DNA from: Fibrobacter sp. UWB11
Lineage (GTDB): Bacteria > Fibrobacterota > Fibrobacteria > Fibrobacterales > Fibrobacteraceae
Reading direction: 5' to 3'
Assembly (NCBI RefSeq): GCF_900143015.1
Contig: NZ_FSRT01000003.1
Location: 1 to 64,000 of the forward strand
Length of the DNA stretch: 64,000 bases
A program made the position numbers and the translations under genes. The notes below the pieces were generated by a model. That model worked only from the letters and a program-made list of their open reading frames with translations. It did not search any database and was not told the DNA's origin. The number at the start of each line of letters is the position of its first letter. Position 1 is the stretch's first letter. Below, one piece after another: positions 1-64,000 of the stretch.

Positions 1-151
1 CTCTTGATTAATTTGACTTCCAAGAAATTTTCTTGGGCCGTCACTAAGCACATCTCCGATTCCTTCAATCTTCCCGAAAGTCTCGCGGGCTTTCGCTTTT
101 TCCTTCGTTCTCGGCTTTCGTTTCTTCGTTTCGGCCTCGTCTCTCAGGAAC
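1..151 (-). other. Probable rRNA operon leader; 16S rRNA begins at the left edge
   Basis: Read on the minus strand this stretch starts just after a strong promoter and ends at the window edge with AATTAATCAAGAG. That resembles the start of 16S rRNA, which commonly reads (A)AGAG followed by TTTGATC. It holds hairpins typical of rRNA leaders: CCAAGAAA/TTTCTTGG at about 22-38 and CGAAAG/CTTTCG at about 75-97. It has no start codon or ribosome site. One plus-strand frame is open from 1 to 165, but its translation is low-complexity and unconvincing. Only the last few bases could belong to 16S, so the assignment is an inference from promoter strength, leader structure and this edge match. Confidence 0.45.
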
Positions 152-158
152 GGCGCCA

Positions 159-186
159 ATTATAGAATTTTACGATGACTTTGCAA
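159..186 (-). promoter_or_regulatory. Strong sigma70-type promoter with UP-like A/T tracts (rrn P)
   Basis: On the minus strand a -35 TTGCAA (181-186) and a perfect -10 TATAAT (159-164) are separated by 16 bases. Directly upstream (190-236) lie phased A/T tracts of the form GTGAAAAAA and AAAAAGTG, like an UP element. Transcription would start near 152 and run left. This is among the closest matches to consensus in the window, in keeping with a stable-RNA operon. Confidence 0.65.
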
Positions 187-307
187 GGGGTAAAAGTGAA
201 AAAATTTCACTTTTTTTCACTTTTTTCGGAAAAAACGGGATGTGCGCCGCGGCACGACAGATTATTCACATTCTGTAAACAGAAATCTTTTGCGGGGGAA
301 AGGAGGT

Positions 308-382
308 GCCCGCTCGGTAGCGGGCATGACAGGCACAAGGATAGCTCATAGCAGCGCCCCCGCAACAAATGCGGGGATGACA
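308..382. repeat. Two dispersed palindromic elements (GCCCGC/GCGGGC + ATGACA type)
   Basis: Two short elements in a row. GCCCGCT-CGGT-AGCGGGC is followed by ATGACA at 308-331, and CCCCGCA-ACAAA-TGCGGGG is followed by ATGACA at 358-382. The same plan, a GC-rich palindrome flanked by (A)TGACA or its complement TGTCAT, recurs in many gaps of this window, for example 6991-7015, 26070-26098 and 41238-41289. They are REP-like intergenic repeats, not genes. Confidence 0.7.
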
Positions 383-449
383 AGTTCGACGACCGCCCCG
401 TTTTACTCCAAAGCACCTGGCAATTTTCCAAAACACTACGGCGTTCCAC

Positions 450-476
450 AAAAAACTCCTCGCGGAGTGCGAGGAG
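450..476 (-). terminator. Rho-independent terminator of the GH45 gene
   Basis: On the minus strand an 8-bp stem CTCCTCGC/GCGAGGAG with a 5-base loop is followed by six T. It lies about 22 bases past the endoglucanase stop codon. Confidence 0.85.
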
Positions 477-497
477 TCTCAAATCTATTCGATTACT

Positions 498-1922
498 TTA
501 TTTAACATCGCAGCCGGCGCTCGGATTTTGCCAGCCGTTTTCCGGAGGAGCCTCGCCCGCCTTCCAGCAATGGAGCGTGTCGAGTACATCGCCTTCCTTG
601 AAAGTGGACCAGTCAGTCACTTTCTTGAAGTTGTTTTCCAAAGAGGTGTTGTATCGAGTCATGTAATGATCGACCAAATACTGCGGGCATTCCACTTCTT
701 CGATGTAGTAAGTCGGATTGTCCGCAGCCATGTACCAATCAGCAAACCAGTGACAACCACGCAAAAGATTCGGGAGGCCGGCGTTACCGAAAGCGGCATC
801 GCACATATCCTTAACACACGTCTGGTAACAGTCCAAAGAGCCTTCGGTGCCGCAGTTAGTATTTTTCTGGCATTCCGTAAGGAACCCGCCAAAACCTGCG
901 CCCCAGTTTACGTTTGCGCCATTCACCTGAGTAGAGAGAGCGTCAAAGGCGCCCACGCCACCACCCGGAACCATCAAGTCAAACTGACCTGCCGGAAGAC
1001 TAGCATTGCCACCCGCCACATCGTGACCGATGTTGGAGGCCATCACCACCAAGTGTTTACCTTTAAGTGCCTTATGGGTCGCCTTGGGCGGGTTATTTTC
1101 GAACTCGTCCTTAAAGTGACCGTCGTACTGCAAATGATAGCACTTGCCGCACTTGCTGTCGCCGGTGCCAGCAACGTATGCATAGGCAAGAGTGTCGTTC
1201 ACAGCAATCGGCGCCATGTCGGTGCAAGTGAACACGCCCTTTTCCTTTTCGTCGCCGCAAGCACTTCTAGTGCCTTCGTAACCGAACCAAGACTTCGTTA
1301 CGTTGCCCAAGGTAAAGGTGGGAACTTCCACATCGTGAATATTGCAGTTACGCGCAGTGGCTAAGTCGGCAAGATACGCCTCGTTAGAAGACGTATCCGC
1401 ACGAGTTTTATCGTTCGAACTTTCCTTAAGCCAGGAACAATGCGGCTTGCAGGCATCCCAATAACGAGTATTCCAGCCACGTTTCGCCGTAGCACTGATG
1501 TCCTTGGTGTATTCAGCCGAAGGCGGACCGTAAGATTCAAGAGTCGGGAAACCACTTGCATCGAGTTCCGGTTCCTTGCTACTAGAACTTTCTGCAGCAG
1601 ATGAAACCGGATTTGCGCTAGATGTCGGATTGACAGAAGAGCTCGACTGAGACGGCACTCCATTGCTTGAACTGGTCGCCGAATTAGGCGGAACAATCAC
1701 AGAAGAACTCGAGTTAGAGGCACTGGCCCCCGGAGCAACAGAAGAGCTTGATCCCAAATTGCTATTTCCATCTACACTAGAGCAGCTTCCAACAAACCAA
1801 TCAGCACTCGATGAAGAAGCCGCAACAGACGGAGTAAGCGGAGATGGAGAATCGTCAGAGCAGGCATTAAACATTGCACAAGTGCCCGCAGCCAATATAG
1901 AACTCAATAAAATTTTTTTCAT
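498..1922 (-). CDS. GH45 family endoglucanase, Ser-rich-linker lipoprotein
   Basis: Predicted beta-1,4-endoglucanase of glycoside hydrolase family 45, attached to a membrane by lipid and facing outward. The start is the ATG at 1920-1922, because AAAGG lies 6 bases before it; the in-frame ATG six bases upstream touches that site. Residues 1-21 are a lipoprotein signal ending FNAC. Residues about 25-120 form a Ser/Pro/Asn linker common in Fibrobacter enzymes. The catalytic domain opens with the family signature TRYWDACKPHCSW, whose Asp (about residue 156) is the nucleophile-side acid. The second acid sits in GQFDLMVPGGGVG. Many Cys pairs suggest disulfides. The catalytic part (about 330 residues) is longer than the roughly 210 residues of fungal GH45 cores. 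No carbohydrate-binding module or type IX tail is seen. It is monocistronic, with its own terminator. Confidence 0.93.
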   Translation of the reverse strand: MKKILLSSILAAGTCAMFNACSDDSPSPLTPSVAASSSSADWFVGSCSSVDGNSNLGSSSSVAPGASASNSSSSVIVPPNSATSSSNGVPSQSSSSVNPTSSANPVSSAAESSSSKEPELDASGFPTLESYGPPSAEYTKDISATAKRGWNTRYWDACKPHCSWLKESSNDKTRADTSSNEAYLADLATARNCNIHDVEVPTFTLGNVTKSWFGYEGTRSACGDEKEKGVFTCTDMAPIAVNDTLAYAYVAGTGDSKCGKCYHLQYDGHFKDEFENNPPKATHKALKGKHLVVMASNIGHDVAGGNASLPAGQFDLMVPGGGVGAFDALSTQVNGANVNWGAGFGGFLTECQKNTNCGTEGSLDCYQTCVKDMCDAAFGNAGLPNLLRGCHWFADWYMAADNPTYYIEEVECPQYLVDHYMTRYNTSLENNFKKVTDWSTFKEGDVLDTLHCWKAGEAPPENGWQNPSAGCDVK

Positions 1923-2024
1923 AATCATCCTTTAAATACCTCGTCTAAAATTAGATTTAATCATCCAAAAAAGACACAAAAAAAGTTTTTTAAAAGAGAT
2001 TTAGACTGTGTAAGGCGATGCCGA

Positions 2025-2067
2025 GATCCTTCGACCTCGTTCAGAACAGGCTCAGTCCGGCATGACA
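2025..2067. repeat. Dispersed repeat of the GATCCTTCGAC...CATGACA type
   Basis: An intergenic element beginning GATCCTTCGACCTCG and ending GGCATGACA, with a CTCGTTCAG/CTCAGTCCGG core. It shares its terminal TGACA with the other dispersed elements and resembles the 'CCTTCGAC...CTCAGG.TGACA' repeats seen in many bacterial genomes. It is not coding. Confidence 0.55.
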
Positions 2068-2073
2068 ATGCAT

Positions 2074-2112
2074 AAAAAAGCGCCCAGGAGCGGGTGCTTC
2101 CGGGGCGTTTTC
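2074..2112 (-). terminator. Terminator downstream of glgE
   Basis: On the minus strand AAAACGCCCC pairs with GGGCGCTTTTTT across a GC-rich loop, ending in six T. It sits about 20 bases beyond the glgE stop codon. Confidence 0.7.
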
Positions 2113-2132
2113 AATTGCAATTTTGCGATCGT

Positions 2133-3863
2133 TTAGATTTTCTTCACCACAAACATGTGGCCAGGGGCCTTTGCAGGATCCAGCTTCACGTAGTTCTTGT
2201 TTCCACGCCAGACATAGCTTTCATCCGTCACGACATCCTTCAAGAAGAAGAACGAATCGTTCTCAAGTCCAAGCTTTGCCATGTCGAGTTCCACGATACC
2301 TTCTTGCACATGATCCATATCCATGTTGCACACGCAAAGAATCACGTCATTGCCAGACTTCTTGGAATAAACCATCAGCTGGTCATTCTGTGCATAATGG
2401 AATTCAAGGTTATCGTATTCCTGCAAAGCAGCATGTTCCTGACGGGCAACGTTCAGACGACGAACAAAGTCTTGAATACCCGGGCCAGACCAGTTGTGTA
2501 CTTTGTACTGATACTTTTCGCTATCGGCAAGTTCTTCCTTAATCGGGCTTGGAATGTTTTCGCAAAGTTCGTATCCGTTGTACATACCCGTGAGGCTCGA
2601 AAGCGTAGCAGCCAAGAAGTAGCGCTGTTTGAAGGCATTAGCACCTTTGTATGCAAGATACTTCGGGAAAATATCCGGCGTCGTCGGGAAGAAGATACCG
2701 CGCATGTATTCCTTAGCATTGGACTGCGTGAGTTCCTTCAGATACTGTTCGAATTCCCACTTGGCAGAGCGCCATGCGAAATACGTGTAGCTCATGTCAA
2801 AGCCAGACTTTGCCAAGCGATGCATCATCTTCGGGCGGGTGAACGCTTCAGCGAGGAACACAAGTTCCGGGCGTTTTTCCTTAACATCCGCAATCAACCA
2901 TTCCCAGAACGGGAACGGCTTGGTATGCGGATTGTCGATACGGAAAATTTCAATTCCCTTGTCCGCCCAGAACAAAATAATGTTCTCGATTTCCTTCCAG
3001 AGTTCCTTGTAGTTCTCGTTGTAGTAGTCGAACGGATAGATGTCTTCGTACTTCTTGGGCGGGTTTTCTGCAAACTTGATGCTGCCATCCGGTTCGTGGT
3101 AGAACCATTCCGGGTGAGACTTCACATACGGATGGTCCGGGCTGCAGTTAAGTGCGATATCAAGTGCAAGGCGCAGTCCCTTGGCACGCGCGGCTTTTGC
3201 AAAATGCTCAAAGTCCTTCATGGTCCCAAGTTCCGGGTCCACGTCATAATGACCGCCGTTCTTGTTACCGACAGCGTACGGGCATCCCGGTTCCAGCGGA
3301 TTGCCCTTCTTGTCAACCTTTGCATGCAGCGCGTTGTTTGCGCCCTTGCGGTTCGTAACACCAATCGGGTGAATCGGAACAAGATAAACCGTATCGAAAC
3401 CAAGGCCCGCAATGTAGTCGAGTTGCTTTTCGCAATCTTTCCAAGTGGCAGACTTCTTCGGGTCCGTGCCCTGGCTCTTCGGCCACATTTCATACCACGT
3501 ACCTACGCGACTGTACGTCGGGTCCACGCGGAGTTTCATCACCGGACTTTCTGTCGGAACATCCTTCGGTTCCTTGGTCCAAGCGCAAATCTTATATTCG
3601 TAATAGCCGATATTTCCGACCGTGAACGTACCTTCCCAAAGGTCGTTATCAACAAAGTGCATCGGAGCCTGTTCCCATTTTTTCTTGGAAACATGACGGT
3701 AAAAAATTGCAGCATCGTACTTTTCGTGACTGTGGCGGAAAATGTCGGCCTGCAAAGTCACGGTATCACCGGGTTCACGCTTAAGCATGAAACGACCGCC
3801 CTCGATGTTCGGGCGGATATTTTCAATAACGAGATTTTCTTTTAGAGTTGGAATAGTTGCCAT
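2133..3863 (-). CDS. glgE: Alpha-1,4-glucan:maltose-1-phosphate maltosyltransferase (GlgE, GH13_3)
   Basis: Cytoplasmic enzyme that transfers maltosyl units from maltose 1-phosphate to alpha-glucan, building glycogen-like polymer. The N-terminal part (about 10-115) matches the GlgE beta-sandwich domain (IENIRPNIEGGRF...GDTV). The GH13 barrel follows, with GGHYDVDPELGTMKDF and LALDIALNCSPDHPYVKSHP. The catalytic nucleophile is D310 in IFRIDNPHTKPF and the acid/base is E339 in FLAEAFTRP. The DNPHTKP and AEAFTRP motifs separate GlgE from other GH13 amylases. At 576 residues it is shorter than actinobacterial GlgE (about 660-700). It lies 20 bases after the lipoprotein gene and reads the same way, with no terminator seen between, so it may share that transcript. 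TreS and Pep2 partners are not in the window. Confidence 0.92.
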   Translation of the reverse strand: MATIPTLKENLVIENIRPNIEGGRFMLKREPGDTVTLQADIFRHSHEKYDAAIFYRHVSKKKWEQAPMHFVDNDLWEGTFTVGNIGYYEYKICAWTKEPKDVPTESPVMKLRVDPTYSRVGTWYEMWPKSQGTDPKKSATWKDCEKQLDYIAGLGFDTVYLVPIHPIGVTNRKGANNALHAKVDKKGNPLEPGCPYAVGNKNGGHYDVDPELGTMKDFEHFAKAARAKGLRLALDIALNCSPDHPYVKSHPEWFYHEPDGSIKFAENPPKKYEDIYPFDYYNENYKELWKEIENIILFWADKGIEIFRIDNPHTKPFPFWEWLIADVKEKRPELVFLAEAFTRPKMMHRLAKSGFDMSYTYFAWRSAKWEFEQYLKELTQSNAKEYMRGIFFPTTPDIFPKYLAYKGANAFKQRYFLAATLSSLTGMYNGYELCENIPSPIKEELADSEKYQYKVHNWSGPGIQDFVRRLNVARQEHAALQEYDNLEFHYAQNDQLMVYSKKSGNDVILCVCNMDMDHVQEGIVELDMAKLGLENDSFFFLKDVVTDESYVWRGNKNYVKLDPAKAPGHMFVVKKI

Positions 3864-3883
3864 AATGACTAGAATTTAGCAAA

Positions 3884-5152
3884 CTACTTAATTCTAATCA
3901 ACTGCACATCCTTGATCCAAATCGTTCTTTCGACCTTGCCCAGATTCAAATCTAGACGGGCATACGGATCTGTTTCCGCAGGCGAAAATTCGATTTCAAA
4001 CGACTTGCCCGAAGTCGAAACCTTGACGTGTTCCTGGAACCCATTCGTTTCACCATTGTAAATGGAATTACCCAAGCGAGCCGTCATCTCGCCATCGACA
4101 TTAGACCAAATGGTGAATATAAATTTGTACGTAGCACCAGCCACCACGGGAATGTTTTCGTGCAGCAGTTGCACGCTGTACGAGAAGTTTCCACCTTTAG
4201 TGACGTGCACACGCATGACGTTAGAGTTCTTTTCTTTTACGACAGAAGTATCGGCAACACCATTGAATTGCGTATGGAAAACCCAGTCATTGCCACCTTC
4301 TTTAAAGTCACCATTTGTAACAAAGTTCTTGTTCAAGGGCTCAACAATTTCCGCCCAGATATCATCTACAAAGCCGTCATATTCAGCACCATTAGCCGCC
4401 GTGTACTTGAAGCGCAGGCATTGGAAACTCGGCAAGAAACGATCATTCAGAGCATTCCAGAGTTTTTCATTTTCCGTCTTGCTAAAATGAATAATTCCAT
4501 CCTCACCAATCTTTGCAGAATCAAAATCAAGACCATCAACAAAGCGGTGTACGCGGAAAGCAACAGACAAATTCACTGCAGAATCCTGAATATCAATTTG
4601 CGCCTGGTTATACAGCAATTCAAACAACTGGATGTTGTTCATCTCGTAGACAAACGGAATTTCCTTGCCACCCTGGCGGATTCGCCCGTAAATGGAATTG
4701 ACACCACTCTTTTTGCCCACTTGGAAGCTGACTCCAATTTCTTTCAGAAGCCCGCCGTTCTTCAAATTGATATTGTAGAAAGCGTCCTTGACATAAGCTC
4801 CATCCGTAAACGAAATGGGGAGCACCGCAGCCGGGTCATCTTCGTACGGCCAAATTTGTTGCCCCTTATCCACATCGACAGACGTGCCCTTGTCATAGAA
4901 AGTACAATAAGACTTCACTTCACTCAAGGTCAAATCGAACGTATCGATAACGACCTTTTCATCTTCGGCAGCGACCTTGGAAAGCACCACCGGCTTCGCA
5001 TCCGAATAGTCAATCGAGAACTCGGCGGTAAGCCCGATATTGCTGATTTCAGGATTCCCAATTTCAATACCGGCCGTAGTGTCGGATTCAGAACACCCAG
5101 CAAAACACAGTGCCATAAGCACAGAACCGATTATTGAAATCAAAGAACGCAT
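3884..5152 (-). CDS. Lipoprotein with C-terminal CBM4/9-like domain
   Basis: Predicted outer-envelope lipoprotein: the signal ends LCFAGC and is followed by SESDTTAG. Residues about 30-270 match no family I recognise. The C-terminal third (about 275-420) looks like a jelly-roll carbohydrate-binding module of the CBM4/9 kind (NFVTNGDFKEGGNDWVFH, then YKFIFTIWS and a closing WIKDVQLIRIK strand), so binding of a polysaccharide is plausible but inferred. Two ATG codons lie side by side. The second (5150-5152) is preferred because GAGGAG sits at a workable distance, giving a TGATG overlap with the upstream stop and translational coupling to the TIGR02147-like gene. Confidence 0.75.
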   Translation of the reverse strand: MRSLISIIGSVLMALCFAGCSESDTTAGIEIGNPEISNIGLTAEFSIDYSDAKPVVLSKVAAEDEKVVIDTFDLTLSEVKSYCTFYDKGTSVDVDKGQQIWPYEDDPAAVLPISFTDGAYVKDAFYNINLKNGGLLKEIGVSFQVGKKSGVNSIYGRIRQGGKEIPFVYEMNNIQLFELLYNQAQIDIQDSAVNLSVAFRVHRFVDGLDFDSAKIGEDGIIHFSKTENEKLWNALNDRFLPSFQCLRFKYTAANGAEYDGFVDDIWAEIVEPLNKNFVTNGDFKEGGNDWVFHTQFNGVADTSVVKEKNSNVMRVHVTKGGNFSYSVQLLHENIPVVAGATYKFIFTIWSNVDGEMTARLGNSIYNGETNGFQEHVKVSTSGKSFEIEFSPAETDPYARLDLNLGKVERTIWIKDVQLIRIK

Positions 5153-5997
5153 CATACTCCTCGTGTTAGAGGGTACAGTTGAATGTTGATTTGCACAACT
5201 TCCTCTGCTTCACCCGCTTTAGCAGAGAAATCTAGTAGTTCTTTGCGCATTAATTGCAAATGTTTTTTCAAATTGGGGAAATCTTCGCGTTTTATGCTAA
5301 AAGTCAGGGCAGAAACGTCCCTTTGCGGGCCCGGAAGCGCCGAAAGCATGTCTGCCGAGAGTTTGAGCATCTGGAGATGGTACATCTTGACCATCATGTC
5401 CTGAACTTCGTCGTCTGTAGTAATCAACGGGTCGCGCTGGCGGAAACCATTGGCAGTCTTCACCAAAAGACCAACCTCCACCAGCAACTTGAGCGATTCG
5501 GTCACCTGGGCAGGCGTAATAAGGCCACCGAGGCGTTTAGAAATCCAGTCGGGAATCGGGCGAAAATCCTTGAGCGCCACCATTTCAAGAATTGCGGAGT
5601 GGTGCCATTCGCGGAAAATACGGAACTGCGCCTTGTCCATCTTGTGCAGCTTGGAACGCGGGCTCGCTTTCAGAAGTTGAGCGTAATAGACCTGCTTATC
5701 CGCATCCGTCTGAGCCTGGTTGAAGAAAACGAGACTTTCAAAATATGCGGCACGCTGGCCATCCAAGCCGAGGCCGTGGATGAGCTTTACCACCGTGTTC
5801 TTTGTAATGTTTCGCTTTCCGTCAATGGTGAGCTTGAGATGGGCATGGCTCGAAAGCCCGGCCTTCTCCGCGAAGAAACGGAGGCTAAACGCCGGAACCG
5901 TCTTCTTCTTGTACTCATAGTAGTCCCGCAAATACACACGGTAGTTCGTGTATTGCAGAACATCAGGTTCAACTATGTGATTTTCTCCTGTTTCCAT
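5152..5997 (-). CDS. TIGR02147/DUF4423-family protein, putative DNA-binding regulator
   Basis: About 281 residues. The layout matches the TIGR02147 paralog family named from Fibrobacter: an N-terminal NYRVYLRDYYEYKK block, a helix-turn-helix-like stretch (FAEKAGLSSHAHLKL...IDGKRNITKNTVVKLIHGL, about 40-75), then FREWHHSAILEMVAL and a winged-helix-like TPAQVTESLKLLVEVGLLVK (about 165-185). The family is usually treated as uncharacterised; a transcription-factor role is inferred from the helix-turn-helix pattern. It overlaps the downstream lipoprotein start, and glgE follows, so it may regulate that small operon. No signal peptide or membrane segment. No clear ribosome site precedes the start. 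Confidence 0.8.
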   Translation of the reverse strand: METGENHIVEPDVLQYTNYRVYLRDYYEYKKKTVPAFSLRFFAEKAGLSSHAHLKLTIDGKRNITKNTVVKLIHGLGLDGQRAAYFESLVFFNQAQTDADKQVYYAQLLKASPRSKLHKMDKAQFRIFREWHHSAILEMVALKDFRPIPDWISKRLGGLITPAQVTESLKLLVEVGLLVKTANGFRQRDPLITTDDEVQDMMVKMYHLQMLKLSADMLSALPGPQRDVSALTFSIKREDFPNLKKHLQLMRKELLDFSAKAGEAEEVVQINIQLYPLTRGV

Positions 5998-6091
5998 ATT
6001 CTAAAAAATAGAAGTGTTTCGAAGGAAAATCAAAGAATAAAAACTCATTCTCGTTTACTGAGGTAACCATGTTTGACGGGAATACAGTAAA

Positions 6092-6125
6092 CGTCATTGC
6101 GAGGAGCGCAGCGACGCGGCAATCC
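6092..6125. repeat. Dispersed repeat CGTCATTGCGAGGAGCG...CGGCAATCC
   Basis: A widespread bacterial intergenic element starting CGTCATTGCGAGGAGCGC and ending GGCAATCC, with inner complementarity GCG/CGC and TTGC/GCAA. Translations of this repeat are often mis-annotated as small proteins. A shortened copy in the opposite orientation lies at 11101-11126 and a diverged one at 6917-6948. Confidence 0.75.
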
Positions 6126-6138
6126 AAAGCTTTTTATC

Positions 6139-6160
6139 AAAAAAGGGGGAAGAGTCCCCC
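6139..6160 (-). terminator. Terminator downstream of the GNAT gene
   Basis: On the minus strand GGGGGACTCTTCCCCC folds into a hairpin and is followed directly by six T. It ends minus-strand transcripts about 130 bases after the acetyltransferase stop. Confidence 0.75.
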
Positions 6161-6180
6161 TGATTTCAGCCTTGCCCTTG

Positions 6181-6222
6181 TGTCACCCTGAGCGAAGTGC
6201 AAAGCACGAAGTCGAACGGGTC
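6181..6222. repeat. Dispersed repeat TGTCACCCTGAGCGAAG...GTCGAACGGGT
   Basis: An intergenic element opening TGTCACCCTGAGCGAAGTGC and closing GTCGAACGGGT. It belongs to the common 'TGTCA-CCCTGAGC...GTCGAA-GGGT' class and is a reverse-oriented relative of the element at 2025-2067. Confidence 0.6.
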
Positions 6223-6289
6223 TAGGGCAAGTCTTCCATCACCCCTTCGCCTAAGGGCTCCCGCCCCTAAAACCCCGAACGCAAACGCT

Positions 6290-6868
6290 TTAGCAGAAAT
6301 CTTTCGCAAGAAGCGAAAAACGCAAATGATCCTCGAAATGCCCGTGGATTCGTTCGTATTCGCGGCAGAGACCTTCCTCTTGAAAACCCGCTCGGCGGGC
6401 AACCGCAGCACTCTTCAGATTACGGACCGAAGATGTCAGTTCGAGACGATTCAGCCCCATCGCAAAAGCTTCACTCGATGCCAAAATCAGCGCCTCGGTC
6501 GCGAGGCCACGTCCGCAAAATTTTTGGCCGAGCCAGTAACTTACAGTGGCCGAGCGATTTTTCCACTGCACCCAGCCAAGCATGATGCAACCCGTGATTT
6601 TCTTCGAAACCTTTTCGAAAATGCCCCAGCAGGCGCCATTTGCCATCTGCGCTTGCATGTTCCAAGACTCAATCCTTGCACAAACATCCTCGGGCAAAGA
6701 GCATTCCTCCGGCCACGGCAAGTGCTCCGACAAGAACTCGCGAGATTCGTCAATAAGTTCGAACAGCGGCTGCACGTCTGCTTCGCCAAGCGGTCGCAAC
6801 ACAACACGTTCGCCTTCAACTTCTTGCAACGAAAATTCGTAAGGTTCGTCGTCTAAAAAATCGCTCAT
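6290..6868 (-). CDS. GNAT-family N-acetyltransferase (RimJ/RimL-like)
   Basis: Cytoplasmic acetyl-CoA-dependent acetyltransferase of about 192 residues; the substrate may be a protein N-terminus or a small molecule. The family pattern is clear: VVLRPLGEADVQPLFELI near the N-terminus, then GIFEKVSKKITGCIMLGW, YWLGQKFCGRGLATEAL (the acetyl-CoA loop, R/Q-x-x-G-x-G/A) and LELTSSVRNLKSAAVARRAGF with the usual N-x-x-S. The ATG at 6866-6868 is chosen because AAAAGG lies 5 bases upstream; a TTG 15 bases earlier would have no ribosome site. The neighbours are intergenic repeats, so no operon context helps. Confidence 0.85.
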   Translation of the reverse strand: MSDFLDDEPYEFSLQEVEGERVVLRPLGEADVQPLFELIDESREFLSEHLPWPEECSLPEDVCARIESWNMQAQMANGACWGIFEKVSKKITGCIMLGWVQWKNRSATVSYWLGQKFCGRGLATEALILASSEAFAMGLNRLELTSSVRNLKSAAVARRAGFQEEGLCREYERIHGHFEDHLRFSLLAKDFC

Positions 6869-6916
6869 TATGACCTTTTGCAAAAAACAATCATCCCTAA
6901 GAGTACATAATTACAA

Positions 6917-7015
6917 CGTCATTCCGAGCCATTCATGGCGAAGAATCCAGTTATATCGAGAAATTATGGATGGGGTTCCGTGTATGGCGACCCCGCAACG
7001 GAGTGCGGGGTGACA
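6917..7015. repeat. Pair of dispersed intergenic elements
   Basis: The first (6917-6948) reads CGTCATTCCGAGCC...GCGAAGAATCC, a diverged member of the CGTCATTGCGAG family. The second (6991-7015) is CCCCGCA-ACGGAG-TGCGGGG followed by TGACA, a close copy of the element at 358-382. No start-codon or ribosome-site pattern supports coding here. Confidence 0.65.
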
Positions 7016-7027
7016 GCAGAAAAAACG

Positions 7028-7057
7028 AAAAACCCGATAGCGAACTACCGGGTTTTT
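7028..7057 (-). terminator. Terminator of tRNA-Leu(CAG)
   Basis: AAAAACCCGGTAG pairs with CTATCGGGTTTTT on the minus strand (one mismatch), with a TTCG loop and a T-rich tail, three bases after the tRNA end. Confidence 0.9.
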
Positions 7058-7060
7058 CAG

Positions 7061-7144
7061 TGCGGATGAAAGGACTTGAACCTTCATGCCCTCGCGAGCA
7101 CTAGAACCTGAATCTAGCGTGTCTACCAATTCCACCACATCCGC
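7061..7144 (-). tRNA. tRNA-Leu, anticodon CAG
   Basis: An 84-base gene with acceptor GCGGATG/CATCCGC, D-arm GTGGAATTGGTAGACAC, anticodon arm GCTAGA-TTCAGGT-TCTAGT (anticodon CAG), the long variable arm of class II tRNAs and T-arm GGTTCAAGTCC. The discriminator is A. CCA is not encoded. It has its own promoter and terminator. Confidence 0.96.
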
Positions 7145-7156
7145 GTGGTGCACCAA

Positions 7157-7184
7157 ATTTTGAAAAAAAACACCCTTTTGTCAA
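7157..7184 (-). promoter_or_regulatory. Promoter of tRNA-Leu(CAG)
   Basis: On the minus strand a consensus -35 TTGACA (7179-7184), a 16-base spacer and a -10 CAAAAT (7157-7162) lie 12 bases before the tRNA. A perfect inverted repeat TATAAATA-AGGC-TATTTATA (7196-7215) sits just upstream; its role is unknown. Confidence 0.6.
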
Positions 7185-7245
7185 GGGGAGATGTTTATAA
7201 ATAAGGCTATTTATAGAAGGCCGTTAAAGAGAAATGCACAAAGAA

Positions 7246-7325
7246 CGTCATGCGGGCGGGGCCCCAGCTCGGAGTTGCGAAGGCCGCACGGGCCCCTCCC
7301 TGCACCCTCCCCATCCTTGGCCGAC
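7246..7325. other. GC-rich intergenic island, possible dispersed repeat
   Basis: Within the AT-rich gap 7145-7434 this block is strongly GC-rich. It begins CGTCATGCGGGCGGGG, the same CGTCAT edge as the repeat elements, and contains GGGGCC and GGCC palindromes. It has no convincing reading frame. I see nothing else in the gap apart from the tRNA promoter and the inverted repeat beside it. Confidence 0.4.
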
Positions 7326-7434
7326 GCTCTATTCTCACACCGTTAAATTTCATTCCCTTTACTAAACAAGAAACTCGCTTTACACAAAAAAGCGATTGCA
7401 TTTTCACAATTTTAAAGTGGCGGAAATTTGGCGG

Positions 7435-8238
7435 TTATTTGCGGATGGCTTCGCGGATCCAATCCATGCGCTTGTCTTTCCAATACGACCAGTCATGCTC
7501 GCCCTCCTGGTCGAACCGGAGTTCGCAGTCCACCTGGACTGCCTTGCAGAATTCTTCTATCCACGAAACCGATTCATTCGACGGATAAAGCCTATCCTTA
7601 CCGCCCTGCAAAAAGCGGAAGCGTCCCGAATTCATCCGATGTTCGTTTACGCGAGCAACAGCCGAAGCCTCCCCCAGCATCTTGCCGAACGAACTCATCA
7701 GCAGACGATTTTCCACACGGCGCTTTCCCTGTATGGAATAGAAAAGCACGCCTAAAGCACCGTCCGAAACACCCACCAGCGAAACGCTCTCCACCGGCGC
7801 TTTTCTGCGGGCAGCAATAGAATCGAGTGCAGCATCCACCACATCAATCATGCTCTGCGTGACCCAATGTTTTTCACGACAGGCAGACACGCTTACCACA
7901 ATTTTTTCCGGATATAGATTTGCAAAATCATTACCGGCCACAAGGCCTTTCTCACAATTCGAGCTTCCCATGCCACCATGGAACCATACAACCACAGACG
8001 ACTTAGCCGCATTCGCGCGTTTTTTCACTTGCGAAGCATTTTTGTGGGCAGTCTTCGATTTCGCTTTAACAGCATTCGGCCACCAGATTCCCGTTGGACT
8101 TTGAACGCCCGATGCACCCACCGGAACCAAAAGAGTATCCGGCGCATTAAAGGCAAGTGCATTAGGTGCAGCAAAAGCCTGCGCACCAACAAGCATCAAC
8201 GTGAACAACACCGGAAGAGCTAAACTTAAATGCATCAT
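7435..8238 (-). CDS. Secreted alpha/beta-hydrolase-like protein
   Basis: About 267 residues with an N-terminal signal peptide (hydrophobic core, AQAFA-A cleavage near 23). The fold marks are an oxyanion-type HGGMGSSNC after the first strands, a nucleophile elbow GVSDGALG (Ser), an acid candidate in GGKDRLYPS and a terminal His in GEHDWSYW. That fits a periplasmic or secreted esterase/peptidase-like hydrolase; the substrate is unknown. A Lys/Ala-rich insert (about 55-78) precedes the first core strand. It overlaps the upstream membrane-protein gene by 4 bases (ATGA) and is the last gene of the three-gene minus-strand operon that starts at 9653. Confidence 0.7.
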   Translation of the reverse strand: MMHLSLALPVLFTLMLVGAQAFAAPNALAFNAPDTLLVPVGASGVQSPTGIWWPNAVKAKSKTAHKNASQVKKRANAAKSSVVVWFHGGMGSSNCEKGLVAGNDFANLYPEKIVVSVSACREKHWVTQSMIDVVDAALDSIAARRKAPVESVSLVGVSDGALGVLFYSIQGKRRVENRLLMSSFGKMLGEASAVARVNEHRMNSGRFRFLQGGKDRLYPSNESVSWIEEFCKAVQVDCELRFDQEGEHDWSYWKDKRMDWIREAIRK

Positions 8239-8855
8239 TCCACGTCGCTAGACTGTTCCTGTTCCACAACTTGGCGCGGCTTGTACACAATTCCAACGAC
8301 AACGAGCACAAGGCCAAACATAAACATCAAACCGACAAGTCCAACACCCATAAAGCACCAATAAAAATGATAGCCGTCCATCAAGAATTCCCAGCTAAGT
8401 TCTCCTTCAGTCGATATCATGGACTTGACGATATACTTGTCACCCACTTTTACAGCACGGACTTCCATAGGAACATCGCTTGCGTTCATCGCAGAGAAAT
8501 CATACCACTCCGCCATCTCGTCCAAGATTTCATCGTTTACATAAAGAACGAACGTGCACTTCGTATCGCCGTTAAGCTGGAAAAAGATTTTATCGAAAAA
8601 CGGGATATTCGAGCCACCGAACAAGCTCGGCACCGCCGCATAGCTCACCTTACCATAAAAGACATGCTCTGCAAGGAATCCCAGTTCTTCGGACATTCCG
8701 TATTCATACGAGCCGTCCGTCATTTCATAAGCAGAAAATTCTTTTGTAATTGTTCTTGCAAGCGGGTAAATGTACCAAGAAATCCAACTAGCCAGAAAAA
8801 TAAACAACAACCCAAAATTAATAAAGGCTACTTTACGGACACGGAAAAAAGACAT
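8235..8855 (-). CDS. Membrane protein of unknown function (two TM segments)
   Basis: About 206 residues. One membrane helix lies near the N-terminus (about 10-30, INFGLLFIFLASWISWYIYP) and one near the C-terminus (about 168-192, rich in G/V/L/F), with an extracytoplasmic domain of about 130 residues between. No family recognised. AAGGAA lies 5 bases before the ATG. The gene sits 9 bases after the next upstream gene and overlaps the hydrolase gene by 4 bases, so the three products probably act together at the inner membrane or in the periplasm. Confidence 0.65.
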   Translation of the reverse strand: MSFFRVRKVAFINFGLLFIFLASWISWYIYPLARTITKEFSAYEMTDGSYEYGMSEELGFLAEHVFYGKVSYAAVPSLFGGSNIPFFDKIFFQLNGDTKCTFVLYVNDEILDEMAEWYDFSAMNASDVPMEVRAVKVGDKYIVKSMISTEGELSWEFLMDGYHFYWCFMGVGLVGLMFMFGLVLVVVGIVYKPRQVVEQEQSSDVE

Positions 8856-8864
8856 TTCAATTCC

Positions 8865-9653
8865 TTACTGTTTAGACTTGAATATGAAGAAGAAAGTTGC
8901 AAGCAAAAGGACTAGCGACAAGAAGTAGAACGCAAGCGGAATCTTTCCCGAAAGCGAAATTTCTTTCACGTTTTCCATTTGAAAAAAGTGGAGCAATTCG
9001 TCACTTGCACTGAGCGTTTTTTCGTTATCGAACTGGTTCCAGGCACTATACAAATCGATATTTTTTTGGAGCAGCAATTCTACGCGCCTATTTATCGACG
9101 CAGGCAATTCCAACTGGCCTTCGGGCAACACGGCATACCCCGCCCTCGCAGAGTCAAGTTTACGCATAAGCGGCAAATCAACGCCCGCCGAATTCATTTC
9201 TATCAGGCGGTAAACTTTTTCTAGTTCATCGAACCAGGCAGAACGTTCCGAAAGGTAACGCTGCAGGCAAGAAACTTTCGCAAGCACACTCGACTTAAAA
9301 TTGTCAACCGATGCCTTTGACGGAGCAGAAAAACCATTCTGTTCAAGTTTCCGGATTCCGCCCTCGAACGAGAGAGCCACCTCGCGAAGCGTCATTATCT
9401 GCGCAAGGACCACCGCAGAATCGACCCCGTAACCGCTCCGGACATGTTCCATCGAGCGCATCAGGCTTGCATCGGCAAACTGGTAATCGCAAAGCGACTT
9501 CACGTATTGGGAATAAACGGCAACCTGCGGTTTCTGCGAAACGTAAAACAACGCCGTAAGGCAAATCGTAAGAACAACGACAAGCCAAATCCAGGGTGTT
9601 TGGATTTTCATGTGCAAAGTTTCTGCAATTATTTTTTTTGTTTGCTCGTTCAC
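8865..9653 (-). CDS. Membrane protein of unknown function with helical extracytoplasmic domain
   Basis: About 262 residues: an N-terminal membrane helix (about 20-40, WIWLVVVLTICLTALFYV), a long mostly helical region (about 45-230) and a second membrane helix near the end (FYFLSLVLLLATFFFIF) before a short KSKQ tail. The layout is like that of its operon neighbour at 8235, although the sequences differ. The given start is GTG; an in-frame ATG 42 bases downstream (MKIQTPW) is a credible alternative, and neither has a good ribosome site. It is divergent from the YwqK-like lipoprotein gene, with a gap of about 34 bases. Confidence 0.6.
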   Translation of the reverse strand: MNEQTKKIIAETLHMKIQTPWIWLVVVLTICLTALFYVSQKPQVAVYSQYVKSLCDYQFADASLMRSMEHVRSGYGVDSAVVLAQIMTLREVALSFEGGIRKLEQNGFSAPSKASVDNFKSSVLAKVSCLQRYLSERSAWFDELEKVYRLIEMNSAGVDLPLMRKLDSARAGYAVLPEGQLELPASINRRVELLLQKNIDLYSAWNQFDNEKTLSASDELLHFFQMENVKEISLSGKIPLAFYFLSLVLLLATFFFIFKSKQ

Positions 9654-9687
9654 ATCTAGAAATTACTTTTTTTCTACTTTACGAACA

Positions 9688-11088
9688 ATGAAGTTCCATC
9701 AATTCATCGCTTTTTCTGCACTTTTATGCTATTTCGCCGGCTGTACAGTCGAGCGGGCTGAAGAACAAATACTCGCAAGACACGTAAACGGTGTCAAAAA
9801 GACCTCCATTTGGGTTTACCCGGACGGAACAGTCCTTAAACGCAACGAATGGTACAACGACGGCATCAAGGAATTCGAAATTCCGTACAAGGATGGCGTA
9901 CCGCACGGCGAATTCAAGCGCTGGACGGGTTTTGGCGATATTGCCATGACCGGCAACTACAACAAAGGGCAGCAAGACGGCAAGTGGACCGTTTACTACC
10001 AGAACAAGAAAGTCGAAGCAGTCCAGTATTACAAGGATGACCACCCTGTTGGTGACTGGGAAGGCTATCACCACAATGGTGTAAAGGCTTTTGAAGAACA
10101 TTACGACGACAAAGGCAACCCCACTGGAGTATGGAAAAAGTGGCACGACAACGGAATCCTCGCCGAAGAAAACAGCAACTGTTACGATGCGAAGAGAAAC
10201 TTTATTCATGACGGGGAAAACGAACCGAATCCGGGATACATCAAACGCTATGGTCGTGACTGCAGAATTGTGGAATACTACGAATGCGAAGGCGAAGAGA
10301 AATCAGGCATTTACAAGCGGTATTACGAATCGTATGGAGAACCCGATTCCACTGGCGAAAGTTGCAACAAAGCCCAAATCAAGGAAGAAGGATTCGCAGA
10401 CAGCGACATCCTTTTCGACCCGCACACAACCTACAGGGCAGACGGTTCCCTCATCAAAAAAATCAAGTCGGATTATTTCAAGGGGCGTGAAAAAATACAG
10501 TGGTTCGACGAAAACAACAACGTTGTACGGGAAAGCAATTTTATTACGGAAGAAACAGACGGACCTGTAGAAAGCTCCGGCATTTCCTACGGAACTTGTG
10601 CCAACTCTTCCACGCTGTTCTGCGCCGAGACTTCGTTTGTCCGTTCTTCTTGGCCCAGCGGGACACTCGACACTTGCACCTTAAGCTACAAGGATGCGTT
10701 CAAACAAAGCATCGGCAAGTTTCCGGTATCGTTACGCTACATCAAGGCAGGACACGTTCTTTTATACGAAGAATTCTGGGCGTACGACGATCCACCGACA
10801 AGCTATGGAGATCCAGCTCTTCGCATAAGCCGCAGTTTCTACCCAGACAGCATGGGTGGCAAAATGGCAAGCGAAGGTTTTTGGCAAAGATCTCCTGACG
10901 GCAAATCCAAACGCCACGGCATCTGGCGCAACTGGTACCCGAGCGGAATTCTTCGTGACAGCCTTACCTACGTAAACGGGGAACGCGTGGGCGAGCAGTT
11001 CAGCTACGACAGCACGGGAAAACTCACAATACATAAAACAGAGAACGGCAAAAACCGCCCTGTCATCATGCATTTGCTAGGAAATTAG
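9688..11088 (+). CDS. Lipoprotein with MORN/YwqK-type repeats
   Basis: Predicted lipoprotein of about 466 residues; the signal MKFHQFIAFSALLCYFAGC fixes the start at the ATG at 9688 rather than an upstream in-frame ATG. From about residue 40 it is built from 20-25-residue repeats such as WYNDGIKEFEIPYKDGVPHG, GEFKRW, GKWTVYYQNKKVEAVQYYKD and HHNGVKAFEEHYDDKGNPTG. This is the MORN_2/YwqK pattern (GxWxxYYxNGxxxxExxYxxG). A middle part (about 215-360) is less repetitive, and the repeats return at the C-terminus. Such proteins are often auto-annotated as 'YwqK antitoxin', but no toxin gene is adjacent, so that name is not justified here. It is probably a surface or periplasmic scaffold. Confidence 0.75.
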   Translation: MKFHQFIAFSALLCYFAGCTVERAEEQILARHVNGVKKTSIWVYPDGTVLKRNEWYNDGIKEFEIPYKDGVPHGEFKRWTGFGDIAMTGNYNKGQQDGKWTVYYQNKKVEAVQYYKDDHPVGDWEGYHHNGVKAFEEHYDDKGNPTGVWKKWHDNGILAEENSNCYDAKRNFIHDGENEPNPGYIKRYGRDCRIVEYYECEGEEKSGIYKRYYESYGEPDSTGESCNKAQIKEEGFADSDILFDPHTTYRADGSLIKKIKSDYFKGREKIQWFDENNNVVRESNFITEETDGPVESSGISYGTCANSSTLFCAETSFVRSSWPSGTLDTCTLSYKDAFKQSIGKFPVSLRYIKAGHVLLYEEFWAYDDPPTSYGDPALRISRSFYPDSMGGKMASEGFWQRSPDGKSKRHGIWRNWYPSGILRDSLTYVNGERVGEQFSYDSTGKLTIHKTENGKNRPVIMHLLGN

Positions 11089-11100
11089 AAACTTAAATAG

Positions 11101-11126
11101 ATTGCCGCGCTTCGTTCGCAATGACG
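11101..11126. repeat. Short reverse copy of the CGTCATTGCGA repeat
   Basis: ATTGCCGCGCTTCGTTCGC followed by AATGACG is a compact inverted copy of the element at 6092-6125. It separates the convergent YwqK-like and pilin-like genes and ends in a T-run, so it could also act as a plus-strand terminator. Confidence 0.6.
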
Positions 11127-11153
11127 TTTTTCTAAGATCTAAGTTTTAAATTC

Positions 11154-11612
11154 TCATCTTATAACGCTCGAGACTTCTATAGACTGTGTCGAGCCTTTGA
11201 AATTCCAGGAGACTTTGACTTTCACCTGTTTTGCATAAACATGTGACGTTGTTTCGAACGGAGACACATTTTGCGATGCGTTATTTGACGTTGCCGAAAC
11301 AGTCACTTGCGAGGAATACGTCACTGTAGCAGAATCGCGAAGGCCTCGGGCCCACTTGCGGTCAATGGTATGGACATCAAAAGTCGTATCGTCCAGCGCT
11401 TTCGACGGGATAGATTCCATGCCTACAGATTTTAAAGAATCCAAAACTTGCTGAGCAACTTCAACAGCGCCATCGCGGCCGCGAATACGCAACAAAACAT
11501 CGCGGTTTCCACCGCGAAAGTCCTGTATTGCCATATACAATCCAACGACCGCAACAGCGACCAGGATTGCAGCAATACCGAAGCTTTTCTTATGTTTGAA
11601 GAGTTTCGCCAT
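11154..11612 (-). CDS. Type IV pilin-like minor subunit lacking the canonical processing motif
   Basis: About 152 residues. A basic N-terminus (AKLFKHKKSFG) leads into one hydrophobic helix (IAAILVAVAVVGLYMAIQ), followed by a beta-rich soluble domain. The shape is that of a minor pilin or pseudopilin with the processing Gly before Ile, but the usual Glu at +5 is absent. It lies 7 bases after a clear GspH/FimT-type gene, which supports a role in the same pilus or secretion system. ATG 11610-11612 is chosen over a TTG two codons earlier. No other pilus assembly gene is nearby. Confidence 0.6.
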   Translation of the reverse strand: MAKLFKHKKSFGIAAILVAVAVVGLYMAIQDFRGGNRDVLLRIRGRDGAVEVAQQVLDSLKSVGMESIPSKALDDTTFDVHTIDRKWARGLRDSATVTYSSQVTVSATSNNASQNVSPFETTSHVYAKQVKVKVSWNFKGSTQSIEVSSVIR

Positions 11613-11619
11613 AGTCAAC

Positions 11620-12168
11620 CTACAATTTCATCCAAACGCCACCCGTTCTCCACCAAGGAACGATCACATTGTTGTTTTTTTCTTTTTGGGCACGAGCAAA
11701 AACCAAATCATCCCCATACTGCATGCACAAATAGCCTTCCGTGGGAGCCGCCGAAATGCCCATACGCGGTACAAACATCGCGCCATCACCCCAATTGGTT
11801 CCAAATTCATCCAAGTCTATAGCATCATTGTCACAGCCAAATCTTGCAGGCGATTCGAGATTATACACATCGTACAATGCAGGTGGACGATCGACATTAC
11901 AAGAGCCATCAATAGGTTCAAAAACTTGAAGTTCCTGTTCAGTACTGTTAGACACTTTCACGCAAAGGCGCTTTGACATACGGCTAGACTCGTTAGCAAC
12001 ACGTTCCAAGAACGCCGTCACATTCACGGCGTTATCCTTCATACGGCTATTAATCACGGCACCTCTCAAGCCCGCAACTCCCATTGTAGTCAAAATACCC
12101 ATTATTGCCACAACGACAACAACTTCTACTAGGGTAAAGCCGCTCTTTTTAGAACTGTGATTCAACAT
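11620..12168 (-). CDS. Prepilin-type protein, GspH/FimT-like
   Basis: About 182 residues with a textbook class III signal: basic leader KKSG, then FTLVEVVVVVAIMGILTTMGVAGL, cleaved after Gly and methylated on Phe, with Glu at +5. The C-terminal domain (about 45-182) has Cys residues and the beta-rich layout of GspH/FimT minor pilins, which prime fibre assembly in type II secretion or type IV pili. It is followed by the pilin-like gene at 11154. A possible promoter lies at 12239-12266. Confidence 0.88.
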   Translation of the reverse strand: MLNHSSKKSGFTLVEVVVVVAIMGILTTMGVAGLRGAVINSRMKDNAVNVTAFLERVANESSRMSKRLCVKVSNSTEQELQVFEPIDGSCNVDRPPALYDVYNLESPARFGCDNDAIDLDEFGTNWGDGAMFVPRMGISAAPTEGYLCMQYGDDLVFARAQKEKNNNVIVPWWRTGGVWMKL

Positions 12169-12238
12169 ACAAAAATCTCCACGGTGGACCGCTCAAAAAG
12201 TTAACAATAAAAGTATTCTTTTTTTCGCCTTGGTCCAA

Positions 12239-12266
12239 TTTATAATATACATTAACGCACCCACAA
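12239..12266 (-). promoter_or_regulatory. Possible promoter of the pilin pair
   Basis: On the minus strand TTGTGG (12261-12266), 16 bases, then TATAAA (12239-12244). Both hexamers are imperfect; the position about 70 bases before the pilin start is suitable. The remainder of the 12169-12386 gap is AT-rich with no gene seen. Confidence 0.35.
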
Positions 12267-12365
12267 AAGTAAACATTTGTAAACAGAAAATATTTTTTTC
12301 CGTAAAAATGTGATAAAATCCATGTTAATTTGTGTAATCATGTAAATAAACCTACTCAAATTTGC

Positions 12366-12371
12366 TATATT
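12366..12371 (+). promoter_or_regulatory. -10 element TTTGC-TATATT of tRNA-Leu(UAA)
   Basis: TATATT preceded by TTTGC ends 15 bases before the tRNA. No good -35 is visible at 16-18 bases. A similar TTTG-TATATT stands before the FISUMP gene at 27293-27298. Confidence 0.45.
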
Positions 12372-12386
12372 CTGCACGCACAACCT

Positions 12387-12469
<83 letters not shown>

Positions 12470-12507
12470 TTGTTTTTGTGCTTCACTTCGCAGAAGGGAG
12501 GTAGATC

Positions 12508-12933
12508 ATGATTGAATTCTATCCAAACAGCATATATTATCCGCGCGAAGCGGTCGATGAAAAGCTTGCCAAAGGCGAGCTCGAAAAGACCAAAAAGTAC
12601 TTGATCGGCTGGACTGAACGCCACCGCGACGAAATTTGGGAATGTGCCCGCGAAGATGCCGAACAGCCTTCTGACGAAATCCTCCTCGACAACCTCCGTG
12701 CCCTCCTTCTTTGCAAGGGTTCCCTGCAACCGGCCGCCGAAATGGGCGCCATGATTCGCGAAATCACGAAGGAAGTCTGGTACCAGAACGAAAACGGTCC
12801 GAAAGACCCGGACATGATCGCTGTGGACTGGCAGACGAAGTACTTGACCAAGTGGCGCGAAGCCCGCATGTTCGAAGCATTCGTGCTTATCGAAAAGAAC
12901 GCAAAGCAGCTCGTCGATATTCTCAGAGCGTAA
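12508..12933 (+). CDS. Hypothetical cytoplasmic protein
   Basis: About 141 residues, unrecognised. It is hydrophilic, rich in Glu, Lys, Trp and Arg, largely helical by composition, with no signal or membrane segment. Conserved-looking blocks are FYPNSIYYPREAVDEKLAKG and EVWYQNENGPKDPD. A strong ribosome site (AAGGGAGG) lies about 6 bases before the ATG and a good terminator follows, so it is a real gene. It starts 39 bases after tRNA-Leu and could be cotranscribed with it. Confidence 0.75.
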   Translation: MIEFYPNSIYYPREAVDEKLAKGELEKTKKYLIGWTERHRDEIWECAREDAEQPSDEILLDNLRALLLCKGSLQPAAEMGAMIREITKEVWYQNENGPKDPDMIAVDWQTKYLTKWREARMFEAFVLIEKNAKQLVDILRA

Positions 12934-12993
12934 TAACAATACGGGCCATGGGCGTACCCGCCTACGGCTCACTTTGAGTTACAAGCATTTTCG

Positions 12994-13022
12994 CCCCGGA
13001 CTAAAGTCTGGGGTATTTTTTG
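12994..13022 (+). terminator. Terminator of the 12508 gene
   Basis: CCCCGGACT/AGTCTGGGG, a 9-bp stem with a 2-base apparent loop, followed by TATTTTTTG. Confidence 0.88.
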
Positions 13023-13046
13023 TTCCCAAAAGGCGCGAATAGCGAC

Positions 13047-13080
13047 AAAAAAGGCGGTCGCAACATGCGATACCGCCTCG
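13047..13080 (-). terminator. Terminator after the giant protein and 43-aa peptide genes
   Basis: On the minus strand AGGCGGT pairs with ACCGCCT across 13 bases and is followed by T6. It lies 38 bases beyond the peptide stop, so peptide and giant protein share one terminator. Confidence 0.85.
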
Positions 13081-13117
13081 TAAATGGATAGAAAGACTTA
13101 TTACAATTCTAGATTAT

Positions 13118-13249
13118 TTAGTCATCCAAAATGATAATTTTCATTCTGTCCGGGTAGCTGGAATCAAGGAGTGCTCCCTGCACACGGATGGGAAACACCT
13201 TCATTTCAGGCCGTTTATATTTTCTCTTTTTCAATTCTAATTTCGTCAT
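13118..13249 (-). CDS. 43-aa peptide of the YxxPExxV-LLxxS family
   Basis: A short gene 12 bases after the stop of the giant secreted protein and before their shared terminator. It encodes 43 residues: a basic N-terminus (KLELKKRK), the core YKRPEMKV, then VQGALLDSS, and an acidic end (ILDD). Two other short genes, after the second giant protein (35089-35217 and 35201-35356), share the same core with identical spacing: Pro-Glu is followed 13 residues later by Leu-Leu, then x-[Ser/Gly]-Ser. Three independent copies with exact spacing make chance unlikely. I recall similar short hypothetical proteins from Bacteroides and Prevotella, function unknown to me. No ribosome site is evident; coupling to the upstream stop is likely. 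Confidence 0.7.
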   Translation of the reverse strand: MTKLELKKRKYKRPEMKVFPIRVQGALLDSSYPDRMKIIILDD

Positions 13250-13261
13250 TTTTCAACTGCT

Positions 13262-16200
13262 TTATTTTACAAACTTCTTTCCGTAGTAAGCTCCACGAGC
13301 CTTCTTTCCGTTGCCCACGATACGGCCCTTAAGGTCGTAAGTATGCGGCATAAAGTTCACACGGTACGGAGTCGTGCGGACATTGTGCTGCCCGATAACG
13401 GTCGTATGCTCTTCTTCGGTTTCTTCATCGTCGATAATCACGATGCGCATAGACGCCGGGAGTTCGTCAATAGAGCTTGTCGTAGCCGTCTTGGCGATGG
13501 CACCATTAGCACGGACAGCCGAAGCGGAAGATTTTTTGACAAGGTAAGCACGCATCGGATTAACCCATGCACCTGCAGCCGCCTTGACGAAATCACCTAC
13601 TTCTACACCGGTTTTTTTGTCTGCGTTGCCGGCAAATCCGTAAATGCTACCCAGTTCAGGATTGCCTTCTTCCCATTTCTTATAAGTCAAGCTTCCGCGG
13701 AATTCCCATTCCGAAGACTTGTTCGTACCATTGTCAACTGCATCCCTCGTGACTTCGAGCGTCACAGAGCCTTTGATATCGAACTTATCGCCATCCATCA
13801 AAACGATATACGGCGTGTAAGCGTTCAATGTCACATGTTCAGACGATGTGTTTTCCCAGACGACATGCATGCCGACAGCCTTTTGACCGTCTTCCACCAC
13901 GATTTTGCTGAATGCAAGGACTTGCTTTAGACCCTTGATTTGGCTCGTGCTTACGCTGAACGGCAAGACGATGGTAGAACGAGATTCTTTCGTAAAGCTA
14001 CGTTCGAACTTAACCGAATCGACCGTAATTTCTTCGTCAATATTCACAGTTCCGTCTTCACCATAATTAGCATCGATGGCTGCAATCGAATGTCCATCCT
14101 CATCCTTGAAAATTCCGACTGAGGCGAAATCTGCAGTCCTTTCGAGGATAGCAAAGTGCTTTTCAATATCACCCCTATAATTACCCATGCCGGTGATTTT
14201 CACATAAGGCGCGGTCGAAGATTTTTCCACATTTTCAAAACATTCCACGGTGTAGTCCGTCTTGACTTTAAGCGTCTTTTTGCCATCCTTCACGACAACA
14301 TCGGGGCAAACAGGATTACCCGTGTAAGCCTGAACCGCAATGTCATCGACAACGATATCCTCACTGGTAATCCACTTTAGAGGGGTAAGCATCTTGCCAC
14401 TGAGTGAAGATCCATAAAAATTAATGGGTACAGGCTCATCATAAATATTGCCATCTTCATCCTTAAAAGCTTTACCTTTGGCAATATCAATGGCCATGGA
14501 GGGGCTAGAAGCTGCTATACGGAGTTCCTCTGCGGTAATATGATCATCGGTGGAATTCCAACCTAAAGTGACTGACCATCCTTCCATTAGTGATGCATCT
14601 ACGGAGCCTCCATTTACCACTAAACCATAAGCATAGATTCGACCTACGTTTATATTACCGCCATTGATTGTAGCCCCATCACCATCTGCTACAATTTCAT
14701 CAAAAGTGAAATTACCACCATAGATGCACAAATTCTCAGAAATCCCAAGTTTTTTTGCATTGAACGAACCCGTGCCACGCGATTGCGTATGAATATAGAG
14801 AGCATCGAAATACATGTTTTGCGCTTCAACATTGAGTTTGGCGCCGTCAGCAAGGATAAGGTGAACATCATCACTGAATGAGAGAGTCTTTAAAGCTTCA
14901 CTTGAGAAGGTCACTTCGCCTTGCACAACATACCATCCACCGGTAAATCTTAAATAATGATTTTCATCAGGTTCACCGATATCGCTTGTAAGCAAGAAAT
15001 ATTCAGTCACTTTCTGCGTCTTGCCATCTTCATCGACATATTCAACAGGCTTCATATCGTCCCATATTGCATAGGCAGTTGTATGGCCAGAAATAGGAGC
15101 GGACCAGTCAAATACCTTGGTGCCTTCTTTCGTAGCAGCCCATCCGACGAATGTTGTACCTACACGGGTCGGATCTTCGGGCTTTGTAACGTGCGCTTCG
15201 CCATTTTCGTCAAAGGAAGCAATAGTCTCCTTAGGCTGGATGCCATCCTGGTTATCAATGTACACGATATAGCATGGCACTATAGGTTTATCCTTAAAGG
15301 CGTTGTTATATTCATAACGATGACAAATTTTGCCATTTTCTTCCTTAAAGGTCTTGCCATTTGCAATAGAAAAAGAATTCGCAGAACCTAAGGTATAACG
15401 GTCTTTTGCACTGCGCCAATCCAAGATAACATCATAAACCTTGAGTGTATATTCAGGTTCTTCTGCATCGGTATTAGAGGAAATATTCACGATACCGCTG
15501 TTAATATAAATTCTTCCGGGATAATATTCGGTTTTTACAGCAGGGCGACCAGCTGCATGGCCATTTCTTACGGTTACGATTCCACCGTTAAAGGTCACTT
15601 TTTGATGGGCGAGAATTGTACTGTTTGTTTCTGACGAATCATAGGCCGTTAGCTTACCCGTGCCAAGCGTCTGAGCATAAAACGTCAAGTTCCCTGAAGA
15701 TTGGATTACGGTCTTATCATATGCAATGGCTTTCAGTTCTGCGCCATCCGCAAGGATGATATGCGCATCCCCATTGAACGAGAGCGTGTAATCCTCAACA
15801 TAAACGTCTACGCTATCGTAGAAAGTATTATGCACCACATACCAAGCGCCCGGGAGGTTGACGACGCCTTCTTCTTCGTTGGCTTTGATAAGGTCGCTTG
15901 TGAGCACGGTATAACTATTTAGAGATTGAGATTGACCATTTTCGTCAATATATTCAAGCCTGTCTTTGTTCCATTGGGCAAAGAGGGTCATATTTTCAGT
16001 GACAGGGATATTGAAAAAATATCCCCTTGTGCCATCTTCAGTGGTGGACCAGCGATAAAACTTGGATCCGTTGCGGGTTGGAGCCGGCGGCTCAGCAATG
16101 TTGGCATAGCCTTGTTCGTTGAAGGTCGCTGCAGCAACCACAGGTTCCGTGCCGTTCAGCGCTTGGAATGTAACCGCATAGCACGGCTTAAGTGTCTTGC

Positions 16201-17653
16201 CGTTAAGCGAGCTTAAATATTCATCTTTTTCCCATAGCGCATCATATACGGTTTCCGTCGAATAGACTTTACCGGTATAGGCTTTGCCGTCTTCATCTCC
16301 AAAGGCTTTGCCTTCGGCTATTTGAACAAAACTCCCCGGTTGATGACCACCAGCCACGATAAACATTCCAACTTTGATGGAATCAGTTTTTTTACGCCAA
16401 TCCAAAGTGATTGAACCAGACTCAACTCTACCAACATTGTAAGAACCACCGTTAAATATAACACGACCTTTACTAGCAAACAATTGACCACCTACTTTCA
16501 CGGAAATTCCGTTTATAATAAGATCTTTATTCCTTCCTGCACCTATATCACCTTGTACGTATTCATAGCTACCCTTCTGACTATAAACATTCAATTTTCC
16601 AGAGCCATTCTTCTGACCATAAATATTCAAGTTTCCTTGGCTTTTTATACCGAAGAGAATATCCTTTTCATACTCCACAACGTTAAATTCGGCATTATCC
16701 GCAATGATAAGGTTAACATCCTCGTCCCCAAAGTCAATTTGGCCCTCAAAAGTTACACGATCGCTCACTACATACCAGCCACCCGGCAATTTCGTTGACT
16801 CCTTAATGTTCGGTAAAAGTGTATCGAGGATGACATAATCCTCAACACTTCGCTCGACTCCGTTTTCGTCCATGTAGAAGAAAGGAGTCTTTGCGGGCAC
16901 AAGTGTTTTGTCTAGGATGCTATAAATATTGTCAACAGATAATTGGCCGCTGTAAAATTTGCCGTTTTCATCCTTGACGTATAAATCATTCTTTATGGTG
17001 AAGGTGTTTGCATGAATTACATTGCGCACTCTAAAAGAATCTGTGGGATTTTTCCAACCAAGCGTAATCGATGTTGCGTCAAGTTCTTCTACATCGACAT
17101 TACCACCATGAAATTCAAAATTTTGAACATCTATGCGTACATTATCTTTATGACTATCGTTTTTAGGATTATTATAATCCGTTGTGACGTGACCGCCATA
17201 AATAGCTATAGAGACATTAGATGCTGTAGTAGGGTCAATACCATTTTTGACATTTAATACACCCGTACCTAAAATGGGTTTATAGTAGCTAGTTGATCCT
17301 ACGAAAATGGATATAGAAGGAACATCTGAAAGTCCTAAATCTTTTTTATAATATAATTTGTTGCAGTTTAAATAAGCTCCATCCATTAAAATAATCTTGA
17401 TACTACCCTCGAACCCGATATTCTTATCACCCAGATCTACGGTGTCATATACCACATAAATACCGTTATTCTGCATAAGCGTCATATGGTCAATGTCTTT
17501 TGAGAGATAATTAAAAAGAGATACGGGCTCCCTTTCTCCGTTTTCGTCAATATAAAAGATATATCCCCACGAGGTTGCCGCCATAAGCAGGGTAAAGATG
17601 AGCACAAGCCCCAAACGGAGCGAACGGAATGGATGTAATAGATAACTGGTCAT
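13262..17653 (-). CDS. Giant secreted modular repeat protein with type IX-like C-terminal signal
   Basis: About 1,463 residues. The start is the ATG at 17651-17653, which begins a clean signal peptide (basic HPFRSLR, then LGLVLIFTLLMAATSWG); upstream in-frame codons are unlikely. It has four similar modules, each opening Y-I/V-DENG, then GGWYVV or GAWYVV, a FxGDVHLILADGAxL strand block and a beta-helix-like run of 'NGG' turns. Between modules lie Listeria-Bacteroides (Flg_new, InlB-like) repeats such as PTRNGSKFYRW and PTRVGTTFVGWAATKEG. A YTGNPVCPDVVV...GMGNYRG segment resembles an MBG/Ig-like unit. The last 330 residues match those of the giant at 35381, including NPMRAYL and a YDLKGRIV...KKARGAYYGKK tail resembling a type IX sorting signal. 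Likely a cell-surface adhesin or matrix protein; the substrate is unknown. A peptide gene follows. Confidence 0.82.
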   Translation of the reverse strand: MTSYLLHPFRSLRLGLVLIFTLLMAATSWGYIFYIDENGEREPVSLFNYLSKDIDHMTLMQNNGIYVVYDTVDLGDKNIGFEGSIKIILMDGAYLNCNKLYYKKDLGLSDVPSISIFVGSTSYYKPILGTGVLNVKNGIDPTTASNVSIAIYGGHVTTDYNNPKNDSHKDNVRIDVQNFEFHGGNVDVEELDATSITLGWKNPTDSFRVRNVIHANTFTIKNDLYVKDENGKFYSGQLSVDNIYSILDKTLVPAKTPFFYMDENGVERSVEDYVILDTLLPNIKESTKLPGGWYVVSDRVTFEGQIDFGDEDVNLIIADNAEFNVVEYEKDILFGIKSQGNLNIYGQKNGSGKLNVYSQKGSYEYVQGDIGAGRNKDLIINGISVKVGGQLFASKGRVIFNGGSYNVGRVESGSITLDWRKKTDSIKVGMFIVAGGHQPGSFVQIAEGKAFGDEDGKAYTGKVYSTETVYDALWEKDEYLSSLNGKTLKPCYAVTFQALNGTEPVVAAATFNEQGYANIAEPPAPTRNGSKFYRWSTTEDGTRGYFFNIPVTENMTLFAQWNKDRLEYIDENGQSQSLNSYTVLTSDLIKANEEEGVVNLPGAWYVVHNTFYDSVDVYVEDYTLSFNGDAHIILADGAELKAIAYDKTVIQSSGNLTFYAQTLGTGKLTAYDSSETNSTILAHQKVTFNGGIVTVRNGHAAGRPAVKTEYYPGRIYINSGIVNISSNTDAEEPEYTLKVYDVILDWRSAKDRYTLGSANSFSIANGKTFKEENGKICHRYEYNNAFKDKPIVPCYIVYIDNQDGIQPKETIASFDENGEAHVTKPEDPTRVGTTFVGWAATKEGTKVFDWSAPISGHTTAYAIWDDMKPVEYVDEDGKTQKVTEYFLLTSDIGEPDENHYLRFTGGWYVVQGEVTFSSEALKTLSFSDDVHLILADGAKLNVEAQNMYFDALYIHTQSRGTGSFNAKKLGISENLCIYGGNFTFDEIVADGDGATINGGNINVGRIYAYGLVVNGGSVDASLMEGWSVTLGWNSTDDHITAEELRIAASSPSMAIDIAKGKAFKDEDGNIYDEPVPINFYGSSLSGKMLTPLKWITSEDIVVDDIAVQAYTGNPVCPDVVVKDGKKTLKVKTDYTVECFENVEKSSTAPYVKITGMGNYRGDIEKHFAILERTADFASVGIFKDEDGHSIAAIDANYGEDGTVNIDEEITVDSVKFERSFTKESRSTIVLPFSVSTSQIKGLKQVLAFSKIVVEDGQKAVGMHVVWENTSSEHVTLNAYTPYIVLMDGDKFDIKGSVTLEVTRDAVDNGTNKSSEWEFRGSLTYKKWEEGNPELGSIYGFAGNADKKTGVEVGDFVKAAAGAWVNPMRAYLVKKSSASAVRANGAIAKTATTSSIDELPASMRIVIIDDEETEEEHTTVIGQHNVRTTPYRVNFMPHTYDLKGRIVGNGKKARGAYYGKKFVK

Positions 17654-17771
17654 AGTATTTTGTACCGTTTTTGTTGAATAAATTTTTACAAAGTACAATG
17701 CTAAAAAAATTACGGAACCAGTCCAATAGCCCAAACGGGTTATATTTTCGTAATACTTTTATAAGAAAGCA

Positions 17772-18287
17772 TTAGTTTGCGTGGAAACGGATAGGAATCC
17801 AGATTTCGAGTTTGCCCTGCTTACTCGGCGGAAGGCGCCAGAAATACTCGACATGCTTTAGGAGCTTCACTTTAAACACATCGTTATCGGAACTCGTAAA
17901 CATGATTTGCGGATCCATAAAGCGTCCAAGGCTATCGAGCGTGAGGTGCAACCCGAGGAATACATCATCATCGGATTTGATGAACCTTCCACCTTTGCGA
18001 GCCACACGTATTTTCTTGAAATATTCCGAAGATAGGTAATGCAGGCCAGCAGCACGCCCTTCCAAGAACAAGGCAAGTTTGTTCAAGTCACGCCCTGCCG
18101 AATTTTCTATCACATAAATTTCGTCAATAGAAGGCATTTCAACGCGCCCCACAAACGCATCTTCGACGACTTCCTCTTCTTCTTCGGCATCTACGATAGG
18201 TTCGTACTGAGGGATGCTGTAAACAAAATACAGCACTGCAACAAAGACGAGCAAAAAGGCAAGCAACGGAGCGTTACGTTTCAGCAT
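17772..18287 (-). CDS. Single-TM protein with TonB-like C-terminal domain
   Basis: About 171 residues: an N-terminal membrane anchor (about 7-24, LLAFLLVFVAVLYFVYS), an acidic stretch (DAEEEEEVVED), then a compact domain. The end, LHLTLDSLGRFMDPQIMF... followed by YFWRLPPSKQGKLEIWIPIRF, follows the TonB/AgmX C-terminal pattern (beta strand with G-x-hydrophobic, W-x-F/L-P-P-S, terminal P-x-x-F). It is much shorter than usual TonB and lacks a Pro-rich spacer. It lies 4 bases after recJ and is probably the last gene of the ftsX operon. A role in envelope energy transduction is inferred only. Confidence 0.6.
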   Translation of the reverse strand: MLKRNAPLLAFLLVFVAVLYFVYSIPQYEPIVDAEEEEEVVEDAFVGRVEMPSIDEIYVIENSAGRDLNKLALFLEGRAAGLHYLSSEYFKKIRVARKGGRFIKSDDDVFLGLHLTLDSLGRFMDPQIMFTSSDNDVFKVKLLKHVEYFWRLPPSKQGKLEIWIPIRFHAN

Positions 18288-18291
18288 ATTC

Positions 18292-20004
18292 CTACTCTAT
18301 GGACTTGATGCAAAGTTGCACCGTCTTACTGTTGTTGTAATAATTCCAAATAGGCTCAAACACAACCGTTATCGGTCGAGAACGTCCAAGCAAAGCCTTG
18401 CTCTTGCGGAGTCCAAAAGCAATTGCCGGGAACACCGCACTCCCCGCCTGCGAAATTTCCATCTGCAAATGCCCTCCGCGGAGTTCACGCACACGATGTA
18501 CGGTAACGCCTTCGGCACGGAATGCAGGGTATGGGAAGTTTCCGCCAAACGGTTCTAGCAAATCAATATATTCAAGAATCGAACGTTCACGAATCGGGTA
18601 ACGCCCTGTCGGCACACGCGTTTCTACAGTCAGTTCACGGAGTGCAATCTTGATATCGAACGGGTACGATTCGTCGGTATTGACGATTTCTCCTGTGTAA
18701 CCCTGCTCTTTTGCTGACTGCAACAGGCGCCCACGCAATTTTTCAATTTTCCCGGCTTCGAGCGAAAAGCCCGCGGCATTCGCATGCCCGCCCCAGCGGT
18801 CAAAAAGCTCGCGACTTTCGAATAGCGCCTTGTGCCAGTTGAATCCAGGAACGGCACGAGCGCTCGCATGCGCCATGCCATCGATAATCGAAAGCACCGC
18901 TGAGGGCCTGTGGAATTCCTGAGCAAGTTTTGCAGCCACAATGCCAATCACGCCCACATGCCAGTTTTCACCTGCAACAACAATCACGGTCGGGATGGTT
19001 TCGCCATAAAGAGCCTTGACTTGTTCCATCGCCATTTCGGTGATTTCGGCCTCTTTGTCCTTACGACGCTTATTCCATTCCTTCAGTTCCGCAAGGAGCT
19101 GCGAAGCCTCGCTCTTGTTTTCGCACAAAAGAAGTTTAAGGGCCGGGTCCGGGCGTTCCATACGTCCCGGGGCATTCAAAAGCGGAGCCAATTTGTACAT
19201 CACGTCAATGCCACCCACACAGCTATGGGGTTTCATGAGAGACGAGTACATTTCTTGCACTCCAGGCCAGCGGCTATTCTTTAAATATTCAAGCCCAGAC
19301 CGCGTAAAATAGCGGTTTTCAGGCGTCATCTGCACAAGGTCCGCAAGTGTACCAAGTGCCACCAAGTCCAAGTATTCCACCGGATTCGGGAGCCCAAGGC
19401 GGCTGTACAGGGCACAAATAAATTTATACGAAACACCGACACCGCAAAGTTCCGGGTTCGGGTAATCGTCGCCTTCTTGGTGCGGGTCCAAAAGCACATC
19501 GCTTACCGGGAGTCCATCGCCCGAAGGCTGGTGGTGGTCCATCACAAGGACTGCCATACCTAGCTCTTTGGCATGAGCGATTTCCAAATTCGCAGTAATG
19601 CCCGTATCTACGGTAATCAAGTTGCGAGCGCCAGCCTCGTACATTTCATCGACGGCAGAAACCGAAAGTCCGTAGCCATCGCCAAAGCGGTTCGGCAGTC
19701 GCCATTCCGATTCAATGCCGACCGTCTTTAAGCAGCGCGTCAAAAGCGTTACCGAGGTCATGCCATCCAAATCGTAGTCGCCAAAAATGAACACACGTTC
19801 GCCACGTTCGCGAACGCCCAAAATCCATTCCACCGCCTTGTCCATCCCCATCATGAGGAACGGATCGTGCACATCGTTTTCGCTGCAGCAAAGCATGTGG
19901 TAAGCATCGGACACCGTCCTTATACCACGCGATACAAGGAATCGCGCAACTGCATGCGGGATTTTCAACATGGAGGACAATGTGGAGGCGACAAGATCTT
20001 CCAT
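18292..20004 (-). CDS. recJ: Single-stranded-DNA-specific 5'-3' exonuclease RecJ
   Basis: About 570 residues, the usual RecJ length. It degrades single-stranded DNA 5' to 3' in recombination and mismatch/base-excision repair. DHH-domain metal ligands are visible: FGDYDLDGMTS (D76, D78), VDTG (about 132-135) and MDHH (D156-H158), then LCGVGVSYK. The DHHA1 domain shows GENWHVGVIGIVAAKL, ASARAVPGFN and RWGGHANAAGFSL. The C-terminal OB-like domain ends with FRAEGVTVHRVRELRGGHL. Its start codon overlaps the holB stop (TAATG), so it is translationally coupled. Confidence 0.96.
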   Translation of the reverse strand: MEDLVASTLSSMLKIPHAVARFLVSRGIRTVSDAYHMLCCSENDVHDPFLMMGMDKAVEWILGVRERGERVFIFGDYDLDGMTSVTLLTRCLKTVGIESEWRLPNRFGDGYGLSVSAVDEMYEAGARNLITVDTGITANLEIAHAKELGMAVLVMDHHQPSGDGLPVSDVLLDPHQEGDDYPNPELCGVGVSYKFICALYSRLGLPNPVEYLDLVALGTLADLVQMTPENRYFTRSGLEYLKNSRWPGVQEMYSSLMKPHSCVGGIDVMYKLAPLLNAPGRMERPDPALKLLLCENKSEASQLLAELKEWNKRRKDKEAEITEMAMEQVKALYGETIPTVIVVAGENWHVGVIGIVAAKLAQEFHRPSAVLSIIDGMAHASARAVPGFNWHKALFESRELFDRWGGHANAAGFSLEAGKIEKLRGRLLQSAKEQGYTGEIVNTDESYPFDIKIALRELTVETRVPTGRYPIRERSILEYIDLLEPFGGNFPYPAFRAEGVTVHRVRELRGGHLQMEISQAGSAVFPAIAFGLRKSKALLGRSRPITVVFEPIWNYYNNSKTVQLCIKSIE

Positions 20005-21128
20005 TACTTGTAGCCTTCAAAAAGTTTCATCGCGAGGTTCTGGAGGCACATCACGGCCGCCATTCGCCTTGAGGCGATTCTCGACATGGTCTCCTGAACA
20101 CACACGAGCGCAAGTTCCAAGGCCGAAGCCCCCACCTGCGGGAAGCGTTCAAGGTTCACACGACCGGTAGCATCCGGAATACGGAGCGGAGCGCCCGACT
20201 GTTGGCGCAGCAAATCCGAAATCAAGAACGACAAGACTTCCAAGAAACGGTTCACGATAGCCGGGTCTTCAAGTTCGGCATCTTCAAGTTCAAAGAACAA
20301 GTCCGTGTAGTCCTGCGAAAGTGATTTTTCAATAAAATCAACTGCAAGCGAGCACCAAGCCTTTGCATGCTCGGCGTAGTAAAGCGCCATGCCAGGCGAC
20401 CCTACGGCAAGCCCGATTACATCGTCGGTCAAAGTCGATTCGTCAAATTCTTCACCGCCCACGCGAACCGCCTCAGCGCGAACTTCTTCGTCGGTAAGGG
20501 GTGGCAAGTGGAGCGCCAAGCAGCGCGACCGGATGGTCTGCAAAAGCTTTTCGCGAGAAGATGTCGTTAAAATGAAATACGTGTTCGGCGGGACTTCTTC
20601 GAGCGTCTTGAGGAACGCGTTTGCAGCAGAATCGTTCATGCGGTCGGCCTCGGCAATAATCACCACGCGCACGCGGTCGCCCTTCATCGCAAAGGAGGCG
20701 GTCATCGTACGGATGAGTTCCACCGAAATCACGGCGCCCGCACTGAAAATATCGACACGGTACGGGTTCTTTGCAATTTCTTCGATGTAGGCCTGCTTAA
20801 AATCCTGGATGGTCTTTGCGGAACTCCCGGCAGAGACATCGGCCGCATTGCGGGCACTAGCCTCTTTCGCTTCCATCGGCACGACCCAGTTGTCGGTCAC
20901 GCCGGTATCGGCTGCCATCTTGCAACCGAAGCAATTGCCGCAGGGGCGAACGCTGGGGTTCGTGCACTGCAACGCCTGGGCAATTTCCATCGCCAAGGCC
21001 TTTTTGCCAATCCCCACAGGACCGTCAATCAGAATCGACTGCGGGAAGCGGTTCTCACGCAACGCCGCCATAAGACGAATGCGGATTCGTTCCTGGGAGG
21101 CGGGGCCATTCAAGCGATATTCGATCAT
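20004..21128 (-). CDS. holB: DNA polymerase III delta' subunit-like AAA+ protein
   Basis: About 374 residues. A clamp-loader subunit that helps load the sliding clamp at replication forks. It has a P-loop-like GPVGIGKKALA, a zinc-binding cluster CGNCFGCK (after CTNPSVRPCGNC), a Walker-B-like VVIIAEADRMNDSAANAFLKTLEE and the sensor region FILTTSSREKLLQTIRSRC, which is the SRC motif of clamp loaders. The P-loop keeps GK, unlike many delta' proteins; dnaX would be much longer and carry extra domains, so delta' is preferred. The start at 21126-21128 gives an ATGA overlap with the envC-like gene; an earlier in-frame ATG lies 15 bases upstream. Confidence 0.87.
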   Translation of the reverse strand: MIEYRLNGPASQERIRIRLMAALRENRFPQSILIDGPVGIGKKALAMEIAQALQCTNPSVRPCGNCFGCKMAADTGVTDNWVVPMEAKEASARNAADVSAGSSAKTIQDFKQAYIEEIAKNPYRVDIFSAGAVISVELIRTMTASFAMKGDRVRVVIIAEADRMNDSAANAFLKTLEEVPPNTYFILTTSSREKLLQTIRSRCLALHLPPLTDEEVRAEAVRVGGEEFDESTLTDDVIGLAVGSPGMALYYAEHAKAWCSLAVDFIEKSLSQDYTDLFFELEDAELEDPAIVNRFLEVLSFLISDLLRQQSGAPLRIPDATGRVNLERFPQVGASALELALVCVQETMSRIASRRMAAVMCLQNLAMKLFEGYK

Positions 21129-22438
21129 TTTTGTTTCAACCATTGCAACGGGTCCACGGTTTGTGTCCCTTCGCTTACTTGAAAGTACAATTTAATTCCA
21201 TTTAACGAAGCAATATCGCCCACTTCTCCAATTTCTTCGCATTTCTTGACACTTTTGCCCTCTTGGACGTGGATTGCTTTCATGTGACCGTACACCGTGT
21301 ACGTTCCATCTTCGTGTTCAATGATAACTGAAGGTCCGCGACCATCAATTTCGGCAACCATCGCAACAGTTCCCGCTGCGGCAGCACGAATACGTCCACC
21401 CCGTTTACCTCGGATTTCGACACCCAAGTTACGCGTCATGATGTGAAGCACCGGATGTTCCTGTAGGCCGTATTCACTGATAATCGGGCCATCGAGAGGC
21501 ATGCACTTCGGGCCCTTGAACGGAGAAACCTGAATGGTCTTTTTCGCCGCTTCGGCCTGACGAGCCTTTTCTTCCTCGCGTTTCTTATCCGCTTCACGCT
21601 TTTTCTCGGCCGCCTTTTCCTTTTTCTTGAGGGCAGCAAGGCGGGCCGCCTCGGCGCGCTTCGCTTCTTCGATTTCTCGCTTGCGGCGCTGTTCAAGTTT
21701 TTTGAGGAGCGCAAGCATGGTCTTCTGGTTGCGTTCGAATTCCTTGAGCGCCATGCGCTGCACGGCCTTGTCGTGTTTCAGGGAGTTCAGCATGCGCGCC
21801 TGACCGTTCATCTGCGCTACAAGACCTCGTTCCTCGACCGCCTTGCGGGAGCGGAGTCTCGAAAGTTCAGCCAAGTGTTTCTCTTGCGCCTGCTGCTTCT
21901 GCGTACGTTCGGCAACGAGTTTTCGGAGCGTCTCCACGTCCTCGCGGTCGCGGTTCAGCAAATGGTGTACCCAGTAAACTTCGCGTTCCGGGTTACCGTT
22001 CTTGGTCAGAAGATTAAAAAGAATTTCGGCATCATTGCTACGGCCATATACATACAAATTACGGATACGTTTTCGCATGGCCCGCTTACGCGCCCTGATT
22101 TTCATGTCAAGCGAATCGATATCCATCACAAGTTGCTTCACGGCCCCTTGCAACATATCTTCATTGCGGGTCAGTTCCGAAAGGTAAGACCTTGTGCGGT
22201 TCAGGTTCTGGTCCAAAAGTGAAATCGTGTTCAAGACACCTTTTTCTTCGGTTTCAAGGACGGCAAGTTCCTCACGTTTCTTTGCAAGGTCCACTTCCAG
22301 CTTTCTGAGCGCGTTCTTTTGTTCGTCAATCTGCGTATCTGTCCGTTTTAAAGGCGCACCCCAAACAGTAGCGGGCTCAAAGGCCATAACAGCAAAGGCT
22401 AAAAACACCAACAGAAACAACCGAGATATACGGCGCAT
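21125..22438 (-). CDS. envC: EnvC-like murein hydrolase activator, degenerate LytM/M23 domain
   Basis: About 437 residues: signal peptide (FLLVFLAFAVMAFEPATVWG), two long coiled-coil stretches (about 30-130 and 165-285, the second Lys/Glu/Arg-rich) and a C-terminal LytM domain (about 310-437; PIISEYGLQEHPVLH...GGRIRAAAAGTVAMVAEIDGRG). The metal site of active M23 enzymes is broken: the HxxxD stretch reads NLGVE, and the last H-x-H has become YFQ, leaving only YGHM. Loss of zinc ligands with coiled coil is the EnvC signature; EnvC is recruited by FtsX and switches on amidases for daughter-cell separation. ftsX is directly upstream with a TAATG overlap, which supports this. Confidence 0.88.
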   Translation of the reverse strand: MRRISRLFLLVFLAFAVMAFEPATVWGAPLKRTDTQIDEQKNALRKLEVDLAKKREELAVLETEEKGVLNTISLLDQNLNRTRSYLSELTRNEDMLQGAVKQLVMDIDSLDMKIRARKRAMRKRIRNLYVYGRSNDAEILFNLLTKNGNPEREVYWVHHLLNRDREDVETLRKLVAERTQKQQAQEKHLAELSRLRSRKAVEERGLVAQMNGQARMLNSLKHDKAVQRMALKEFERNQKTMLALLKKLEQRRKREIEEAKRAEAARLAALKKKEKAAEKKREADKKREEEKARQAEAAKKTIQVSPFKGPKCMPLDGPIISEYGLQEHPVLHIMTRNLGVEIRGKRGGRIRAAAAGTVAMVAEIDGRGPSVIIEHEDGTYTVYGHMKAIHVQEGKSVKKCEEIGEVGDIASLNGIKLYFQVSEGTQTVDPLQWLKQK

Positions 22439-23325
22439 TATTCCTGCTCACCTTTCTTTTCGAACAAGAAGTTTCGCACCGTGCGGAAACTAAAGTATCC
22501 CGCAAGAGCCGTTTCAAGGAGTACCGTAAAGAGCACTACGATTCCAAAATACGAGACTCCGGTTGCCACAATCGGGAACATTTTCACCACGGACTTGATT
22601 ACAAGCCCAAGCAGCAACACGGCAACGCCGCTCCCGATAAATCCCTGCATCGCCCCTTCCAGTACAAACGGGAATTCAATGAACAGGTAACTGCCGCCGG
22701 CATATTTCATGTTCTCGACCAAAAGCTTGCGGGACATGAGCGAAAGACGCACCGAATTGCAAATAATGAGCGAGAGCGTAATGAGCAAAAGGATACTGAT
22801 GCAAATCGGCCAGAAAATCATCTTGAACTTCCACGATGCAATTCGCGAAGCCCATTTTACCGGAGCCTGCACCTCTTCAAAAACAGTCTCCTCTGCAATT
22901 GCATGTCGCACTTCGGAAAGGTCCAGCGGATTGCGAGCCTCATCGCTCAACGACACACGGAAAAATGCTGGAATCGGGTTACCTTCGACAAGATCCAGCA
23001 TATCCGATGAAAAATGACGGCGAAAATCCGAAAGCGCAGAATCCGCACTCACAAACGAGACCGACTCTACATGGCGAAAATGCTCAAGCCTCGTCTGGAT
23101 TGCCGGAATGGAATCCTCAGGAACATTCTCGTTCAAAAACGCTTCAATGACGTACAACGATTTTTCGACAGAGAGAAGCTTAAACGAAACTCCCAACGCC
23201 GTAAAAGAAGACGCCAAGAGAAGCGAGCACAGAAAAATTGTCAAAAGAGACGGGAGAATCACCGTGCGGTGCTGCTTCCATCCTCGAAAAGATTCCGATA
23301 TTAAGTAACCTAATTGTCCGAACAC
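22438..23325 (-). CDS. ftsX: Cell-division protein FtsX (ABC-transporter-like permease)
   Basis: About 295 residues with four membrane helices: one near the N-terminus (about 24-45) and three in the C-terminal half (about 175-195, 225-247, 262-283). The large periplasmic loop (about 50-165) is the part that binds EnvC in other Gram-negatives. GWKQHRTVILPSLLTIFLC at the front, SVSFVSADSALSDFR in the loop and MKYAGGSYLFIEFPFVLEGAMQG in the third quarter fit the family. FtsE, the ATPase partner, is not next to it. It is the first gene of an overlapping minus-strand operon and is divergent from the YbbR gene. Confidence 0.92.
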   Translation of the reverse strand: MFGQLGYLISESFRGWKQHRTVILPSLLTIFLCSLLLASSFTALGVSFKLLSVEKSLYVIEAFLNENVPEDSIPAIQTRLEHFRHVESVSFVSADSALSDFRRHFSSDMLDLVEGNPIPAFFRVSLSDEARNPLDLSEVRHAIAEETVFEEVQAPVKWASRIASWKFKMIFWPICISILLLITLSLIICNSVRLSLMSRKLLVENMKYAGGSYLFIEFPFVLEGAMQGFIGSGVAVLLLGLVIKSVVKMFPIVATGVSYFGIVVLFTVLLETALAGYFSFRTVRNFLFEKKGEQE

Positions 23326-23370
23326 GTCTGGAATATAATTAAATTTATAGAGGTTCTTTATGGGGCTTTT

Positions 23371-24351
23371 ATGGGAAACATCATATTAAAGATTACCGCA
23401 CTGGTATGCGCGATGGCCCTTTGGTTCTATGTCATCTCGCTCAAGGACTTCCAACTGACAATGGAAGTTCCGCTTACGTTCGTGAAATTGCCCGAAGCAC
23501 TCGCGATTGCATCTAAACCGCCTAGCACCGTTTCCGTGATTGTCGAAGGAAAGCCCCTCGACCTCATCCGTCTGCAGTCGCAAAAGCAGGCCGCGATGGT
23601 TGTCGACATGCACCTTGCCGAACTCGGCTCCAAGCGCATCCATCTTGATTCCAAGAACTTCGTGGCCCCGAACTTTACAAGCGTCCACTATGTGGAACCG
23701 GACAACCAATACCTCTTCATCGACGTTGCCGTCGACACGCGAATCGAACGCAGCATTCCCATCAAGAACAATGTGACATTCAGCGCCGCTCCGGGCTACG
23801 TTATCGTTCAGCAGCCCAAGCTCATGCAAGAAGACCTCATGGTTTCTGGCGCTAGGAACGCCCTCACGCGCATTATCGACATCCCGACAGATTCCATCTT
23901 CAAGGACAGCATCAAGGAAAGCCAGACATTCTCTGTCCCGCTCGCGACCGATCAGCTTCCGCCGTTTGTAACACCGAGCGATACTGTCGCAAAGATTTTT
24001 GTTGACGTTCAAAAAATCAAGTCCAAAGAATTCAAGAACATCCCCATCCACCTTATCGGTTTCTATGACCGCGCTTTGAACACGCTCTCTCCCCAGCAAG
24101 CGACAGTTGAAGTCACTGGCGGTGAAAAGGTCATTGAAGCCATCCAGCACAACGATATCGAACTTTTCATCGAATACAATCGTTTCGCCATCGAAGATGC
24201 CGACAGCCTTGCTCCGACAATCAAGTTGAACCTGCCGCCAGACATCGACCGCAATATGTCCATCAAGGCAGTTCTTGTCAAACCCGACAAGATCAAGCTT
24301 ATCAAGACAAAAACCGAGGACGAGAACAAAGACGAGGATTATGGAATATGA
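23371..24351 (+). CDS. YbbR-domain protein (CdaR-like)
   Basis: About 326 residues: a short cytoplasmic start, one membrane helix (ITALVCAMALWFYVISL, about 6-22) and an extracytoplasmic chain of YbbR-like repeats, with the recurring D-x-x-P-x-x-V and G-x-x-x-V-I-V patterns, for example VPLTFVKLPEALAI, PGYVIVQQPKLMQEDLMVSG and VEVTGGEKVIEAI. In Firmicutes such proteins regulate the diadenylate cyclase CdaA; no disA/cdaA gene is in the window, so a link to c-di-AMP is uncertain. The start at 23371 has GGGG 6 bases upstream; a longer in-frame start would overlap ftsX. It overlaps tsaD by 4 bases. Confidence 0.8.
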   Translation: MGNIILKITALVCAMALWFYVISLKDFQLTMEVPLTFVKLPEALAIASKPPSTVSVIVEGKPLDLIRLQSQKQAAMVVDMHLAELGSKRIHLDSKNFVAPNFTSVHYVEPDNQYLFIDVAVDTRIERSIPIKNNVTFSAAPGYVIVQQPKLMQEDLMVSGARNALTRIIDIPTDSIFKDSIKESQTFSVPLATDQLPPFVTPSDTVAKIFVDVQKIKSKEFKNIPIHLIGFYDRALNTLSPQQATVEVTGGEKVIEAIQHNDIELFIEYNRFAIEDADSLAPTIKLNLPPDIDRNMSIKAVLVKPDKIKLIKTKTEDENKDEDYGI

Positions 24352-25355
24352 TTTGGCTTGGAATTGAATCCAGCTGCGACGAAACTGCATGTGCCGTTTT
24401 GCAAGACGACCCGCTTAAAGTTCTTTCGAACCCTCTCTATAGCCAAATTGATGAACACGCGCTTTACGGAGGAGTTGTCCCCGAAATCGCAGCGCGTGCG
24501 CACCTCCAAAAAATCGCCCCCATTGCCGAAGCAGCCGTTAAAGAAGCAGGCATTGAGCTCAAGGATATTGACGCGATCGCCTACACCACGGGTCCAGGCC
24601 TTATGGGTCCACTCCTTGTCGGCGCCAGTTTTGCCAAGGGACTCGCCCGCGACTTGAACATTCCGGCTTACGGCATGAACCATCTCGAAGGGCACCTCGC
24701 CGCAGCATGGCTTTCTAACCCGGACATCGAGCCACCGTTTTTGACGCTCACCGTCTCGGGTGGCCACACGGAACTTGTGATGGAAGAACCGGGTTTCAAG
24801 TACACAAGCATCGGACGTACCCGCGATGACGCCGCCGGCGAAGCATTCGACAAATGCGGAAAGCTCCTCGGACTGAAATACCCGGCAGGTGCCACCATCA
24901 GCCGTTTGGGCAAGGACAAGAACCGCAAATTCGTCGAATTTCCGCGTGCGCTCCACACCCATGACAACTGCGAATTTTCGTTCAGCGGCCTAAAGACCGC
25001 CGTACTCCGTTACACCGAAACGCACGACCCAGAATTTATCCAGCAGAACCTTGGCGATATTTGCGCATCGCTCGAAGATGCCATTGTCGATAGCCTTGTC
25101 ACAAAGACCATCAACGCGCTCAAGAAAACGAAGATGAAAACTCTCGTGATGGGCGGAGGCGTAAGTGCCAACAGTTGGCTCAGAACACGTCTGCAGGATT
25201 ACTGCGACAAGAAAGGAATCCGTTTTTGCGTTCCCGACCGCAGCCTGAGTACGGACAACGGAGCGATGATTGCCGCAGCAGCCATCCGCCGCAAGTCGCA
25301 AGGCAAGCTCGAGTCCATCGATGTCGTGAAGCCGTGGATGCCGCTCGCACTGTAG
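24348..25355 (+). CDS. tsaD: tRNA N6-threonylcarbamoyladenosine transferase TsaD
   Basis: About 335 residues, the family length. It transfers the threonylcarbamoyl group from TC-AMP to A37 of ANN-decoding tRNAs, with TsaB and TsaE. It shows the ASKHA fold signature ESSCDETACAVL, the metal-binding HLEGH (H112, H116), LTVSGGHTELV, RDDAAGEAFDKCGKLLGL, FSFSGLKTAV and VMGGGVSANSWLR. It starts inside the stop of the YbbR gene (ATGA) and is followed by a terminator. Essential in most bacteria. Confidence 0.97.
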   Translation: MIWLGIESSCDETACAVLQDDPLKVLSNPLYSQIDEHALYGGVVPEIAARAHLQKIAPIAEAAVKEAGIELKDIDAIAYTTGPGLMGPLLVGASFAKGLARDLNIPAYGMNHLEGHLAAAWLSNPDIEPPFLTLTVSGGHTELVMEEPGFKYTSIGRTRDDAAGEAFDKCGKLLGLKYPAGATISRLGKDKNRKFVEFPRALHTHDNCEFSFSGLKTAVLRYTETHDPEFIQQNLGDICASLEDAIVDSLVTKTINALKKTKMKTLVMGGGVSANSWLRTRLQDYCDKKGIRFCVPDRSLSTDNGAMIAAAAIRRKSQGKLESIDVVKPWMPLAL

Positions 25356-25399
25356 GCCATAGGCCGTGGGCGGTAATCCCCTATATAATACAGTTTATC

Positions 25400-25428
25400 T
25401 AGTCCGCGCAAGCGGACTTCTTTATTTT
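25400..25428 (+). terminator. Terminator of the YbbR-tsaD operon
   Basis: AGTCCGC-GCAA-GCGGACT hairpin followed by TCTTTATTTT, 45 bases past the tsaD stop. Confidence 0.85.
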
Positions 25429-25508
25429 ACCCCAAACACAACCTTCTTTTCTTGCCATCCCCCTCACTTATGTTTGTTTTTCGCAACATTTCATTTTATA
25501 TTATAGAT

Positions 25509-25961
25509 ATGGTATTCAAAGTAACACAGAAGGTTCGTGCAGCCATCGGTTCCCGAGTGGCATTTTTGATAATTTGTCTCGTTGCGGCTTCGTGGGCACA
25601 AGACTTGAACAAACCTATCAGCGACGCAGATGTTTTCCGCCCCGAAAAGCGCGAAACCAAAGTTCAGATGGTCGATTCAACGAAAACCAACGATGTCAAG
25701 TTGAACGTTGATATTTTTGCTGACGGTTTTATCGGTTCGTATTACATCCTTTGGGACAACATTGACTTGTCCGAAGATATCAAAAAGATGATTCAGAGCC
25801 GAGACTTTGCCCGAGATGAATTCTTTATGCAGAACATCGACCGCGAGCAGTTCGAACAGGAACGTATGTTGCAGTTGTTCGAAGACCGCAAGCAGGAGTT
25901 CTTCAAAATATTCCCCGACGAAGCACTCAAAGAACTTCAAGAAAAACAAGCCGACGAATAG
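25509..25961 (+). CDS. Secreted protein of unknown function
   Basis: About 150 residues. The signal peptide runs to AASWA-QD (about 29). The rest is acidic and charged, with a probable helical end (FARDEFFMQNIDREQFEQER...LFEDRKQEFFKIFPDEAL). No family recognised. The ATG at 25509 is chosen because the signal peptide starts there; a -10-like TATATT ends only 6 bases before it and no ribosome site is present, so the message may be leaderless. It stands alone between tsaD's terminator and a repeat-filled gap before birA. Confidence 0.65.
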   Translation: MVFKVTQKVRAAIGSRVAFLIICLVAASWAQDLNKPISDADVFRPEKRETKVQMVDSTKTNDVKLNVDIFADGFIGSYYILWDNIDLSEDIKKMIQSRDFARDEFFMQNIDREQFEQERMLQLFEDRKQEFFKIFPDEALKELQEKQADE

Positions 25962-26066
25962 AGCGGTATAGCCGCAGTTATGAATGAAGAGTTCAGAATT
26001 AGGACTGCAGCAAAAATCGAGAATCGCCGCCCATGTCATGACCGCCACCAAGCGAGCATCTCTGTA

Positions 26067-26146
26067 TTTGTCATGCCCGACTCCGATCGGGCATCTCCTT
26101 TTACTAGATTTTCTAACGATCAATGACTAATAACTAACGACTAGCA
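26067..26146. repeat. Palindromic element plus heptamer-like repeat before birA
   Basis: GTCATGCCCGA-CTCCGA-TCGGGCATCTCC (26070-26098) is a REP-like palindrome with the GTCAT edge. It is followed at 26121-26146 by AATGACTAATAACTAACGAC, 7-base-period units like those at 41203-41237 and 53895-53985. The rest of the 25962-26147 gap holds nothing else recognised; birA has no visible ribosome site beyond this. Confidence 0.6.
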
Positions 26147-26147
26147 A

Positions 26148-27101
26148 ATGTTTTCGCAAGAACGTGCATTCACAGATTGGCAGCTTACGGGTTTCGGTAG
26201 CGCACCGGCATTTCTTTTCGAGACAATCGAAAGTACGCACAAGCTCATGAAGGCCATGGCAGCCTCCGGCGAAATTGCTCCCGGCACACTCTTTGTTGCT
26301 GATTCGCAAAGCAATGGACATGGACGTCACGAACGAACCTGGGACTCCCCCGCCGGAAAAAACCTTTACTTCAATATTCTAATCCCGCTAGAAGGCATCC
26401 CCGCCAATCGTTTCGCACAAATTACGCAAGTGGCGGCACTCACGTTTGCAGAAACGTTCAATAATATTCATTCCGCAATTCAGGACAGTGCGCAGTTCGC
26501 AAATGTAAATGCGGTCGATAAATGCGCCACCCCCACGAACGCAAACCGCGCAAAACCAGAAATCGTAACCGCCCCGAAAATTACAGTCAAGTGGCCGAAC
26601 GACATTCTCTTTGGCAAAAGCAAGTTCTGCGGAATTTTAGCGGAAATCGTTTATACACGCACACATCAATCGGGGACGACAAGTGAGAATGCGCCGCGCC
26701 CAGCACTCAACATGGGAGTCGGCATCAACGTCAACAGCGATCCCGAAGATTATGCCCACCTGAACCGAGCAGTCACTACGCTCAAAGCCATTTTCGGGCA
26801 CACAATCAATCGAGAAAAACTTTTGCAACAACTCATCGGGAATCTCGAACGCGCCATCGGGCAGTTTAAAGCATTCGGCATTCGCCCCTGGGTCGCTGCA
26901 TGGAAACGCATGGACCAGTTCATCGGCACCCGCGGCACCATTGTCGTAAACAACCGCTGCACCGATCAAAACCGCGAAACAGGCGAAGGCGCTATCAAAA
27001 AATCCGGCACCATCATTGACATGCAAGATGACGGCAGCCTGCTCTTCAAATGCGATGACGGCACAATCGAAACCGTCATTTCTGCAGATTTAGAGATTTA
27101 A
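26148..27101 (+). CDS. birA: Biotin--[acetyl-CoA-carboxylase] ligase
   Basis: About 317 residues. It attaches biotin to the biotin carrier domain of carboxylases through biotinyl-AMP. Motifs: FETIESTHKLMK, ADSQSNGHGRHERTWDSP (the GRGRxxRxW adenylation loop, here GRHERTW), KNLYFNILIP, TVKWPNDILFGKSKFCGILAE and NMGVGINVNSDPED, then the C-terminal SH3-like domain (GTIIDMQDDGSLLFKCDDG). No N-terminal helix-turn-helix, so a class I enzyme without BirA repressor activity. An Asn/Ala/Thr-rich insertion of about 35 residues (about 108-145) precedes KWPND and is unusual for the family. Confidence 0.93.
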   Translation: MFSQERAFTDWQLTGFGSAPAFLFETIESTHKLMKAMAASGEIAPGTLFVADSQSNGHGRHERTWDSPAGKNLYFNILIPLEGIPANRFAQITQVAALTFAETFNNIHSAIQDSAQFANVNAVDKCATPTNANRAKPEIVTAPKITVKWPNDILFGKSKFCGILAEIVYTRTHQSGTTSENAPRPALNMGVGINVNSDPEDYAHLNRAVTTLKAIFGHTINREKLLQQLIGNLERAIGQFKAFGIRPWVAAWKRMDQFIGTRGTIVVNNRCTDQNRETGEGAIKKSGTIIDMQDDGSLLFKCDDGTIETVISADLEI

Positions 27102-27292
27102 ATTTTCCGCGCATTTTTAAACGCATTCTCATACGCAATTTCCACACATTTGTGCACATATTTCACGCGCATTTTGAGCACTTTCCCCACGTTTTTTCAA
27201 ATGTATTTTGTGTACATTCTCAAACGTACAACATTTACAACACTTCTTTTGCACAAAAAATTGTAACCATAGTCTTACAATTAAAATATTTG

Positions 27293-27316
27293 TATATTGC
27301 GCCTAAAATAAGGAGG
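27293..27316 (+). promoter_or_regulatory. -10 element and strong ribosome site of the FISUMP operon
   Basis: TTTG-TATATT (the TATATT at 27293-27298) is followed by a perfect AAGGAGG (27310-27316) 4 bases before the ATG. No clear -35 is present. The second gene's start repeats the same ribosome site. Confidence 0.5.
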
Positions 27317-27320
27317 CTAT

Positions 27321-30300
27321 ATGCACATTTCACAACGTGCATCCAGGAAGGCGCTGTTTTCAGCGTGTTTAATTCTTCCATTTTTCATGTACGCTTGCGG
27401 TGGCGACAGCGGCAGCAGCGCGGCAGAAAACGACAACGACATTGAAGAAGATGACGAAGACAACCTCGGTGGTGAAAATTTCAAAGATACCTCCATTACC
27501 GCCACTACTTACAATTCCAATGTCGGTGTTGTAAGCATCATCAAAGACGAAATTTTAGACGTAAAAAGCGGTAATTCCTACAAAACAATCCAATTCGGCC
27601 CTTACACATGGATGGCCGAAAACGCCAACTACAAAGTTTCCCGCAGCGCCTGCTATGACGAAGATACGGACAACTGCAAAAAACTCGGGCGCCTGTATCA
27701 AAACTCGAACGCCTCCCAAGCATGCCCAAGCGGTTTCAAAATTCCATCAGAAGCCGACTTCAAGTACATCGTCCGTTTCGCAAGCAACATCACCAACCGC
27801 GATTTCGGATTCAATCCGCAAATGTCCGGCTACTGCGAAACCGTAAATGGCGAACTCCAGTGCAGCCGTGGAGGCAAAGAAGCATACTACCAAACCTCCG
27901 ATTTCAATATTTTCAGAGTCAACGGTAATGGCAAATACGATTTCCCTGAAGCCAATTACAGCGCCTATTACGCTCTCCGTTGCGTAAAAGTTTCGCACTT
28001 TGTCGAAACCGAAAAGCAACTCCCCATTTGCGATTCCACCACATACAATAGCCTCAGCAACTTCTACATTGCAAGCAAAGGATACAACTACCGTTGCAAC
28101 AGAAAAAAATGGGTCGAGGCCGACGACAACAATTCCTGCCCTTCCGCGGAACGTGGCGAGAAGCATTACTACAAAGACACCTTATTCGTTTGCCGAGGCA
28201 CATGGCAATACGCAACGATGAACGATGTAGATGCCAGCTGCACCATAAAAAATCAGTGGGAAGTCCGTAAGCTGAACGGACAAAGCTACATCTGCGACGA
28301 TTCCACCTGGCGCAAGCCCTCCACCATCGAAACCGCCATCGGGCTTTGCAATCTCGACAGTTTAAAGAAGACAAAAGCCTACATCGACGATGACGACACC
28401 ACAGGTTACATCTGTGATTCTACAGGTTGGCGCAAGACCGTGCTTATCGACTCCATTGGCACATGTACTGCCAAAAATCAATGGGCACTCAAAATAAACT
28501 ACGGGAAAAAATACATCTGCGATGATTCCACTTGGCGTAAGCCCAGCACCATCGAAGATTCCATCGGGCTTTGCACTCCTGACAGCCTGAAGAAAATGAA
28601 AACCTTGAAAACCAAGTCGGATTCCACGCATTACTTCTGCGACACAACCGGCTGGCGCAAGGCAGTACTCATTGACTCCATCGGCCAGTGCACCAAAGAC
28701 AGGCAATGGGAGCAAAAGAAAAATTACAGCAAGAACTACCTCTGTAGGGATTCCAGCTGGCGTAAAGCAACCGCCCGCGAAGATTCCATCGGATTCTGCA
28801 TTCCGAGCAAAAACGGCAAAATCGATTCACTCAAGAGTTCCAGCAGCTACGAATCTTACTATTGCGATTCCACAAGCTGGCGCAGCACCGTCTTGGCGGA
28901 CTTCCATGGCACCTGCGATTCCACAAAGTTCTACAGCACCGTTGAATACAAAGGAAGCACCTATGCTTGCCGCACCACAAAATCGTGGACAACTTTGAGT
29001 AGCACCGAAAAGAATCTTGGCGTTTGCACCCCAAAGATTTACGGTAAAATCGACTCCTTAAAATCTAGCGGTACAAGCTACATTTGCGATTCCACAGGTT
29101 GGCGCAGCATTGTCTTGGAAGATGTCGCCGGGAAATGCGATTCGACCAAGTTCTATAACACCGTCGAATACAAAGGAAGCTCTTACGCTTGCCGCACCAC
29201 AAACAAATGGACAACCCTAAGCAGCACCGAAAAAAGCATCGGCATTTGCATGCCCAAGATTTACGACAAAATTGACACCATAAAATCAAGTGGAACAAGT
29301 TACATCTGCGATACCACAGGTTGGCGAACAGCGACTGTTTATGACTATTACGGTGCATGCGATTCCACAAAACTCTATACATCAAAGACAGTCAGCGGAA
29401 TTACATACGGCTGCCAAAATGCCAAATCTTGGGAAAAGCTCACGCACCCCACAACGGTATTCGGATTCTGCACGCCCAAACTTAAAGGCACCTTGAAAGC
29501 AGACAGCACAAACAAGATTTACATTTGCGACTCGCTTTGGAGAGTAGCAACAAAAGACGAAGTTCTCGGCGTATGCGAAGAAGACAACGAAGGCCTCGAA
29601 AAAACTTACAGTTCCATCAAGTACGCCTGCATCAACAAGGAATGGCGCACCTACACAAGTCTAGAGAAATCTATAGGCCTGTGCTACAAAGGAACATTGG
29701 GCAAAATAGCATCCGACAATAACGTCACCTACATCTGCAAAGAAGACGGATGGAAAAAATACGCCATCGAAGATGCTTATGGAAAATGCACTAATTCTAT
29801 AAAGGGAAAGATTGTCGAATTCGGAAATGAAACGTACGGCTGTGCGGGCTATTACTGGAGAAAACTGGACTCCCTTGATTTAACCTTCGGCATGTGTCTA
29901 GAAAGAGATGAACACAAAATATACGAATACAATGGAAACCACTATTTTTGCGACGACGATGAATGGGAAATCGCACCTTATTGGAACGTTCTCGAAAAAT
30001 GTACCAAGGCCATAGAAGGGAAAATTGTAAAATACCGCGAAAAACAATACTATTGCTCCCAGCCCGAAGGCTGGCAAGAATACGACACGCTTGATAAAGA
30101 ACTTGGAAAGTGCGATTCCAAAAGTTATGGAATAAGCAAAGTCTATAACGGATATAATTACGGTTGCGTCACTGAAAATGGTAATGACTCAAAACGTCAT
30201 AAATGGCGAAAAGAGAACGATTTGGACAAAGCTTTAGGATTCTGCTACGGGAATACATATGATTGGACGGTTTACGAGGGAAAAGATTACGTATGCAATG

Positions 30301-31301
30301 ATGACGGAGAGTGGTACACAGCCTCATCTCTTTGGGCCATGTATTCTATCTGCGATGACAGATTTCCCGCAAGACTCGGTAAAACAGTAGGCTTTAAAGG
30401 TCAGCACTATTATTGCAATGTCGATATGGAACCATCCAATTCAAAAACTGATGGCTGGTACGCATTACAACCCATCGATAGCATCAAAGGCCCCTGCTAC
30501 TTCAACAAACTTGGCGACACATTGACTTTTGAAGGGAAATATTATTATTGCGGTAAAAACACTTCTAAAGTTTACAGATGGATTCCTGCAACCAAGATGA
30601 CCGAATATTACGGCAAATGCACATCATCCAACGACGGCGTAACCGTTTCATTTGAAGGTAGCCATTACCAATGCAACGATGGTCTATGGCATAGAGATCC
30701 AACCGACTATGTATCCATAACAGACTCCAGAGACGGAAAGCAATACAAGACCATCAAAATTGGTACACAAGAATGGATGGCCGAAAACTTGAAGTACGAA
30801 GTTGAAGGCAGCTGGTGCGGCGGAAACCTCAATGGATGCGTCAAGTATGGCCGCCTATACAGCTGGGACATGACCATGGGTCTTCCAAAAAATTACAACC
30901 CAACTCTAGTAGACATCGAAAATCCTGAAAATCATCAAGGTATTTGCCCTGACGGATGGCGCGTACCCTCAAGTACAGATTGGGCAACACTGTTAAAAGA
31001 ATGCAGCGTAGCCGAACTCAGAACAACTCTTACAGGATACGATTCTGAACATACCGATTTCTGCGGATTCACAGCAATACCGACGGGTTACGAAAACGTT
31101 AAACAAACAAACAATACTAACTACACAGAAGAACTCAGTTCCATCGGTAGCGAAATTGCTTTCTGGAGTTCAGAACAGAACGACAAGGACTTCGCAACAG
31201 CGGCATCACTCTCCGTGAAAACCAATATCACAAACCCGTTATATTCAAGGCTTAAGAGAAACGGCTACTCCATCCGTTGCATAAAATCGGGTTCTAATTA
31301 A
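27321..31301 (+). CDS. FISUMP-domain lipoprotein with about twenty Cys/Trp repeats (copy 1)
   Basis: About 1,326 residues. The lipoprotein signal ends FFMYAC (Cys26), then an acidic Gly/Asp/Glu linker. Two domains of the Fibrobacter succinogenes major paralogous type (FISUMP, TIGR02145/PF09603) stand at the ends: an N-terminal, partly diverged one (about 70-220; YKTIQFGPYTWMAENANYK, ACPSGFKIPSEADF) and a complete C-terminal one (about 1125-1326; YKTIKIGTQEWMAENLKY, GRLYSWDM, ICPDGWRVPSSTDW, RNGYSIRCIKSG). Between them lie roughly twenty tandem units of 36-40 residues of the form G-x-C-x(15-22)-Y-x-C-(D)-x(2-4)-W-R/K. Two Cys per unit suggest disulfide-linked beads. Exported, surface-anchored; ligand unknown. 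The second copy starts 9 bases later. Confidence 0.87.
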   Translation: MHISQRASRKALFSACLILPFFMYACGGDSGSSAAENDNDIEEDDEDNLGGENFKDTSITATTYNSNVGVVSIIKDEILDVKSGNSYKTIQFGPYTWMAENANYKVSRSACYDEDTDNCKKLGRLYQNSNASQACPSGFKIPSEADFKYIVRFASNITNRDFGFNPQMSGYCETVNGELQCSRGGKEAYYQTSDFNIFRVNGNGKYDFPEANYSAYYALRCVKVSHFVETEKQLPICDSTTYNSLSNFYIASKGYNYRCNRKKWVEADDNNSCPSAERGEKHYYKDTLFVCRGTWQYATMNDVDASCTIKNQWEVRKLNGQSYICDDSTWRKPSTIETAIGLCNLDSLKKTKAYIDDDDTTGYICDSTGWRKTVLIDSIGTCTAKNQWALKINYGKKYICDDSTWRKPSTIEDSIGLCTPDSLKKMKTLKTKSDSTHYFCDTTGWRKAVLIDSIGQCTKDRQWEQKKNYSKNYLCRDSSWRKATAREDSIGFCIPSKNGKIDSLKSSSSYESYYCDSTSWRSTVLADFHGTCDSTKFYSTVEYKGSTYACRTTKSWTTLSSTEKNLGVCTPKIYGKIDSLKSSGTSYICDSTGWRSIVLEDVAGKCDSTKFYNTVEYKGSSYACRTTNKWTTLSSTEKSIGICMPKIYDKIDTIKSSGTSYICDTTGWRTATVYDYYGACDSTKLYTSKTVSGITYGCQNAKSWEKLTHPTTVFGFCTPKLKGTLKADSTNKIYICDSLWRVATKDEVLGVCEEDNEGLEKTYSSIKYACINKEWRTYTSLEKSIGLCYKGTLGKIASDNNVTYICKEDGWKKYAIEDAYGKCTNSIKGKIVEFGNETYGCAGYYWRKLDSLDLTFGMCLERDEHKIYEYNGNHYFCDDDEWEIAPYWNVLEKCTKAIEGKIVKYREKQYYCSQPEGWQEYDTLDKELGKCDSKSYGISKVYNGYNYGCVTENGNDSKRHKWRKENDLDKALGFCYGNTYDWTVYEGKDYVCNDDGEWYTASSLWAMYSICDDRFPARLGKTVGFKGQHYYCNVDMEPSNSKTDGWYALQPIDSIKGPCYFNKLGDTLTFEGKYYYCGKNTSKVYRWIPATKMTEYYGKCTSSNDGVTVSFEGSHYQCNDGLWHRDPTDYVSITDSRDGKQYKTIKIGTQEWMAENLKYEVEGSWCGGNLNGCVKYGRLYSWDMTMGLPKNYNPTLVDIENPENHQGICPDGWRVPSSTDWATLLKECSVAELRTTLTGYDSEHTDFCGFTAIPTGYENVKQTNNTNYTEELSSIGSEIAFWSSEQNDKDFATAASLSVKTNITNPLYSRLKRNGYSIRCIKSGSN

Positions 31302-31310
31302 GGAGGCAAT

Positions 31311-34300
31311 ATGCACATTTCGCAACGATCTTTTCAAAAAGCATTCTTTTCTTTATGCCTTATTCTTCCATTTTACATAAGCGCTTGCGGTAGCGATGAT
31401 GGCAGCAACGCGACATCGCCTACAACAAATGAAGATGACGACGACAACCTCGGAGGTGACGCATTCAAGGACACCTCCATTACAGGCACACAATACAATT
31501 CCAACGCCGGCATCGTAAACATCATCAAGAGTGAAATTCTCGACGAAAAAAGCGGAAAGACTTATAAAACAATCCAGTTCGGTCCATACACTTGGATGGC
31601 CGAAAATGCGAACTACAAGATTTTCCGCAGCGCCTGTTACGATGAAGATACTGACAACTGCAAAATTTATGGTCGCCTGTACCAAAGTTCGAGCGCCTCC
31701 CAAGCGTGTCCAAGCGGTTTTAAAGTACCCACGGAAGCCGACTTCAAATATATGGTCAGCTTTACAAACAATATCGCCGACCCTGCTTTCGGATTCGATC
31801 CGCAAATGTCCGGCTTCTGCGAAACGGTAAACGGAGAACTCCAATGCAGTCGCGGTGGCAAAGAAGCCTACTACCAGACCTCCGATTTCAATATTTTCAG
31901 AGCCAACAGCAAAGGCAAATACGATTTTCCCGACGCCAACTACAGCGCCTATTACGCACTCCGCTGCATGAAGGTATCGCACTTCGTCGAAAACGACAAG
32001 CAGCTCCCCATTTGCGATTCCACCACATACAGCAACCTCAGCGAATTCTTCGTTGCAAGCAAGGGCTCCAACTACCGCTGCAACAGAAAGAAATGGGTCG
32101 AAGCTGATGACAATTCCTGCCCATCTTCGGAACGCGGCGAAAAGCACTACTACAAAGACTCATTGTACATTTGCAACTACTCCTGGGAACTTGCAACCAT
32201 GAACGATGTAGACGCAAGTTGCACCAAGAAAAATCAATGGGAAGTGCGGAAACTGAACGGTCAAAGCTATATCTGCGATGAATCCACTTGGCGCAAGCCC
32301 TCCTCCATCGAATCCGCCATCGGGCTCTGCACTCCAGACAGCATAAATAAGATGAAGTCCGAAATAAACAAGGGCGATACCACGGATTACGTCTGCGATT
32401 CTACAGGTTGGCGCAAAGCCGTACTCATAGACTACATTGGTCCATGTGATTCGAGCAAATACTATACCGTTAAAAAACACCAAGACACATCTTACGCTTG
32501 CCGCACTACAAAAACATGGACGACATTGAACAGCACCGAAAAAGAAATCGGTGTCTGCACGCCAAAACAAAAGGGCAAAATCGACTCCATCATGACGAAA
32601 AACGATACAACGCACTATTACTGCGATTCAACCAGTTGGCGCAAAGCTACTTTAGTTGAATTATTCGGCAAATGCGACAGCACCAAATATTTCAGCACCG
32701 TCAAATTCGAAAAAACAACTTACGCCTGCCGCAAGAACAACAACTGGGAAAAAGTGACAAGCGTCGAAGATAGTCTCGGTTTTTGCACTCCGGATAAAAA
32801 AGGAAAACTGGACACGATTGGAACAAGCTCCTATTACTACTGTGACGATTCCGGTTGGCGTAAAGCTGTTGCCGATGATTACCTTGGCGTATGCGATTCC
32901 ACGTTCAAGTACAAAATGAAGTACCTGTGGGGTAACGATTACGGTTGCAAGGACGGCCCCAAATGGGAATACCTCGAATATCCCGAAAGCGACCTCGGCT
33001 ATTGCGTTCCTGAATTCAAAGGATTAGTCAGAATTGACCGATACGCAACAAGCTACATTTGCGATACCAAGTGGCGCACAGCAACAAAGGCTGAAGCTCT
33101 CGGGACATGTTCAGACGAAAACGAAGGTAAAAAAGACGGATTCAAAGAAAACAACAAAACGACTTGGTATGTCTGCGCCTTCGACAGCTGGCGCGAAAAA
33201 ACAACACAAGACGATTCCCTTGGTGTTTGCACAAAGCAAAAGTTGAAGAAAACAGGCAAAGTCGGCTCTACGGAATATATCTGTACAAAAACCGGCTGGG
33301 TCATCCCGACGCTTGTTCTCGTACACGATTCTTGCACTGCAGAACGAGAAAAAGAACTCGTACAGTACCAGAACAAGACCTACGTATGCCGAAGCAAGAG
33401 ATGGACTGAAGTCACCGGTATTGAATCCATAAATGGATTGTGCACCACGGAACGCGAAAACGAGTCTACCACGTACCAAGAAAAGCTCTATGTCTGCCGT
33501 AACGAGAAATGGACACAAGCCACAGACCTCGAAGTAGAAGACGGAATTTGCACCACCAAAAGAGAAGGCAAAATTGTCGTTTACTCATCGACAAACACCA
33601 TATACCAATGCAAGTCTCAAACATGGACATCTATCACAGCAGCAACAGCTCTGGGCAACTGCACCGAAACCAACAAAGGTGAAACCAAGACACTCGACAA
33701 AGTCGATTTCTTCTGCTCTCAAAATAAGACATGGAAAGTTGTCACAGATCTTTATAAGCAATTCGGAGAATGCACCTGCGACACCCGAGGCAAAACCGTT
33801 ACACTCAAAGGCGATAAATATGGGTGTATCGGGACAAGGAATTGCGCAAACCCGACCTGGGTTAAATATACCCCAGTAATTGAAGCTTTAGGGTTATGCG
33901 ACGCTTATGATTCTAAATTGAAATGGGGCGTTTATAACGGAACAGATTACATCTGTAGAACAAATTATTCAGAATGGGAAACAGCCTCAACTGAATGGGG
34001 CAACTATGGTCGTTGCAATGAACTAAATTCATCATTATACGGAACTTTTATCGGAGCCGAAGGGCAACGCGCCTATTGTGATGAAGGACTATTCAGTTCA
34101 TACTTTGATGATGGCTGGTACGTACTCACAGCACTAGACTCGGTCGATGGCGTTTGCACGAAAAAAAGAGTTAATGATACTATATCCTACCAAGGTGTTT
34201 CATACTATTGCAAAACGAAAAAGGCAGAACACTACACAGAAGGCTACGCCTGGATACCAGCACCATCTCCCGATGTTTTCTTTGGTGCATGTAACCTTGC

Positions 34301-34970
34301 GAAAGAAGGCAGCAAAGGAATAATGAACGGGAAAAACTTTATTTGCTACGATGGTGTTTGGATTAGAGCCCCTGCCGATTACGGTTCCATCACAGACGCT
34401 AGAGACGGGAAAAAATACAAGACCATCAAAATAGGCAAGCAAGAATGGTTGGCAGAAAACCTGAATTACAATGTCGATGGAAGCTGGTGCGGAGGCACTC
34501 AAAACGGATGCGAGACTTTCGGACGCCTTTACAGCTGGAACATGGCTGTAGGGCTCCCTAAAAACAACAATCCAAGCATTGTAGACATTCCTGATCCTGA
34601 TTCACATCAAGGCATTTGCCCTAGCGGGTGGAGGCTACCGACAACCATCGATTGGAATCAATTGCTTCAAGAATGCAGTCCCGCCGATCTCCGCAAGGAT
34701 CTTGCCAAAACCGACTCCGCAAACACGGACATCTGTGGTTTTTCAGCATTACCAGCAGGCTACATCAACATTTTTTACAGAAATGGAATTGACTACACAG
34801 AAGAACTCACAATCAGTAATTACAACGATAACCGATTCTTCTGGAGCTCTGAACAAATGACAGATTCAACGGCAATGAAATTGTATTTCACAAGCAACAG
34901 GACTTCAAACAACGGTTTCAATCAAGAGATGAAAAAAAATGGTCTTGCAGTCCGCTGCATAAAGAAATAA
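31311..34970 (+). CDS. FISUMP-domain lipoprotein with Cys/Trp repeats (copy 2)
   Basis: About 1,219 residues, paralog of the upstream gene. The translation start region is almost the same (AAGGAGG, then MHISQR), the lipoprotein signal ends FYISAC, and the N- and C-terminal FISUMP domains are conserved (YKTIQFGPYTWMAENANYK; YKTIKIGKQEWLAENLNY...CPSGWRLPTTIDW). The middle repeats have diverged more and are fewer, with a different final set (ERENESTTYQEKLYVCRN, then WTQAT). The first 300 residues are nearly collinear with copy 1, pointing to duplication followed by repeat turnover. It is cotranscribed with copy 1 and ends at a plus-strand terminator. Confidence 0.87.
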   Translation: MHISQRSFQKAFFSLCLILPFYISACGSDDGSNATSPTTNEDDDDNLGGDAFKDTSITGTQYNSNAGIVNIIKSEILDEKSGKTYKTIQFGPYTWMAENANYKIFRSACYDEDTDNCKIYGRLYQSSSASQACPSGFKVPTEADFKYMVSFTNNIADPAFGFDPQMSGFCETVNGELQCSRGGKEAYYQTSDFNIFRANSKGKYDFPDANYSAYYALRCMKVSHFVENDKQLPICDSTTYSNLSEFFVASKGSNYRCNRKKWVEADDNSCPSSERGEKHYYKDSLYICNYSWELATMNDVDASCTKKNQWEVRKLNGQSYICDESTWRKPSSIESAIGLCTPDSINKMKSEINKGDTTDYVCDSTGWRKAVLIDYIGPCDSSKYYTVKKHQDTSYACRTTKTWTTLNSTEKEIGVCTPKQKGKIDSIMTKNDTTHYYCDSTSWRKATLVELFGKCDSTKYFSTVKFEKTTYACRKNNNWEKVTSVEDSLGFCTPDKKGKLDTIGTSSYYYCDDSGWRKAVADDYLGVCDSTFKYKMKYLWGNDYGCKDGPKWEYLEYPESDLGYCVPEFKGLVRIDRYATSYICDTKWRTATKAEALGTCSDENEGKKDGFKENNKTTWYVCAFDSWREKTTQDDSLGVCTKQKLKKTGKVGSTEYICTKTGWVIPTLVLVHDSCTAEREKELVQYQNKTYVCRSKRWTEVTGIESINGLCTTERENESTTYQEKLYVCRNEKWTQATDLEVEDGICTTKREGKIVVYSSTNTIYQCKSQTWTSITAATALGNCTETNKGETKTLDKVDFFCSQNKTWKVVTDLYKQFGECTCDTRGKTVTLKGDKYGCIGTRNCANPTWVKYTPVIEALGLCDAYDSKLKWGVYNGTDYICRTNYSEWETASTEWGNYGRCNELNSSLYGTFIGAEGQRAYCDEGLFSSYFDDGWYVLTALDSVDGVCTKKRVNDTISYQGVSYYCKTKKAEHYTEGYAWIPAPSPDVFFGACNLAKEGSKGIMNGKNFICYDGVWIRAPADYGSITDARDGKKYKTIKIGKQEWLAENLNYNVDGSWCGGTQNGCETFGRLYSWNMAVGLPKNNNPSIVDIPDPDSHQGICPSGWRLPTTIDWNQLLQECSPADLRKDLAKTDSANTDICGFSALPAGYINIFYRNGIDYTEELTISNYNDNRFFWSSEQMTDSTAMKLYFTSNRTSNNGFNQEMKKNGLAVRCIKK

Positions 34971-34977
34971 AACTTGA

Positions 34978-35003
34978 AGCGTCCGCTATAGCGGGCGCTT
35001 TCT
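34978..35003 (+). terminator. Terminator of the FISUMP operon
   Basis: GCGTCCGC-TATA-GCGGGCGC (one G-T pair) followed by TTTCTTT, 8 bases past the stop. Confidence 0.8.
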
Positions 35004-35025
35004 TTATACGAGAATTTATACAAGA

Positions 35026-35059
35026 ATGCCGTCCGATCTGTTCATCGGGCGGCATTTTT
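35026..35059. terminator. Second hairpin between convergent genes
   Basis: GCCGTCCGAT-CTGTTC-ATCGGGCGGC (10-bp stem with one G-T pair) followed by ATTTTTC on the plus strand. It backs up the FISUMP terminator and is also the only hairpin available to end the minus-strand transcript of the peptide genes, although the minus-strand T-run is weak. Confidence 0.65.
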
Positions 35060-35088
35060 CTCTAATTTAGAGATTCTATGTAGAAGAT

Positions 35089-35217
35089 TTAATCTCTATA
35101 TATCAGGATTGTGTCGGGGGGATCAAAGTGACTTGACTGCAAAAGCGGCTCTTGCTGTTCAAGCACGACCACCTTGACTTCAGGAGCCACATAATCCTTC
35201 TTAGACGAATTCGTCAT
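35089..35217 (-). CDS. 42-aa peptide of the YxxPExxV-LLxxS family
   Basis: Encodes 42 residues: MTNSSKKD, core YVAPEVKVVV, then QQEPLLQSS and a tail ending TILIYRD. The tail resembles that of the peptide at 13118 (KIIILDD). The start codon lies inside the end of the preceding peptide gene in another frame (17-base overlap), suggesting translational coupling. The spacing from Pro-Glu to Leu-Leu is identical to its two relatives. Too short for ordinary gene callers. Confidence 0.68.
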   Translation of the reverse strand: MTNSSKKDYVAPEVKVVVLEQQEPLLQSSHFDPPDTILIYRD

Positions 35218-35356
35218 CAGACACCCCATCGTTCAGGCCGAGCTGATTGCCGTAATCTTCAGGTTCATCACTACCATTGAGCAAGCAACCTTCATGTTCG
35301 TACTTGATTACGAGCATTTCGGGAGCAACATATTTCTTTTTCATTTCAATAGTCAT
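35201..35356 (-). CDS. 51-aa peptide of the YxxPExxV-LLxxS family
   Basis: Encodes 51 residues: MTIEMKKK, core YVAPEMLVI, then HEGCLLNGS, followed by a longer acidic tail (DEPEDYGNQL...SDDEFV). It starts 24 bases after the stop of the giant protein and has a ribosome site (AAGGAA, about 8 bases before the ATG). It is the first of two tandem peptide genes here. It contains one Cys just before the Leu-Leu pair. No signal peptide is evident. Function unknown; its position after a type IX-tailed giant is shared with the 43-aa peptide at 13118. Confidence 0.7.
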   Translation of the reverse strand: MTIEMKKKYVAPEMLVIKYEHEGCLLNGSDEPEDYGNQLGLNDGVSDDEFV

Positions 35357-35380
35357 AATATTCATTCCTTTTTTCAATTT

Positions 35381-38300
35381 TTACTTTATAACCTTCTTGC
35401 CATAGTAGGCTCCACGAGCCTTGCGAGCATCCTTGCCATAGGCACGTCCCTTCAAGTCAAACACACGACCAGTGGAGCGTTGCAACCTGAAATCTCCTGT
35501 GTGAGTATTGAAGTGTCCTATGACAGTTGTACGTTCTTCATGATTTTCGCCATCAACATCGCGAAGAATGGTAATTGATTCCGGCAATTCGATAGAAGAA
35601 ACCGTTTTGTTCCAATCTGCAACAGAATAGCGGAGAGCCATCTGCGGACCCGGCAACGGATTGTATCTCATGTAAGCGCGCATGGGATTAATATAAGCCC
35701 CAGCTTTAATCCTTACAAATTTACCAATAGTAAAGCCATCGACCGCTTTTCCGACAAATCCATAAACAGCGCGACCATTGAGCAGTTCTTCATCGTCTTC
35801 CGTCCACTTTTTGTACTGGTACACACCGACAAATTCCCAATCGCCATATCTAACAGCAAATTCTGGAGCATTTGTCACAAGTTTCACAGCGCCACGAACT
35901 TCAATGGACGTATGCGTTTCATCCAACTGCACCATACAAGGCGTATTTGCCTTGAGAAGCTTACTATATTCGCAACCTTCGACAAGATTGTCGCAAACAT
36001 AAGCCGAAGGTTCAGTAGGCTTATCCCAGAAAGCTTTCGTATGAGCCTCAAGCCTTTTAATCTTACCCGTGGTCTCATCCTTAACGGTATCAATACGACC
36101 AAATTCATCAATAAGCTTAGCTCCAATCAAGTTATCTGCATAGACATCAAACGGGAACATAAGCGTCGCATACCTACCAGAGGTAAACGTTCTGTTGAAT
36201 ACAACCTCATCCACCGTAGTTTCCTGTTCAATGATAACGGGAAGATCTTTTTCGAAATTACCATCAAGCGTAGCAATCGCGTTATCGTTTTCATCTTTTG
36301 CAATCACAAGGGCTGGCTGATATGGATACACATATTTGTTTGCAATATCAAGTTGCTGTTCTGCAGAGAGCGTTCCCGTAAAGGAATTGCCTTCGCTATC
36401 GTAGTAAGTGAGGCCATCATCAATCACGACTGGGCCCACATAGCTACTGGCATTAATAGAAACACCAGAAAGATTAATTGCTTTATTCTCAGAGTTGTTA
36501 GCGTAAATACCATTGCAACCATTTTCGGCCGAAACAGTCACCGTTCCCCCCTTCAGATTAACATCTCTCCAAAAGGAACCGATGCCAAAGCACACATAAC
36601 CACTATATTCACCATAATTACTTGAAGTCGCCTTGACATCGCCACCGGCAATCGTAACTTCCTTAGTAGCACCAATAGCGAATCCACCGGCAGCGGTAAC
36701 GGAACCGCCATTAATGTCAACATATCCATTAGTGACAAAACCCGCTCCGGTTTCAACATGGTTACCTATAGCGCGAGCTTCAACAGTACCGCCATTGACA
36801 ACAATGGAATCCATAGAACGAACCGCTTCATAACCAGAGGCGTTTATAACGCCATCATTGATCTTAACTAAGCGACTTCCCCAAATGCCATGATTATTGC
36901 CAGAAGCCGTGATGGAACCATTATTGATAACCAAATCATTTTCAGAAGAAATACCGCTACCCCTGCTAGTGGCCTTAATAGAACCACCATTGATTATCAA
37001 AGCGTCCTTAGCATAAATAGCATCGGCATAAGATGATATTTCGAACACACCCTGATTTGCACCCGTACTTTGGGCATAGATGGCAAGGTTATTGAACGAG
37101 GTCTGGAATTCAGTAACATCGTTTTCAACAGTCAGTTTGGCGCCATCCGCAAGAATCAAGCTGACATTCAAATCACCTAGATATATAGGATACAAAATAT
37201 CTTCTTTGCCACCCTTAGATGGAGTCTTCAAATCAACATCACCCGTGCCAACCTTAATAATTGGAGAATAAGGATCCTTCGGATTGTAAGGAGACCTAGC
37301 CAAGAACGCAAAGTTGTTTTTATAAGAAACTTCACCCTTGACCAAAACCCAGCCACCATACATAAACACTTCGCCGTCAGTACATTCGTTACCGACAAGT
37401 TCGTAATCAGGAACAACTCTCTGTTCTTTACCATTTTCATCGAGATACGTGACTTCAGTCAAATCCTCCCACAAGCCATAGGCAATAGCCTCATCATTGA
37501 AATTCGTAAAGTCAAACGGGACCTCAAAAGACTTATCGGCATACCACCCGAGGAACTTTTTCCCATAACGAGAGGGATTACAGGGAACTTCGCCTGGATT
37601 CCATACAATTTCAAACGCATTCAAACCATCATCAAATAAGACTCTTTTCACAGGAACAATCGTTTTGCTAGAGACATCAAGTTGCTGTTCTGCAGAGAGC
37701 GTTCCCGTATAGAAATTATCTTCGCCATCGGTGTAAGCGAGGCCATAATCAATCACGACTGGGCCCACATAGTTACTGGCATTAATAGAAACACCAGAAA
37801 GATTAATTGCTTTATTCTCAGAGTTGTTAGCGTAAATACCATTGCAACCATTTTCGGCCGAAACAGTCACCGTTCCCCCCTTCAGATTAACATCTCTCCA
37901 AAAGGAACCGATGCCAAAGCACACATAACCACTATATTCACCATAATTGCTTGAAGTAACCTTGACATCGCCTCCGGCAATCGTAACTTCCTTAGTAGCA
38001 CCAATAGCGAATCCACCGGCAGCGGTAACGGAACCGCCATTAATGTCAACATATCCATTAGTGGCAAAACCCGCTCCGGTTTCAACATGGTTACCTATAG
38101 CGCGAGCTTCAACAGTACCGCCATTGACTACAATGGAATCCATAGAACGAACCGCTTCATAACCAGAGGCGTTTATAACGACATCATTGATCTTAACTAA
38201 GCGACTTCCCCAAATGCCATGATTATTGCCAGAAGCCGTGATGGAACCATTATTGATAACCAAATCATTTTCAGAAGAAATACCGCTACCCCTGCTAGTG

Positions 38301-39865
38301 GCCTTAATAGAACCACCATTGATTATCAAAGCGTCCTTAGCATAAATAGCATCGGCATAAGATGATATTTCGAACACACCCTGATTTGCACCCGTACTTT
38401 GGGCATAGATGGCAAGGTTATTGAACGAGGTCTGGAATTCAGTAACATCGTTTTCAACAGTCAGTTTGGCGCCATCCGCAAGAATCAAGTTGACATTCAA
38501 ATCACCTAGATATATAGGGTACAAAACATCATCTTTGCCACCCTTAGATGGATTCTTCAAATCAACATCACCCGTGCCAACCTTAATAATTGGAGAATAA
38601 GGATCCTTCGGATTGTAAGGAGACCTAGCCAAGAACGCAAAGTTGTTTTTATAAGAAACTTCGCCCTTGACCAAAACCCAGCCACCATACATAAACACTT
38701 CGCCGTCAGTACATTCGTTACCGACAAGTTCGTAATCAGGAACAACTCTCTGTTCTTTACCATTTTCATCGAGATACGTGACTTCAGTCAAATCCTCCCA
38801 CAAGCCATAGGCAATAGCCTCATCATTGAAATTCGTAAAGTCAAACGGGACCTCAAAAGACTTATCGGCATACCACCCGAGGAATTTTTTCCCATAACGA
38901 GTGGGGATACAGGGGACTTCGCCTGGATTCCATACAATTTCAAACGCATCCAAACCATCATCGAATACAATTCTTTTCACAGGAGCAATCGTTTTGCCAG
39001 CGATTAAAGCAATCTGGTCCTCATTAAGAATACCACTAAAAGTATTACCTAGATCATCCCCATAAACAGAACTAAAGATAACTGTATAGCCATCCCCCTC
39101 AGGAATAGTATATGAACGAGCCCAAACCGTCGCACCACCAAAGACGATATCGGCTGTTTCATTTATAATAATTCCACCATCGGCAACAACAGAACCATTA
39201 TGAAGATGAGCAGTACCAGCATCAAAGGCGCCACCTATTGAAACTGAACCATTATAAATTACAAACATATCCGTTTTAATAGCGCCACCTATCGTAACTG
39301 AACCATCATTAATTACAACGTTTCCTCCAGCTTCAACAGCACCACTTATCGAAACAGAACCATTATTAAATAGAACAAAACCAGCTTTAATAGCACCGCC
39401 TATCGTAACTGAACCACCCCAAACGTCAAAATAATTAGAGACTGTTAAAGAAGGTACTTCAAATTTGCCCATTTCTTCGCCCATACTTTGGACAAAGATG
39501 TCAAGATTGCCAAATTCAACACATCCTTCATCACCGTTTTTTACGGTCAACTTAGCTCCATCCGTAAGAATAAGATTGACATAATCCCCTTTAAAATTGA
39601 AATCACTACAATCGTAAGATACCTCGCCCTTGACCACATACCACCCCGACGACGCGGAAAACGGGACTCCCGCCGTGCTGCCAGAACTGGAAGCGCTGCT
39701 AGGACTGGAAGCAACAAGTTCAGTGTATCCCATAAGCGTCTTCAATTCACCGGACTCGTCAAGATACTCGACCGGATCCAACGCCCATGCGGTTGATACG
39801 GCAAGCAAAGATACGAGCAGAATTAGCCCCGACCGAGCTTTTGCAAATATGCTTGGATTATTCAT
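35381..39865 (-). CDS. Giant secreted modular repeat protein with tandem 443-residue duplication
   Basis: About 1,494 residues. Signal peptide (SGLILLVSLLAVSTAWA). Module 1 (about 30-290) contains short 'GSVSIGGA' beta-helix-like turns. It is followed by Flg_new/InlB-like units (PTRYGKKFLGWYADKSFEVPF) and two nearly identical 443-residue blocks. Each block has LDENGKEQ, GGWVLVKGEVSY, VNLILADGAKLTV or VSLILADGAKLTV, NLAIYAQSTGANQGVFEISS and a string of NGG turns. The last 330 residues share a plan with the giant at 13262 (RTFTSGRYATLMFPF, NTPCMVQL, YKKW, NPMRAYM) and end FDLKGRAYGK...KARGAYYGKKVIK, resembling a type IX sorting tail. Likely surface adhesin or scaffold. A ribosome site (AAGGAAACCAGGA) precedes the ATG. 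Two peptide genes follow. Confidence 0.83.
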   Translation of the reverse strand: MNNPSIFAKARSGLILLVSLLAVSTAWALDPVEYLDESGELKTLMGYTELVASSPSSASSSGSTAGVPFSASSGWYVVKGEVSYDCSDFNFKGDYVNLILTDGAKLTVKNGDEGCVEFGNLDIFVQSMGEEMGKFEVPSLTVSNYFDVWGGSVTIGGAIKAGFVLFNNGSVSISGAVEAGGNVVINDGSVTIGGAIKTDMFVIYNGSVSIGGAFDAGTAHLHNGSVVADGGIIINETADIVFGGATVWARSYTIPEGDGYTVIFSSVYGDDLGNTFSGILNEDQIALIAGKTIAPVKRIVFDDGLDAFEIVWNPGEVPCIPTRYGKKFLGWYADKSFEVPFDFTNFNDEAIAYGLWEDLTEVTYLDENGKEQRVVPDYELVGNECTDGEVFMYGGWVLVKGEVSYKNNFAFLARSPYNPKDPYSPIIKVGTGDVDLKNPSKGGKDDVLYPIYLGDLNVNLILADGAKLTVENDVTEFQTSFNNLAIYAQSTGANQGVFEISSYADAIYAKDALIINGGSIKATSRGSGISSENDLVINNGSITASGNNHGIWGSRLVKINDVVINASGYEAVRSMDSIVVNGGTVEARAIGNHVETGAGFATNGYVDINGGSVTAAGGFAIGATKEVTIAGGDVKVTSSNYGEYSGYVCFGIGSFWRDVNLKGGTVTVSAENGCNGIYANNSENKAINLSGVSINASNYVGPVVIDYGLAYTDGEDNFYTGTLSAEQQLDVSSKTIVPVKRVLFDDGLNAFEIVWNPGEVPCNPSRYGKKFLGWYADKSFEVPFDFTNFNDEAIAYGLWEDLTEVTYLDENGKEQRVVPDYELVGNECTDGEVFMYGGWVLVKGEVSYKNNFAFLARSPYNPKDPYSPIIKVGTGDVDLKTPSKGGKEDILYPIYLGDLNVSLILADGAKLTVENDVTEFQTSFNNLAIYAQSTGANQGVFEISSYADAIYAKDALIINGGSIKATSRGSGISSENDLVINNGSITASGNNHGIWGSRLVKINDGVINASGYEAVRSMDSIVVNGGTVEARAIGNHVETGAGFVTNGYVDINGGSVTAAGGFAIGATKEVTIAGGDVKATSSNYGEYSGYVCFGIGSFWRDVNLKGGTVTVSAENGCNGIYANNSENKAINLSGVSINASSYVGPVVIDDGLTYYDSEGNSFTGTLSAEQQLDIANKYVYPYQPALVIAKDENDNAIATLDGNFEKDLPVIIEQETTVDEVVFNRTFTSGRYATLMFPFDVYADNLIGAKLIDEFGRIDTVKDETTGKIKRLEAHTKAFWDKPTEPSAYVCDNLVEGCEYSKLLKANTPCMVQLDETHTSIEVRGAVKLVTNAPEFAVRYGDWEFVGVYQYKKWTEDDEELLNGRAVYGFVGKAVDGFTIGKFVRIKAGAYINPMRAYMRYNPLPGPQMALRYSVADWNKTVSSIELPESITILRDVDGENHEERTTVIGHFNTHTGDFRLQRSTGRVFDLKGRAYGKDARKARGAYYGKKVIK
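36347..39004. repeat. Perfectly in-frame tandem duplication, two 1,329-bp units
   Basis: Units 36347-37675 and 37676-39004 abut exactly and are almost identical; differences include a few bases near the outer ends and single changes such as AAATAT/AAACAT. 1,329 bp is 443 codons, so the frame is preserved. High identity means the duplication is recent or kept alike by gene conversion. Confidence 0.93.
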
Positions 39866-39890
39866 TTTCCTGGTTTCCTTCTTTTGATAT

Positions 39891-39926
39891 TAAAAACGAA
39901 AAAACCTGACGGACAAACCGCCAGGA
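39891..39926 (-). terminator. Terminator-like hairpin just upstream of the giant gene
   Basis: On the minus strand CCTGGCGG-TTTGT-CCGTCAGG (one mismatch) is followed by TTTTTTCGTTTTT. It ends only about 26 bases before the giant protein's ATG and about 175 bases after the small membrane-protein gene. It could end the quinone operon or act as an attenuator for the giant. The rest of 39866-40101 is AT-rich and shows no gene. Confidence 0.7.
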
Positions 39927-40101
39927 ACATTCAAGCAACACCCAATAACCATACTTTTGATTGCAAAATAAGCAATCGCACGCAGTTCATAAAATGTTGC
40001 TACAAATTTCATACGAACAAAATTTAGAAAAATTTCTCATAAATTCAATTCTTTTTTTCAGTCCTCTTGGACAAAGATTCTATAGATTTTTCGTATAACC
40101 G

Positions 40102-40323
40102 TCATCTCTTAAAATACATCGCTCCGATAAGCGAAACGGCAAGCATCACAATCATCGCGGTAAGGCCCATGTCCACCAATTCACGATTTTGATCTGCGGC
40201 ACCTGTTTCGAGGAGTATCACGCAGACAAGCGCTAAAACAGCAGCAACGCCACCCATTTGGTGGAACATTTTCACTTTTTCTTCGTTCGTGAATTTTCCG
40301 TTCGGTCTGTTAATAAAGGGCAT
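40102..40323 (-). CDS. Small membrane protein (two TM segments)
   Basis: About 73 residues: a cytoplasmic start (MPFINRPNGKFTNEEKVKMF) and two membrane helices (GGVAAVLALVCVILLETG and LTAMIVMLAVSLIGAMYF) ending FKR. The ATG at 40321-40323 is chosen for GGAGG 8 bases upstream. It overlaps the end of the UbiA-like gene by 14 bases, so it is the last gene of the quinone operon. No family recognised. Confidence 0.7.
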   Translation of the reverse strand: MPFINRPNGKFTNEEKVKMFHQMGGVAAVLALVCVILLETGAADQNRELVDMGLTAMIVMLAVSLIGAMYFKR

Positions 40324-41200
40324 TGACATCACCTCCAAGGCAAATCCAAACAATAAGCCCAACCATCACAAGGGCACTAATAGCAACATTCGCGAGGAAA
40401 AAGTCGCGGTTCATGGCATCCAAATCATTGGACTTTCTGAACAAGTGAATATAGACTATTGCAGCGGTCATGAGTCCCGTGACCGTCCACCAAATCCAAC
40501 CCATATTCCAGAAAAAGCCGAATACCACACAAAGAGCAAGCATCGCCAAATGGCTCGCCAAAGCAATGCGCAAAGACTTTTCAATTCCAAACCGCGCGGG
40601 CACGGAATGTAATCCCTGCTTGCGGTCGATTTCAATGTCCTGAGTGGCGTAAATGATATCGAAGCCTCCCATCCAGAGCATCAGAATGAACAAGAGAAAA
40701 ATCGGGAACACCGCAAATTCGCCACGCACTGCAATCCATGCACCGAGCGGGCTCATTCCGATGGCAAAGCCGAGGAACCAGTGGCAAAGCCACGAGAAGC
40801 GTTTCCAGTAAGAATAGGAGAGCAACAGTAACCACACGGGAAACGCGAGTAAGCCCGCGAGGGGCTGCAAAAGCGCAGCGAACAGCACGAACAAGATTCC
40901 ATTCAACGCAAGGAAAGCAATCACCGATTTACGGCTAAGGCGCCCTGCCGGTAAATGACGTTTTGCCGTACGCGGATTTTCAGCATCGAACTTGGCATCG
41001 GCAATGCGGTTAAAGCTCATGGCGCTATTACGGGCGGTCACCATGCAAAGGACTATCAGAACGATAATGCGGGCTGTTTCGTAAGCGCTCATATCGCGGA
41101 ATCCATTTGCAGCAACCCACATGGAACCAAGCGCAAAAGGCATCGCAAAAAGCGAATGGCTCAAACGAACAAGATGTGTAAATTCGAGAAGTTTATTCAT
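40310..41200 (-). CDS. ubiA: UbiA-family prenyltransferase (4-hydroxybenzoate/menaquinone-type)
   Basis: About 296 residues and 8-9 membrane helices. It joins a prenyl chain to an aromatic ring in quinone synthesis. The two Asp-rich sites are present: NRIADAKFDAENPRTAKRHL (first) and DIIYATQDIEIDRKQGLHSV (second), the latter typical of UbiA and of the MqnP-like enzymes of the futalosine menaquinone route. Next to UbiX- and MenG/UbiE-like genes it probably serves menaquinone, but the choice between MqnP and UbiA is an inference. The ubiX-ubiA spacer and probable ribosome-site region consist of a 7-base-period repeat, with no usual Shine-Dalgarno. Confidence 0.88.
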   Translation of the reverse strand: MNKLLEFTHLVRLSHSLFAMPFALGSMWVAANGFRDMSAYETARIIVLIVLCMVTARNSAMSFNRIADAKFDAENPRTAKRHLPAGRLSRKSVIAFLALNGILFVLFAALLQPLAGLLAFPVWLLLLSYSYWKRFSWLCHWFLGFAIGMSPLGAWIAVRGEFAVFPIFLLFILMLWMGGFDIIYATQDIEIDRKQGLHSVPARFGIEKSLRIALASHLAMLALCVVFGFFWNMGWIWWTVTGLMTAAIVYIHLFRKSNDLDAMNRDFFLANVAISALVMVGLIVWICLGGDVNALY

Positions 41201-41202
41201 GG

Positions 41203-41289
41203 TTTAGTTATTAGTCATTGGTCAATGGTCATTGGTTGTCATTCCCGCTTGAGCTTGCCCCGGACTTGTTCCGGGGAGCGGGAATCTCC
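41203..41289. repeat. Heptamer repeat joined to a palindromic element, entering the ubiX gene
   Basis: 41203-41237 is a run of 7-base units (GTCATTG, GTCAATG, GTCATTG, with AGTTATT and AGTCATT before). It continues into the palindromic element 41238-41289 (GTCATTCCCGCTT... CCCCGGAC-TTG-TTCCGGGG ...AGCGGGAATCTCC). The ubiX stop codon lies in the heptamer part, and the end of its reading frame is made of this element. Confidence 0.8.
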
Positions 41290-41854
41290 TTTCTTCCCCG
41301 CTCCACACTTTAGCAACACTCGCGACAAGCGATTGTTCAACGCCCAAATGCTTCAGAACTTTCGCGACCACGGTATCCACGAGTTCTTCCATTGTCGTAG
41401 GCTTGCTGTAGAACTGCGGCGAAGCAGGAATCACGACAGCCCCCGCCAAAGTCACACGCTTCATATTTTCGATATGGATCAAGTTATACGGCATTTCGCG
41501 CGGCACAATCACAAGCGGGCGGCGTTCCTTGAGGCAAACATCTGCTGCACGCACAAGCAAGTTGTCCGATGTTCCCGCCGCAATACGTCCAAGCGTTCCC
41601 ATGGAGCACGGCACTACTGCCATGCCCGCAATATCGCTAGAACCGCTAGCACATTCCGCAAAGAAATCATCGACATTGCAAACATCTTTGCAATAGTCAT
41701 AGAGAGCATTTTGGCCTTCGTATTCCAGCACTTGCTTTCCCGGGTGCGTCACGATGAGCGTCACATCGTGACCACAGCGATGCAAATGCATCGCTGTGCG
41801 CGTGGCATAAATAATGCCGCTTGCACCCGTAACGCCTAGCACATATCGACTCAT
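41222..41854 (-). CDS. ubiX: UbiX-family flavin prenyltransferase with repeat-derived C-terminus
   Basis: About 210 residues. It prenylates FMN to make the cofactor of UbiD-type decarboxylases; in menaquinone routes this supports decarboxylation of the aromatic intermediate. Family motifs: VLGVTGASGIIYATR (FMN loop), VVPCSMGTLGRIAAGTSDNLL, ERRPLVIVPREMPYNLIHIENM and AGAVVIPASPQFYSKP. The last 25 or so residues (RRFPLPGTSPGQAQAGMTTNDH and neighbours) are encoded by the intergenic repeat and the heptamers, not by family sequence; without them the protein would be the usual length. It overlaps the MenG-like gene by 4 bases. Confidence 0.92.
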   Translation of the reverse strand: MSRYVLGVTGASGIIYATRTAMHLHRCGHDVTLIVTHPGKQVLEYEGQNALYDYCKDVCNVDDFFAECASGSSDIAGMAVVPCSMGTLGRIAAGTSDNLLVRAADVCLKERRPLVIVPREMPYNLIHIENMKRVTLAGAVVIPASPQFYSKPTTMEELVDTVVAKVLKHLGVEQSLVASVAKVWSGEERRFPLPGTSPGQAQAGMTTNDH

Positions 41855-42681
41855 GCAGCACTCTCAGGCTTACGCAAGAACACGCCAAACGAAATTCCGC
41901 CATCGAACATCTTTACTTTCTTGACTTCAAAACCACATTCTTCGGCCATCTTGCAGAATGCATCAACCGGCAGGAATCGGATAATTGAATTCACCAGATA
42001 TTCATAGGCATCGCGCTTGCCACTAAAAAAAGCACCCATTACAGGTATAAAAAGCGGCGCAAGCACTTTATAAAAGAACTTGTTGAACAAATTCCTTGGC
42101 GAAAAAAATTCCAGAACGCAAAGGTAGCCACCAGCATCTAGCACGCGATACGATTCCAGCAAGGCGCCACGTGCATCGGGCACATTGCGCATGCCAAAAC
42201 CGTTTAGGATTACATCGAATTGTCCCTCTGCAAACGGCATTTTCATGGCATCGAGCTGCACCGCATGCGCATCAATTTTTTTTGGTTTGACTTCGGCGAG
42301 CATCCCATACGAAAAATCGCCAATCACCGCCGGGTCCACAACAAAGTCGCGCGCACTTTCGCACTTGCAACCCGATTCAAAAATCTTGCGGAACGTATTG
42401 GCAAAGTCACCCGTGCCACCGCACAAGTCCAAAAGACGCACTTTATTCAAACCGCGCGGCATTTCAAGTGGCATTTTCGAAATAGACTTTTCAAGCGGCA
42501 TTTCGTCTCGCGATTCATCAGCCTGCGACTTTTCCGTGAACATGTCCGCAGCCATCATCTTCTTCAGGCTCTTGCAACAATATCTACGCCACAGGACATC
42601 CTGATAACAACTCAAGAAATGATTCAAAAAATCATAGCGGCTCGCAATGCCATCGAACATTTTTCGCACAGGACTTTTCAT
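41851..42681 (-). CDS. menG: Demethylmenaquinone methyltransferase (MenG/UbiE-like)
   Basis: About 276 residues. SAM-dependent C-methylation of demethylmenaquinone. The front VRKMFDGIASRYDFLNHFLS and the tail FLRKPES are typical; the SAM-binding motif is LLDLCGGTGDFA, followed by FDVILNGFGMRNVPDARGALLESYRVLDAGG and VLEFFSPRNL. An insertion of about 35 residues (about 48-80), containing the imperfect repeat MPLEKSISK/MPLEMPRG, separates the first helix from the SAM motif and is absent from usual family members. It is the first gene of an operon MenG-UbiX-UbiA-small membrane protein. Confidence 0.92.
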   Translation of the reverse strand: MKSPVRKMFDGIASRYDFLNHFLSCYQDVLWRRYCCKSLKKMMAADMFTEKSQADESRDEMPLEKSISKMPLEMPRGLNKVRLLDLCGGTGDFANTFRKIFESGCKCESARDFVVDPAVIGDFSYGMLAEVKPKKIDAHAVQLDAMKMPFAEGQFDVILNGFGMRNVPDARGALLESYRVLDAGGYLCVLEFFSPRNLFNKFFYKVLAPLFIPVMGAFFSGKRDAYEYLVNSIIRFLPVDAFCKMAEECGFEVKKVKMFDGGISFGVFLRKPESAA

Positions 42682-42694
42682 ATAACAAAATGTA

Positions 42695-42727
42695 GAAATA
42701 AAAATCGACCTGGATTTTCATCCAGGC
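42695..42727 (-). terminator. Terminator of the CotH-type gene
   Basis: CCTGGAT-GAAA-ATCCAGG on the minus strand, followed by TCGATTTTTATTT. It lies about 70 bases after the CotH stop and before the quinone operon. Confidence 0.82.
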
Positions 42728-42799
42728 CGCGAATTTCATCACAAGCGGCGGCGCATCTCGGCAAGACTCATCTCGCCGTAGCGCACTCGTCGTTCTAAA

Positions 42800-45286
42800 T
42801 TACTGGAACTGAGCCGTGAAGGTAGCGCCTTCCTTCGGTTCCACAAGACGCGGATTGTCGGTCACGCCATCGCTCCAGCCGGTAAACGTACCACCGGCAG
42901 AAACAGCAGTCAGCAAGATCGGGTTACCCACGAAGAACTTGCCCTTGAATTCCTTACTCGGAAGCGTTGCACCTTCCATGAGCACAGAGCCGCTTCCAGA
43001 AGCAGCGATTGTCACGGTAGCCATGCCACTCAAGCCGAATTCTTCCTGATATTCCTCAATAACCTTGGAATCACGGCTAGAAGCCCATGTTTTCAAGCAA
43101 GAACCAGTCTTATCAAATCCATGACCGCAAGAGTTCTGGTAATACCTTTCATTCTGCTTGAACTTTTCAAGGTCGCGCGTCATTTCGTTATCGTCAATCG
43201 TTGCAACCATGGCATTGACAATCTTTTCGACATTCTTGCCGTTCGTATAGCTGTTGAACATCAAAGCAGAACGGTTGATGAACATACGCTTGAATTCCGG
43301 GTTCTTGATAAGCTGATTATAGAGGTTAGCAAAGCAGCCTTCTTCCTTGCACGGCTTATTTCCACCGCCCTTCTTGATCCAAGCAAACATGTTATTGCTC
43401 TGAGAAAATTCACCATTGTTCACGCCCCACATCCAGTCAAAGCCATGGTCAAGGTCATAAACCATGAACTTCCACGGGTGTTCCGGAGCAGACCAGGCAC
43501 GCACATTGTTGTTCGGCCAGTCACCATTGTGCATATAAATTTCAGCAGCCATGTAGTCGGCAAGGTTACCCACATCGAGCAAGAGCTTTGCCGCAGCATA
43601 GTTCGCATTGTTTTCGCCAGAGAAATCGTTTGCAGCCACAAAATGGAGCATATTCATATAGGCATCAGTCGTACCATTGCTAGCTTCGACTTCCTGACCC
43701 AAGTGCTTGATGAAGTTCACCGAGTTAGCATCAATCTTGTAGTTCGTTTCTACGTAATGCTTGTTGAAGCGTTCACGCATGTCATGGATGCCATAGTACT
43801 TGCCGTTGTAGAACACCACCACTTGGCGGCTTCTCTGGTAGTCTACACTAGTACCTTCAAGGAGAGCACCACCCATAGCGTCTTCAATGTAGTCGCTCAC
43901 ATAACGGTTACCATTATTGCGCAAGTTGAAAGACTTGTACTTGTCATTCACGCCCTTGCGTGTTTCGAACAACGGATAATTGATGCTACCGTCTTCATAT
44001 TCTTCACGGAGGCGGATAGAAACGGACTTCTTGTCGTTCAAGCGGCTATAGCCACCCATCAAAGAAATACCGGCATCCTTTTCCCATGTAGAGCCATCCT
44101 TCGTCGAAGAGCCCTTTTCGAAATATTCAACGTGAATCGGATATTCCACATCGGCATAAAGGCCAGCGCTATCGGCGCATCCTCTCGGAGCATCGCACTT
44201 AGTCTTGATATAATGTTCACGGAAGAAGCTGGAGTCAACACTAATTGCAACAATCGGCATTTTCACGGCTTCTTCATCAACGAAGAACGTACGAGTCGTC
44301 ACCTTGCTTGAAAGCGCACCCTTCTTGAAAGCAGCGCAACGGAAAGCAACGCTATGGTCAATACGCTTCGGGGAATTGAATTCCGGAGAATTTTCGGTCG
44401 GAACAGAGCCATCCGTCGTGCAACGGAGTTTGACACCTTCGGCAAGAGAAGGCGGGTTCAAAGTAAACGCTTCATTATAGAAACCAGACTTGAGACCACT
44501 CATGTCGGCATCAGGAACAATTTCATCGTAAGATTTCGAGGTATTCGGCTGTTCCGGAGTAGCCTTTTCAAAATACTTCCAATAACCGCCATCGACAATA
44601 CCCCAGCTGAGTCCAGCTGTCAATTCAGGATAGGCAACCGAGTCGCGAATTCCGTTAAACTTGTCGACCAAGTAAAGCGTACCGCCATTCTTATCGAGTT
44701 TCCAGTTGGTATGCGGACGAGTGTGACGGTCGCCATTATCAGCAATCGCTACAGAAGAAATATTCTTCTTGTCGCAGAATACAACTCTAAAGGATTTAGC
44801 CTTAAGAACATCGCGGCCAAACACCCACTTGCGCAAATTCTTCAAGTTTTCAACAAGCGTGTAACCTTCAAGGTCCACATCCTGATCACTGGAATTGTAG
44901 ATTTCGACCCAAGACGGATCATTGCCTTCTTCGTCGAACCAATCCAAGTTCAGCGGAGAAATTTCGGTTATACGCAAAGCAGACTGTCCGATCCAACGGA
45001 GTGCGGTATCGGGCGGGAGATAATTAATAATAGTATCTCTAATAGTATCATTACTCGAAGTAACAATTTGTATGATATCCATGCTCGAAGAGTACGGATA
45101 CATCGAACTAGAAGAAACTTTCGGATTACTGGTCCCACACCCATTAGCATTTAGGCACTGACCACCTTGTTGCGGAGCATTAAATGCACCTTCATTATTA
45201 TCATCAGCACAGCCAACAACAAACGCTGTGCCAAAAACCGCAGCCAGAGAAAGAATCTCTCTAATCCATTTTTTTGAGCGAATCAC
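42800..45286 (-). CDS. CotH-kinase-family lipoprotein with lamin-tail and InlB-like domains
   Basis: About 828 residues. The lipoprotein signal ends FVVGC (about 26). Ser-rich linker, then a lamin-tail domain (about 100-190; ALRITEISPLNL...WVEIYNSSDQDVDLEGYTL), an Fn3-associated segment (about 265-330; KLRCTTDGSVPTENSPEF) and a CotH kinase domain (about 340-700; FNLRNNGN, YNGKYYGIHDMRERF, HNGDWPNNNVRAWS, FMVYDLDHGFDW). The end (GNPILLTAVSAGGTFTGWSDG) is an InlB-like repeat. CotH proteins are protein kinases in spore coats; in this secreted setting they are more often linked to cell-surface or cellulose-binding assemblies, which is inferred here. The GTG at 45284-45286 is chosen because AGGTGG lies 6 bases upstream. 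Confidence 0.87.
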   Translation of the reverse strand: MIRSKKWIREILSLAAVFGTAFVVGCADDNNEGAFNAPQQGGQCLNANGCGTSNPKVSSSSMYPYSSSMDIIQIVTSSNDTIRDTIINYLPPDTALRWIGQSALRITEISPLNLDWFDEEGNDPSWVEIYNSSDQDVDLEGYTLVENLKNLRKWVFGRDVLKAKSFRVVFCDKKNISSVAIADNGDRHTRPHTNWKLDKNGGTLYLVDKFNGIRDSVAYPELTAGLSWGIVDGGYWKYFEKATPEQPNTSKSYDEIVPDADMSGLKSGFYNEAFTLNPPSLAEGVKLRCTTDGSVPTENSPEFNSPKRIDHSVAFRCAAFKKGALSSKVTTRTFFVDEEAVKMPIVAISVDSSFFREHYIKTKCDAPRGCADSAGLYADVEYPIHVEYFEKGSSTKDGSTWEKDAGISLMGGYSRLNDKKSVSIRLREEYEDGSINYPLFETRKGVNDKYKSFNLRNNGNRYVSDYIEDAMGGALLEGTSVDYQRSRQVVVFYNGKYYGIHDMRERFNKHYVETNYKIDANSVNFIKHLGQEVEASNGTTDAYMNMLHFVAANDFSGENNANYAAAKLLLDVGNLADYMAAEIYMHNGDWPNNNVRAWSAPEHPWKFMVYDLDHGFDWMWGVNNGEFSQSNNMFAWIKKGGGNKPCKEEGCFANLYNQLIKNPEFKRMFINRSALMFNSYTNGKNVEKIVNAMVATIDDNEMTRDLEKFKQNERYYQNSCGHGFDKTGSCLKTWASSRDSKVIEEYQEEFGLSGMATVTIAASGSGSVLMEGATLPSKEFKGKFFVGNPILLTAVSAGGTFTGWSDGVTDNPRLVEPKEGATFTAQFQ

Positions 45287-45412
45287 GGCGACCACCTAAA
45301 AATAAAAAACACACTTCCCACAGATTTTACTATGGGACACCTCATAATTCCATCCAACAACTCTAAATTTAGTAGTTTTTTCAAAAAAATAACAGTAATA
45401 TTCTCTTTACCC

Positions 45413-45441
45413 TTGACAAGCATCAAAAATTAAACTATTAT
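45413..45441 (+). promoter_or_regulatory. Promoter of tRNA-Phe
   Basis: Perfect -35 TTGACA (45413-45418), 17-base spacer, -10 TATTAT (45436-45441), 14 bases before the tRNA. It is the closest match to a consensus sigma70 promoter in the window. Confidence 0.88.
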
Positions 45442-45455
45442 TGGGTCACCAAAAT

Positions 45456-45528
45456 GGTTCTGTAGCTCAGTTGGTAGAGCAGTGGACTGAAAATCCGCGT
45501 GTCGTTGGTTCAATTCCAATCGGAACCA
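45456..45528 (+). tRNA. tRNA-Phe, anticodon GAA
   Basis: A 73-base gene. Acceptor GGTTCTG/CGGAACC, D-arm GCTCAGTTGGTAGAGC, anticodon arm GGA-CTGAAAA-TCC, T-arm TTGGTTCAATTCCAA, discriminator A. CCA not encoded. Followed at once by a terminator. Confidence 0.97.
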
Positions 45529-45533
45529 CGAAG

Positions 45534-45563
45534 AAACCTCGATGAAAATCGAGGTTTTTTCTT
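45534..45563 (+). terminator. Terminator of tRNA-Phe
   Basis: AACCTCGAT-GAAA-ATCGAGGTT followed by T-rich sequence (TTTTCTTT). Confidence 0.93.
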
Positions 45564-45645
45564 TATTTTCGGCATTTTTCCAGATAAGAGCCGCCTAAAA
45601 GCATATTTTTCAAAAAAATTGGCGCAAAGGACCCGTTCCCCTGCC

Positions 45646-45680
45646 AAAAAAAAATTTACATGTGATTTAATTCACAGGTT
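45646..45680 (-). terminator. Terminator of the HD-GYP gene
   Basis: On the minus strand ACCTGTGA pairs with TCACATGT (one mismatch), followed by AAATTTTTTTTT. It starts about 20 bases past the stop of the HD-GYP gene. Confidence 0.75.
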
Positions 45681-45698
45681 GAAACAACCTAACGGAAA

Positions 45699-46880
45699 TT
45701 AGAGCAAACCTTTCTTGGTAAACTCGCCACCGGGCCTATAACACGCAAAAAAATCATCCCAGTGTTCCATCAAGATGTCAATGAGTTCGGGCTGGAAATG
45801 CGTGCCCCTGGAATTTTTCATTTCTTCCTTGACTCGATCTTCGGGCCAGGCAGCCTTGTAGCAACGCGGGCTAGAAAGAGCGTCCAACACGTCTGCAACA
45901 GCGCAAATACGGGCTGCAAGAGGGATTTCTTCGCCTTTCAGCTTATCCGGATAGCCCATACCGTCCCAACGTTCGTGGTGTGCGCCCGCAATGTCAGAAG
46001 CCATGCAAAGTAAGTCCGTCTTGGAATCGCGGAGCAAAGTACGCCCGATTATGGAATGAGCCTTCATCCGGCTATATTCTTCAGGAGTCAAACGCCCCGC
46101 TTTATTCAGAATGACATCAGGAATACCGACCTTTCCAAGATCGTGCAGCGGAGCCGCATAGAAAATCAGTTCCTGCTGTTCCAAGGACAGTCCCAAATAT
46201 CTGGCAAGCTTCAAGGAAATTTCGGCAACACGGTGAATGTGGTCGCCCACTTCCTGACTGCGGAATTCAGAGACTTCGCCCAAGATTCGGATAAGTTCCA
46301 TGTGCGCGGACTTGAGTTCATTGGTATAGCGTTCCAATTTTCCCGCATAGCTTTCAAGTTTTTGCGCACGAATAGCCGATTCTATCGTCTTTGCAGAGTA
46401 AACTGAAATAAGCTTTAGACGTTCCAGGTCCTTACTGGAGAAGAACACGTTGTCGCCAACCTTGTTAATCGCCTGGAACACACCCATCACACGGCCATCG
46501 CTTTCCAGTGGCATCGTCATGACAGACGTTGTGTGGTAGCCATTCTTGATATCACTGCGGCGATCAAACCGAGCATCGCGGTACGCATCTTCGACAAGCA
46601 CCGGTTCACCCGTCTTGAGGGAATACCCGACAAAGCCCGCCGAAAGCGGAATACGCAGCTCACTTACACCATGAGCCACCTTAGTCCACAATTCGTTCTT
46701 TTCTTCGTCGATGAGCCAAAGCGAGCAACGGTCGGCCTGAACAATCTTTCGGCCCAAATCCGCCATAAGCACCAAGAGGCTATCCGTTTTATGTTCAGCA
46801 GCAATTTTGGGCATATACTCGAACAAGAGAGCAGCGACTTCGCCGTCTCCAAGATCGGTAGCATTTCCCTGATAGCTCAT
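45699..46880 (-). CDS. GAF plus HD-GYP protein, probable c-di-GMP phosphodiesterase
   Basis: About 393 residues, cytoplasmic. Sensory GAF domain (about 30-175; DRCSLWLIDEEKNELWT, SDIKNGYHTTSVMTMPL), a coiled linker (about 165-205), then the HD-GYP domain (about 205-380) with APLHDLGKVGIPDVILNK (the HD metal pair), HSIIGRTLL, HHERWDGMGYPDKLKGEEIP (GYP signature intact) and ADVLDALSSPRCYK. The intact metal residues suggest active hydrolysis of c-di-GMP to pGpG/GMP; the GAF ligand is unknown. It has its own terminator. No GGDEF gene is nearby. Confidence 0.92.
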   Translation of the reverse strand: MSYQGNATDLGDGEVAALLFEYMPKIAAEHKTDSLLVLMADLGRKIVQADRCSLWLIDEEKNELWTKVAHGVSELRIPLSAGFVGYSLKTGEPVLVEDAYRDARFDRRSDIKNGYHTTSVMTMPLESDGRVMGVFQAINKVGDNVFFSSKDLERLKLISVYSAKTIESAIRAQKLESYAGKLERYTNELKSAHMELIRILGEVSEFRSQEVGDHIHRVAEISLKLARYLGLSLEQQELIFYAAPLHDLGKVGIPDVILNKAGRLTPEEYSRMKAHSIIGRTLLRDSKTDLLCMASDIAGAHHERWDGMGYPDKLKGEEIPLAARICAVADVLDALSSPRCYKAAWPEDRVKEEMKNSRGTHFQPELIDILMEHWDDFFACYRPGGEFTKKGLL

Positions 46881-46925
46881 AGTATGTAAAAAAATAGTTA
46901 ATTCTGCACAAAATGCAAAGTATCG

Positions 46926-46955
46926 TTGACGATATCGAAGTAATTTTTCTATTCT
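46926..46955 (+). promoter_or_regulatory. Promoter of tRNA-Ser
   Basis: -35 TTGACG (46926-46931), 18-base spacer, -10 TATTCT (46950-46955), 13 bases before the tRNA. Confidence 0.7.
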
Positions 46956-46968
46956 TTGCGCACCATTT

Positions 46969-47049
46969 GGAGGAATAGGCTAATTGGTAAGTCAGCGGTC
47001 TTGAAAACCGCCGCCGTAAGGCTTGGGGGTTCGAGTCCCTCTTCCTCCG
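46969..47049 (+). tRNA. tRNA-Ser, anticodon TGA
   Basis: An 81-base class II tRNA. Acceptor GGAGGAA/TTCCTCC, D-arm GGCTAATTGGTAAGTC, anticodon arm GCGGT-CTTGAAA-ACCGC, long variable arm (CGCCGTAAGGCTTG), T-arm GGGGTTCGAGTCCC, discriminator G as is usual for Ser. CCA not encoded. Confidence 0.95.
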
Positions 47050-47050
47050 T

Positions 47051-47078
47051 AAAAGCTCCCTTCGGGGAGCTTTTTTTT
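47051..47078 (+). terminator. Terminator of tRNA-Ser
   Basis: AAAGCTCCC-TTCG-GGGAGCTTT, a UUCG tetraloop with an 8-T tail, two bases after the tRNA. Confidence 0.95.
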
Positions 47079-47091
47079 ATTTCAACCACCA

Positions 47092-47811
47092 TTACCGAAG
47101 CACGTCCCAATCCGCCCTGCAATCCGCCGCAAAGTCGGCCGCAGCCGACGCCGGCTCATCGTAAATCAGCGTACAAACATTCATCGGGAGCGCAAAATCC
47201 GCCCCAAACGCAGCCAAACACGCCGACGTCGTCGCCCCCGTCGTAAACACATCGTCCACGACAACAATACTCCCCCGCGGGGGCATTAGCCGCGGAAAAT
47301 CCGGGACAAATGCCCCCGCCACATTCAACTCGCGCTCTTCCTTCGAAAGTTTTGTCTGAGAAACCACGAACGTCTTGCGCTTTAGCCAGCGGCACACCTT
47401 ACCGCCAGTCGCAGTCGCAAGTGCCGCCGCCAAAAGTTCTGCCTGGTTATACCCCCGCTCGCGATACCTCGCCCTATGTAGCGGCACCGGCACAAAATAA
47501 AGCGGTTGCGCCAGCATCGAAAGTTCCTGTGCGACCTCCCCATGCTTTACCGCCGAAGAACTCCGCACCAAGTAAGAAGCCAAGCCGGGAATATTCCGGT
47601 ACTTGAGGGCATGAACAAGGCGCCTCGTCAAAGGCCGCATCGGGAACAGGCAAAAAACGCCATTAATCGGGAACGAAGGCGAAAGCGCTTCGCGCGCAAG
47701 TTCAGCAGCACAAGCCGGACACAGCCACGGGTCTAGCCTCTCCGACGAAGTCCCGCACCCCAGGCACTCCATCCCAAAAACAAAATTTGCCACAGTCCTT
47801 AAAACGCCCAT
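47092..47811 (-). CDS. comF: ComF-family phosphoribosyltransferase-like protein
   Basis: About 239 residues. Family linked to DNA uptake in competent bacteria. N-terminal zinc finger (CLGCGTSSERLDPWLCPACA), RLVHALKYRNIPGLASYLV, the conserved FVPVPLHRARYRERGYNQAELLA and the PRPP-binding loop SIVVVDDVFTTGATTSAC. The ATG at 47809-47811 has GGAGG just upstream; a longer TTG-started version is less likely. The C-terminal tail (EPASAAADFAADCRADWDVLR) is Ala/Asp-rich. Convergent with tRNA-Ser, whose terminator ends 14 bases away. Confidence 0.92.
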   Translation of the reverse strand: MGVLRTVANFVFGMECLGCGTSSERLDPWLCPACAAELAREALSPSFPINGVFCLFPMRPLTRRLVHALKYRNIPGLASYLVRSSSAVKHGEVAQELSMLAQPLYFVPVPLHRARYRERGYNQAELLAAALATATGGKVCRWLKRKTFVVSQTKLSKEERELNVAGAFVPDFPRLMPPRGSIVVVDDVFTTGATTSACLAAFGADFALPMNVCTLIYDEPASAAADFAADCRADWDVLR

Positions 47812-47854
47812 AAAGCCTCCTGCTATAAACCGGCGCAAAACCGCGCCCTATCTC

Positions 47855-47950
47855 TATAACACGCTTTTGACGCCTTCGGCGTCCGCGGTGTCATTCGGTC
47901 ATAGAAAAAATGCGAGCATTTTTTCTGCGACACTCATATAACACGCTTTT
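47855..47950. repeat. Palindrome cluster bracketed by TATAACACGCTTTT direct repeats
   Basis: TATAACACGCTTTT occurs at 47855-47868 and again at 47937-47950. Between them lie the hairpin GACGCC-TTCG-GCGTC, a GTGTCATTC element and the perfect palindrome AGAAAAAATGC-GA-GCATTTTTTCT (47903-47926), closed by GACAC. The last hairpin has T-runs on both strands and probably terminates the mre-rod operon from the right. Confidence 0.65.
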
Positions 47951-47982
47951 TCAGGCGAACTGTATGGTAAAATTTTATTTAA

Positions 47983-49230
47983 TTACTTATTTCCTTGGTA
48001 CCGTAGGCACATCAACAACCCCACAAGGAACATGCACACAAGCGCGAACGAGCCACCGTAAGAGAGGAACGGAAGCGGGAGCCCCGTGACCGGCATAAGC
48101 CCAATCGTCATTGCAATGTTCACGGTAATATGGAACAAGAAAATTGTCGAAGCGCCCATCGTCACAAGCGTCACAAACGGGTCGTCATTAGTCCTGCAAA
48201 TCGAAGAAGCTCTCCACAGAAACAGCGCAAACAGCACAAGGATTGCAGCACACCCGACAAAACCAAATTGTTCACCGAGCACGCTGAAAATAAAGTCCGT
48301 ATGTTCTTCGGGCAAAAACGACAAGTTCGTCTGCGAACCGTTTCCAAAGCCCTTGCCGCCAATTCCCCCGCTACCAATAGCCGTCAACGACTGCAACACC
48401 TGATAGCCATCGCCAAGCGGGTCGCTCATCGGATCCAAGAACGTGTTCACACGCTTTTGCTGGTGCGGTTCCAGCATGTTCCACACCATCGAACTTGCAT
48501 ACCCTGCCAAAATGTTCGTTGCAATAATCACACCCGAAAGTTTCTTGGACAAATGCCTACGAAGCACCGAAAATACGACAACGCAAATCAGCATGCCCCA
48601 AAGTACCTGAAACACCATAGACTGCGAATGTAAAAACAGCACCGACAGCACAGGACTTACTATCAGGAATAAATCCGTAAAAGTGAGCCCCGCAAAAAAG
48701 AACCCAACAAGAGTCACCGCCGTAAAGACAAGCGCGGTACTCAAATCCGGCTGCTTTAGCACGAGCAAGAACGGAACAATAAATAGTCCAAGCGGCACCA
48801 AAAACGTCTTGAGGTTATACAAACTCACCGGATGTTTCGAAAGCCAATACGATATCGTAATCAAGTACGCAATCTTTGCAAATTCCGAAGGCTGGAGCTT
48901 TATAATCTTCAAGTCAATCCAACGCCCGGCGCCCTTCACATCGCCCGCAAAAATAAGCACGAACACAAGTAAAATAAGCGCAATTGCATAAGACGGAACT
49001 GCAGCACGCTTGAGCCAGTCAATCTTTACAAACACAAGGCCCACGGCAATCGCAATCCCTGTCAAGAAGTATATGATTTGCCTAAACCAGTGCGTATCGT
49101 AAACGGCCAGTTCCTCGCCCACGGTCGCCGAATAAACAAGAAACACGCCAAAGGTCATAAGCGTGAGGGTGACACCGATAAAGAACCAGTCAAACTTTCG
49201 CGATTTATCCAGTATTCGCTCGTTACTCAT
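47983..49230 (-). CDS. rodA: Rod-shape-determining lipid II polymerase RodA (SEDS)
   Basis: About 415 residues, 10 membrane helices. SEDS glycosyltransferase that polymerises lipid II for lateral wall growth with PBP2. Motifs: GRWIDLKIIKLQPSEFAKIA, LKQPDLSTALVF, PLGDGYQVLQSLTAIGSGGIGGKGFGNGSQT (catalytic-Asp region), LPEEHTDFIFSVLGEQFGF and VTGLPLPFLSYGGSFAL. It overlaps the PBP2 stop by 4 bases (ATGA) with a good GGAGG site. Last gene of the mreB operon. Confidence 0.96.
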   Translation of the reverse strand: MSNERILDKSRKFDWFFIGVTLTLMTFGVFLVYSATVGEELAVYDTHWFRQIIYFLTGIAIAVGLVFVKIDWLKRAAVPSYAIALILLVFVLIFAGDVKGAGRWIDLKIIKLQPSEFAKIAYLITISYWLSKHPVSLYNLKTFLVPLGLFIVPFLLVLKQPDLSTALVFTAVTLVGFFFAGLTFTDLFLIVSPVLSVLFLHSQSMVFQVLWGMLICVVVFSVLRRHLSKKLSGVIIATNILAGYASSMVWNMLEPHQQKRVNTFLDPMSDPLGDGYQVLQSLTAIGSGGIGGKGFGNGSQTNLSFLPEEHTDFIFSVLGEQFGFVGCAAILVLFALFLWRASSICRTNDDPFVTLVTMGASTIFLFHITVNIAMTIGLMPVTGLPLPFLSYGGSFALVCMFLVGLLMCLRYQGNK

Positions 49231-51074
49231 TGTTCCTCCTCCTCTTTACCAAAGAAGGCCATCAACACCTTTCGAGCAATCGGGGCCGCCACGGAACCGC
49301 CACCACCGCCAGCTTCCATGATTACGGCAACAGCTATTTGCGGGTCTTCCAGAGGCGCCACGGCAGCAAACCAAGCATGCGTCTTTTGCCCCTTTTTCCA
49401 TTCGCCAGAACCAGTCTTTCCGCCGACGCGAATTCCGGGCACAGCGCCTTTCTTTCCTGTTCCACCCGGATGGTTGACCACAGAATCCATGGCATTCAAA
49501 AGCACTCGATGCGTTTCAGGCTTCATCGTTCCCGGACGGATGATTTCCGGCTCGTAACGGCGCACAACGTTTCCTTGAGCATCCTGCAATTCTTTCATAA
49601 AGTGCGGACGATAAACGCCCTTATTCGTAGCCAAGGAACCAATAAACACAGCTTGTTGCAAAGGCGTTACCATCTGCCCTTGCCCAATCGAAAGGTTCAA
49701 AATCAACCCGCGTGCCCAACGCCAGCCGAGGCGCTTGTTACGCTGATTAAACGAAGCCGAATCCGGGAGCCATCCCGCACGTTCACCGGGAATATCCACA
49801 CCGAGCAATTTTTCGCCATAGCCAAATCGACGGCCAAATTCGTTTATACGCGCCATGTCGATTTCCAAACCAGCCTGATAAAAATACACATCACACGAAA
49901 GACGAAGTGCATGCACAACGTTCAAGTTTCCATGCACGCCCCAGCATCTTTGGTAGCGCGCGCCATACTGGTAACCGCCCGTACATGCCTTCGGGTAATA
50001 CTTTGTTTCCGAAATGATTCCACCTTCAAGCCCAGCCCCAGCTGTCACAAGTTTAAAAATCGATGCCGGAGGATAAACACCCGAAATAGCGCGATTCGTA
50101 AGAGGTCTCATGGAATCAAGCGCTACATGCGCCCAGCCCTTATTGCGTTCTCGACGTTTTAACGAAAAAATATTCGGGTCCAAGCGCGGCGAAGAAACCA
50201 TTGCCAAGATTTCACCATTGCGAGGGTCCACCGCCACCAAAGCCGCTTTCGCTGTATCAGGAATCGCCGCTTCCGCGGCCTTTTGCAATTTCAAATCTAT
50301 TGTCGAAACCATGTGCAAACCCGGTTCCGGAGCAATAAAACCGCCCACATCCGAAAGCGTACGCACTTCACGGCCCGAAGCATTCACTTCCACGAGCTTG
50401 AGCCCGTTTTTCCCACGGAACTCCTTATCGTATTCCTGTTCCAATCCCTTTTGTCCAATGCGGTCTCCTTGCGAATAAGATGCATATTCCGGGAGCTTCA
50501 ATTGCTCTTCCGAAATTTCACTCGTGTAACCAAGCACATGCGAAGCAAGCGTTCCGTACGGGTACTCGCGGCGAGACTCGATAATCACAGTTACACCAGG
50601 CAACTCCGTCGAATGTTCTTCAATCACCGCCACCTGTTCCATCGTAGCATCTTCCAGAATACGAACCGGACGCGTACGCACCCAACGAATCCTCTGGAAC
50701 GCGGTATCGAGCGACAATGAATCAAAAAGATGCGCCCCCGAAGCATCACAGATATTCAGCAATCGATGGAAAATAGAATCCCTGTCCGCCCTTTTGCGGG
50801 GCATTTCAAGGGCCTGGAGCGCAATTTGGTACGAGGGACGGTTACGCACCAGCACTTGACCATTGCGGTCGTAAATGTAGCCGCGATCGGCAATCAATTC
50901 GATTCTGCGCAAACGGTTGTTTTCAGAACGCTGAAAATTCTCTTCGTAATGGATGTACTGCAACGAAAACAGTTTGAACAAAATCACCGTAAAAAGAATA
51001 ATCGTCGCCGCCAAGAAAATCAGGACGTTCCAGTTCCTACGAACTCTCGCTTCGTTCTCCGCCTCACTATACAT
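49227..51074 (-). CDS. mrdA: Penicillin-binding protein 2 (peptidoglycan transpeptidase)
   Basis: About 615 residues. Cross-links peptidoglycan during elongation with RodA. N-terminal anchor (NVLIFLAATIILFTVILF, about 16-33), pedestal/dimerization region (RRIELIADRGYIYDRNGQVL), then the transpeptidase: SxxK in YPPASIFKLV, SxN-type SCDVYFYQAG and KTG in VGGKTGSGEWK. The start at 51072-51074 overlaps the mreD stop by 8 bases and has GGGGAAGAAG upstream; a longer start would run further into mreD. Confidence 0.95.
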   Translation of the reverse strand: MYSEAENEARVRRNWNVLIFLAATIILFTVILFKLFSLQYIHYEENFQRSENNRLRRIELIADRGYIYDRNGQVLVRNRPSYQIALQALEMPRKRADRDSIFHRLLNICDASGAHLFDSLSLDTAFQRIRWVRTRPVRILEDATMEQVAVIEEHSTELPGVTVIIESRREYPYGTLASHVLGYTSEISEEQLKLPEYASYSQGDRIGQKGLEQEYDKEFRGKNGLKLVEVNASGREVRTLSDVGGFIAPEPGLHMVSTIDLKLQKAAEAAIPDTAKAALVAVDPRNGEILAMVSSPRLDPNIFSLKRRERNKGWAHVALDSMRPLTNRAISGVYPPASIFKLVTAGAGLEGGIISETKYYPKACTGGYQYGARYQRCWGVHGNLNVVHALRLSCDVYFYQAGLEIDMARINEFGRRFGYGEKLLGVDIPGERAGWLPDSASFNQRNKRLGWRWARGLILNLSIGQGQMVTPLQQAVFIGSLATNKGVYRPHFMKELQDAQGNVVRRYEPEIIRPGTMKPETHRVLLNAMDSVVNHPGGTGKKGAVPGIRVGGKTGSGEWKKGQKTHAWFAAVAPLEDPQIAVAVIMEAGGGGGSVAAPIARKVLMAFFGKEEEEQ

Positions 51075-51555
51075 TCGACTTCTTCCCCGAAGTGAGGTAG
51101 AACAAAATACCACCGATAACGATGGTGTAAACGCACTCCGGCACAGTCCTTGTTACAAAAAGAGTCGTTACGACATTTTTCTCAAGACCTGTAATAAGGA
51201 AATAGAACATATCGTTCACAAAAAAAGCAAGGCCAAGAACACCCACCTTTGGAGGCAAATTCAGCGTAAGGAAATGTTCCTCGAGCTGCCCCACGGCAAA
51301 GCCCACAATCGTCATCGCAATCGTATTGGCGCCAAGCCATTCTACCGGAGCATAGACATCTAGCGTGAACCCCGCCAAGAAACCCCAAAAGCAGCCAGTC
51401 CCTGCCCCAAAACGCAAAGCCACGGACACAATAAAGATGAGGATAAAGTCAGGCCCGACATCCAAAATCTTAAGCCAGTCGCCAATCGTCGACTGTACCG
51501 CAAAAGCGATGACAAACATCAGGAGCGTCTTTAGCCATCCGTAATTACTCATCAA
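51067..51555 (-). CDS. mreD: Rod-shape-determining protein MreD
   Basis: About 162 residues, five membrane helices. Small, poorly conserved inner-membrane part of the elongasome. Recognised by its position between mreC and mrdA, the helix pattern and the LKILDVGPDFILIFIVSVALRFG...WGFLAGFTLDVYAP segment typical of MreD. It overlaps mreC by 11 bases with AGGAG inside mreC, and overlaps mrdA at its end. Confidence 0.93.
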   Translation of the reverse strand: MMSNYGWLKTLLMFVIAFAVQSTIGDWLKILDVGPDFILIFIVSVALRFGAGTGCFWGFLAGFTLDVYAPVEWLGANTIAMTIVGFAVGQLEEHFLTLNLPPKVGVLGLAFFVNDMFYFLITGLEKNVVTTLFVTRTVPECVYTIVIGGILFYLTSGKKSNV

Positions 51556-52372
51556 GCAACTCCTGGATAATCCAATCGGGATCCTTCTGCATCACAAACA
51601 CTTCTTCCAAGGTCGAAAATTCCTGGAAAGGCTTCACATCCATAAGACTCATCACGTCCAAATCCGCCTTGCGAACCTTATGCACGGTACCCACCGGAAT
51701 CCCCTTCGGGAAAATGCCGCCTAGCCCCGACGTAATGAGCGTATCACCTTCAGCAACGCCTGCATGCGAAGGAATCATCGCCGAAAGCAAATGACCATCC
51801 ACAGATTCCAAAAAGCCCACTACGCGCGTACGACGTTCAAGCACGGAGAGCTTCAAGTTCGGGTCCACCAAAAGTTGCACGCGGGAATGTGTGAGCATCG
51901 CTTTCGAAATCTTCCCCACAAGCCCGTTCATCGAGAACACCGGCATGTTGTCCTTGACTCCATGATGCGTTCCGCGATTAATGACAAGCGTTGTGAGGAA
52001 ACGCCCTGGATTGTGCCCCACTACACGCGAAGTCACAATCGGGAAATCCCACTTGTCGTCAAAACGCACTAGCGTATGGAGTCTTGCCAATTCCTGCAAA
52101 CCTTCGCTTGCATGGTACGTTTCCTGACGCAACCGCGCATTTTCTTCTTTCAGATGCTCGTTTTCGGCCTGTAACGACTTAAAATCATTTACAGACGATA
52201 CCAGCAACTGCACCGGATAAAACACCGACGAAAGCGCCGTAGAGACAATGCTCTCGCGCACTGCCGTCGAAGACGCATGCATCAAGATGCCTAAAACGAG
52301 AAAAAAGGCAAAAGCGACAACGCCATGCCTTTGGGTAAACAAATCGATAATAAAGCGAAAAGCTCTAAGCAT
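51545..52372 (-). CDS. mreC: Rod-shape-determining protein MreC
   Basis: About 275 residues. Periplasmic scaffold joining MreB to PBP2/RodA. Basic start, one membrane helix (about 18-33), a coiled coil (about 58-90, SLQAENEHLKEENARLRQET) and the beta domain with ARVVGHNPGRFLTTLVINRGTHHGVKDNMPV-like sequence, NGLVGKI and VEGDTLITSGLGGIFPKGIPVG. Gene order mreB-mreC-mreD is conserved. Confidence 0.95.
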   Translation of the reverse strand: MLRAFRFIIDLFTQRHGVVAFAFFLVLGILMHASSTAVRESIVSTALSSVFYPVQLLVSSVNDFKSLQAENEHLKEENARLRQETYHASEGLQELARLHTLVRFDDKWDFPIVTSRVVGHNPGRFLTTLVINRGTHHGVKDNMPVFSMNGLVGKISKAMLTHSRVQLLVDPNLKLSVLERRTRVVGFLESVDGHLLSAMIPSHAGVAEGDTLITSGLGGIFPKGIPVGTVHKVRKADLDVMSLMDVKPFQEFSTLEEVFVMQKDPDWIIQELLDE

Positions 52373-52392
52373 CGAAGTGCAATTTCAAAAAA

Positions 52393-53415
52393 TTACGTCG
52401 AAGAAGCGACCAAAACAGGACGATACTTGTCCAGGTCTTCGAGAATGCGAGCAGCACCCTTGCAAACGCAAGTCATCGGATCGTCAATCACGTTAACCGA
52501 GAGGCCCGTTTCCTTGCGGATACGTTCGTCAAGACCACGCAACTGGGAGCCACCACCCGTGAGGATAATGCCCTTGTCGTAAATATCGGCAGAAAGTTCC
52601 GGGAGAGTCATGCTCAAAGCCTGCTTTACCGCTTCGATAATTGCTGTCACCGGTTCATTGATGGCTTCACGGATTTCAGCACTTCCAATCGGAATCGTGC
52701 GTGGCATACCGGCAATAAAGTCAAGACCCTTGACTTCCATCGTCAATTCTTCTTCGAGCGGATTTGCAGAACCAATCTGAATCTTGATCTGTTCGGCAGT
52801 GCTTTCGCCCACGCAAAGGTTGTACATGGTACGCAAGTAACGCACAATCGCTTCGTCCATTTCGTCACCGCCCACGCGCACAGAGCCGTTGCAGTCGGAC
52901 TTGTTCAACGCAATCACAGCGATATCGGACGTACCGCCGCCAATATCCACAATCATGTTACCGACCGGTTCTTCAACCGGGATGCCCATACCAATTGCAG
53001 CAGCCATCGGTTCATGGACCAAGTGGACTTCCTTGGCCCCCGTCATCTTGATAGCATCAATCACGGCACGCGTTTCCACTTCGGTAATTCCGTTCGGAAC
53101 GCCAACCACCACACGCGGTTTTGCCATCCACATCGGATAGCGCTGCACGCGCCTGATAAAGGTGGTCAAAAGCTTTTCGACAAGCTCAAAATCAGCAATA
53201 ACACCGTCACGCATCGGACGAATGGCACGACTTTCGCCAGACGTACGACCAAGCATTTTCTTAGCTTCAGCACCAATCGCTGTAATGCGATTGCTCTTAC
53301 GGTCCACCGCAATCACAGTCGGTTCATTAATGACAATGCCCTGTCCTGCTACATGGACAAGCGTATTTGCGGTACCCAAATCGATACCGATATCACATGA
53401 GAAAAGTCCGAACAA
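52393..53415 (-). CDS. mreB: Actin-like rod-shape protein MreB
   Basis: About 340 residues. Membrane-associated actin homologue that guides lateral wall synthesis. Motifs: IDLGTANTLVHV (phosphate 1), VVGVPNGITEVETRAV, LVHEPMAAAIGMGIPV, MIVDIGGGTSDIAVI (phosphate 2) and GIILTGGGSQLRGLD (adenosine). The start codon is TTG at 53413-53415, set by AGAGGG 7 bases upstream and by the conserved protein start; no in-frame ATG lies nearby. First gene of the mreBCD-mrdA-rodA operon. A TATATT -10-like element stands about 40 bases upstream. Confidence 0.97.
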   Translation of the reverse strand: MFGLFSCDIGIDLGTANTLVHVAGQGIVINEPTVIAVDRKSNRITAIGAEAKKMLGRTSGESRAIRPMRDGVIADFELVEKLLTTFIRRVQRYPMWMAKPRVVVGVPNGITEVETRAVIDAIKMTGAKEVHLVHEPMAAAIGMGIPVEEPVGNMIVDIGGGTSDIAVIALNKSDCNGSVRVGGDEMDEAIVRYLRTMYNLCVGESTAEQIKIQIGSANPLEEELTMEVKGLDFIAGMPRTIPIGSAEIREAINEPVTAIIEAVKQALSMTLPELSADIYDKGIILTGGGSQLRGLDERIRKETGLSVNVIDDPMTCVCKGAARILEDLDKYRPVLVASST

Positions 53416-53477
53416 AATTTAACCCTCTTAATGGAATTCCCATCCGAAAATATAACTAAAATAGATGTAATTATTAC

Positions 53478-53840
53478 CTACGGATTTTTATCCTTACCGA
53501 ATTTCAGAACCTTGGAATAACGGTCCCAATGTCTGCCATGAACTTCGTAACGGTACTTGCGTTTTTCGTAAATGGCCATGTTCTTGTAGATGTAAAAATC
53601 GACTTCTGCATAAGCCGCATAAATCTCAGCTTCGGCGCCTTCGAACAACCTAAAATCACGAATCTTGTAATACGGTTCGTCGAGCAAGTCTTCCTTTGTA
53701 GCCTTGGCATTCAGAGTTTCAGCAACCATGAACTTCAAGTCTTCTTGCAAATACGGAAGGAGTTTCTTTTCAATGCGCTCCGTCGGTTCTGAACAAGACG
53801 AAAGCAAAACGAGAAATATGAGGGACAAAATCTTTTTCAT
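53478..53840 (-). CDS. Small lipoprotein of unknown function
   Basis: About 120 residues: a lipoprotein signal (KKILSLIFLVLLSSC), then a mixed alpha/beta domain with LKFMVAETLNAKATKEDLLDEP and VDFYIYKNMAIYEKRKYRYEVHGRHWDRYSK. No family recognised. Its start sits in the T-run of the terminator that ends the upstream porin-like gene, and no ribosome site is visible; an in-frame ATG two codons earlier is possible. It lies 62 bases before mreB in the same direction and could be transcribed with it. Confidence 0.65.
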   Translation of the reverse strand: MKKILSLIFLVLLSSCSEPTERIEKKLLPYLQEDLKFMVAETLNAKATKEDLLDEPYYKIRDFRLFEGAEAEIYAAYAEVDFYIYKNMAIYEKRKYRYEVHGRHWDRYSKVLKFGKDKNP

Positions 53841-53846
53841 GCTCAT

Positions 53847-53885
53847 AAAATAAAAAAAGAAACGCACCCAAGTGGAATGCGTTTC
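53847..53885 (-). terminator. Terminator of the outer-membrane barrel gene
   Basis: On the minus strand GAAACGCA pairs with TGCGTTTC across 11 bases, followed by TTTTTTTATTTT. It lies about 105 bases past the barrel gene's stop, beyond the heptamer repeats. Confidence 0.85.
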
Positions 53886-53894
53886 GTAAATAGT

Positions 53895-53985
53895 TGCTAG
53901 TGTTTAGTTGTTGGTCATTAGTCGTTAGAATTATCGACTCAAGCCAATGACCTTAACTAATGACTACTAACCATTGACTAATGAC
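53895..53985. repeat. Degenerate heptamer repeat tract
   Basis: A 90-base tract of 7-base units on both strands: GTCATTA-GTCGTTA in the left half and TAATGAC-TACTAAC-CATTGAC-TAATGAC in the right half, the halves forming an imperfect inverted repeat around ATTATCGACTC. Related units are at 26121-26146 and 41203-41237. It resembles the short tandemly repeated heptamers known from cyanobacterial intergenic regions. Confidence 0.75.
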
Positions 53986-53988
53986 CAG

Positions 53989-55293
53989 TTAGAACGAGTA
54001 CGTTGCAGAGATTCTGGAGAAAAGTCTGCCTTCGCCCTGGAACGGGTTACGGAAGAGGAGGTCTTCAGCAACAGTCACGTCGATCTTCAACTTTTCTTCG
54101 ATGTTGATACCGAAACCGAAGCCAACGTGGTCCTTGGAAGTTCCATCAGCAAGCGGGTTCGTGCTGAAGAAGTTGCCATCATCCTTGCAAATGCCATACT
54201 GCTTGTCATTGTACTTGTCGATGTTCTTGTCATGAACATTGCACTTTGTGTAAAGGATAGACTTCTGACCGCCAACACGGATCACAAACCAATCCCACCA
54301 AATGTTACGTTCGATACCGAAGCTAATCATACCACCAACATCGGTACGTTCGTCCCAATGCTTGTTGTCTTCGTTACGGGAATCGTAAGTCCAGGTCTTG
54401 TTGATGGCATCGAAGATCCAGTCATGAGCCTTTCTCTTGTTCCAGATAAAGTCAAGACCCATCCAGAAGAAGCCACGATCAAGAGCGACGTTCACGCCGA
54501 CACCAACCTGAGCATGCGTTTCATCCAAGCCCGGAGCTTCAATGAACTTGAGGTTCAAGGCCGGAACGAGTTCACCGTTGATGGCATCCAAAGTAAAGAA
54601 AGCACGGGACTTGATCAACCAAGAGAAGTTTCCATCATCAAAGAAGTTGTGGTGTTCCGGACCATACTGGATACGGGCCAAAGCCAAAGAAAATTCCAAG
54701 TCAAAGTAGTTCGTGAACTGGAAGTTCATACCACCATCGGCCTGCACAACAGAAGCAAAGGCGTTTTTCTTCACCTGGTAGTTGCCATCTTCGCCCTTGT
54801 CGCCACCGTCCTGCGTTGCGATATACACATGCAAGCCCCAAGCGTTACCGTTCAAAAGCGTACCGCCCAAGAAACCGTCGAAGTTCGTGACCGTTTCAGG
54901 AACAGAAGTCTTGGAACCATTATCGCCAATCACGACATCCGGCAAATACTGGAAGAGGTCGGCATTGATACGGCCAAAAAGACCACCGATAGAAATACGC
55001 GGGTCCGGATTATTTTCGCCACCAATGGAGAATGAGAAAATACCACCAAAGTTCGGATGCTGAGGATCACGGTTTGCGCCCACTTCAACACGATCCGTGT
55101 ACGGGCCAAATTCGCCGATCAAGTAGTTGGAGTAGAGGTTGATGTTTGCCGCGTTATCAAAGATGCTCACATCGTCCATGATGTAAGTCGTATTCTTACC
55201 CATAGATTCGATACGGGCAAATGTTGCAAATGCAGAACCGACACCAAAAATTCCGATTGCGGTGCCAACTGCAGCTACGGTTTTTAAGTTCAT
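53989..55293 (-). CDS. Outer-membrane beta-barrel protein (Fibrobacter porin-like)
   Basis: About 434 residues. Signal peptide (GTAIGIFGVGSAFA, cleaved near 23), then alternating aromatic/hydrophobic strands ending in the outer-membrane-type YSF (C-terminal Phe). The mature start FARIESMGKNTTYIMDD followed by IFDNAANINLY appears in families of bacterial outer-membrane proteins of unknown function. A good GGAGT ribosome site precedes the ATG. Two Cys in a surface-like loop (KCNVHDK...GICKDD) may pair. Transport substrate unknown. It is separated from the ExbB/TonB cluster by a terminator, so it is not part of that operon. Confidence 0.72.
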   Translation of the reverse strand: MNLKTVAAVGTAIGIFGVGSAFATFARIESMGKNTTYIMDDVSIFDNAANINLYSNYLIGEFGPYTDRVEVGANRDPQHPNFGGIFSFSIGGENNPDPRISIGGLFGRINADLFQYLPDVVIGDNGSKTSVPETVTNFDGFLGGTLLNGNAWGLHVYIATQDGGDKGEDGNYQVKKNAFASVVQADGGMNFQFTNYFDLEFSLALARIQYGPEHHNFFDDGNFSWLIKSRAFFTLDAINGELVPALNLKFIEAPGLDETHAQVGVGVNVALDRGFFWMGLDFIWNKRKAHDWIFDAINKTWTYDSRNEDNKHWDERTDVGGMISFGIERNIWWDWFVIRVGGQKSILYTKCNVHDKNIDKYNDKQYGICKDDGNFFSTNPLADGTSKDHVGFGFGINIEEKLKIDVTVAEDLLFRNPFQGEGRLFSRISATYSF

Positions 55294-55410
55294 GGAATAA
55301 CTCCTATTGAAAATTCATTTATAAAGTTAGTTTTATAAAATAAAAAACGCAACAAAATTTTAATGAAAAACGATTTTTTTTGATACATTTCGTCTTCCAA
55401 AAACAGAAAA

Positions 55411-55444
55411 CAAAAAAGGCCAGACTTTCGTCTGGTCTTTTTTT
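55411..55444 (-). terminator. Terminator of the ExbB/D-TonB-like operon
   Basis: AAGACCAGAC-GAAA-GTCTGGCCTT on the minus strand, followed by T-rich sequence, 18 bases after the TonB-like stop. Confidence 0.9.
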
Positions 55445-55461
55445 CAAGCTTTCCAAGTGAA

Positions 55462-56388
55462 TTATTCGGAGAACGTGAACGGGATAGTAACCGTCGTGTT
55501 ACCGGACTTCACCTTGCTGAAGGTCCAGCGGCTGACTGCGTTCTTGATTTCGCTGTCGAATTCGCTGAAACCGGTCGTGGAAGACACAGTGGAAATGCTG
55601 ATGATTTCGCCACCCGGAGCGATCGTGAACTTCAAGGTAACCTTACCCTGGAATCCCGGTTTCTTCTTCAGGCACTTGTTATAGATGTGGCGAAGACCCG
55701 GAGTACGCTGGCGGACAACCTTCATGATGTCTGCTGCGGAACGAGAGCCACCACCGGCACCCATGTCGATATCACGCATAGACGGAGTCTTGATGGAGCC
55801 CTTAGCCTTAGTAGCGATACCACCGCCACCACCGCCAAGGAGACCTGCAAGGCCGTCACCGATACCACCGGAACCACCTTCTGCGTAACCTTCGTTGAAG
55901 CCACCATCAGCCTTACCGCGACGGCCACCGAGAACGGTCTTACCCGTAGTCTGGAGACCAGCAACGTCCTTGAGCACCTTATCGATGTCCTTGGTGAACT
56001 TCTGGTTCTTCATCAAGTCATAAGCAGCAGCAGAGGCATTCTTGGTCTGTGCAGTGAGGAGCTTGAGCACGCCGCGAGTCTGCGGAGCGTTCGGCTGACC
56101 CTTACCACGCGGCTTGCCACCGCCACCAGCTTTCTTACGAGGCTTTTTCGGTTCGGGCTTCTTCTTTTCTTCCTTCTTTTCTTCCTTCTGCTCAATCTGC
56201 ATGGAAGTAGTAAGGTCCACGGAATCAGCGTTGTCGAATACGACTTCAGCAACGACCTGTTCGTACATGGAAGCCCAAATACACATAGCCAAAGCGATCA
56301 CAAGAGAGACACCGGCGATTGCGCCCATCTTCTTGTCGGATTCCGGCATGAGCGACGCAATAAACGGATCTATGTTCTTCTTAGCCAT
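55462..56388 (-). CDS. TonB/AgmX-type energy-transduction protein
   Basis: About 308 residues: a short cytoplasmic start, one membrane helix (GAIAGVSLVIALAMCIWASMY, about 22-42), a Lys/Glu/Pro periplasmic stretch (about 67-90), Gly-rich linkers (about 155-200) and a C-terminal AgmX/TonB-like domain (GLRHIYNKCLKKKPGFQGKVTLKF to RWTFSKVKSGNTTVTIPFTFSE). AgmX/PglI proteins of myxobacteria are part of gliding and envelope machines and end with this domain. It is encoded last in ExbB-ExbD-ExbD-TonB order, so it probably relays proton-driven motion from the inner membrane to the cell surface. Confidence 0.82.
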   Translation of the reverse strand: MAKKNIDPFIASLMPESDKKMGAIAGVSLVIALAMCIWASMYEQVVAEVVFDNADSVDLTTSMQIEQKEEKKEEKKKPEPKKPRKKAGGGGKPRGKGQPNAPQTRGVLKLLTAQTKNASAAAYDLMKNQKFTKDIDKVLKDVAGLQTTGKTVLGGRRGKADGGFNEGYAEGGSGGIGDGLAGLLGGGGGGIATKAKGSIKTPSMRDIDMGAGGGSRSAADIMKVVRQRTPGLRHIYNKCLKKKPGFQGKVTLKFTIAPGGEIISISTVSSTTGFSEFDSEIKNAVSRWTFSKVKSGNTTVTIPFTFSE

Positions 56389-56391
56389 TGA

Positions 56392-56886
56392 TTATTCCTC
56401 CCCGCCGTTCTTCTGCATCACGGCGAATGCGATGTTCGTGTATCCGGAGAAGCCACAAGTAGCCATGACCTTATACATCGCATCATACGGGATGTTCTTG
56501 TCAATCTGAACAATGATGTGACCGGCTTCATCGGCAGGAAGGCCCATCTTGAGAGCGTGTTCCTGTTCGATTGCGCGACGATCCTTCAAGATTTCGTCCA
56601 CCTTCGTAACGAGGAGGTCTTCCTGAGCGAGAACGTCAGCGGTCGGCACGACCTTTTCATTGTCAACGATAACGTAGTTAGCATCGACCACGACAGTCAG
56701 AGACACTTCCTTCGGCTGAACCTTAGAGGTAGAGATCGGAAGAATCAAGTTTTCTGCCTGAGTCAAAAGCTGACCTTCAGCGTCCATGTTCTTAATCATG
56801 AACACCAAGATGATGGTCATCATGTCCATCATGGACGTTAAGGAGAAAGGTACGTCTTCGCTATACTTACGAGATTTTCTAGCCAT
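56392..56886 (-). CDS. exbD: ExbD/TolR-family biopolymer transport protein (intact membrane Asp)
   Basis: About 164 residues: a basic start, one membrane helix (SLTSMMDMMTIILVFMI) with the proton-carrying Asp at about 21, and a periplasmic domain ending in the ExbD pattern (HIIVQIDKNIPYDAMYKVMATCGFSGYTNIAFAV). It has an acidic mid-insert (about 80-115). It works with the TolQ/ExbB-like protein at 57818. It lies 2 bases from the next upstream ExbD gene and 3 from the TonB-like gene. Confidence 0.9.
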   Translation of the reverse strand: MARKSRKYSEDVPFSLTSMMDMMTIILVFMIKNMDAEGQLLTQAENLILPISTSKVQPKEVSLTVVVDANYVIVDNEKVVPTADVLAQEDLLVTKVDEILKDRRAIEQEHALKMGLPADEAGHIIVQIDKNIPYDAMYKVMATCGFSGYTNIAFAVMQKNGGEE

Positions 56887-56888
56887 GA

Positions 56889-57779
56889 TTAACCTCCCAA
56901 CTTAGCAAGGTTGATCTTGCTGAAACCAGCTTCCTTAGCACGGTCCATGAGCTGGATGATCTTATCGAACTGAGCATCGTCGTTAGCAACGATGATAATG
57001 TTATCAACGTCGTCCAAGTCGATGAACTGAGTATGGATAGCGATCAAATCCTTAGCAATGAGATCGTATGCAGAAAGCGGATAAATCATAGTCTTGTCAC
57101 CCGGCTTGAGAGTACGGGCAGAGTTCGGCTGAAGCGTTGCGAGAGCCATGCCAGGAGTCGGAGCCTTGAGAGCAGCCGGCTTCTGAAGGCCACCTACGCC
57201 TTCACCCGGAAGAGACAAGAAGTTGTTAGCGCCATCTACGTAAGCACTGTCAGCGTGAGCTTCTTCAGCACTTCCGTCGTTCTTATAAGCGGCCCAAATG
57301 ACCTTACCCGGATCTTCTTCAGATTCCTTCTGAATAGCCCAGAGTTCGATGGTTTCGATTTCATAGAGATACTTCTCTTTGTCCATTTCGGAACCATCTT
57401 TGCACTTCGGTCCGTGTCCACTTTCAACAGCAGCCTTTACGTCTTCCATCGGATATGTAACGAGCTGAGCATCGGACTTGCAACGGAACGTCCACATTTC
57501 CTTGAAATAGACGTTCGGCTGGAAACCACCGCGAGCACCGATAACAAGATAGTTGCCAGCGATAGCGAGGGACAAGTTCAATGCCTGCTCATCAGGTGGA
57601 GGAGGCGTCTGATCGTCGATGAGCATCTGGCTGCGTTCAGGCAGATTGACTTCGACGATAGCGAGCTTGGAGAAAGCAGTCATGGTCAGAAGCATAGGAA
57701 TCAAGATGGTGAACAAGCCCATCGCCGGAAGCAAATCCGGTTCTTCGACCTTTCCTGGTTTCTTGATTTGTTTTGCCAT
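56889..57779 (-). CDS. Enlarged ExbD-like protein lacking the membrane Asp
   Basis: About 296 residues, about twice the usual ExbD length. The start DLLPAMGLFTILIPMLLTMTAFSKLAIVEVNLPE has the ExbD layout, but the membrane helix carries no Asp. The C-terminus (IAIHTQFIDLDDVDNIIIVANDDAQFDKIIQLMDRAKEAGFSKINLA) keeps the ExbD periplasmic fold. Between lies a large insert (about 60-210) with RGGFQPNVYFKEMWTF and a Cys pair. It may be a structural partner of the Asp-containing ExbD rather than a proton carrier. The gene sits between exbB and exbD in the operon. Confidence 0.82.
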   Translation of the reverse strand: MAKQIKKPGKVEEPDLLPAMGLFTILIPMLLTMTAFSKLAIVEVNLPERSQMLIDDQTPPPPDEQALNLSLAIAGNYLVIGARGGFQPNVYFKEMWTFRCKSDAQLVTYPMEDVKAAVESGHGPKCKDGSEMDKEKYLYEIETIELWAIQKESEEDPGKVIWAAYKNDGSAEEAHADSAYVDGANNFLSLPGEGVGGLQKPAALKAPTPGMALATLQPNSARTLKPGDKTMIYPLSAYDLIAKDLIAIHTQFIDLDDVDNIIIVANDDAQFDKIIQLMDRAKEAGFSKINLAKLGG

Positions 57780-57817
57780 GTTTTATAAACTCCAGTTAAA
57801 ATTAAACTCTCTGATGA

Positions 57818-58456
57818 TTAAGCAAGGGAGTTGATAATCTTGAGGCCCTTTTCTTCCATTTCCTGGATGAGGCGTTCGGAGTTCATGTTGAGAAGACCGA
57901 CGATGACGAGAAGAGGAACTGCAGAGAGAAGTCCGAGGAGCGTAGTACCCATAGCGATAGCAATACCATCAGCAAGAGCCTTAGCACGTTCAGAAGCCGG
58001 CTTGTTAGCAACAGCGTCGAAGGTGTAGATCAGACCGTAAATCGTACCCATAAGTCCGAGCAACGTGGAGATGGAAGCCATAACGGAAATGATGGAGATG
58101 TAGCGAGTGAGGCGCGGAGCTTCGGTGAGGAACACAGCGTCAGAAGCAGCAGTCATCATGTCGCGAGCCTTGTCAGCATCCTTGCAGTTGAGCTTTGCAC
58201 CAACGATAGCGTCCATAACCTTAGCGATCGGGAGCTTAGAGCTCTTAGCGAACTGGAGAGCCTGTTCGAGCTGGTTCTGCATAACGAGCTTACCGAAATC
58301 AGCCATGAACTTAGCGCGGCCCTTGGAGCTCTTAATCATAATGTAGGTAACACGTTCCAGGGAGAAACCAAGGCCGATGATGAACACGACCAAGATGATC
58401 CACATGAACTGGTAACCATCAGATTCAGGGCTGAAGGATTGAAGCAATTTAGACAT
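57818..58456 (-). CDS. exbB: MotA/TolQ/ExbB-family proton channel protein
   Basis: About 212 residues, three membrane helices (about 17-35, 120-140, 165-190). Forms the proton-channel core with ExbD. Signature segments: APRLTRYISIISVMASISTLLGLMGTIYGLIYTFDAV and LADGIAIAMGTTLLGLLSAVPLLVIVGLLN. A strong AAAGGAG site precedes the ATG. It opens the ExbB-ExbD-ExbD-TonB-like operon; a terminator lies between it and the TPR gene upstream. Confidence 0.93.
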   Translation of the reverse strand: MSKLLQSFSPESDGYQFMWIILVVFIIGLGFSLERVTYIMIKSSKGRAKFMADFGKLVMQNQLEQALQFAKSSKLPIAKVMDAIVGAKLNCKDADKARDMMTAASDAVFLTEAPRLTRYISIISVMASISTLLGLMGTIYGLIYTFDAVANKPASERAKALADGIAIAMGTTLLGLLSAVPLLVIVGLLNMNSERLIQEMEEKGLKIINSLA

Positions 58457-58592
58457 TAGAGACTCCTTTAATTGAGTTATTGTTTTTTTGTTGTTTTTGA
58501 TAATCTTCGTTCATATTTATTTTTTTTTGGAGCGTTGTGGGAGATTTTAGTAGTAAAACTTTCTTTACCGCATGCAAATCGCTCTCAAGCCC

Positions 58593-58629
58593 AATAAAAT
58601 AGGGGAATCCCATGAACTAGGATTCCCCG
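58593..58629 (-). terminator. Terminator of the 1,291-residue TPR gene
   Basis: GGGGAATCC/GGATTCCCC, a 9-bp perfect stem with a 9-base loop, followed by TATTTTATT on the minus strand. Confidence 0.85.
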
Positions 58630-58646
58630 TAAAATAGTTTTTACCG

Positions 58647-61600
58647 CTATTTTTTCTTGCCTTTTTTGGCTTTTTTCTTGGCTTTCTTGGATTCAGCCTT
58701 GGCTTTTTTGCCCTTCTTGCCCTTCTTCGGGGTATCTTCAATCACTTCGTCGCTAGAAGATTCGGAAGTGGATTCAACACCTCTTTCAGAAGCCGGGATC
58801 AAGCTCGGGTTAGCGGTCCATTCCTTAAGCTTGGCGAGTTCTTCTTCAAGCTTAGCGCGATCGTCCTTAGTTTCCTTGACGATGTTGCGGAACGTTGCGA
58901 CCTTTTCTTCGAGGGTCATAGCGTCAGACTGTTCGATCTGTTCGATACGAGCCTTCAACTTGAAGTAAGTCGGGTCAGCAAAGAGCGTAGACGGATCGAA
59001 CTTCTGGATCTGGGTATTGAGATCTTCGTTGCTTTCGTCCAAAGTTCTCAATGTTTCGAAGAGCTTCTTCGTCCATTCGTTATCGATACCGTAGTGAGCA
59101 GAAGCCTTGATACCGGTTGCGCACTGCGGGATAGCGAGCTGCTTAGCGGCATCAGAACGGCTGTTCAATTCTTCACGGTAGGCTTCCAAGTCTTCGTGTG
59201 CAGCCATGATAGCGTCATCCTTCACCATGCCCTGGCCCACGTATTCGCGGACGATCAAAGCACTATCCGGAAGCGGAGAGTTGGCGAATGCATCAGCAAC
59301 TTCGACGAACACAGCGCAGCCCTGGTAGTACATTTCGATGTAACCCATTTCTGCAGCAATCACGTCCTTGTTGTAGAAGCCCTGGTCACGAGCAAGGTCG
59401 ATGTTCTTCTGGAAGATCGGACGAGCCTGTTCGTAGTAAGACGGGAGCTGTTGCACGATACCGATACGTTCTGCAAACTTTTCTTCTTCCTTCTTACCGT
59501 TGAGCTGCTGTTCACGAATCTTTGCAGCCATCGTCACGAAGAGCATACCCATCTTGTTGGTGGCACGGAAGGTCCACTTTTCAGATGCGTAGGCAGCAGA
59601 CTTGGAGTAGTGACCCATAGCCTTCTGGAGGATTTCGACCAAGCTCTTGATGATCTTAGCCTTTTCCTTTTCCTTACCCTTCAAGACAACCGGAGTCATC
59701 TTGTTGTATTCGTATTCACCCATGTAGAAAGCAGCTTCGGCCGGGATAGCGGCATCTGCATTCTTGATTTGCAAACCGTACTTGTCGTAAGCTTCAAGAG
59801 TCTTCTTGTAAGCGTCAACAGAGTTGTCCATGTCCTTCACATTGCGGTAGGCGCGAGCGATACCGATGTAAGCGGCAATGAGCTTTTCCTTGTCTTCCTG
59901 GTACATCTTGATGAAGTTGCGATATTCCTGGATGGCGAGGTCCCACTTCTTAGCGTTAGCGTATGCCATCGGGATAGAGAAGGCAGCGTCAACAGCGTAA
60001 GAGCTCTTCGGATAGTCGCGGACGAGGTCCTTGGAGCAGCGGATAGCTTCGTTAGTCATCTTGGCTTCGTCATAGCTCAAGCATGCGCTATAGAGGAAGG
60101 CCGGAGTTTCTTCGTTCTGCGGATAACGCTTGTAAGCAAGTTCGAAGGTAAGAGCAGCGTTCTTCTTATCCGGGATGGAGTCATAGGTCTGAGCAGCAAA
60201 GCCGATTGCCGGGAAGGCCATAGAATCCTGCGGGAAGTTGTCCGTAATGAACAAGAACGTCTTAGCAGCAACCACCGGCTGCTTGTCCTTCTTGTAGTTG
60301 CTAGCAGCACGCAAGACACCCTTAACCGTGAGCGGAGACTTAGCATAGCTCTTCGGGAGGAGCATGAAGGTTTCTGCAGCCTTCTTGTACTGGTTGGTAG
60401 CTTCGTAAGCGGCAGCAGCTTCGAAGATTGCCTTGTCAGCAATGTCGATGTTCGGGTAGCGCTTTACGAGGTCCAAGTAAGCCTTTGCACCAGCTTCATT
60501 CTTGCCTTCCTTAACAGAGGTTTCTGCCTTCTGGAAGAGAACGTAAGCGATAGCCTTTTCGATTTCAGCAGCCATGGAGTCGTTGCGAGTTTCCTTGGCC
60601 TTGTACTGCTTGAGGAGCCATTCAAATTCGGTGAGAGATTCATCGAGCTGGTTGGATTCCAAGAGAGACTGAGCAAGCATACGGCTGATGAGCAAAATAT
60701 ACTGATGCTTCGGGAAGTCCTTCTTGAGCTTACGGAGAACGTTCACAGCAACATTGAACTGCTTTGCATCGTAATGAACGATAGCAGCGTTGTATGCAAG
60801 TTCTGCAGCTTCCTTGTTCTTACCGAACTTAGCCATGTACTTGTCGACCTGGTCGAAGTAGGCCTTGGTTTCCGGCAAGTTGTAAGCCTGAACGGCGTCA
60901 TCGTTAGCCTTGGTCTTGCGAGCATTTTCACGAGCCTGGTCCATCATGAGAACGGCGTTATAACCAGCTTCATCCTTGGAGAGGAGAGCGGCAGAACCCA
61001 TTTCGCGACGGCCGTAGCGAGTCGTGTCAGTTTCAACGATCCAGTTGAACATCTTGGCAGCGTTAGCATGCTGGCCCATTTCCTGATAGACGAGAGCGAG
61101 GTTGATGTGAACCTTGTATTCATCCCAGGTCGGTTCCTTGGCATAGCGCTTCAAGAATGCTTCATAAGCTTCGATAGCCTTTGCATACTGTCTCTTGCCG
61201 CCTTCGATATCACCTTCCTTGGTGAGCTTAGCAGCCTGAGCATGATGGTACTGCGGAATGTCGAGCATAGCGCCACGGATGGCAGCTTCAGCATTCTTCA
61301 CAGATTCCGGATACTTCTGGTTCTTCTTGTACCAAGAAGAGTTGCGGTCGTAACGCTTCACCACTTCGTAGCGGTGTGCCTGAGCATCTTCGAACTTCTG
61401 CTGAACGATCAAGATTTCGATCATAGCAATATCGGCGAGCGGAGCGTCGATGTAGTCCGGGTTGATGTTCATCAAGCGCTTGAAGGACTGGACAGCTTCT
61501 TCGTTACGGTCATGGTCCTTGTTCTTCATACCGATACGGTAGTAGACAGAGTCCTTGAAAGCAACCTTCTTGTCCTTCAAGAATGCTTCAGCTTCCTGGA

Positions 61601-62522
61601 CACCACCACCTTCCAAGTCAGAGAAGGATGCAGCCATGAAGTCCATAGCTTCAGCGCGCAAGTCGTTCGGGTATTTACCCTTGTCAGCACCGACGATGTA
61701 GTCGAAGTACTGCTTAGCGGCGATTTCGTATTCAGCCGTGTTGTAGTAGGATTCGGCCAAGTGGTACATGGCAAGTGCAGCTTCCTTACCCGTGAGGTTC
61801 TCGAAGCCAGTCACCTTCTTATAGGCACTGATAGCGTCCTTGAACTTACGGTTCATGAAGTGGTATTCTGCAATACGGAGCCATGCCTTCGGCACAAGAC
61901 CGTTGTCCGGGAAGTCGCGGACGAGCTGCATACGAAGCTTGTATGCCTTGTCGTCTTCGCCGCTTGCTTCCTGCACAGCAGCAGCCTGGTAAATCACGGT
62001 CGGAGCCTTAGCTTCCTTCGGATACTTGTCGATGTATTCAAGGAAGTAACCCAAGGACTTCTGGTGATCCGGCTTGGGGAACTGGTTGATGTTAGCGCAC
62101 TTTGCCGGCTTGTTATCACGGTCAGCGCACCATGCAACATCTTCTTCATACTGGGCGTTCTTGTCGAGGAACTGCTTTTCTTCGAGCTGGAACTGATAGT
62201 GGCCAAGTTGCTGCAAAGAGCTAGCGCAACGGTTGCTTATCTTGCCGGCGCAACGTTCAACTTGCTTTTCCCACTGGGCAATAGCATCGCGCATGCCCTT
62301 TTCGTCAAGACCACCAGAACGGCAAGCCTGTTCTGCCTGGTTCTTAATCACTCTATAGGAGCTGGCGCACTGATCATAACCAGCATTGCCCTTTCCAATA
62401 GACTTGCACTTTGCGTAAAGATTCTTTGCTTCGGTTGTTTTATCCTTACACGGGTCCGATGCAGCAAAAGATGTTCCTACCATGGAGCACACAATTGCTG
62501 AGACGAGCAATAGATTTTTCAT
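58647..62522 (-). CDS. Large periplasmic tetratricopeptide-repeat protein
   Basis: About 1,291 residues. Signal peptide (NLLLVSAIVCSMVGTSFA), a Cys-rich start (four or more Cys before residue 120), then a long solenoid of TPR helices (LRIAEYHFMNRKFKDAISAYKKV, ALVYQEMGQHANAAKMFNWIV, AAAYEATNQYKKAAETFMLLP and many others) to about 1,120. A coiled-coil stretch (about 1,180-1,240) is followed by an extremely basic tail of Lys/Gly/Ala (KKGKKGKKAKAESKK). TPR proteins with ExbB/D and AgmX-like partners occur in Myxococcus Agl/Glt gliding machinery. The basic tail might bind nucleic acid, polyanion or murein. It follows the smaller TPR gene. Confidence 0.85.
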   Translation of the reverse strand: MKNLLLVSAIVCSMVGTSFAASDPCKDKTTEAKNLYAKCKSIGKGNAGYDQCASSYRVIKNQAEQACRSGGLDEKGMRDAIAQWEKQVERCAGKISNRCASSLQQLGHYQFQLEEKQFLDKNAQYEEDVAWCADRDNKPAKCANINQFPKPDHQKSLGYFLEYIDKYPKEAKAPTVIYQAAAVQEASGEDDKAYKLRMQLVRDFPDNGLVPKAWLRIAEYHFMNRKFKDAISAYKKVTGFENLTGKEAALAMYHLAESYYNTAEYEIAAKQYFDYIVGADKGKYPNDLRAEAMDFMAASFSDLEGGGVQEAEAFLKDKKVAFKDSVYYRIGMKNKDHDRNEEAVQSFKRLMNINPDYIDAPLADIAMIEILIVQQKFEDAQAHRYEVVKRYDRNSSWYKKNQKYPESVKNAEAAIRGAMLDIPQYHHAQAAKLTKEGDIEGGKRQYAKAIEAYEAFLKRYAKEPTWDEYKVHINLALVYQEMGQHANAAKMFNWIVETDTTRYGRREMGSAALLSKDEAGYNAVLMMDQARENARKTKANDDAVQAYNLPETKAYFDQVDKYMAKFGKNKEAAELAYNAAIVHYDAKQFNVAVNVLRKLKKDFPKHQYILLISRMLAQSLLESNQLDESLTEFEWLLKQYKAKETRNDSMAAEIEKAIAYVLFQKAETSVKEGKNEAGAKAYLDLVKRYPNIDIADKAIFEAAAAYEATNQYKKAAETFMLLPKSYAKSPLTVKGVLRAASNYKKDKQPVVAAKTFLFITDNFPQDSMAFPAIGFAAQTYDSIPDKKNAALTFELAYKRYPQNEETPAFLYSACLSYDEAKMTNEAIRCSKDLVRDYPKSSYAVDAAFSIPMAYANAKKWDLAIQEYRNFIKMYQEDKEKLIAAYIGIARAYRNVKDMDNSVDAYKKTLEAYDKYGLQIKNADAAIPAEAAFYMGEYEYNKMTPVVLKGKEKEKAKIIKSLVEILQKAMGHYSKSAAYASEKWTFRATNKMGMLFVTMAAKIREQQLNGKKEEEKFAERIGIVQQLPSYYEQARPIFQKNIDLARDQGFYNKDVIAAEMGYIEMYYQGCAVFVEVADAFANSPLPDSALIVREYVGQGMVKDDAIMAAHEDLEAYREELNSRSDAAKQLAIPQCATGIKASAHYGIDNEWTKKLFETLRTLDESNEDLNTQIQKFDPSTLFADPTYFKLKARIEQIEQSDAMTLEEKVATFRNIVKETKDDRAKLEEELAKLKEWTANPSLIPASERGVESTSESSSDEVIEDTPKKGKKGKKAKAESKKAKKKAKKGKKK

Positions 62523-62549
62523 CGTTCTCTATCCACCTATGATTTTCTA

Positions 62550-62587
62550 AAAATAAAAAGGACGGACCCGGTTTTAAGCGGGCCCGA
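62550..62587 (-). terminator. Terminator between the two TPR genes
   Basis: CGGGCCCG/CGGGTCCG (one G-T pair) with an 8-base loop, followed by TCCTTTTTATTTTT on the minus strand. The downstream TPR gene thus needs its own promoter or read-through. Confidence 0.85.
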
Positions 62588-62594
62588 ATTTTAA

Positions 62595-64000
62595 CTAAAG
62601 GTCGTCCTCCAACGGGGGCATATCAGGTCCGGACTGTTTGGTTCCGCCTGCACCACCCATCTTAGACATGAGGGTTGCCTTTGTAAAGCCAGCGTCTTCC
62701 AAAATGCGCTTGCGGTTAGATTCAAAGCGGTCACTCTGGATAGATCTCTGCATAAACGTTGCGTAATCTTCAATAGCCTGGTTAGCCTTGTTGAACGTCG
62801 GACGCAAAGCTTCACGCTTGCTTTCCACACGCGGAGTCGGCAACTGGCGAGCGAGATCCAAGGCGATAACCTGAACGGAATCGAACTGGCTCTGCATTGC
62901 ATCGTAGGCCTGACGAGCACTGTCGCGAGCGGCAACAGACACAATCGGCTTTTCCGTGCGAGATTCAGCCTGAGTCAAAGCTTCAAGAGCGTTCTGGTAA
63001 TCTTTCTTCATGAAGTAGCAGTAACCCATAACGAGGTAAGCTTCAGACACGAGGAAGGATTCCGGAAGGTTGCTGATGATCCACTTAGCCGGCTTGATAG
63101 CTTCATCCGGCTTGTTAACCTTAAGGAAGGACCAAGCAATACCGAGCATAGCTTCGTCAAACACCGGAGATTCCTTCTGAACCTGACCATACATCTGAGC
63201 AGCTGCTGCGATGTCCGGCTTTTCACCAGAGAAGAAGAGGTGGCCGAGCTTAACTCTTGCAGCGTCCTGAAGGTCGCGTTCAGACTGGTTGGAAACCGGC
63301 TGTTCCGTAATATCGCGGAAGCAGTTTTCAGCTTCGTCAAACTTGCTCATACGGCTGTTAGCAATACCCATGGTATAGCGAGCGTAGAAGTAGTTTGCGT
63401 TACCCGGAAGAATGGAGGCGAGCAAGTCAACGGATTCCTGATAGAGACCCTGTTCGAACTTGATCTGGCCAGCAACGTAGTCAGCGTCAGCCTTCACGTC
63501 ACTTTCACCGAACTTCTGAGCAATGTTCTGATACTTGTTCATAGCTTCCGTGTACTTGCCTTCCTTATAGTCGATGTTCATCAACTGGAAGTGGTACTTG
63601 GCGCGTTGGTCACTCTGCGGATAGCGCTTGATAGCGTCTTCGTAGATGGACTTAGCAGCCTTGTGCATACGGAGGTTTTCGAAAGACTTTGCCTTATAGA
63701 AAGCAGCCTGGTCGACAAGGTGGAATGCCGGGTACTTGGTCTGAACCTTACCGAATGCATAAGCAGCAGCAAGGAATTCACGGTTCAAGTAGAGACGCAT
63801 TGCAGCACGGTAGTCGTTTTCAGGTTCGATCTTCAAACGGCGATAGCGTTCTTCACCGATCTTCTCTTCACGGGTATCACCGAAGCGAGAAGTCAGCTTG
63901 ACAGCCCACACAAAGCCACGGTTCTTCTTAGCCCAGAGATCGTCGTGAGACATTTCGAGGTCAAGAGCGAGGTAACGGAAGATGCTGACATCCTTGACGT
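62595..64000 (-). CDS. Tetratricopeptide-repeat protein, 5' end beyond the window
   Basis: Partial. The frame stays open to the right edge with plausible residues (KDVSIFRYLALDLEMSHDDLW), so the ATG at 63953 is probably internal and the true start lies outside. The visible part (about 468 residues) has TPR units (AMRLYLNREFLAAAYAFGKV, QLMNIDYKEGKYTEAMNKYQNIA, AWSFLKVNKPDEAIKPA, VMGYCYFMKKDYQNALEALTQAE) and a coiled-coil end. It ends in an acidic GPDMPPLEDDL. It is upstream of the larger TPR gene, same strand. The two TPR proteins and the ExbB/D cluster may form one assembly. Confidence 0.83.
   Translation of the reverse strand, partial: VKDVSIFRYLALDLEMSHDDLWAKKNRGFVWAVKLTSRFGDTREEKIGEERYRRLKIEPENDYRAAMRLYLNREFLAAAYAFGKVQTKYPAFHLVDQAAFYKAKSFENLRMHKAAKSIYEDAIKRYPQSDQRAKYHFQLMNIDYKEGKYTEAMNKYQNIAQKFGESDVKADADYVAGQIKFEQGLYQESVDLLASILPGNANYFYARYTMGIANSRMSKFDEAENCFRDITEQPVSNQSERDLQDAARVKLGHLFFSGEKPDIAAAAQMYGQVQKESPVFDEAMLGIAWSFLKVNKPDEAIKPAKWIISNLPESFLVSEAYLVMGYCYFMKKDYQNALEALTQAESRTEKPIVSVAARDSARQAYDAMQSQFDSVQVIALDLARQLPTPRVESKREALRPTFNKANQAIEDYATFMQRSIQSDRFESNRKRILEDAGFTKATLMSKMGGAGGTKQSGPDMPPLEDDL

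Follow-up and report, generated by a model that had tools for sequence, protein, structure and literature searches.

Predicted RiPP precursors encoded beside type IX-tailed surface proteins in Fibrobacter and Prevotella

Results

Short genes follow two giant surface-protein genes in Fibrobacter sp. UWB11

The window, i.e., the whole 64,000-nucleotide stretch of Fibrobacter sp. UWB11 DNA that was analyzed, carries on its minus strand two genes for giant surface proteins, one followed by a single short gene and the other by two. Giant surface protein 1 (13262..17653) contains List_Bact repeats (PF09479) and likely starts at the ATG at 17653, which is followed by a hydrophobic signal-like stretch; the open reading frame call extends to a TTG at 17734. 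Its partner, peptide 1 (13118..13249, minus strand), begins at an ATG 12 bases downstream of the giant 1 stop codon and comprises 43 residues (MTKLELKKRKYKRPEMKVFPIRVQGALLDSSYPDRMKIIILDD), predicted to form an LPP-like RiPP precursor with a leader reaching to about residue 28 (Y11xxP14, L27L28), an invariant Ser31 and a variable end (YPDRMKIIILDD). A terminator-like hairpin, recognized by consensus match only, lies 3' of peptide 1 (13058..13070, minus strand), an arrangement consistent with a single transcript for giant 1 and peptide 1.

Giant surface protein 2 (35381..39865, minus strand) has a Sec-type signal and matches Cthe_2159 and List_Bact repeats. In its translation, a segment of ~400 aa, starting ...FEIVWNPGEVPC, is present in two nearly identical copies. 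Two peptides accompany it on the same strand: peptide 2 (35201..35356; 51 aa), the first downstream of the giant, and peptide 3 (35089..35217; 42 aa, or 46 aa from an ATG at 35229), which overlaps the end of peptide 2. An ortholog of peptide 1 differing at one residue is found in genome G067 (locus L026), and locus L029 of genome G045 holds a diverged ortholog of peptide 2 as well as an ortholog of peptide 3.

The three peptides share the motif KKxYxxPE[MV]xV...LLx[SG]S, aligned without gaps, except that the KK of peptide 1 lies one residue farther from the Tyr. The first-pass annotation of this DNA, made from the sequence letters, had described the gene of 43 codons, its distance from the giant and the following terminator, and the recurrence of its core in two short genes after the second giant, all of which our analysis confirms. 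It had further given the distance from Pro-Glu to Leu-Leu as exactly 13 residues. The spacing is indeed gapless in 3/3 window peptides (YxxPE-x11-LL-x-x-S), and 13 is correct when counted from the Pro to the first Leu, but from the Glu the distance is 12.

On the opposite strand, two adjacent giant genes (27321-34970; 1326 and 1219 aa), each ending in a Fib_succ_major domain, have no neighboring peptide match. The window genes between giants 1 and 2 were considered as RiPP enzymes and rejected; those that could be named are recJ, holB-like, M23, ftsX, tsaD, birA-like and Fib_succ_major genes.

The C-terminal tails resemble short type IX signals of Prevotella

Both giants end in a short tail, YDLKGR...GAYYGKK in giant 1 (13268..13399, minus strand; profile A5, E 9.7e-17) and FDLKGR...GAYYGKK in giant 2 (35387..35524, minus strand; profile A5, E 2.2e-17). 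No curated Pfam or NCBIfam tail model matches these tails at E up to 10. Tail profiles built from Prevotella and from Fibrobacter match each other, with best E values of 1e-15 to 1e-18, and the tails thus appear type IX-like through their relation to the short tails of Prevotella rather than through any curated model. The short type IX C-terminal signals described for Prevotella intermedia (PMC11969387) are, in the available part of that report, alike in length (~45 aa) and motif order; unlike the pairing described here, that part of the report mentions no peptide partner.

Both giants also contain, before the tail, an unnamed domain of ~200 aa (residues about 1210-1410 of P0003, the protein encoded at 35381-39865, and the same region of P0002), with the motif STivLPF...ANTPYlv...GxYxYkxW...VYGFA...FVKxGaGA...PlRAYL, for which a convincing Pfam match was not found. 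Most Fibrobacter cargo linked to a peptide carries this domain, as do 20/58 peptide-linked tailed Prevotella proteins.

The peptides form a conserved family with a hypervariable end

None of the three window peptides had a match in Pfam or NCBIfam. An exact DNA pattern gave 14 matches in the UWB11 genome against 12 for a reversed control, i.e., no excess over chance, and was dropped in favor of profiles. A profile built from the three window peptides recovered eight further members in the same genome (E 1e-7 to 2e-4), every one inside a short open frame. With a wider profile, the family was found in 74/80 Fibrobacter genomes, with matches down to E 1e-19 across the genus, and in one genome of another genus of the same family; among the 168 genomes of the phylum, no others had a member. 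Members are also present in a second phylum, the Bacteroidota, where the family is common in Prevotella.

Family members share the leader KKxYxxPxMxVV...LLxxS and end in a hypervariable, acidic region. The stretch beyond the Ser, 9 to 30 residues long, varies freely in length as well as in sequence, and some classes of end recur, such as PDRM, YCDELG and APxP...LA. The zero entropy of Y, P and Ser in the alignment used for the selection analysis arises because the search expression itself fixed these positions; K, Y, P, L and S are nevertheless invariant in the profile-gathered alignment A2, which was assembled free of that condition. Across 126 non-independent pairs with uncorrected distances, pN/pS of the leader is 0.30 in frame, whereas the two alternative frames give 0.82 and 2.5. 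The peptide coding frame is under purifying selection.

Peptide genes adjoin genes for tailed surface proteins

In the UWB11 genome, all 11 peptides adjoin a tailed gene, ten following it (among them two that are second in a tandem pair) and one directly preceding it. Conversely, the tail profile gave ten matches in this genome, of which the nine strong ones each lie next to a peptide and the tenth does not; because the profile was trained on peptide-adjacent tails, other kinds of tail are under-counted. Of 56 distinct peptides sampled across Fibrobacter, 52 lie next to a tailed frame.

Bacteroidota peptides were collected from named genomes with the DNA pattern KKxYxxP-x12-LLAGS, a sample biased by its fixed LLAGS, and the matches came overwhelmingly from Prevotella and relatives. 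Here 59/94 peptides follow a tailed gene, 15/94 precede a lipoprotein gene and 20/94 lie beside neither. Among frames of 200 aa or more whose 3' end lies just before a peptide, 60/74 carry the tail as against 26/535 elsewhere (p 2e-48), a contrast inflated by the fact that all 16 tails used to train the Bacteroidota profile came from peptide-adjacent genes. Peptides lacking a tailed gene are often directly followed by a lipoprotein gene with an SCSNDD-like lipobox (L096, L098, L104, L108, L117, L160 and others), and because of these neighbors the peptides may partner surface proteins in general. The C-terminal module of the cargo genes, domain plus tail, is common to both phyla, and similar peptide ends of the PDRM class are found beside cargoes with different tails.

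Among 298 Bacteroidaceae genomes, peptides were detected in 84, and 80 of these encode the T9SS protein SprA. At the threshold used, no peptide was found in 107 of the 187 T9SS-positive genomes (p 2.7e-15, phylogeny not corrected for), which indicates that the peptides are not a general requirement of the T9SS. In the peptide-less Fibrobacter genome G001, the 44% examined contained no tail of the peptide-linked type.

The link to type IX-tailed surface genes suggested by the first-pass annotation is thus strongly supported, and extends far beyond the two loci on which it was based. The outcomes named beforehand as speaking against such a family were looked for and did not come true: the frame is conserved in relatives, pN/pS is low, and the peptides are enriched next to tailed genes.

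A discrete RRE and its operon accompany the peptides

Most Fibrobacter genomes carry one copy of a discrete PqqD-like RRE (PF05402; E 4e-13 in UWB11). It belongs to an operon that also encodes an NTP transferase (PF14907), a putative HprK-like kinase, an archaeal-type signal-peptidase-like protein of the S24/S26 type and an MsbA-like ABC exporter. In many genomes a tailed surface gene, together with one or two peptides, stands at the head of the operon, and the order CTD-peptide-NTP-HprK-S26-RRE-ABC is complete or largely so in the loci retrieved. In UWB11, the kinase, peptidase, RRE and exporter genes lie together at 219350-222607 of C3, the contig that carries the window (locus L214), with no peptide nearby, and two NTP transferases are encoded on C1, away from the operon.

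Annotation of the operon proteins varies in strength. The operon copies of the NTP transferase match PF14907 with E 6e-45, and the exporter carries PF00664 and PF00005 (ABC match E 1e-24). The Prevotella peptidase exceeds the cut-off of Peptidase_S24 (PF00717); the Fibrobacter copies fall below the curated cut-offs, and Ser29, His67 and Asp82 are invariant in 15 sequences. The kinase has an invariant P-loop, SGTGKST, and matches PF07475 below the cut-off (E about 0.01-0.02). AlphaFold models of the peptidase (pLDDT 45, three sequences) and the kinase (pLDDT 31, two sequences) were unusable. The RRE profile gave weak matches to the solved lasso RREs 6jx3 and 9x90 (E 2e-3).

The peptide and the RRE co-occur. 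Among the 80 Fibrobacter genomes, 70 have both, four the peptide only, two the RRE only and four neither (p 6e-4), and at completeness of at least 95% the corresponding numbers are 34, 0, 0 and 2 (p 0.0016), both p values being from Fisher tests that ignore phylogeny. Neither G001 nor G029, both near-complete and peptide-less, has the discrete RRE; G071 lacks it too, and the NTP transferase is likewise missing from three peptide-less genomes. The exceptions are G022, G027, G006 and G062, three of them incomplete assemblies, which have peptides but no discrete RRE that we could find, and G024 and G031, which have the RRE but no peptides.

The RRE operon is present in Prevotella too, where L143, L280 and L284 combine it with peptides and L143 and L280 also with a tailed gene. 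At L143, the NTP transferase gene is split into two frames (3775-4866), by a frameshift or an assembly error. The operon copies of Fibrobacter and Prevotella form separate groups in an unrooted tree, with 57% identity across and 64% within the groups, compatible with a single old transfer or a common origin. An RRE is found in 29/30 peptide-bearing Bacteroidota genomes; PqqD is present in 274/298 Bacteroidaceae genomes, including most of those lacking peptides or a T9SS, and being near-universal there it is uninformative about the peptide. Its presence in peptide-less Bacteroidaceae argues that other, unrecognized precursors probably exist in that family.

Peptides and operon resemble those of linear polyphosphorylated peptides

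Linear polyphosphorylated peptides (LPPs) form a RiPP family whose description in 2026 confined it to Bacillota (Popov et al. 2026, PMC13381572). Experiments show that their YxxP leader is bound by LppB, that the leader is cleaved in an RRE-dependent manner and that Ser3 of the core is repeatedly phosphorylated; the catalytic residues of the LPP peptidase LppS are S29/H68/D93 (PMC13381572). The system described here has in common with LPPs a discrete RRE, an SpI-like Ser-His-Asp peptidase, a kinase that here is putatively HprK-like, an NTP transferase and an MsbA-like exporter, together with short precursors that combine a YxxP leader, a conserved Ser after the leader and a variable C-terminus. 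In neither system was a macrolactam cyclase found, the search here being a motif scan of the RRE loci.

There are also differences. Whereas LPPs were assigned to Bacillota and their clusters lie in capsule loci, the system here occurs in two other phyla, and its precursors are dispersed in the genome, each next to a type IX-tailed surface gene as a rule. The leader ends in LLxxS with no FET, and the spacing from Tyr to Ser is 20 rather than 18. The LPP precursor motif YxxPxVLxHQxIxFETxxS is not matched by the peptides, in which the HQ spacing and FET are absent; YxxP, the hydrophobic residue at +2 and the final Ser are present. Because the full leader consensus fails and the system is known from genes alone, we call it LPP-like rather than a member of the LPPs.

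Paeninodin-type phosphorylated lasso peptides (NF033524) likewise have a KKxYxxPx[hydrophobic]xV leader, an RRE, a kinase and an NTP transferase, but typically carry Trp where the peptides here have Tyr (PMC13381572), and the leader scores below the curated cut-off of the NF033524 model (E 6e-4, 19.4 bits versus 27). A motif scan of the 41 RRE loci found no frame with the lasso cyclase motif SGGxDS of asparagine-synthase-like enzymes.

Discussion

Comparative genomics gives good support to the view that the peptides are RiPP precursors, and we consider it likely that each is the precursor of an LPP-like RiPP, processed by the operon and co-encoded with a surface protein. From LPP biochemistry we infer which reactions take place, in which sequence, and where the peptide is cut. 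The PqqD-like RRE would bind the YxxP leader, the HprK-like kinase would phosphorylate the invariant Ser of LLxxS, and the NTP transferase would modify the peptide further. The archaeal-type signal-peptidase-like enzyme would remove the leader, with a predicted cut after LL that would make the Ser the third residue of the core (+3), matching LPPs, and the MsbA-like exporter would send the core out. One central operon would serve up to about a dozen dispersed precursors. Since nearly every precursor lies directly beside a short-tailed surface gene, the modified peptide and the protein probably arrive at the cell surface together, where the peptide may bind, decorate or signal alongside its partner. 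That the product acts with surface proteins at the cell surface is speculative, and we would as readily accept as doubt it.

The strongest alternative, which we regard as a real though lesser possibility, is that the peptides yield a diffusible product, a signal or an antimicrobial, independent of the neighboring protein, the pairing being due to regulation that the two genes share or to recombination that spreads tail and peptide together as a cassette. The C-terminal module common to both phyla is what a mobile unit would be expected to leave, PDRM-class ends beside cargoes with different tails fit the same picture, and so do the Bacteroidota peptides found before lipoprotein genes or beside neither kind of gene. 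However, adjacency to the tailed gene, without exception in UWB11 and nearly so in the Fibrobacter sample, is too regular for loose co-regulation.

It is improbable that the peptide is a never-modified chaperone, export factor or regulator specific to type IX cargo. Tight linkage to tailed genes and the lack of such tails in the examined part of a peptide-less genome would suit that role, but the leader matches RRE-binding leaders, the peptides occur together with a RiPP-type operon, often at its head, their C-terminal part is hypervariable, and many T9SS-positive genomes have no peptide at the threshold used. Of the functions listed in the first-pass annotation, a processed ligand comes closest, given the RiPP-precursor appearance of the peptides, the discrete RRE and the LPP-like gene set; we see no sign of a role as chaperone or secretion helper. 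Classical lasso peptides with an unlinked cyclase are more improbable still: the YxxP leader, discrete RRE, HprK-like kinase and NTP transferase do occur in paeninodin clusters, but the cyclase motif is missing from the RRE loci scanned, an archaeal-type signal-peptidase-like gene occupies the position expected for the lasso B2 gene, and the leader end has no Thr, so that a lasso system is rejected on present evidence. Spurious open reading frames or 3' untranslated remnants, an idea favored by the shortness of the genes and by how many of them gene callers miss, can be dismissed in view of the frame-specific constraint and the profile matches across the genus and into a second phylum.

Returning to the LPP-like precursors, their arrangement may reflect a dedicated RiPP pathway that, in Fibrobacter and in Prevotella, provides individual surface proteins secreted by the type IX system with a modified partner peptide, each gene having its own precursor and all being served by one central operon; for this fuller proposal we see the balance as even. 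The literature covered, in which most subscription journals are not included, yielded no publication that connects type IX secretion with RREs/PqqD or LPPs. The proposal would bring together type IX secretion and RiPP biosynthesis, between which that literature records no contact, and would extend LPP-like chemistry, thought to be confined to Bacillota, to abundant bacteria of the rumen and the mouth. The analysis identifies hundreds of short genes of a kind often overlooked in annotation, and the surface proteins of Fibrobacter and Prevotella offer a concrete setting in which the role of LPP-like peptides can be tested.
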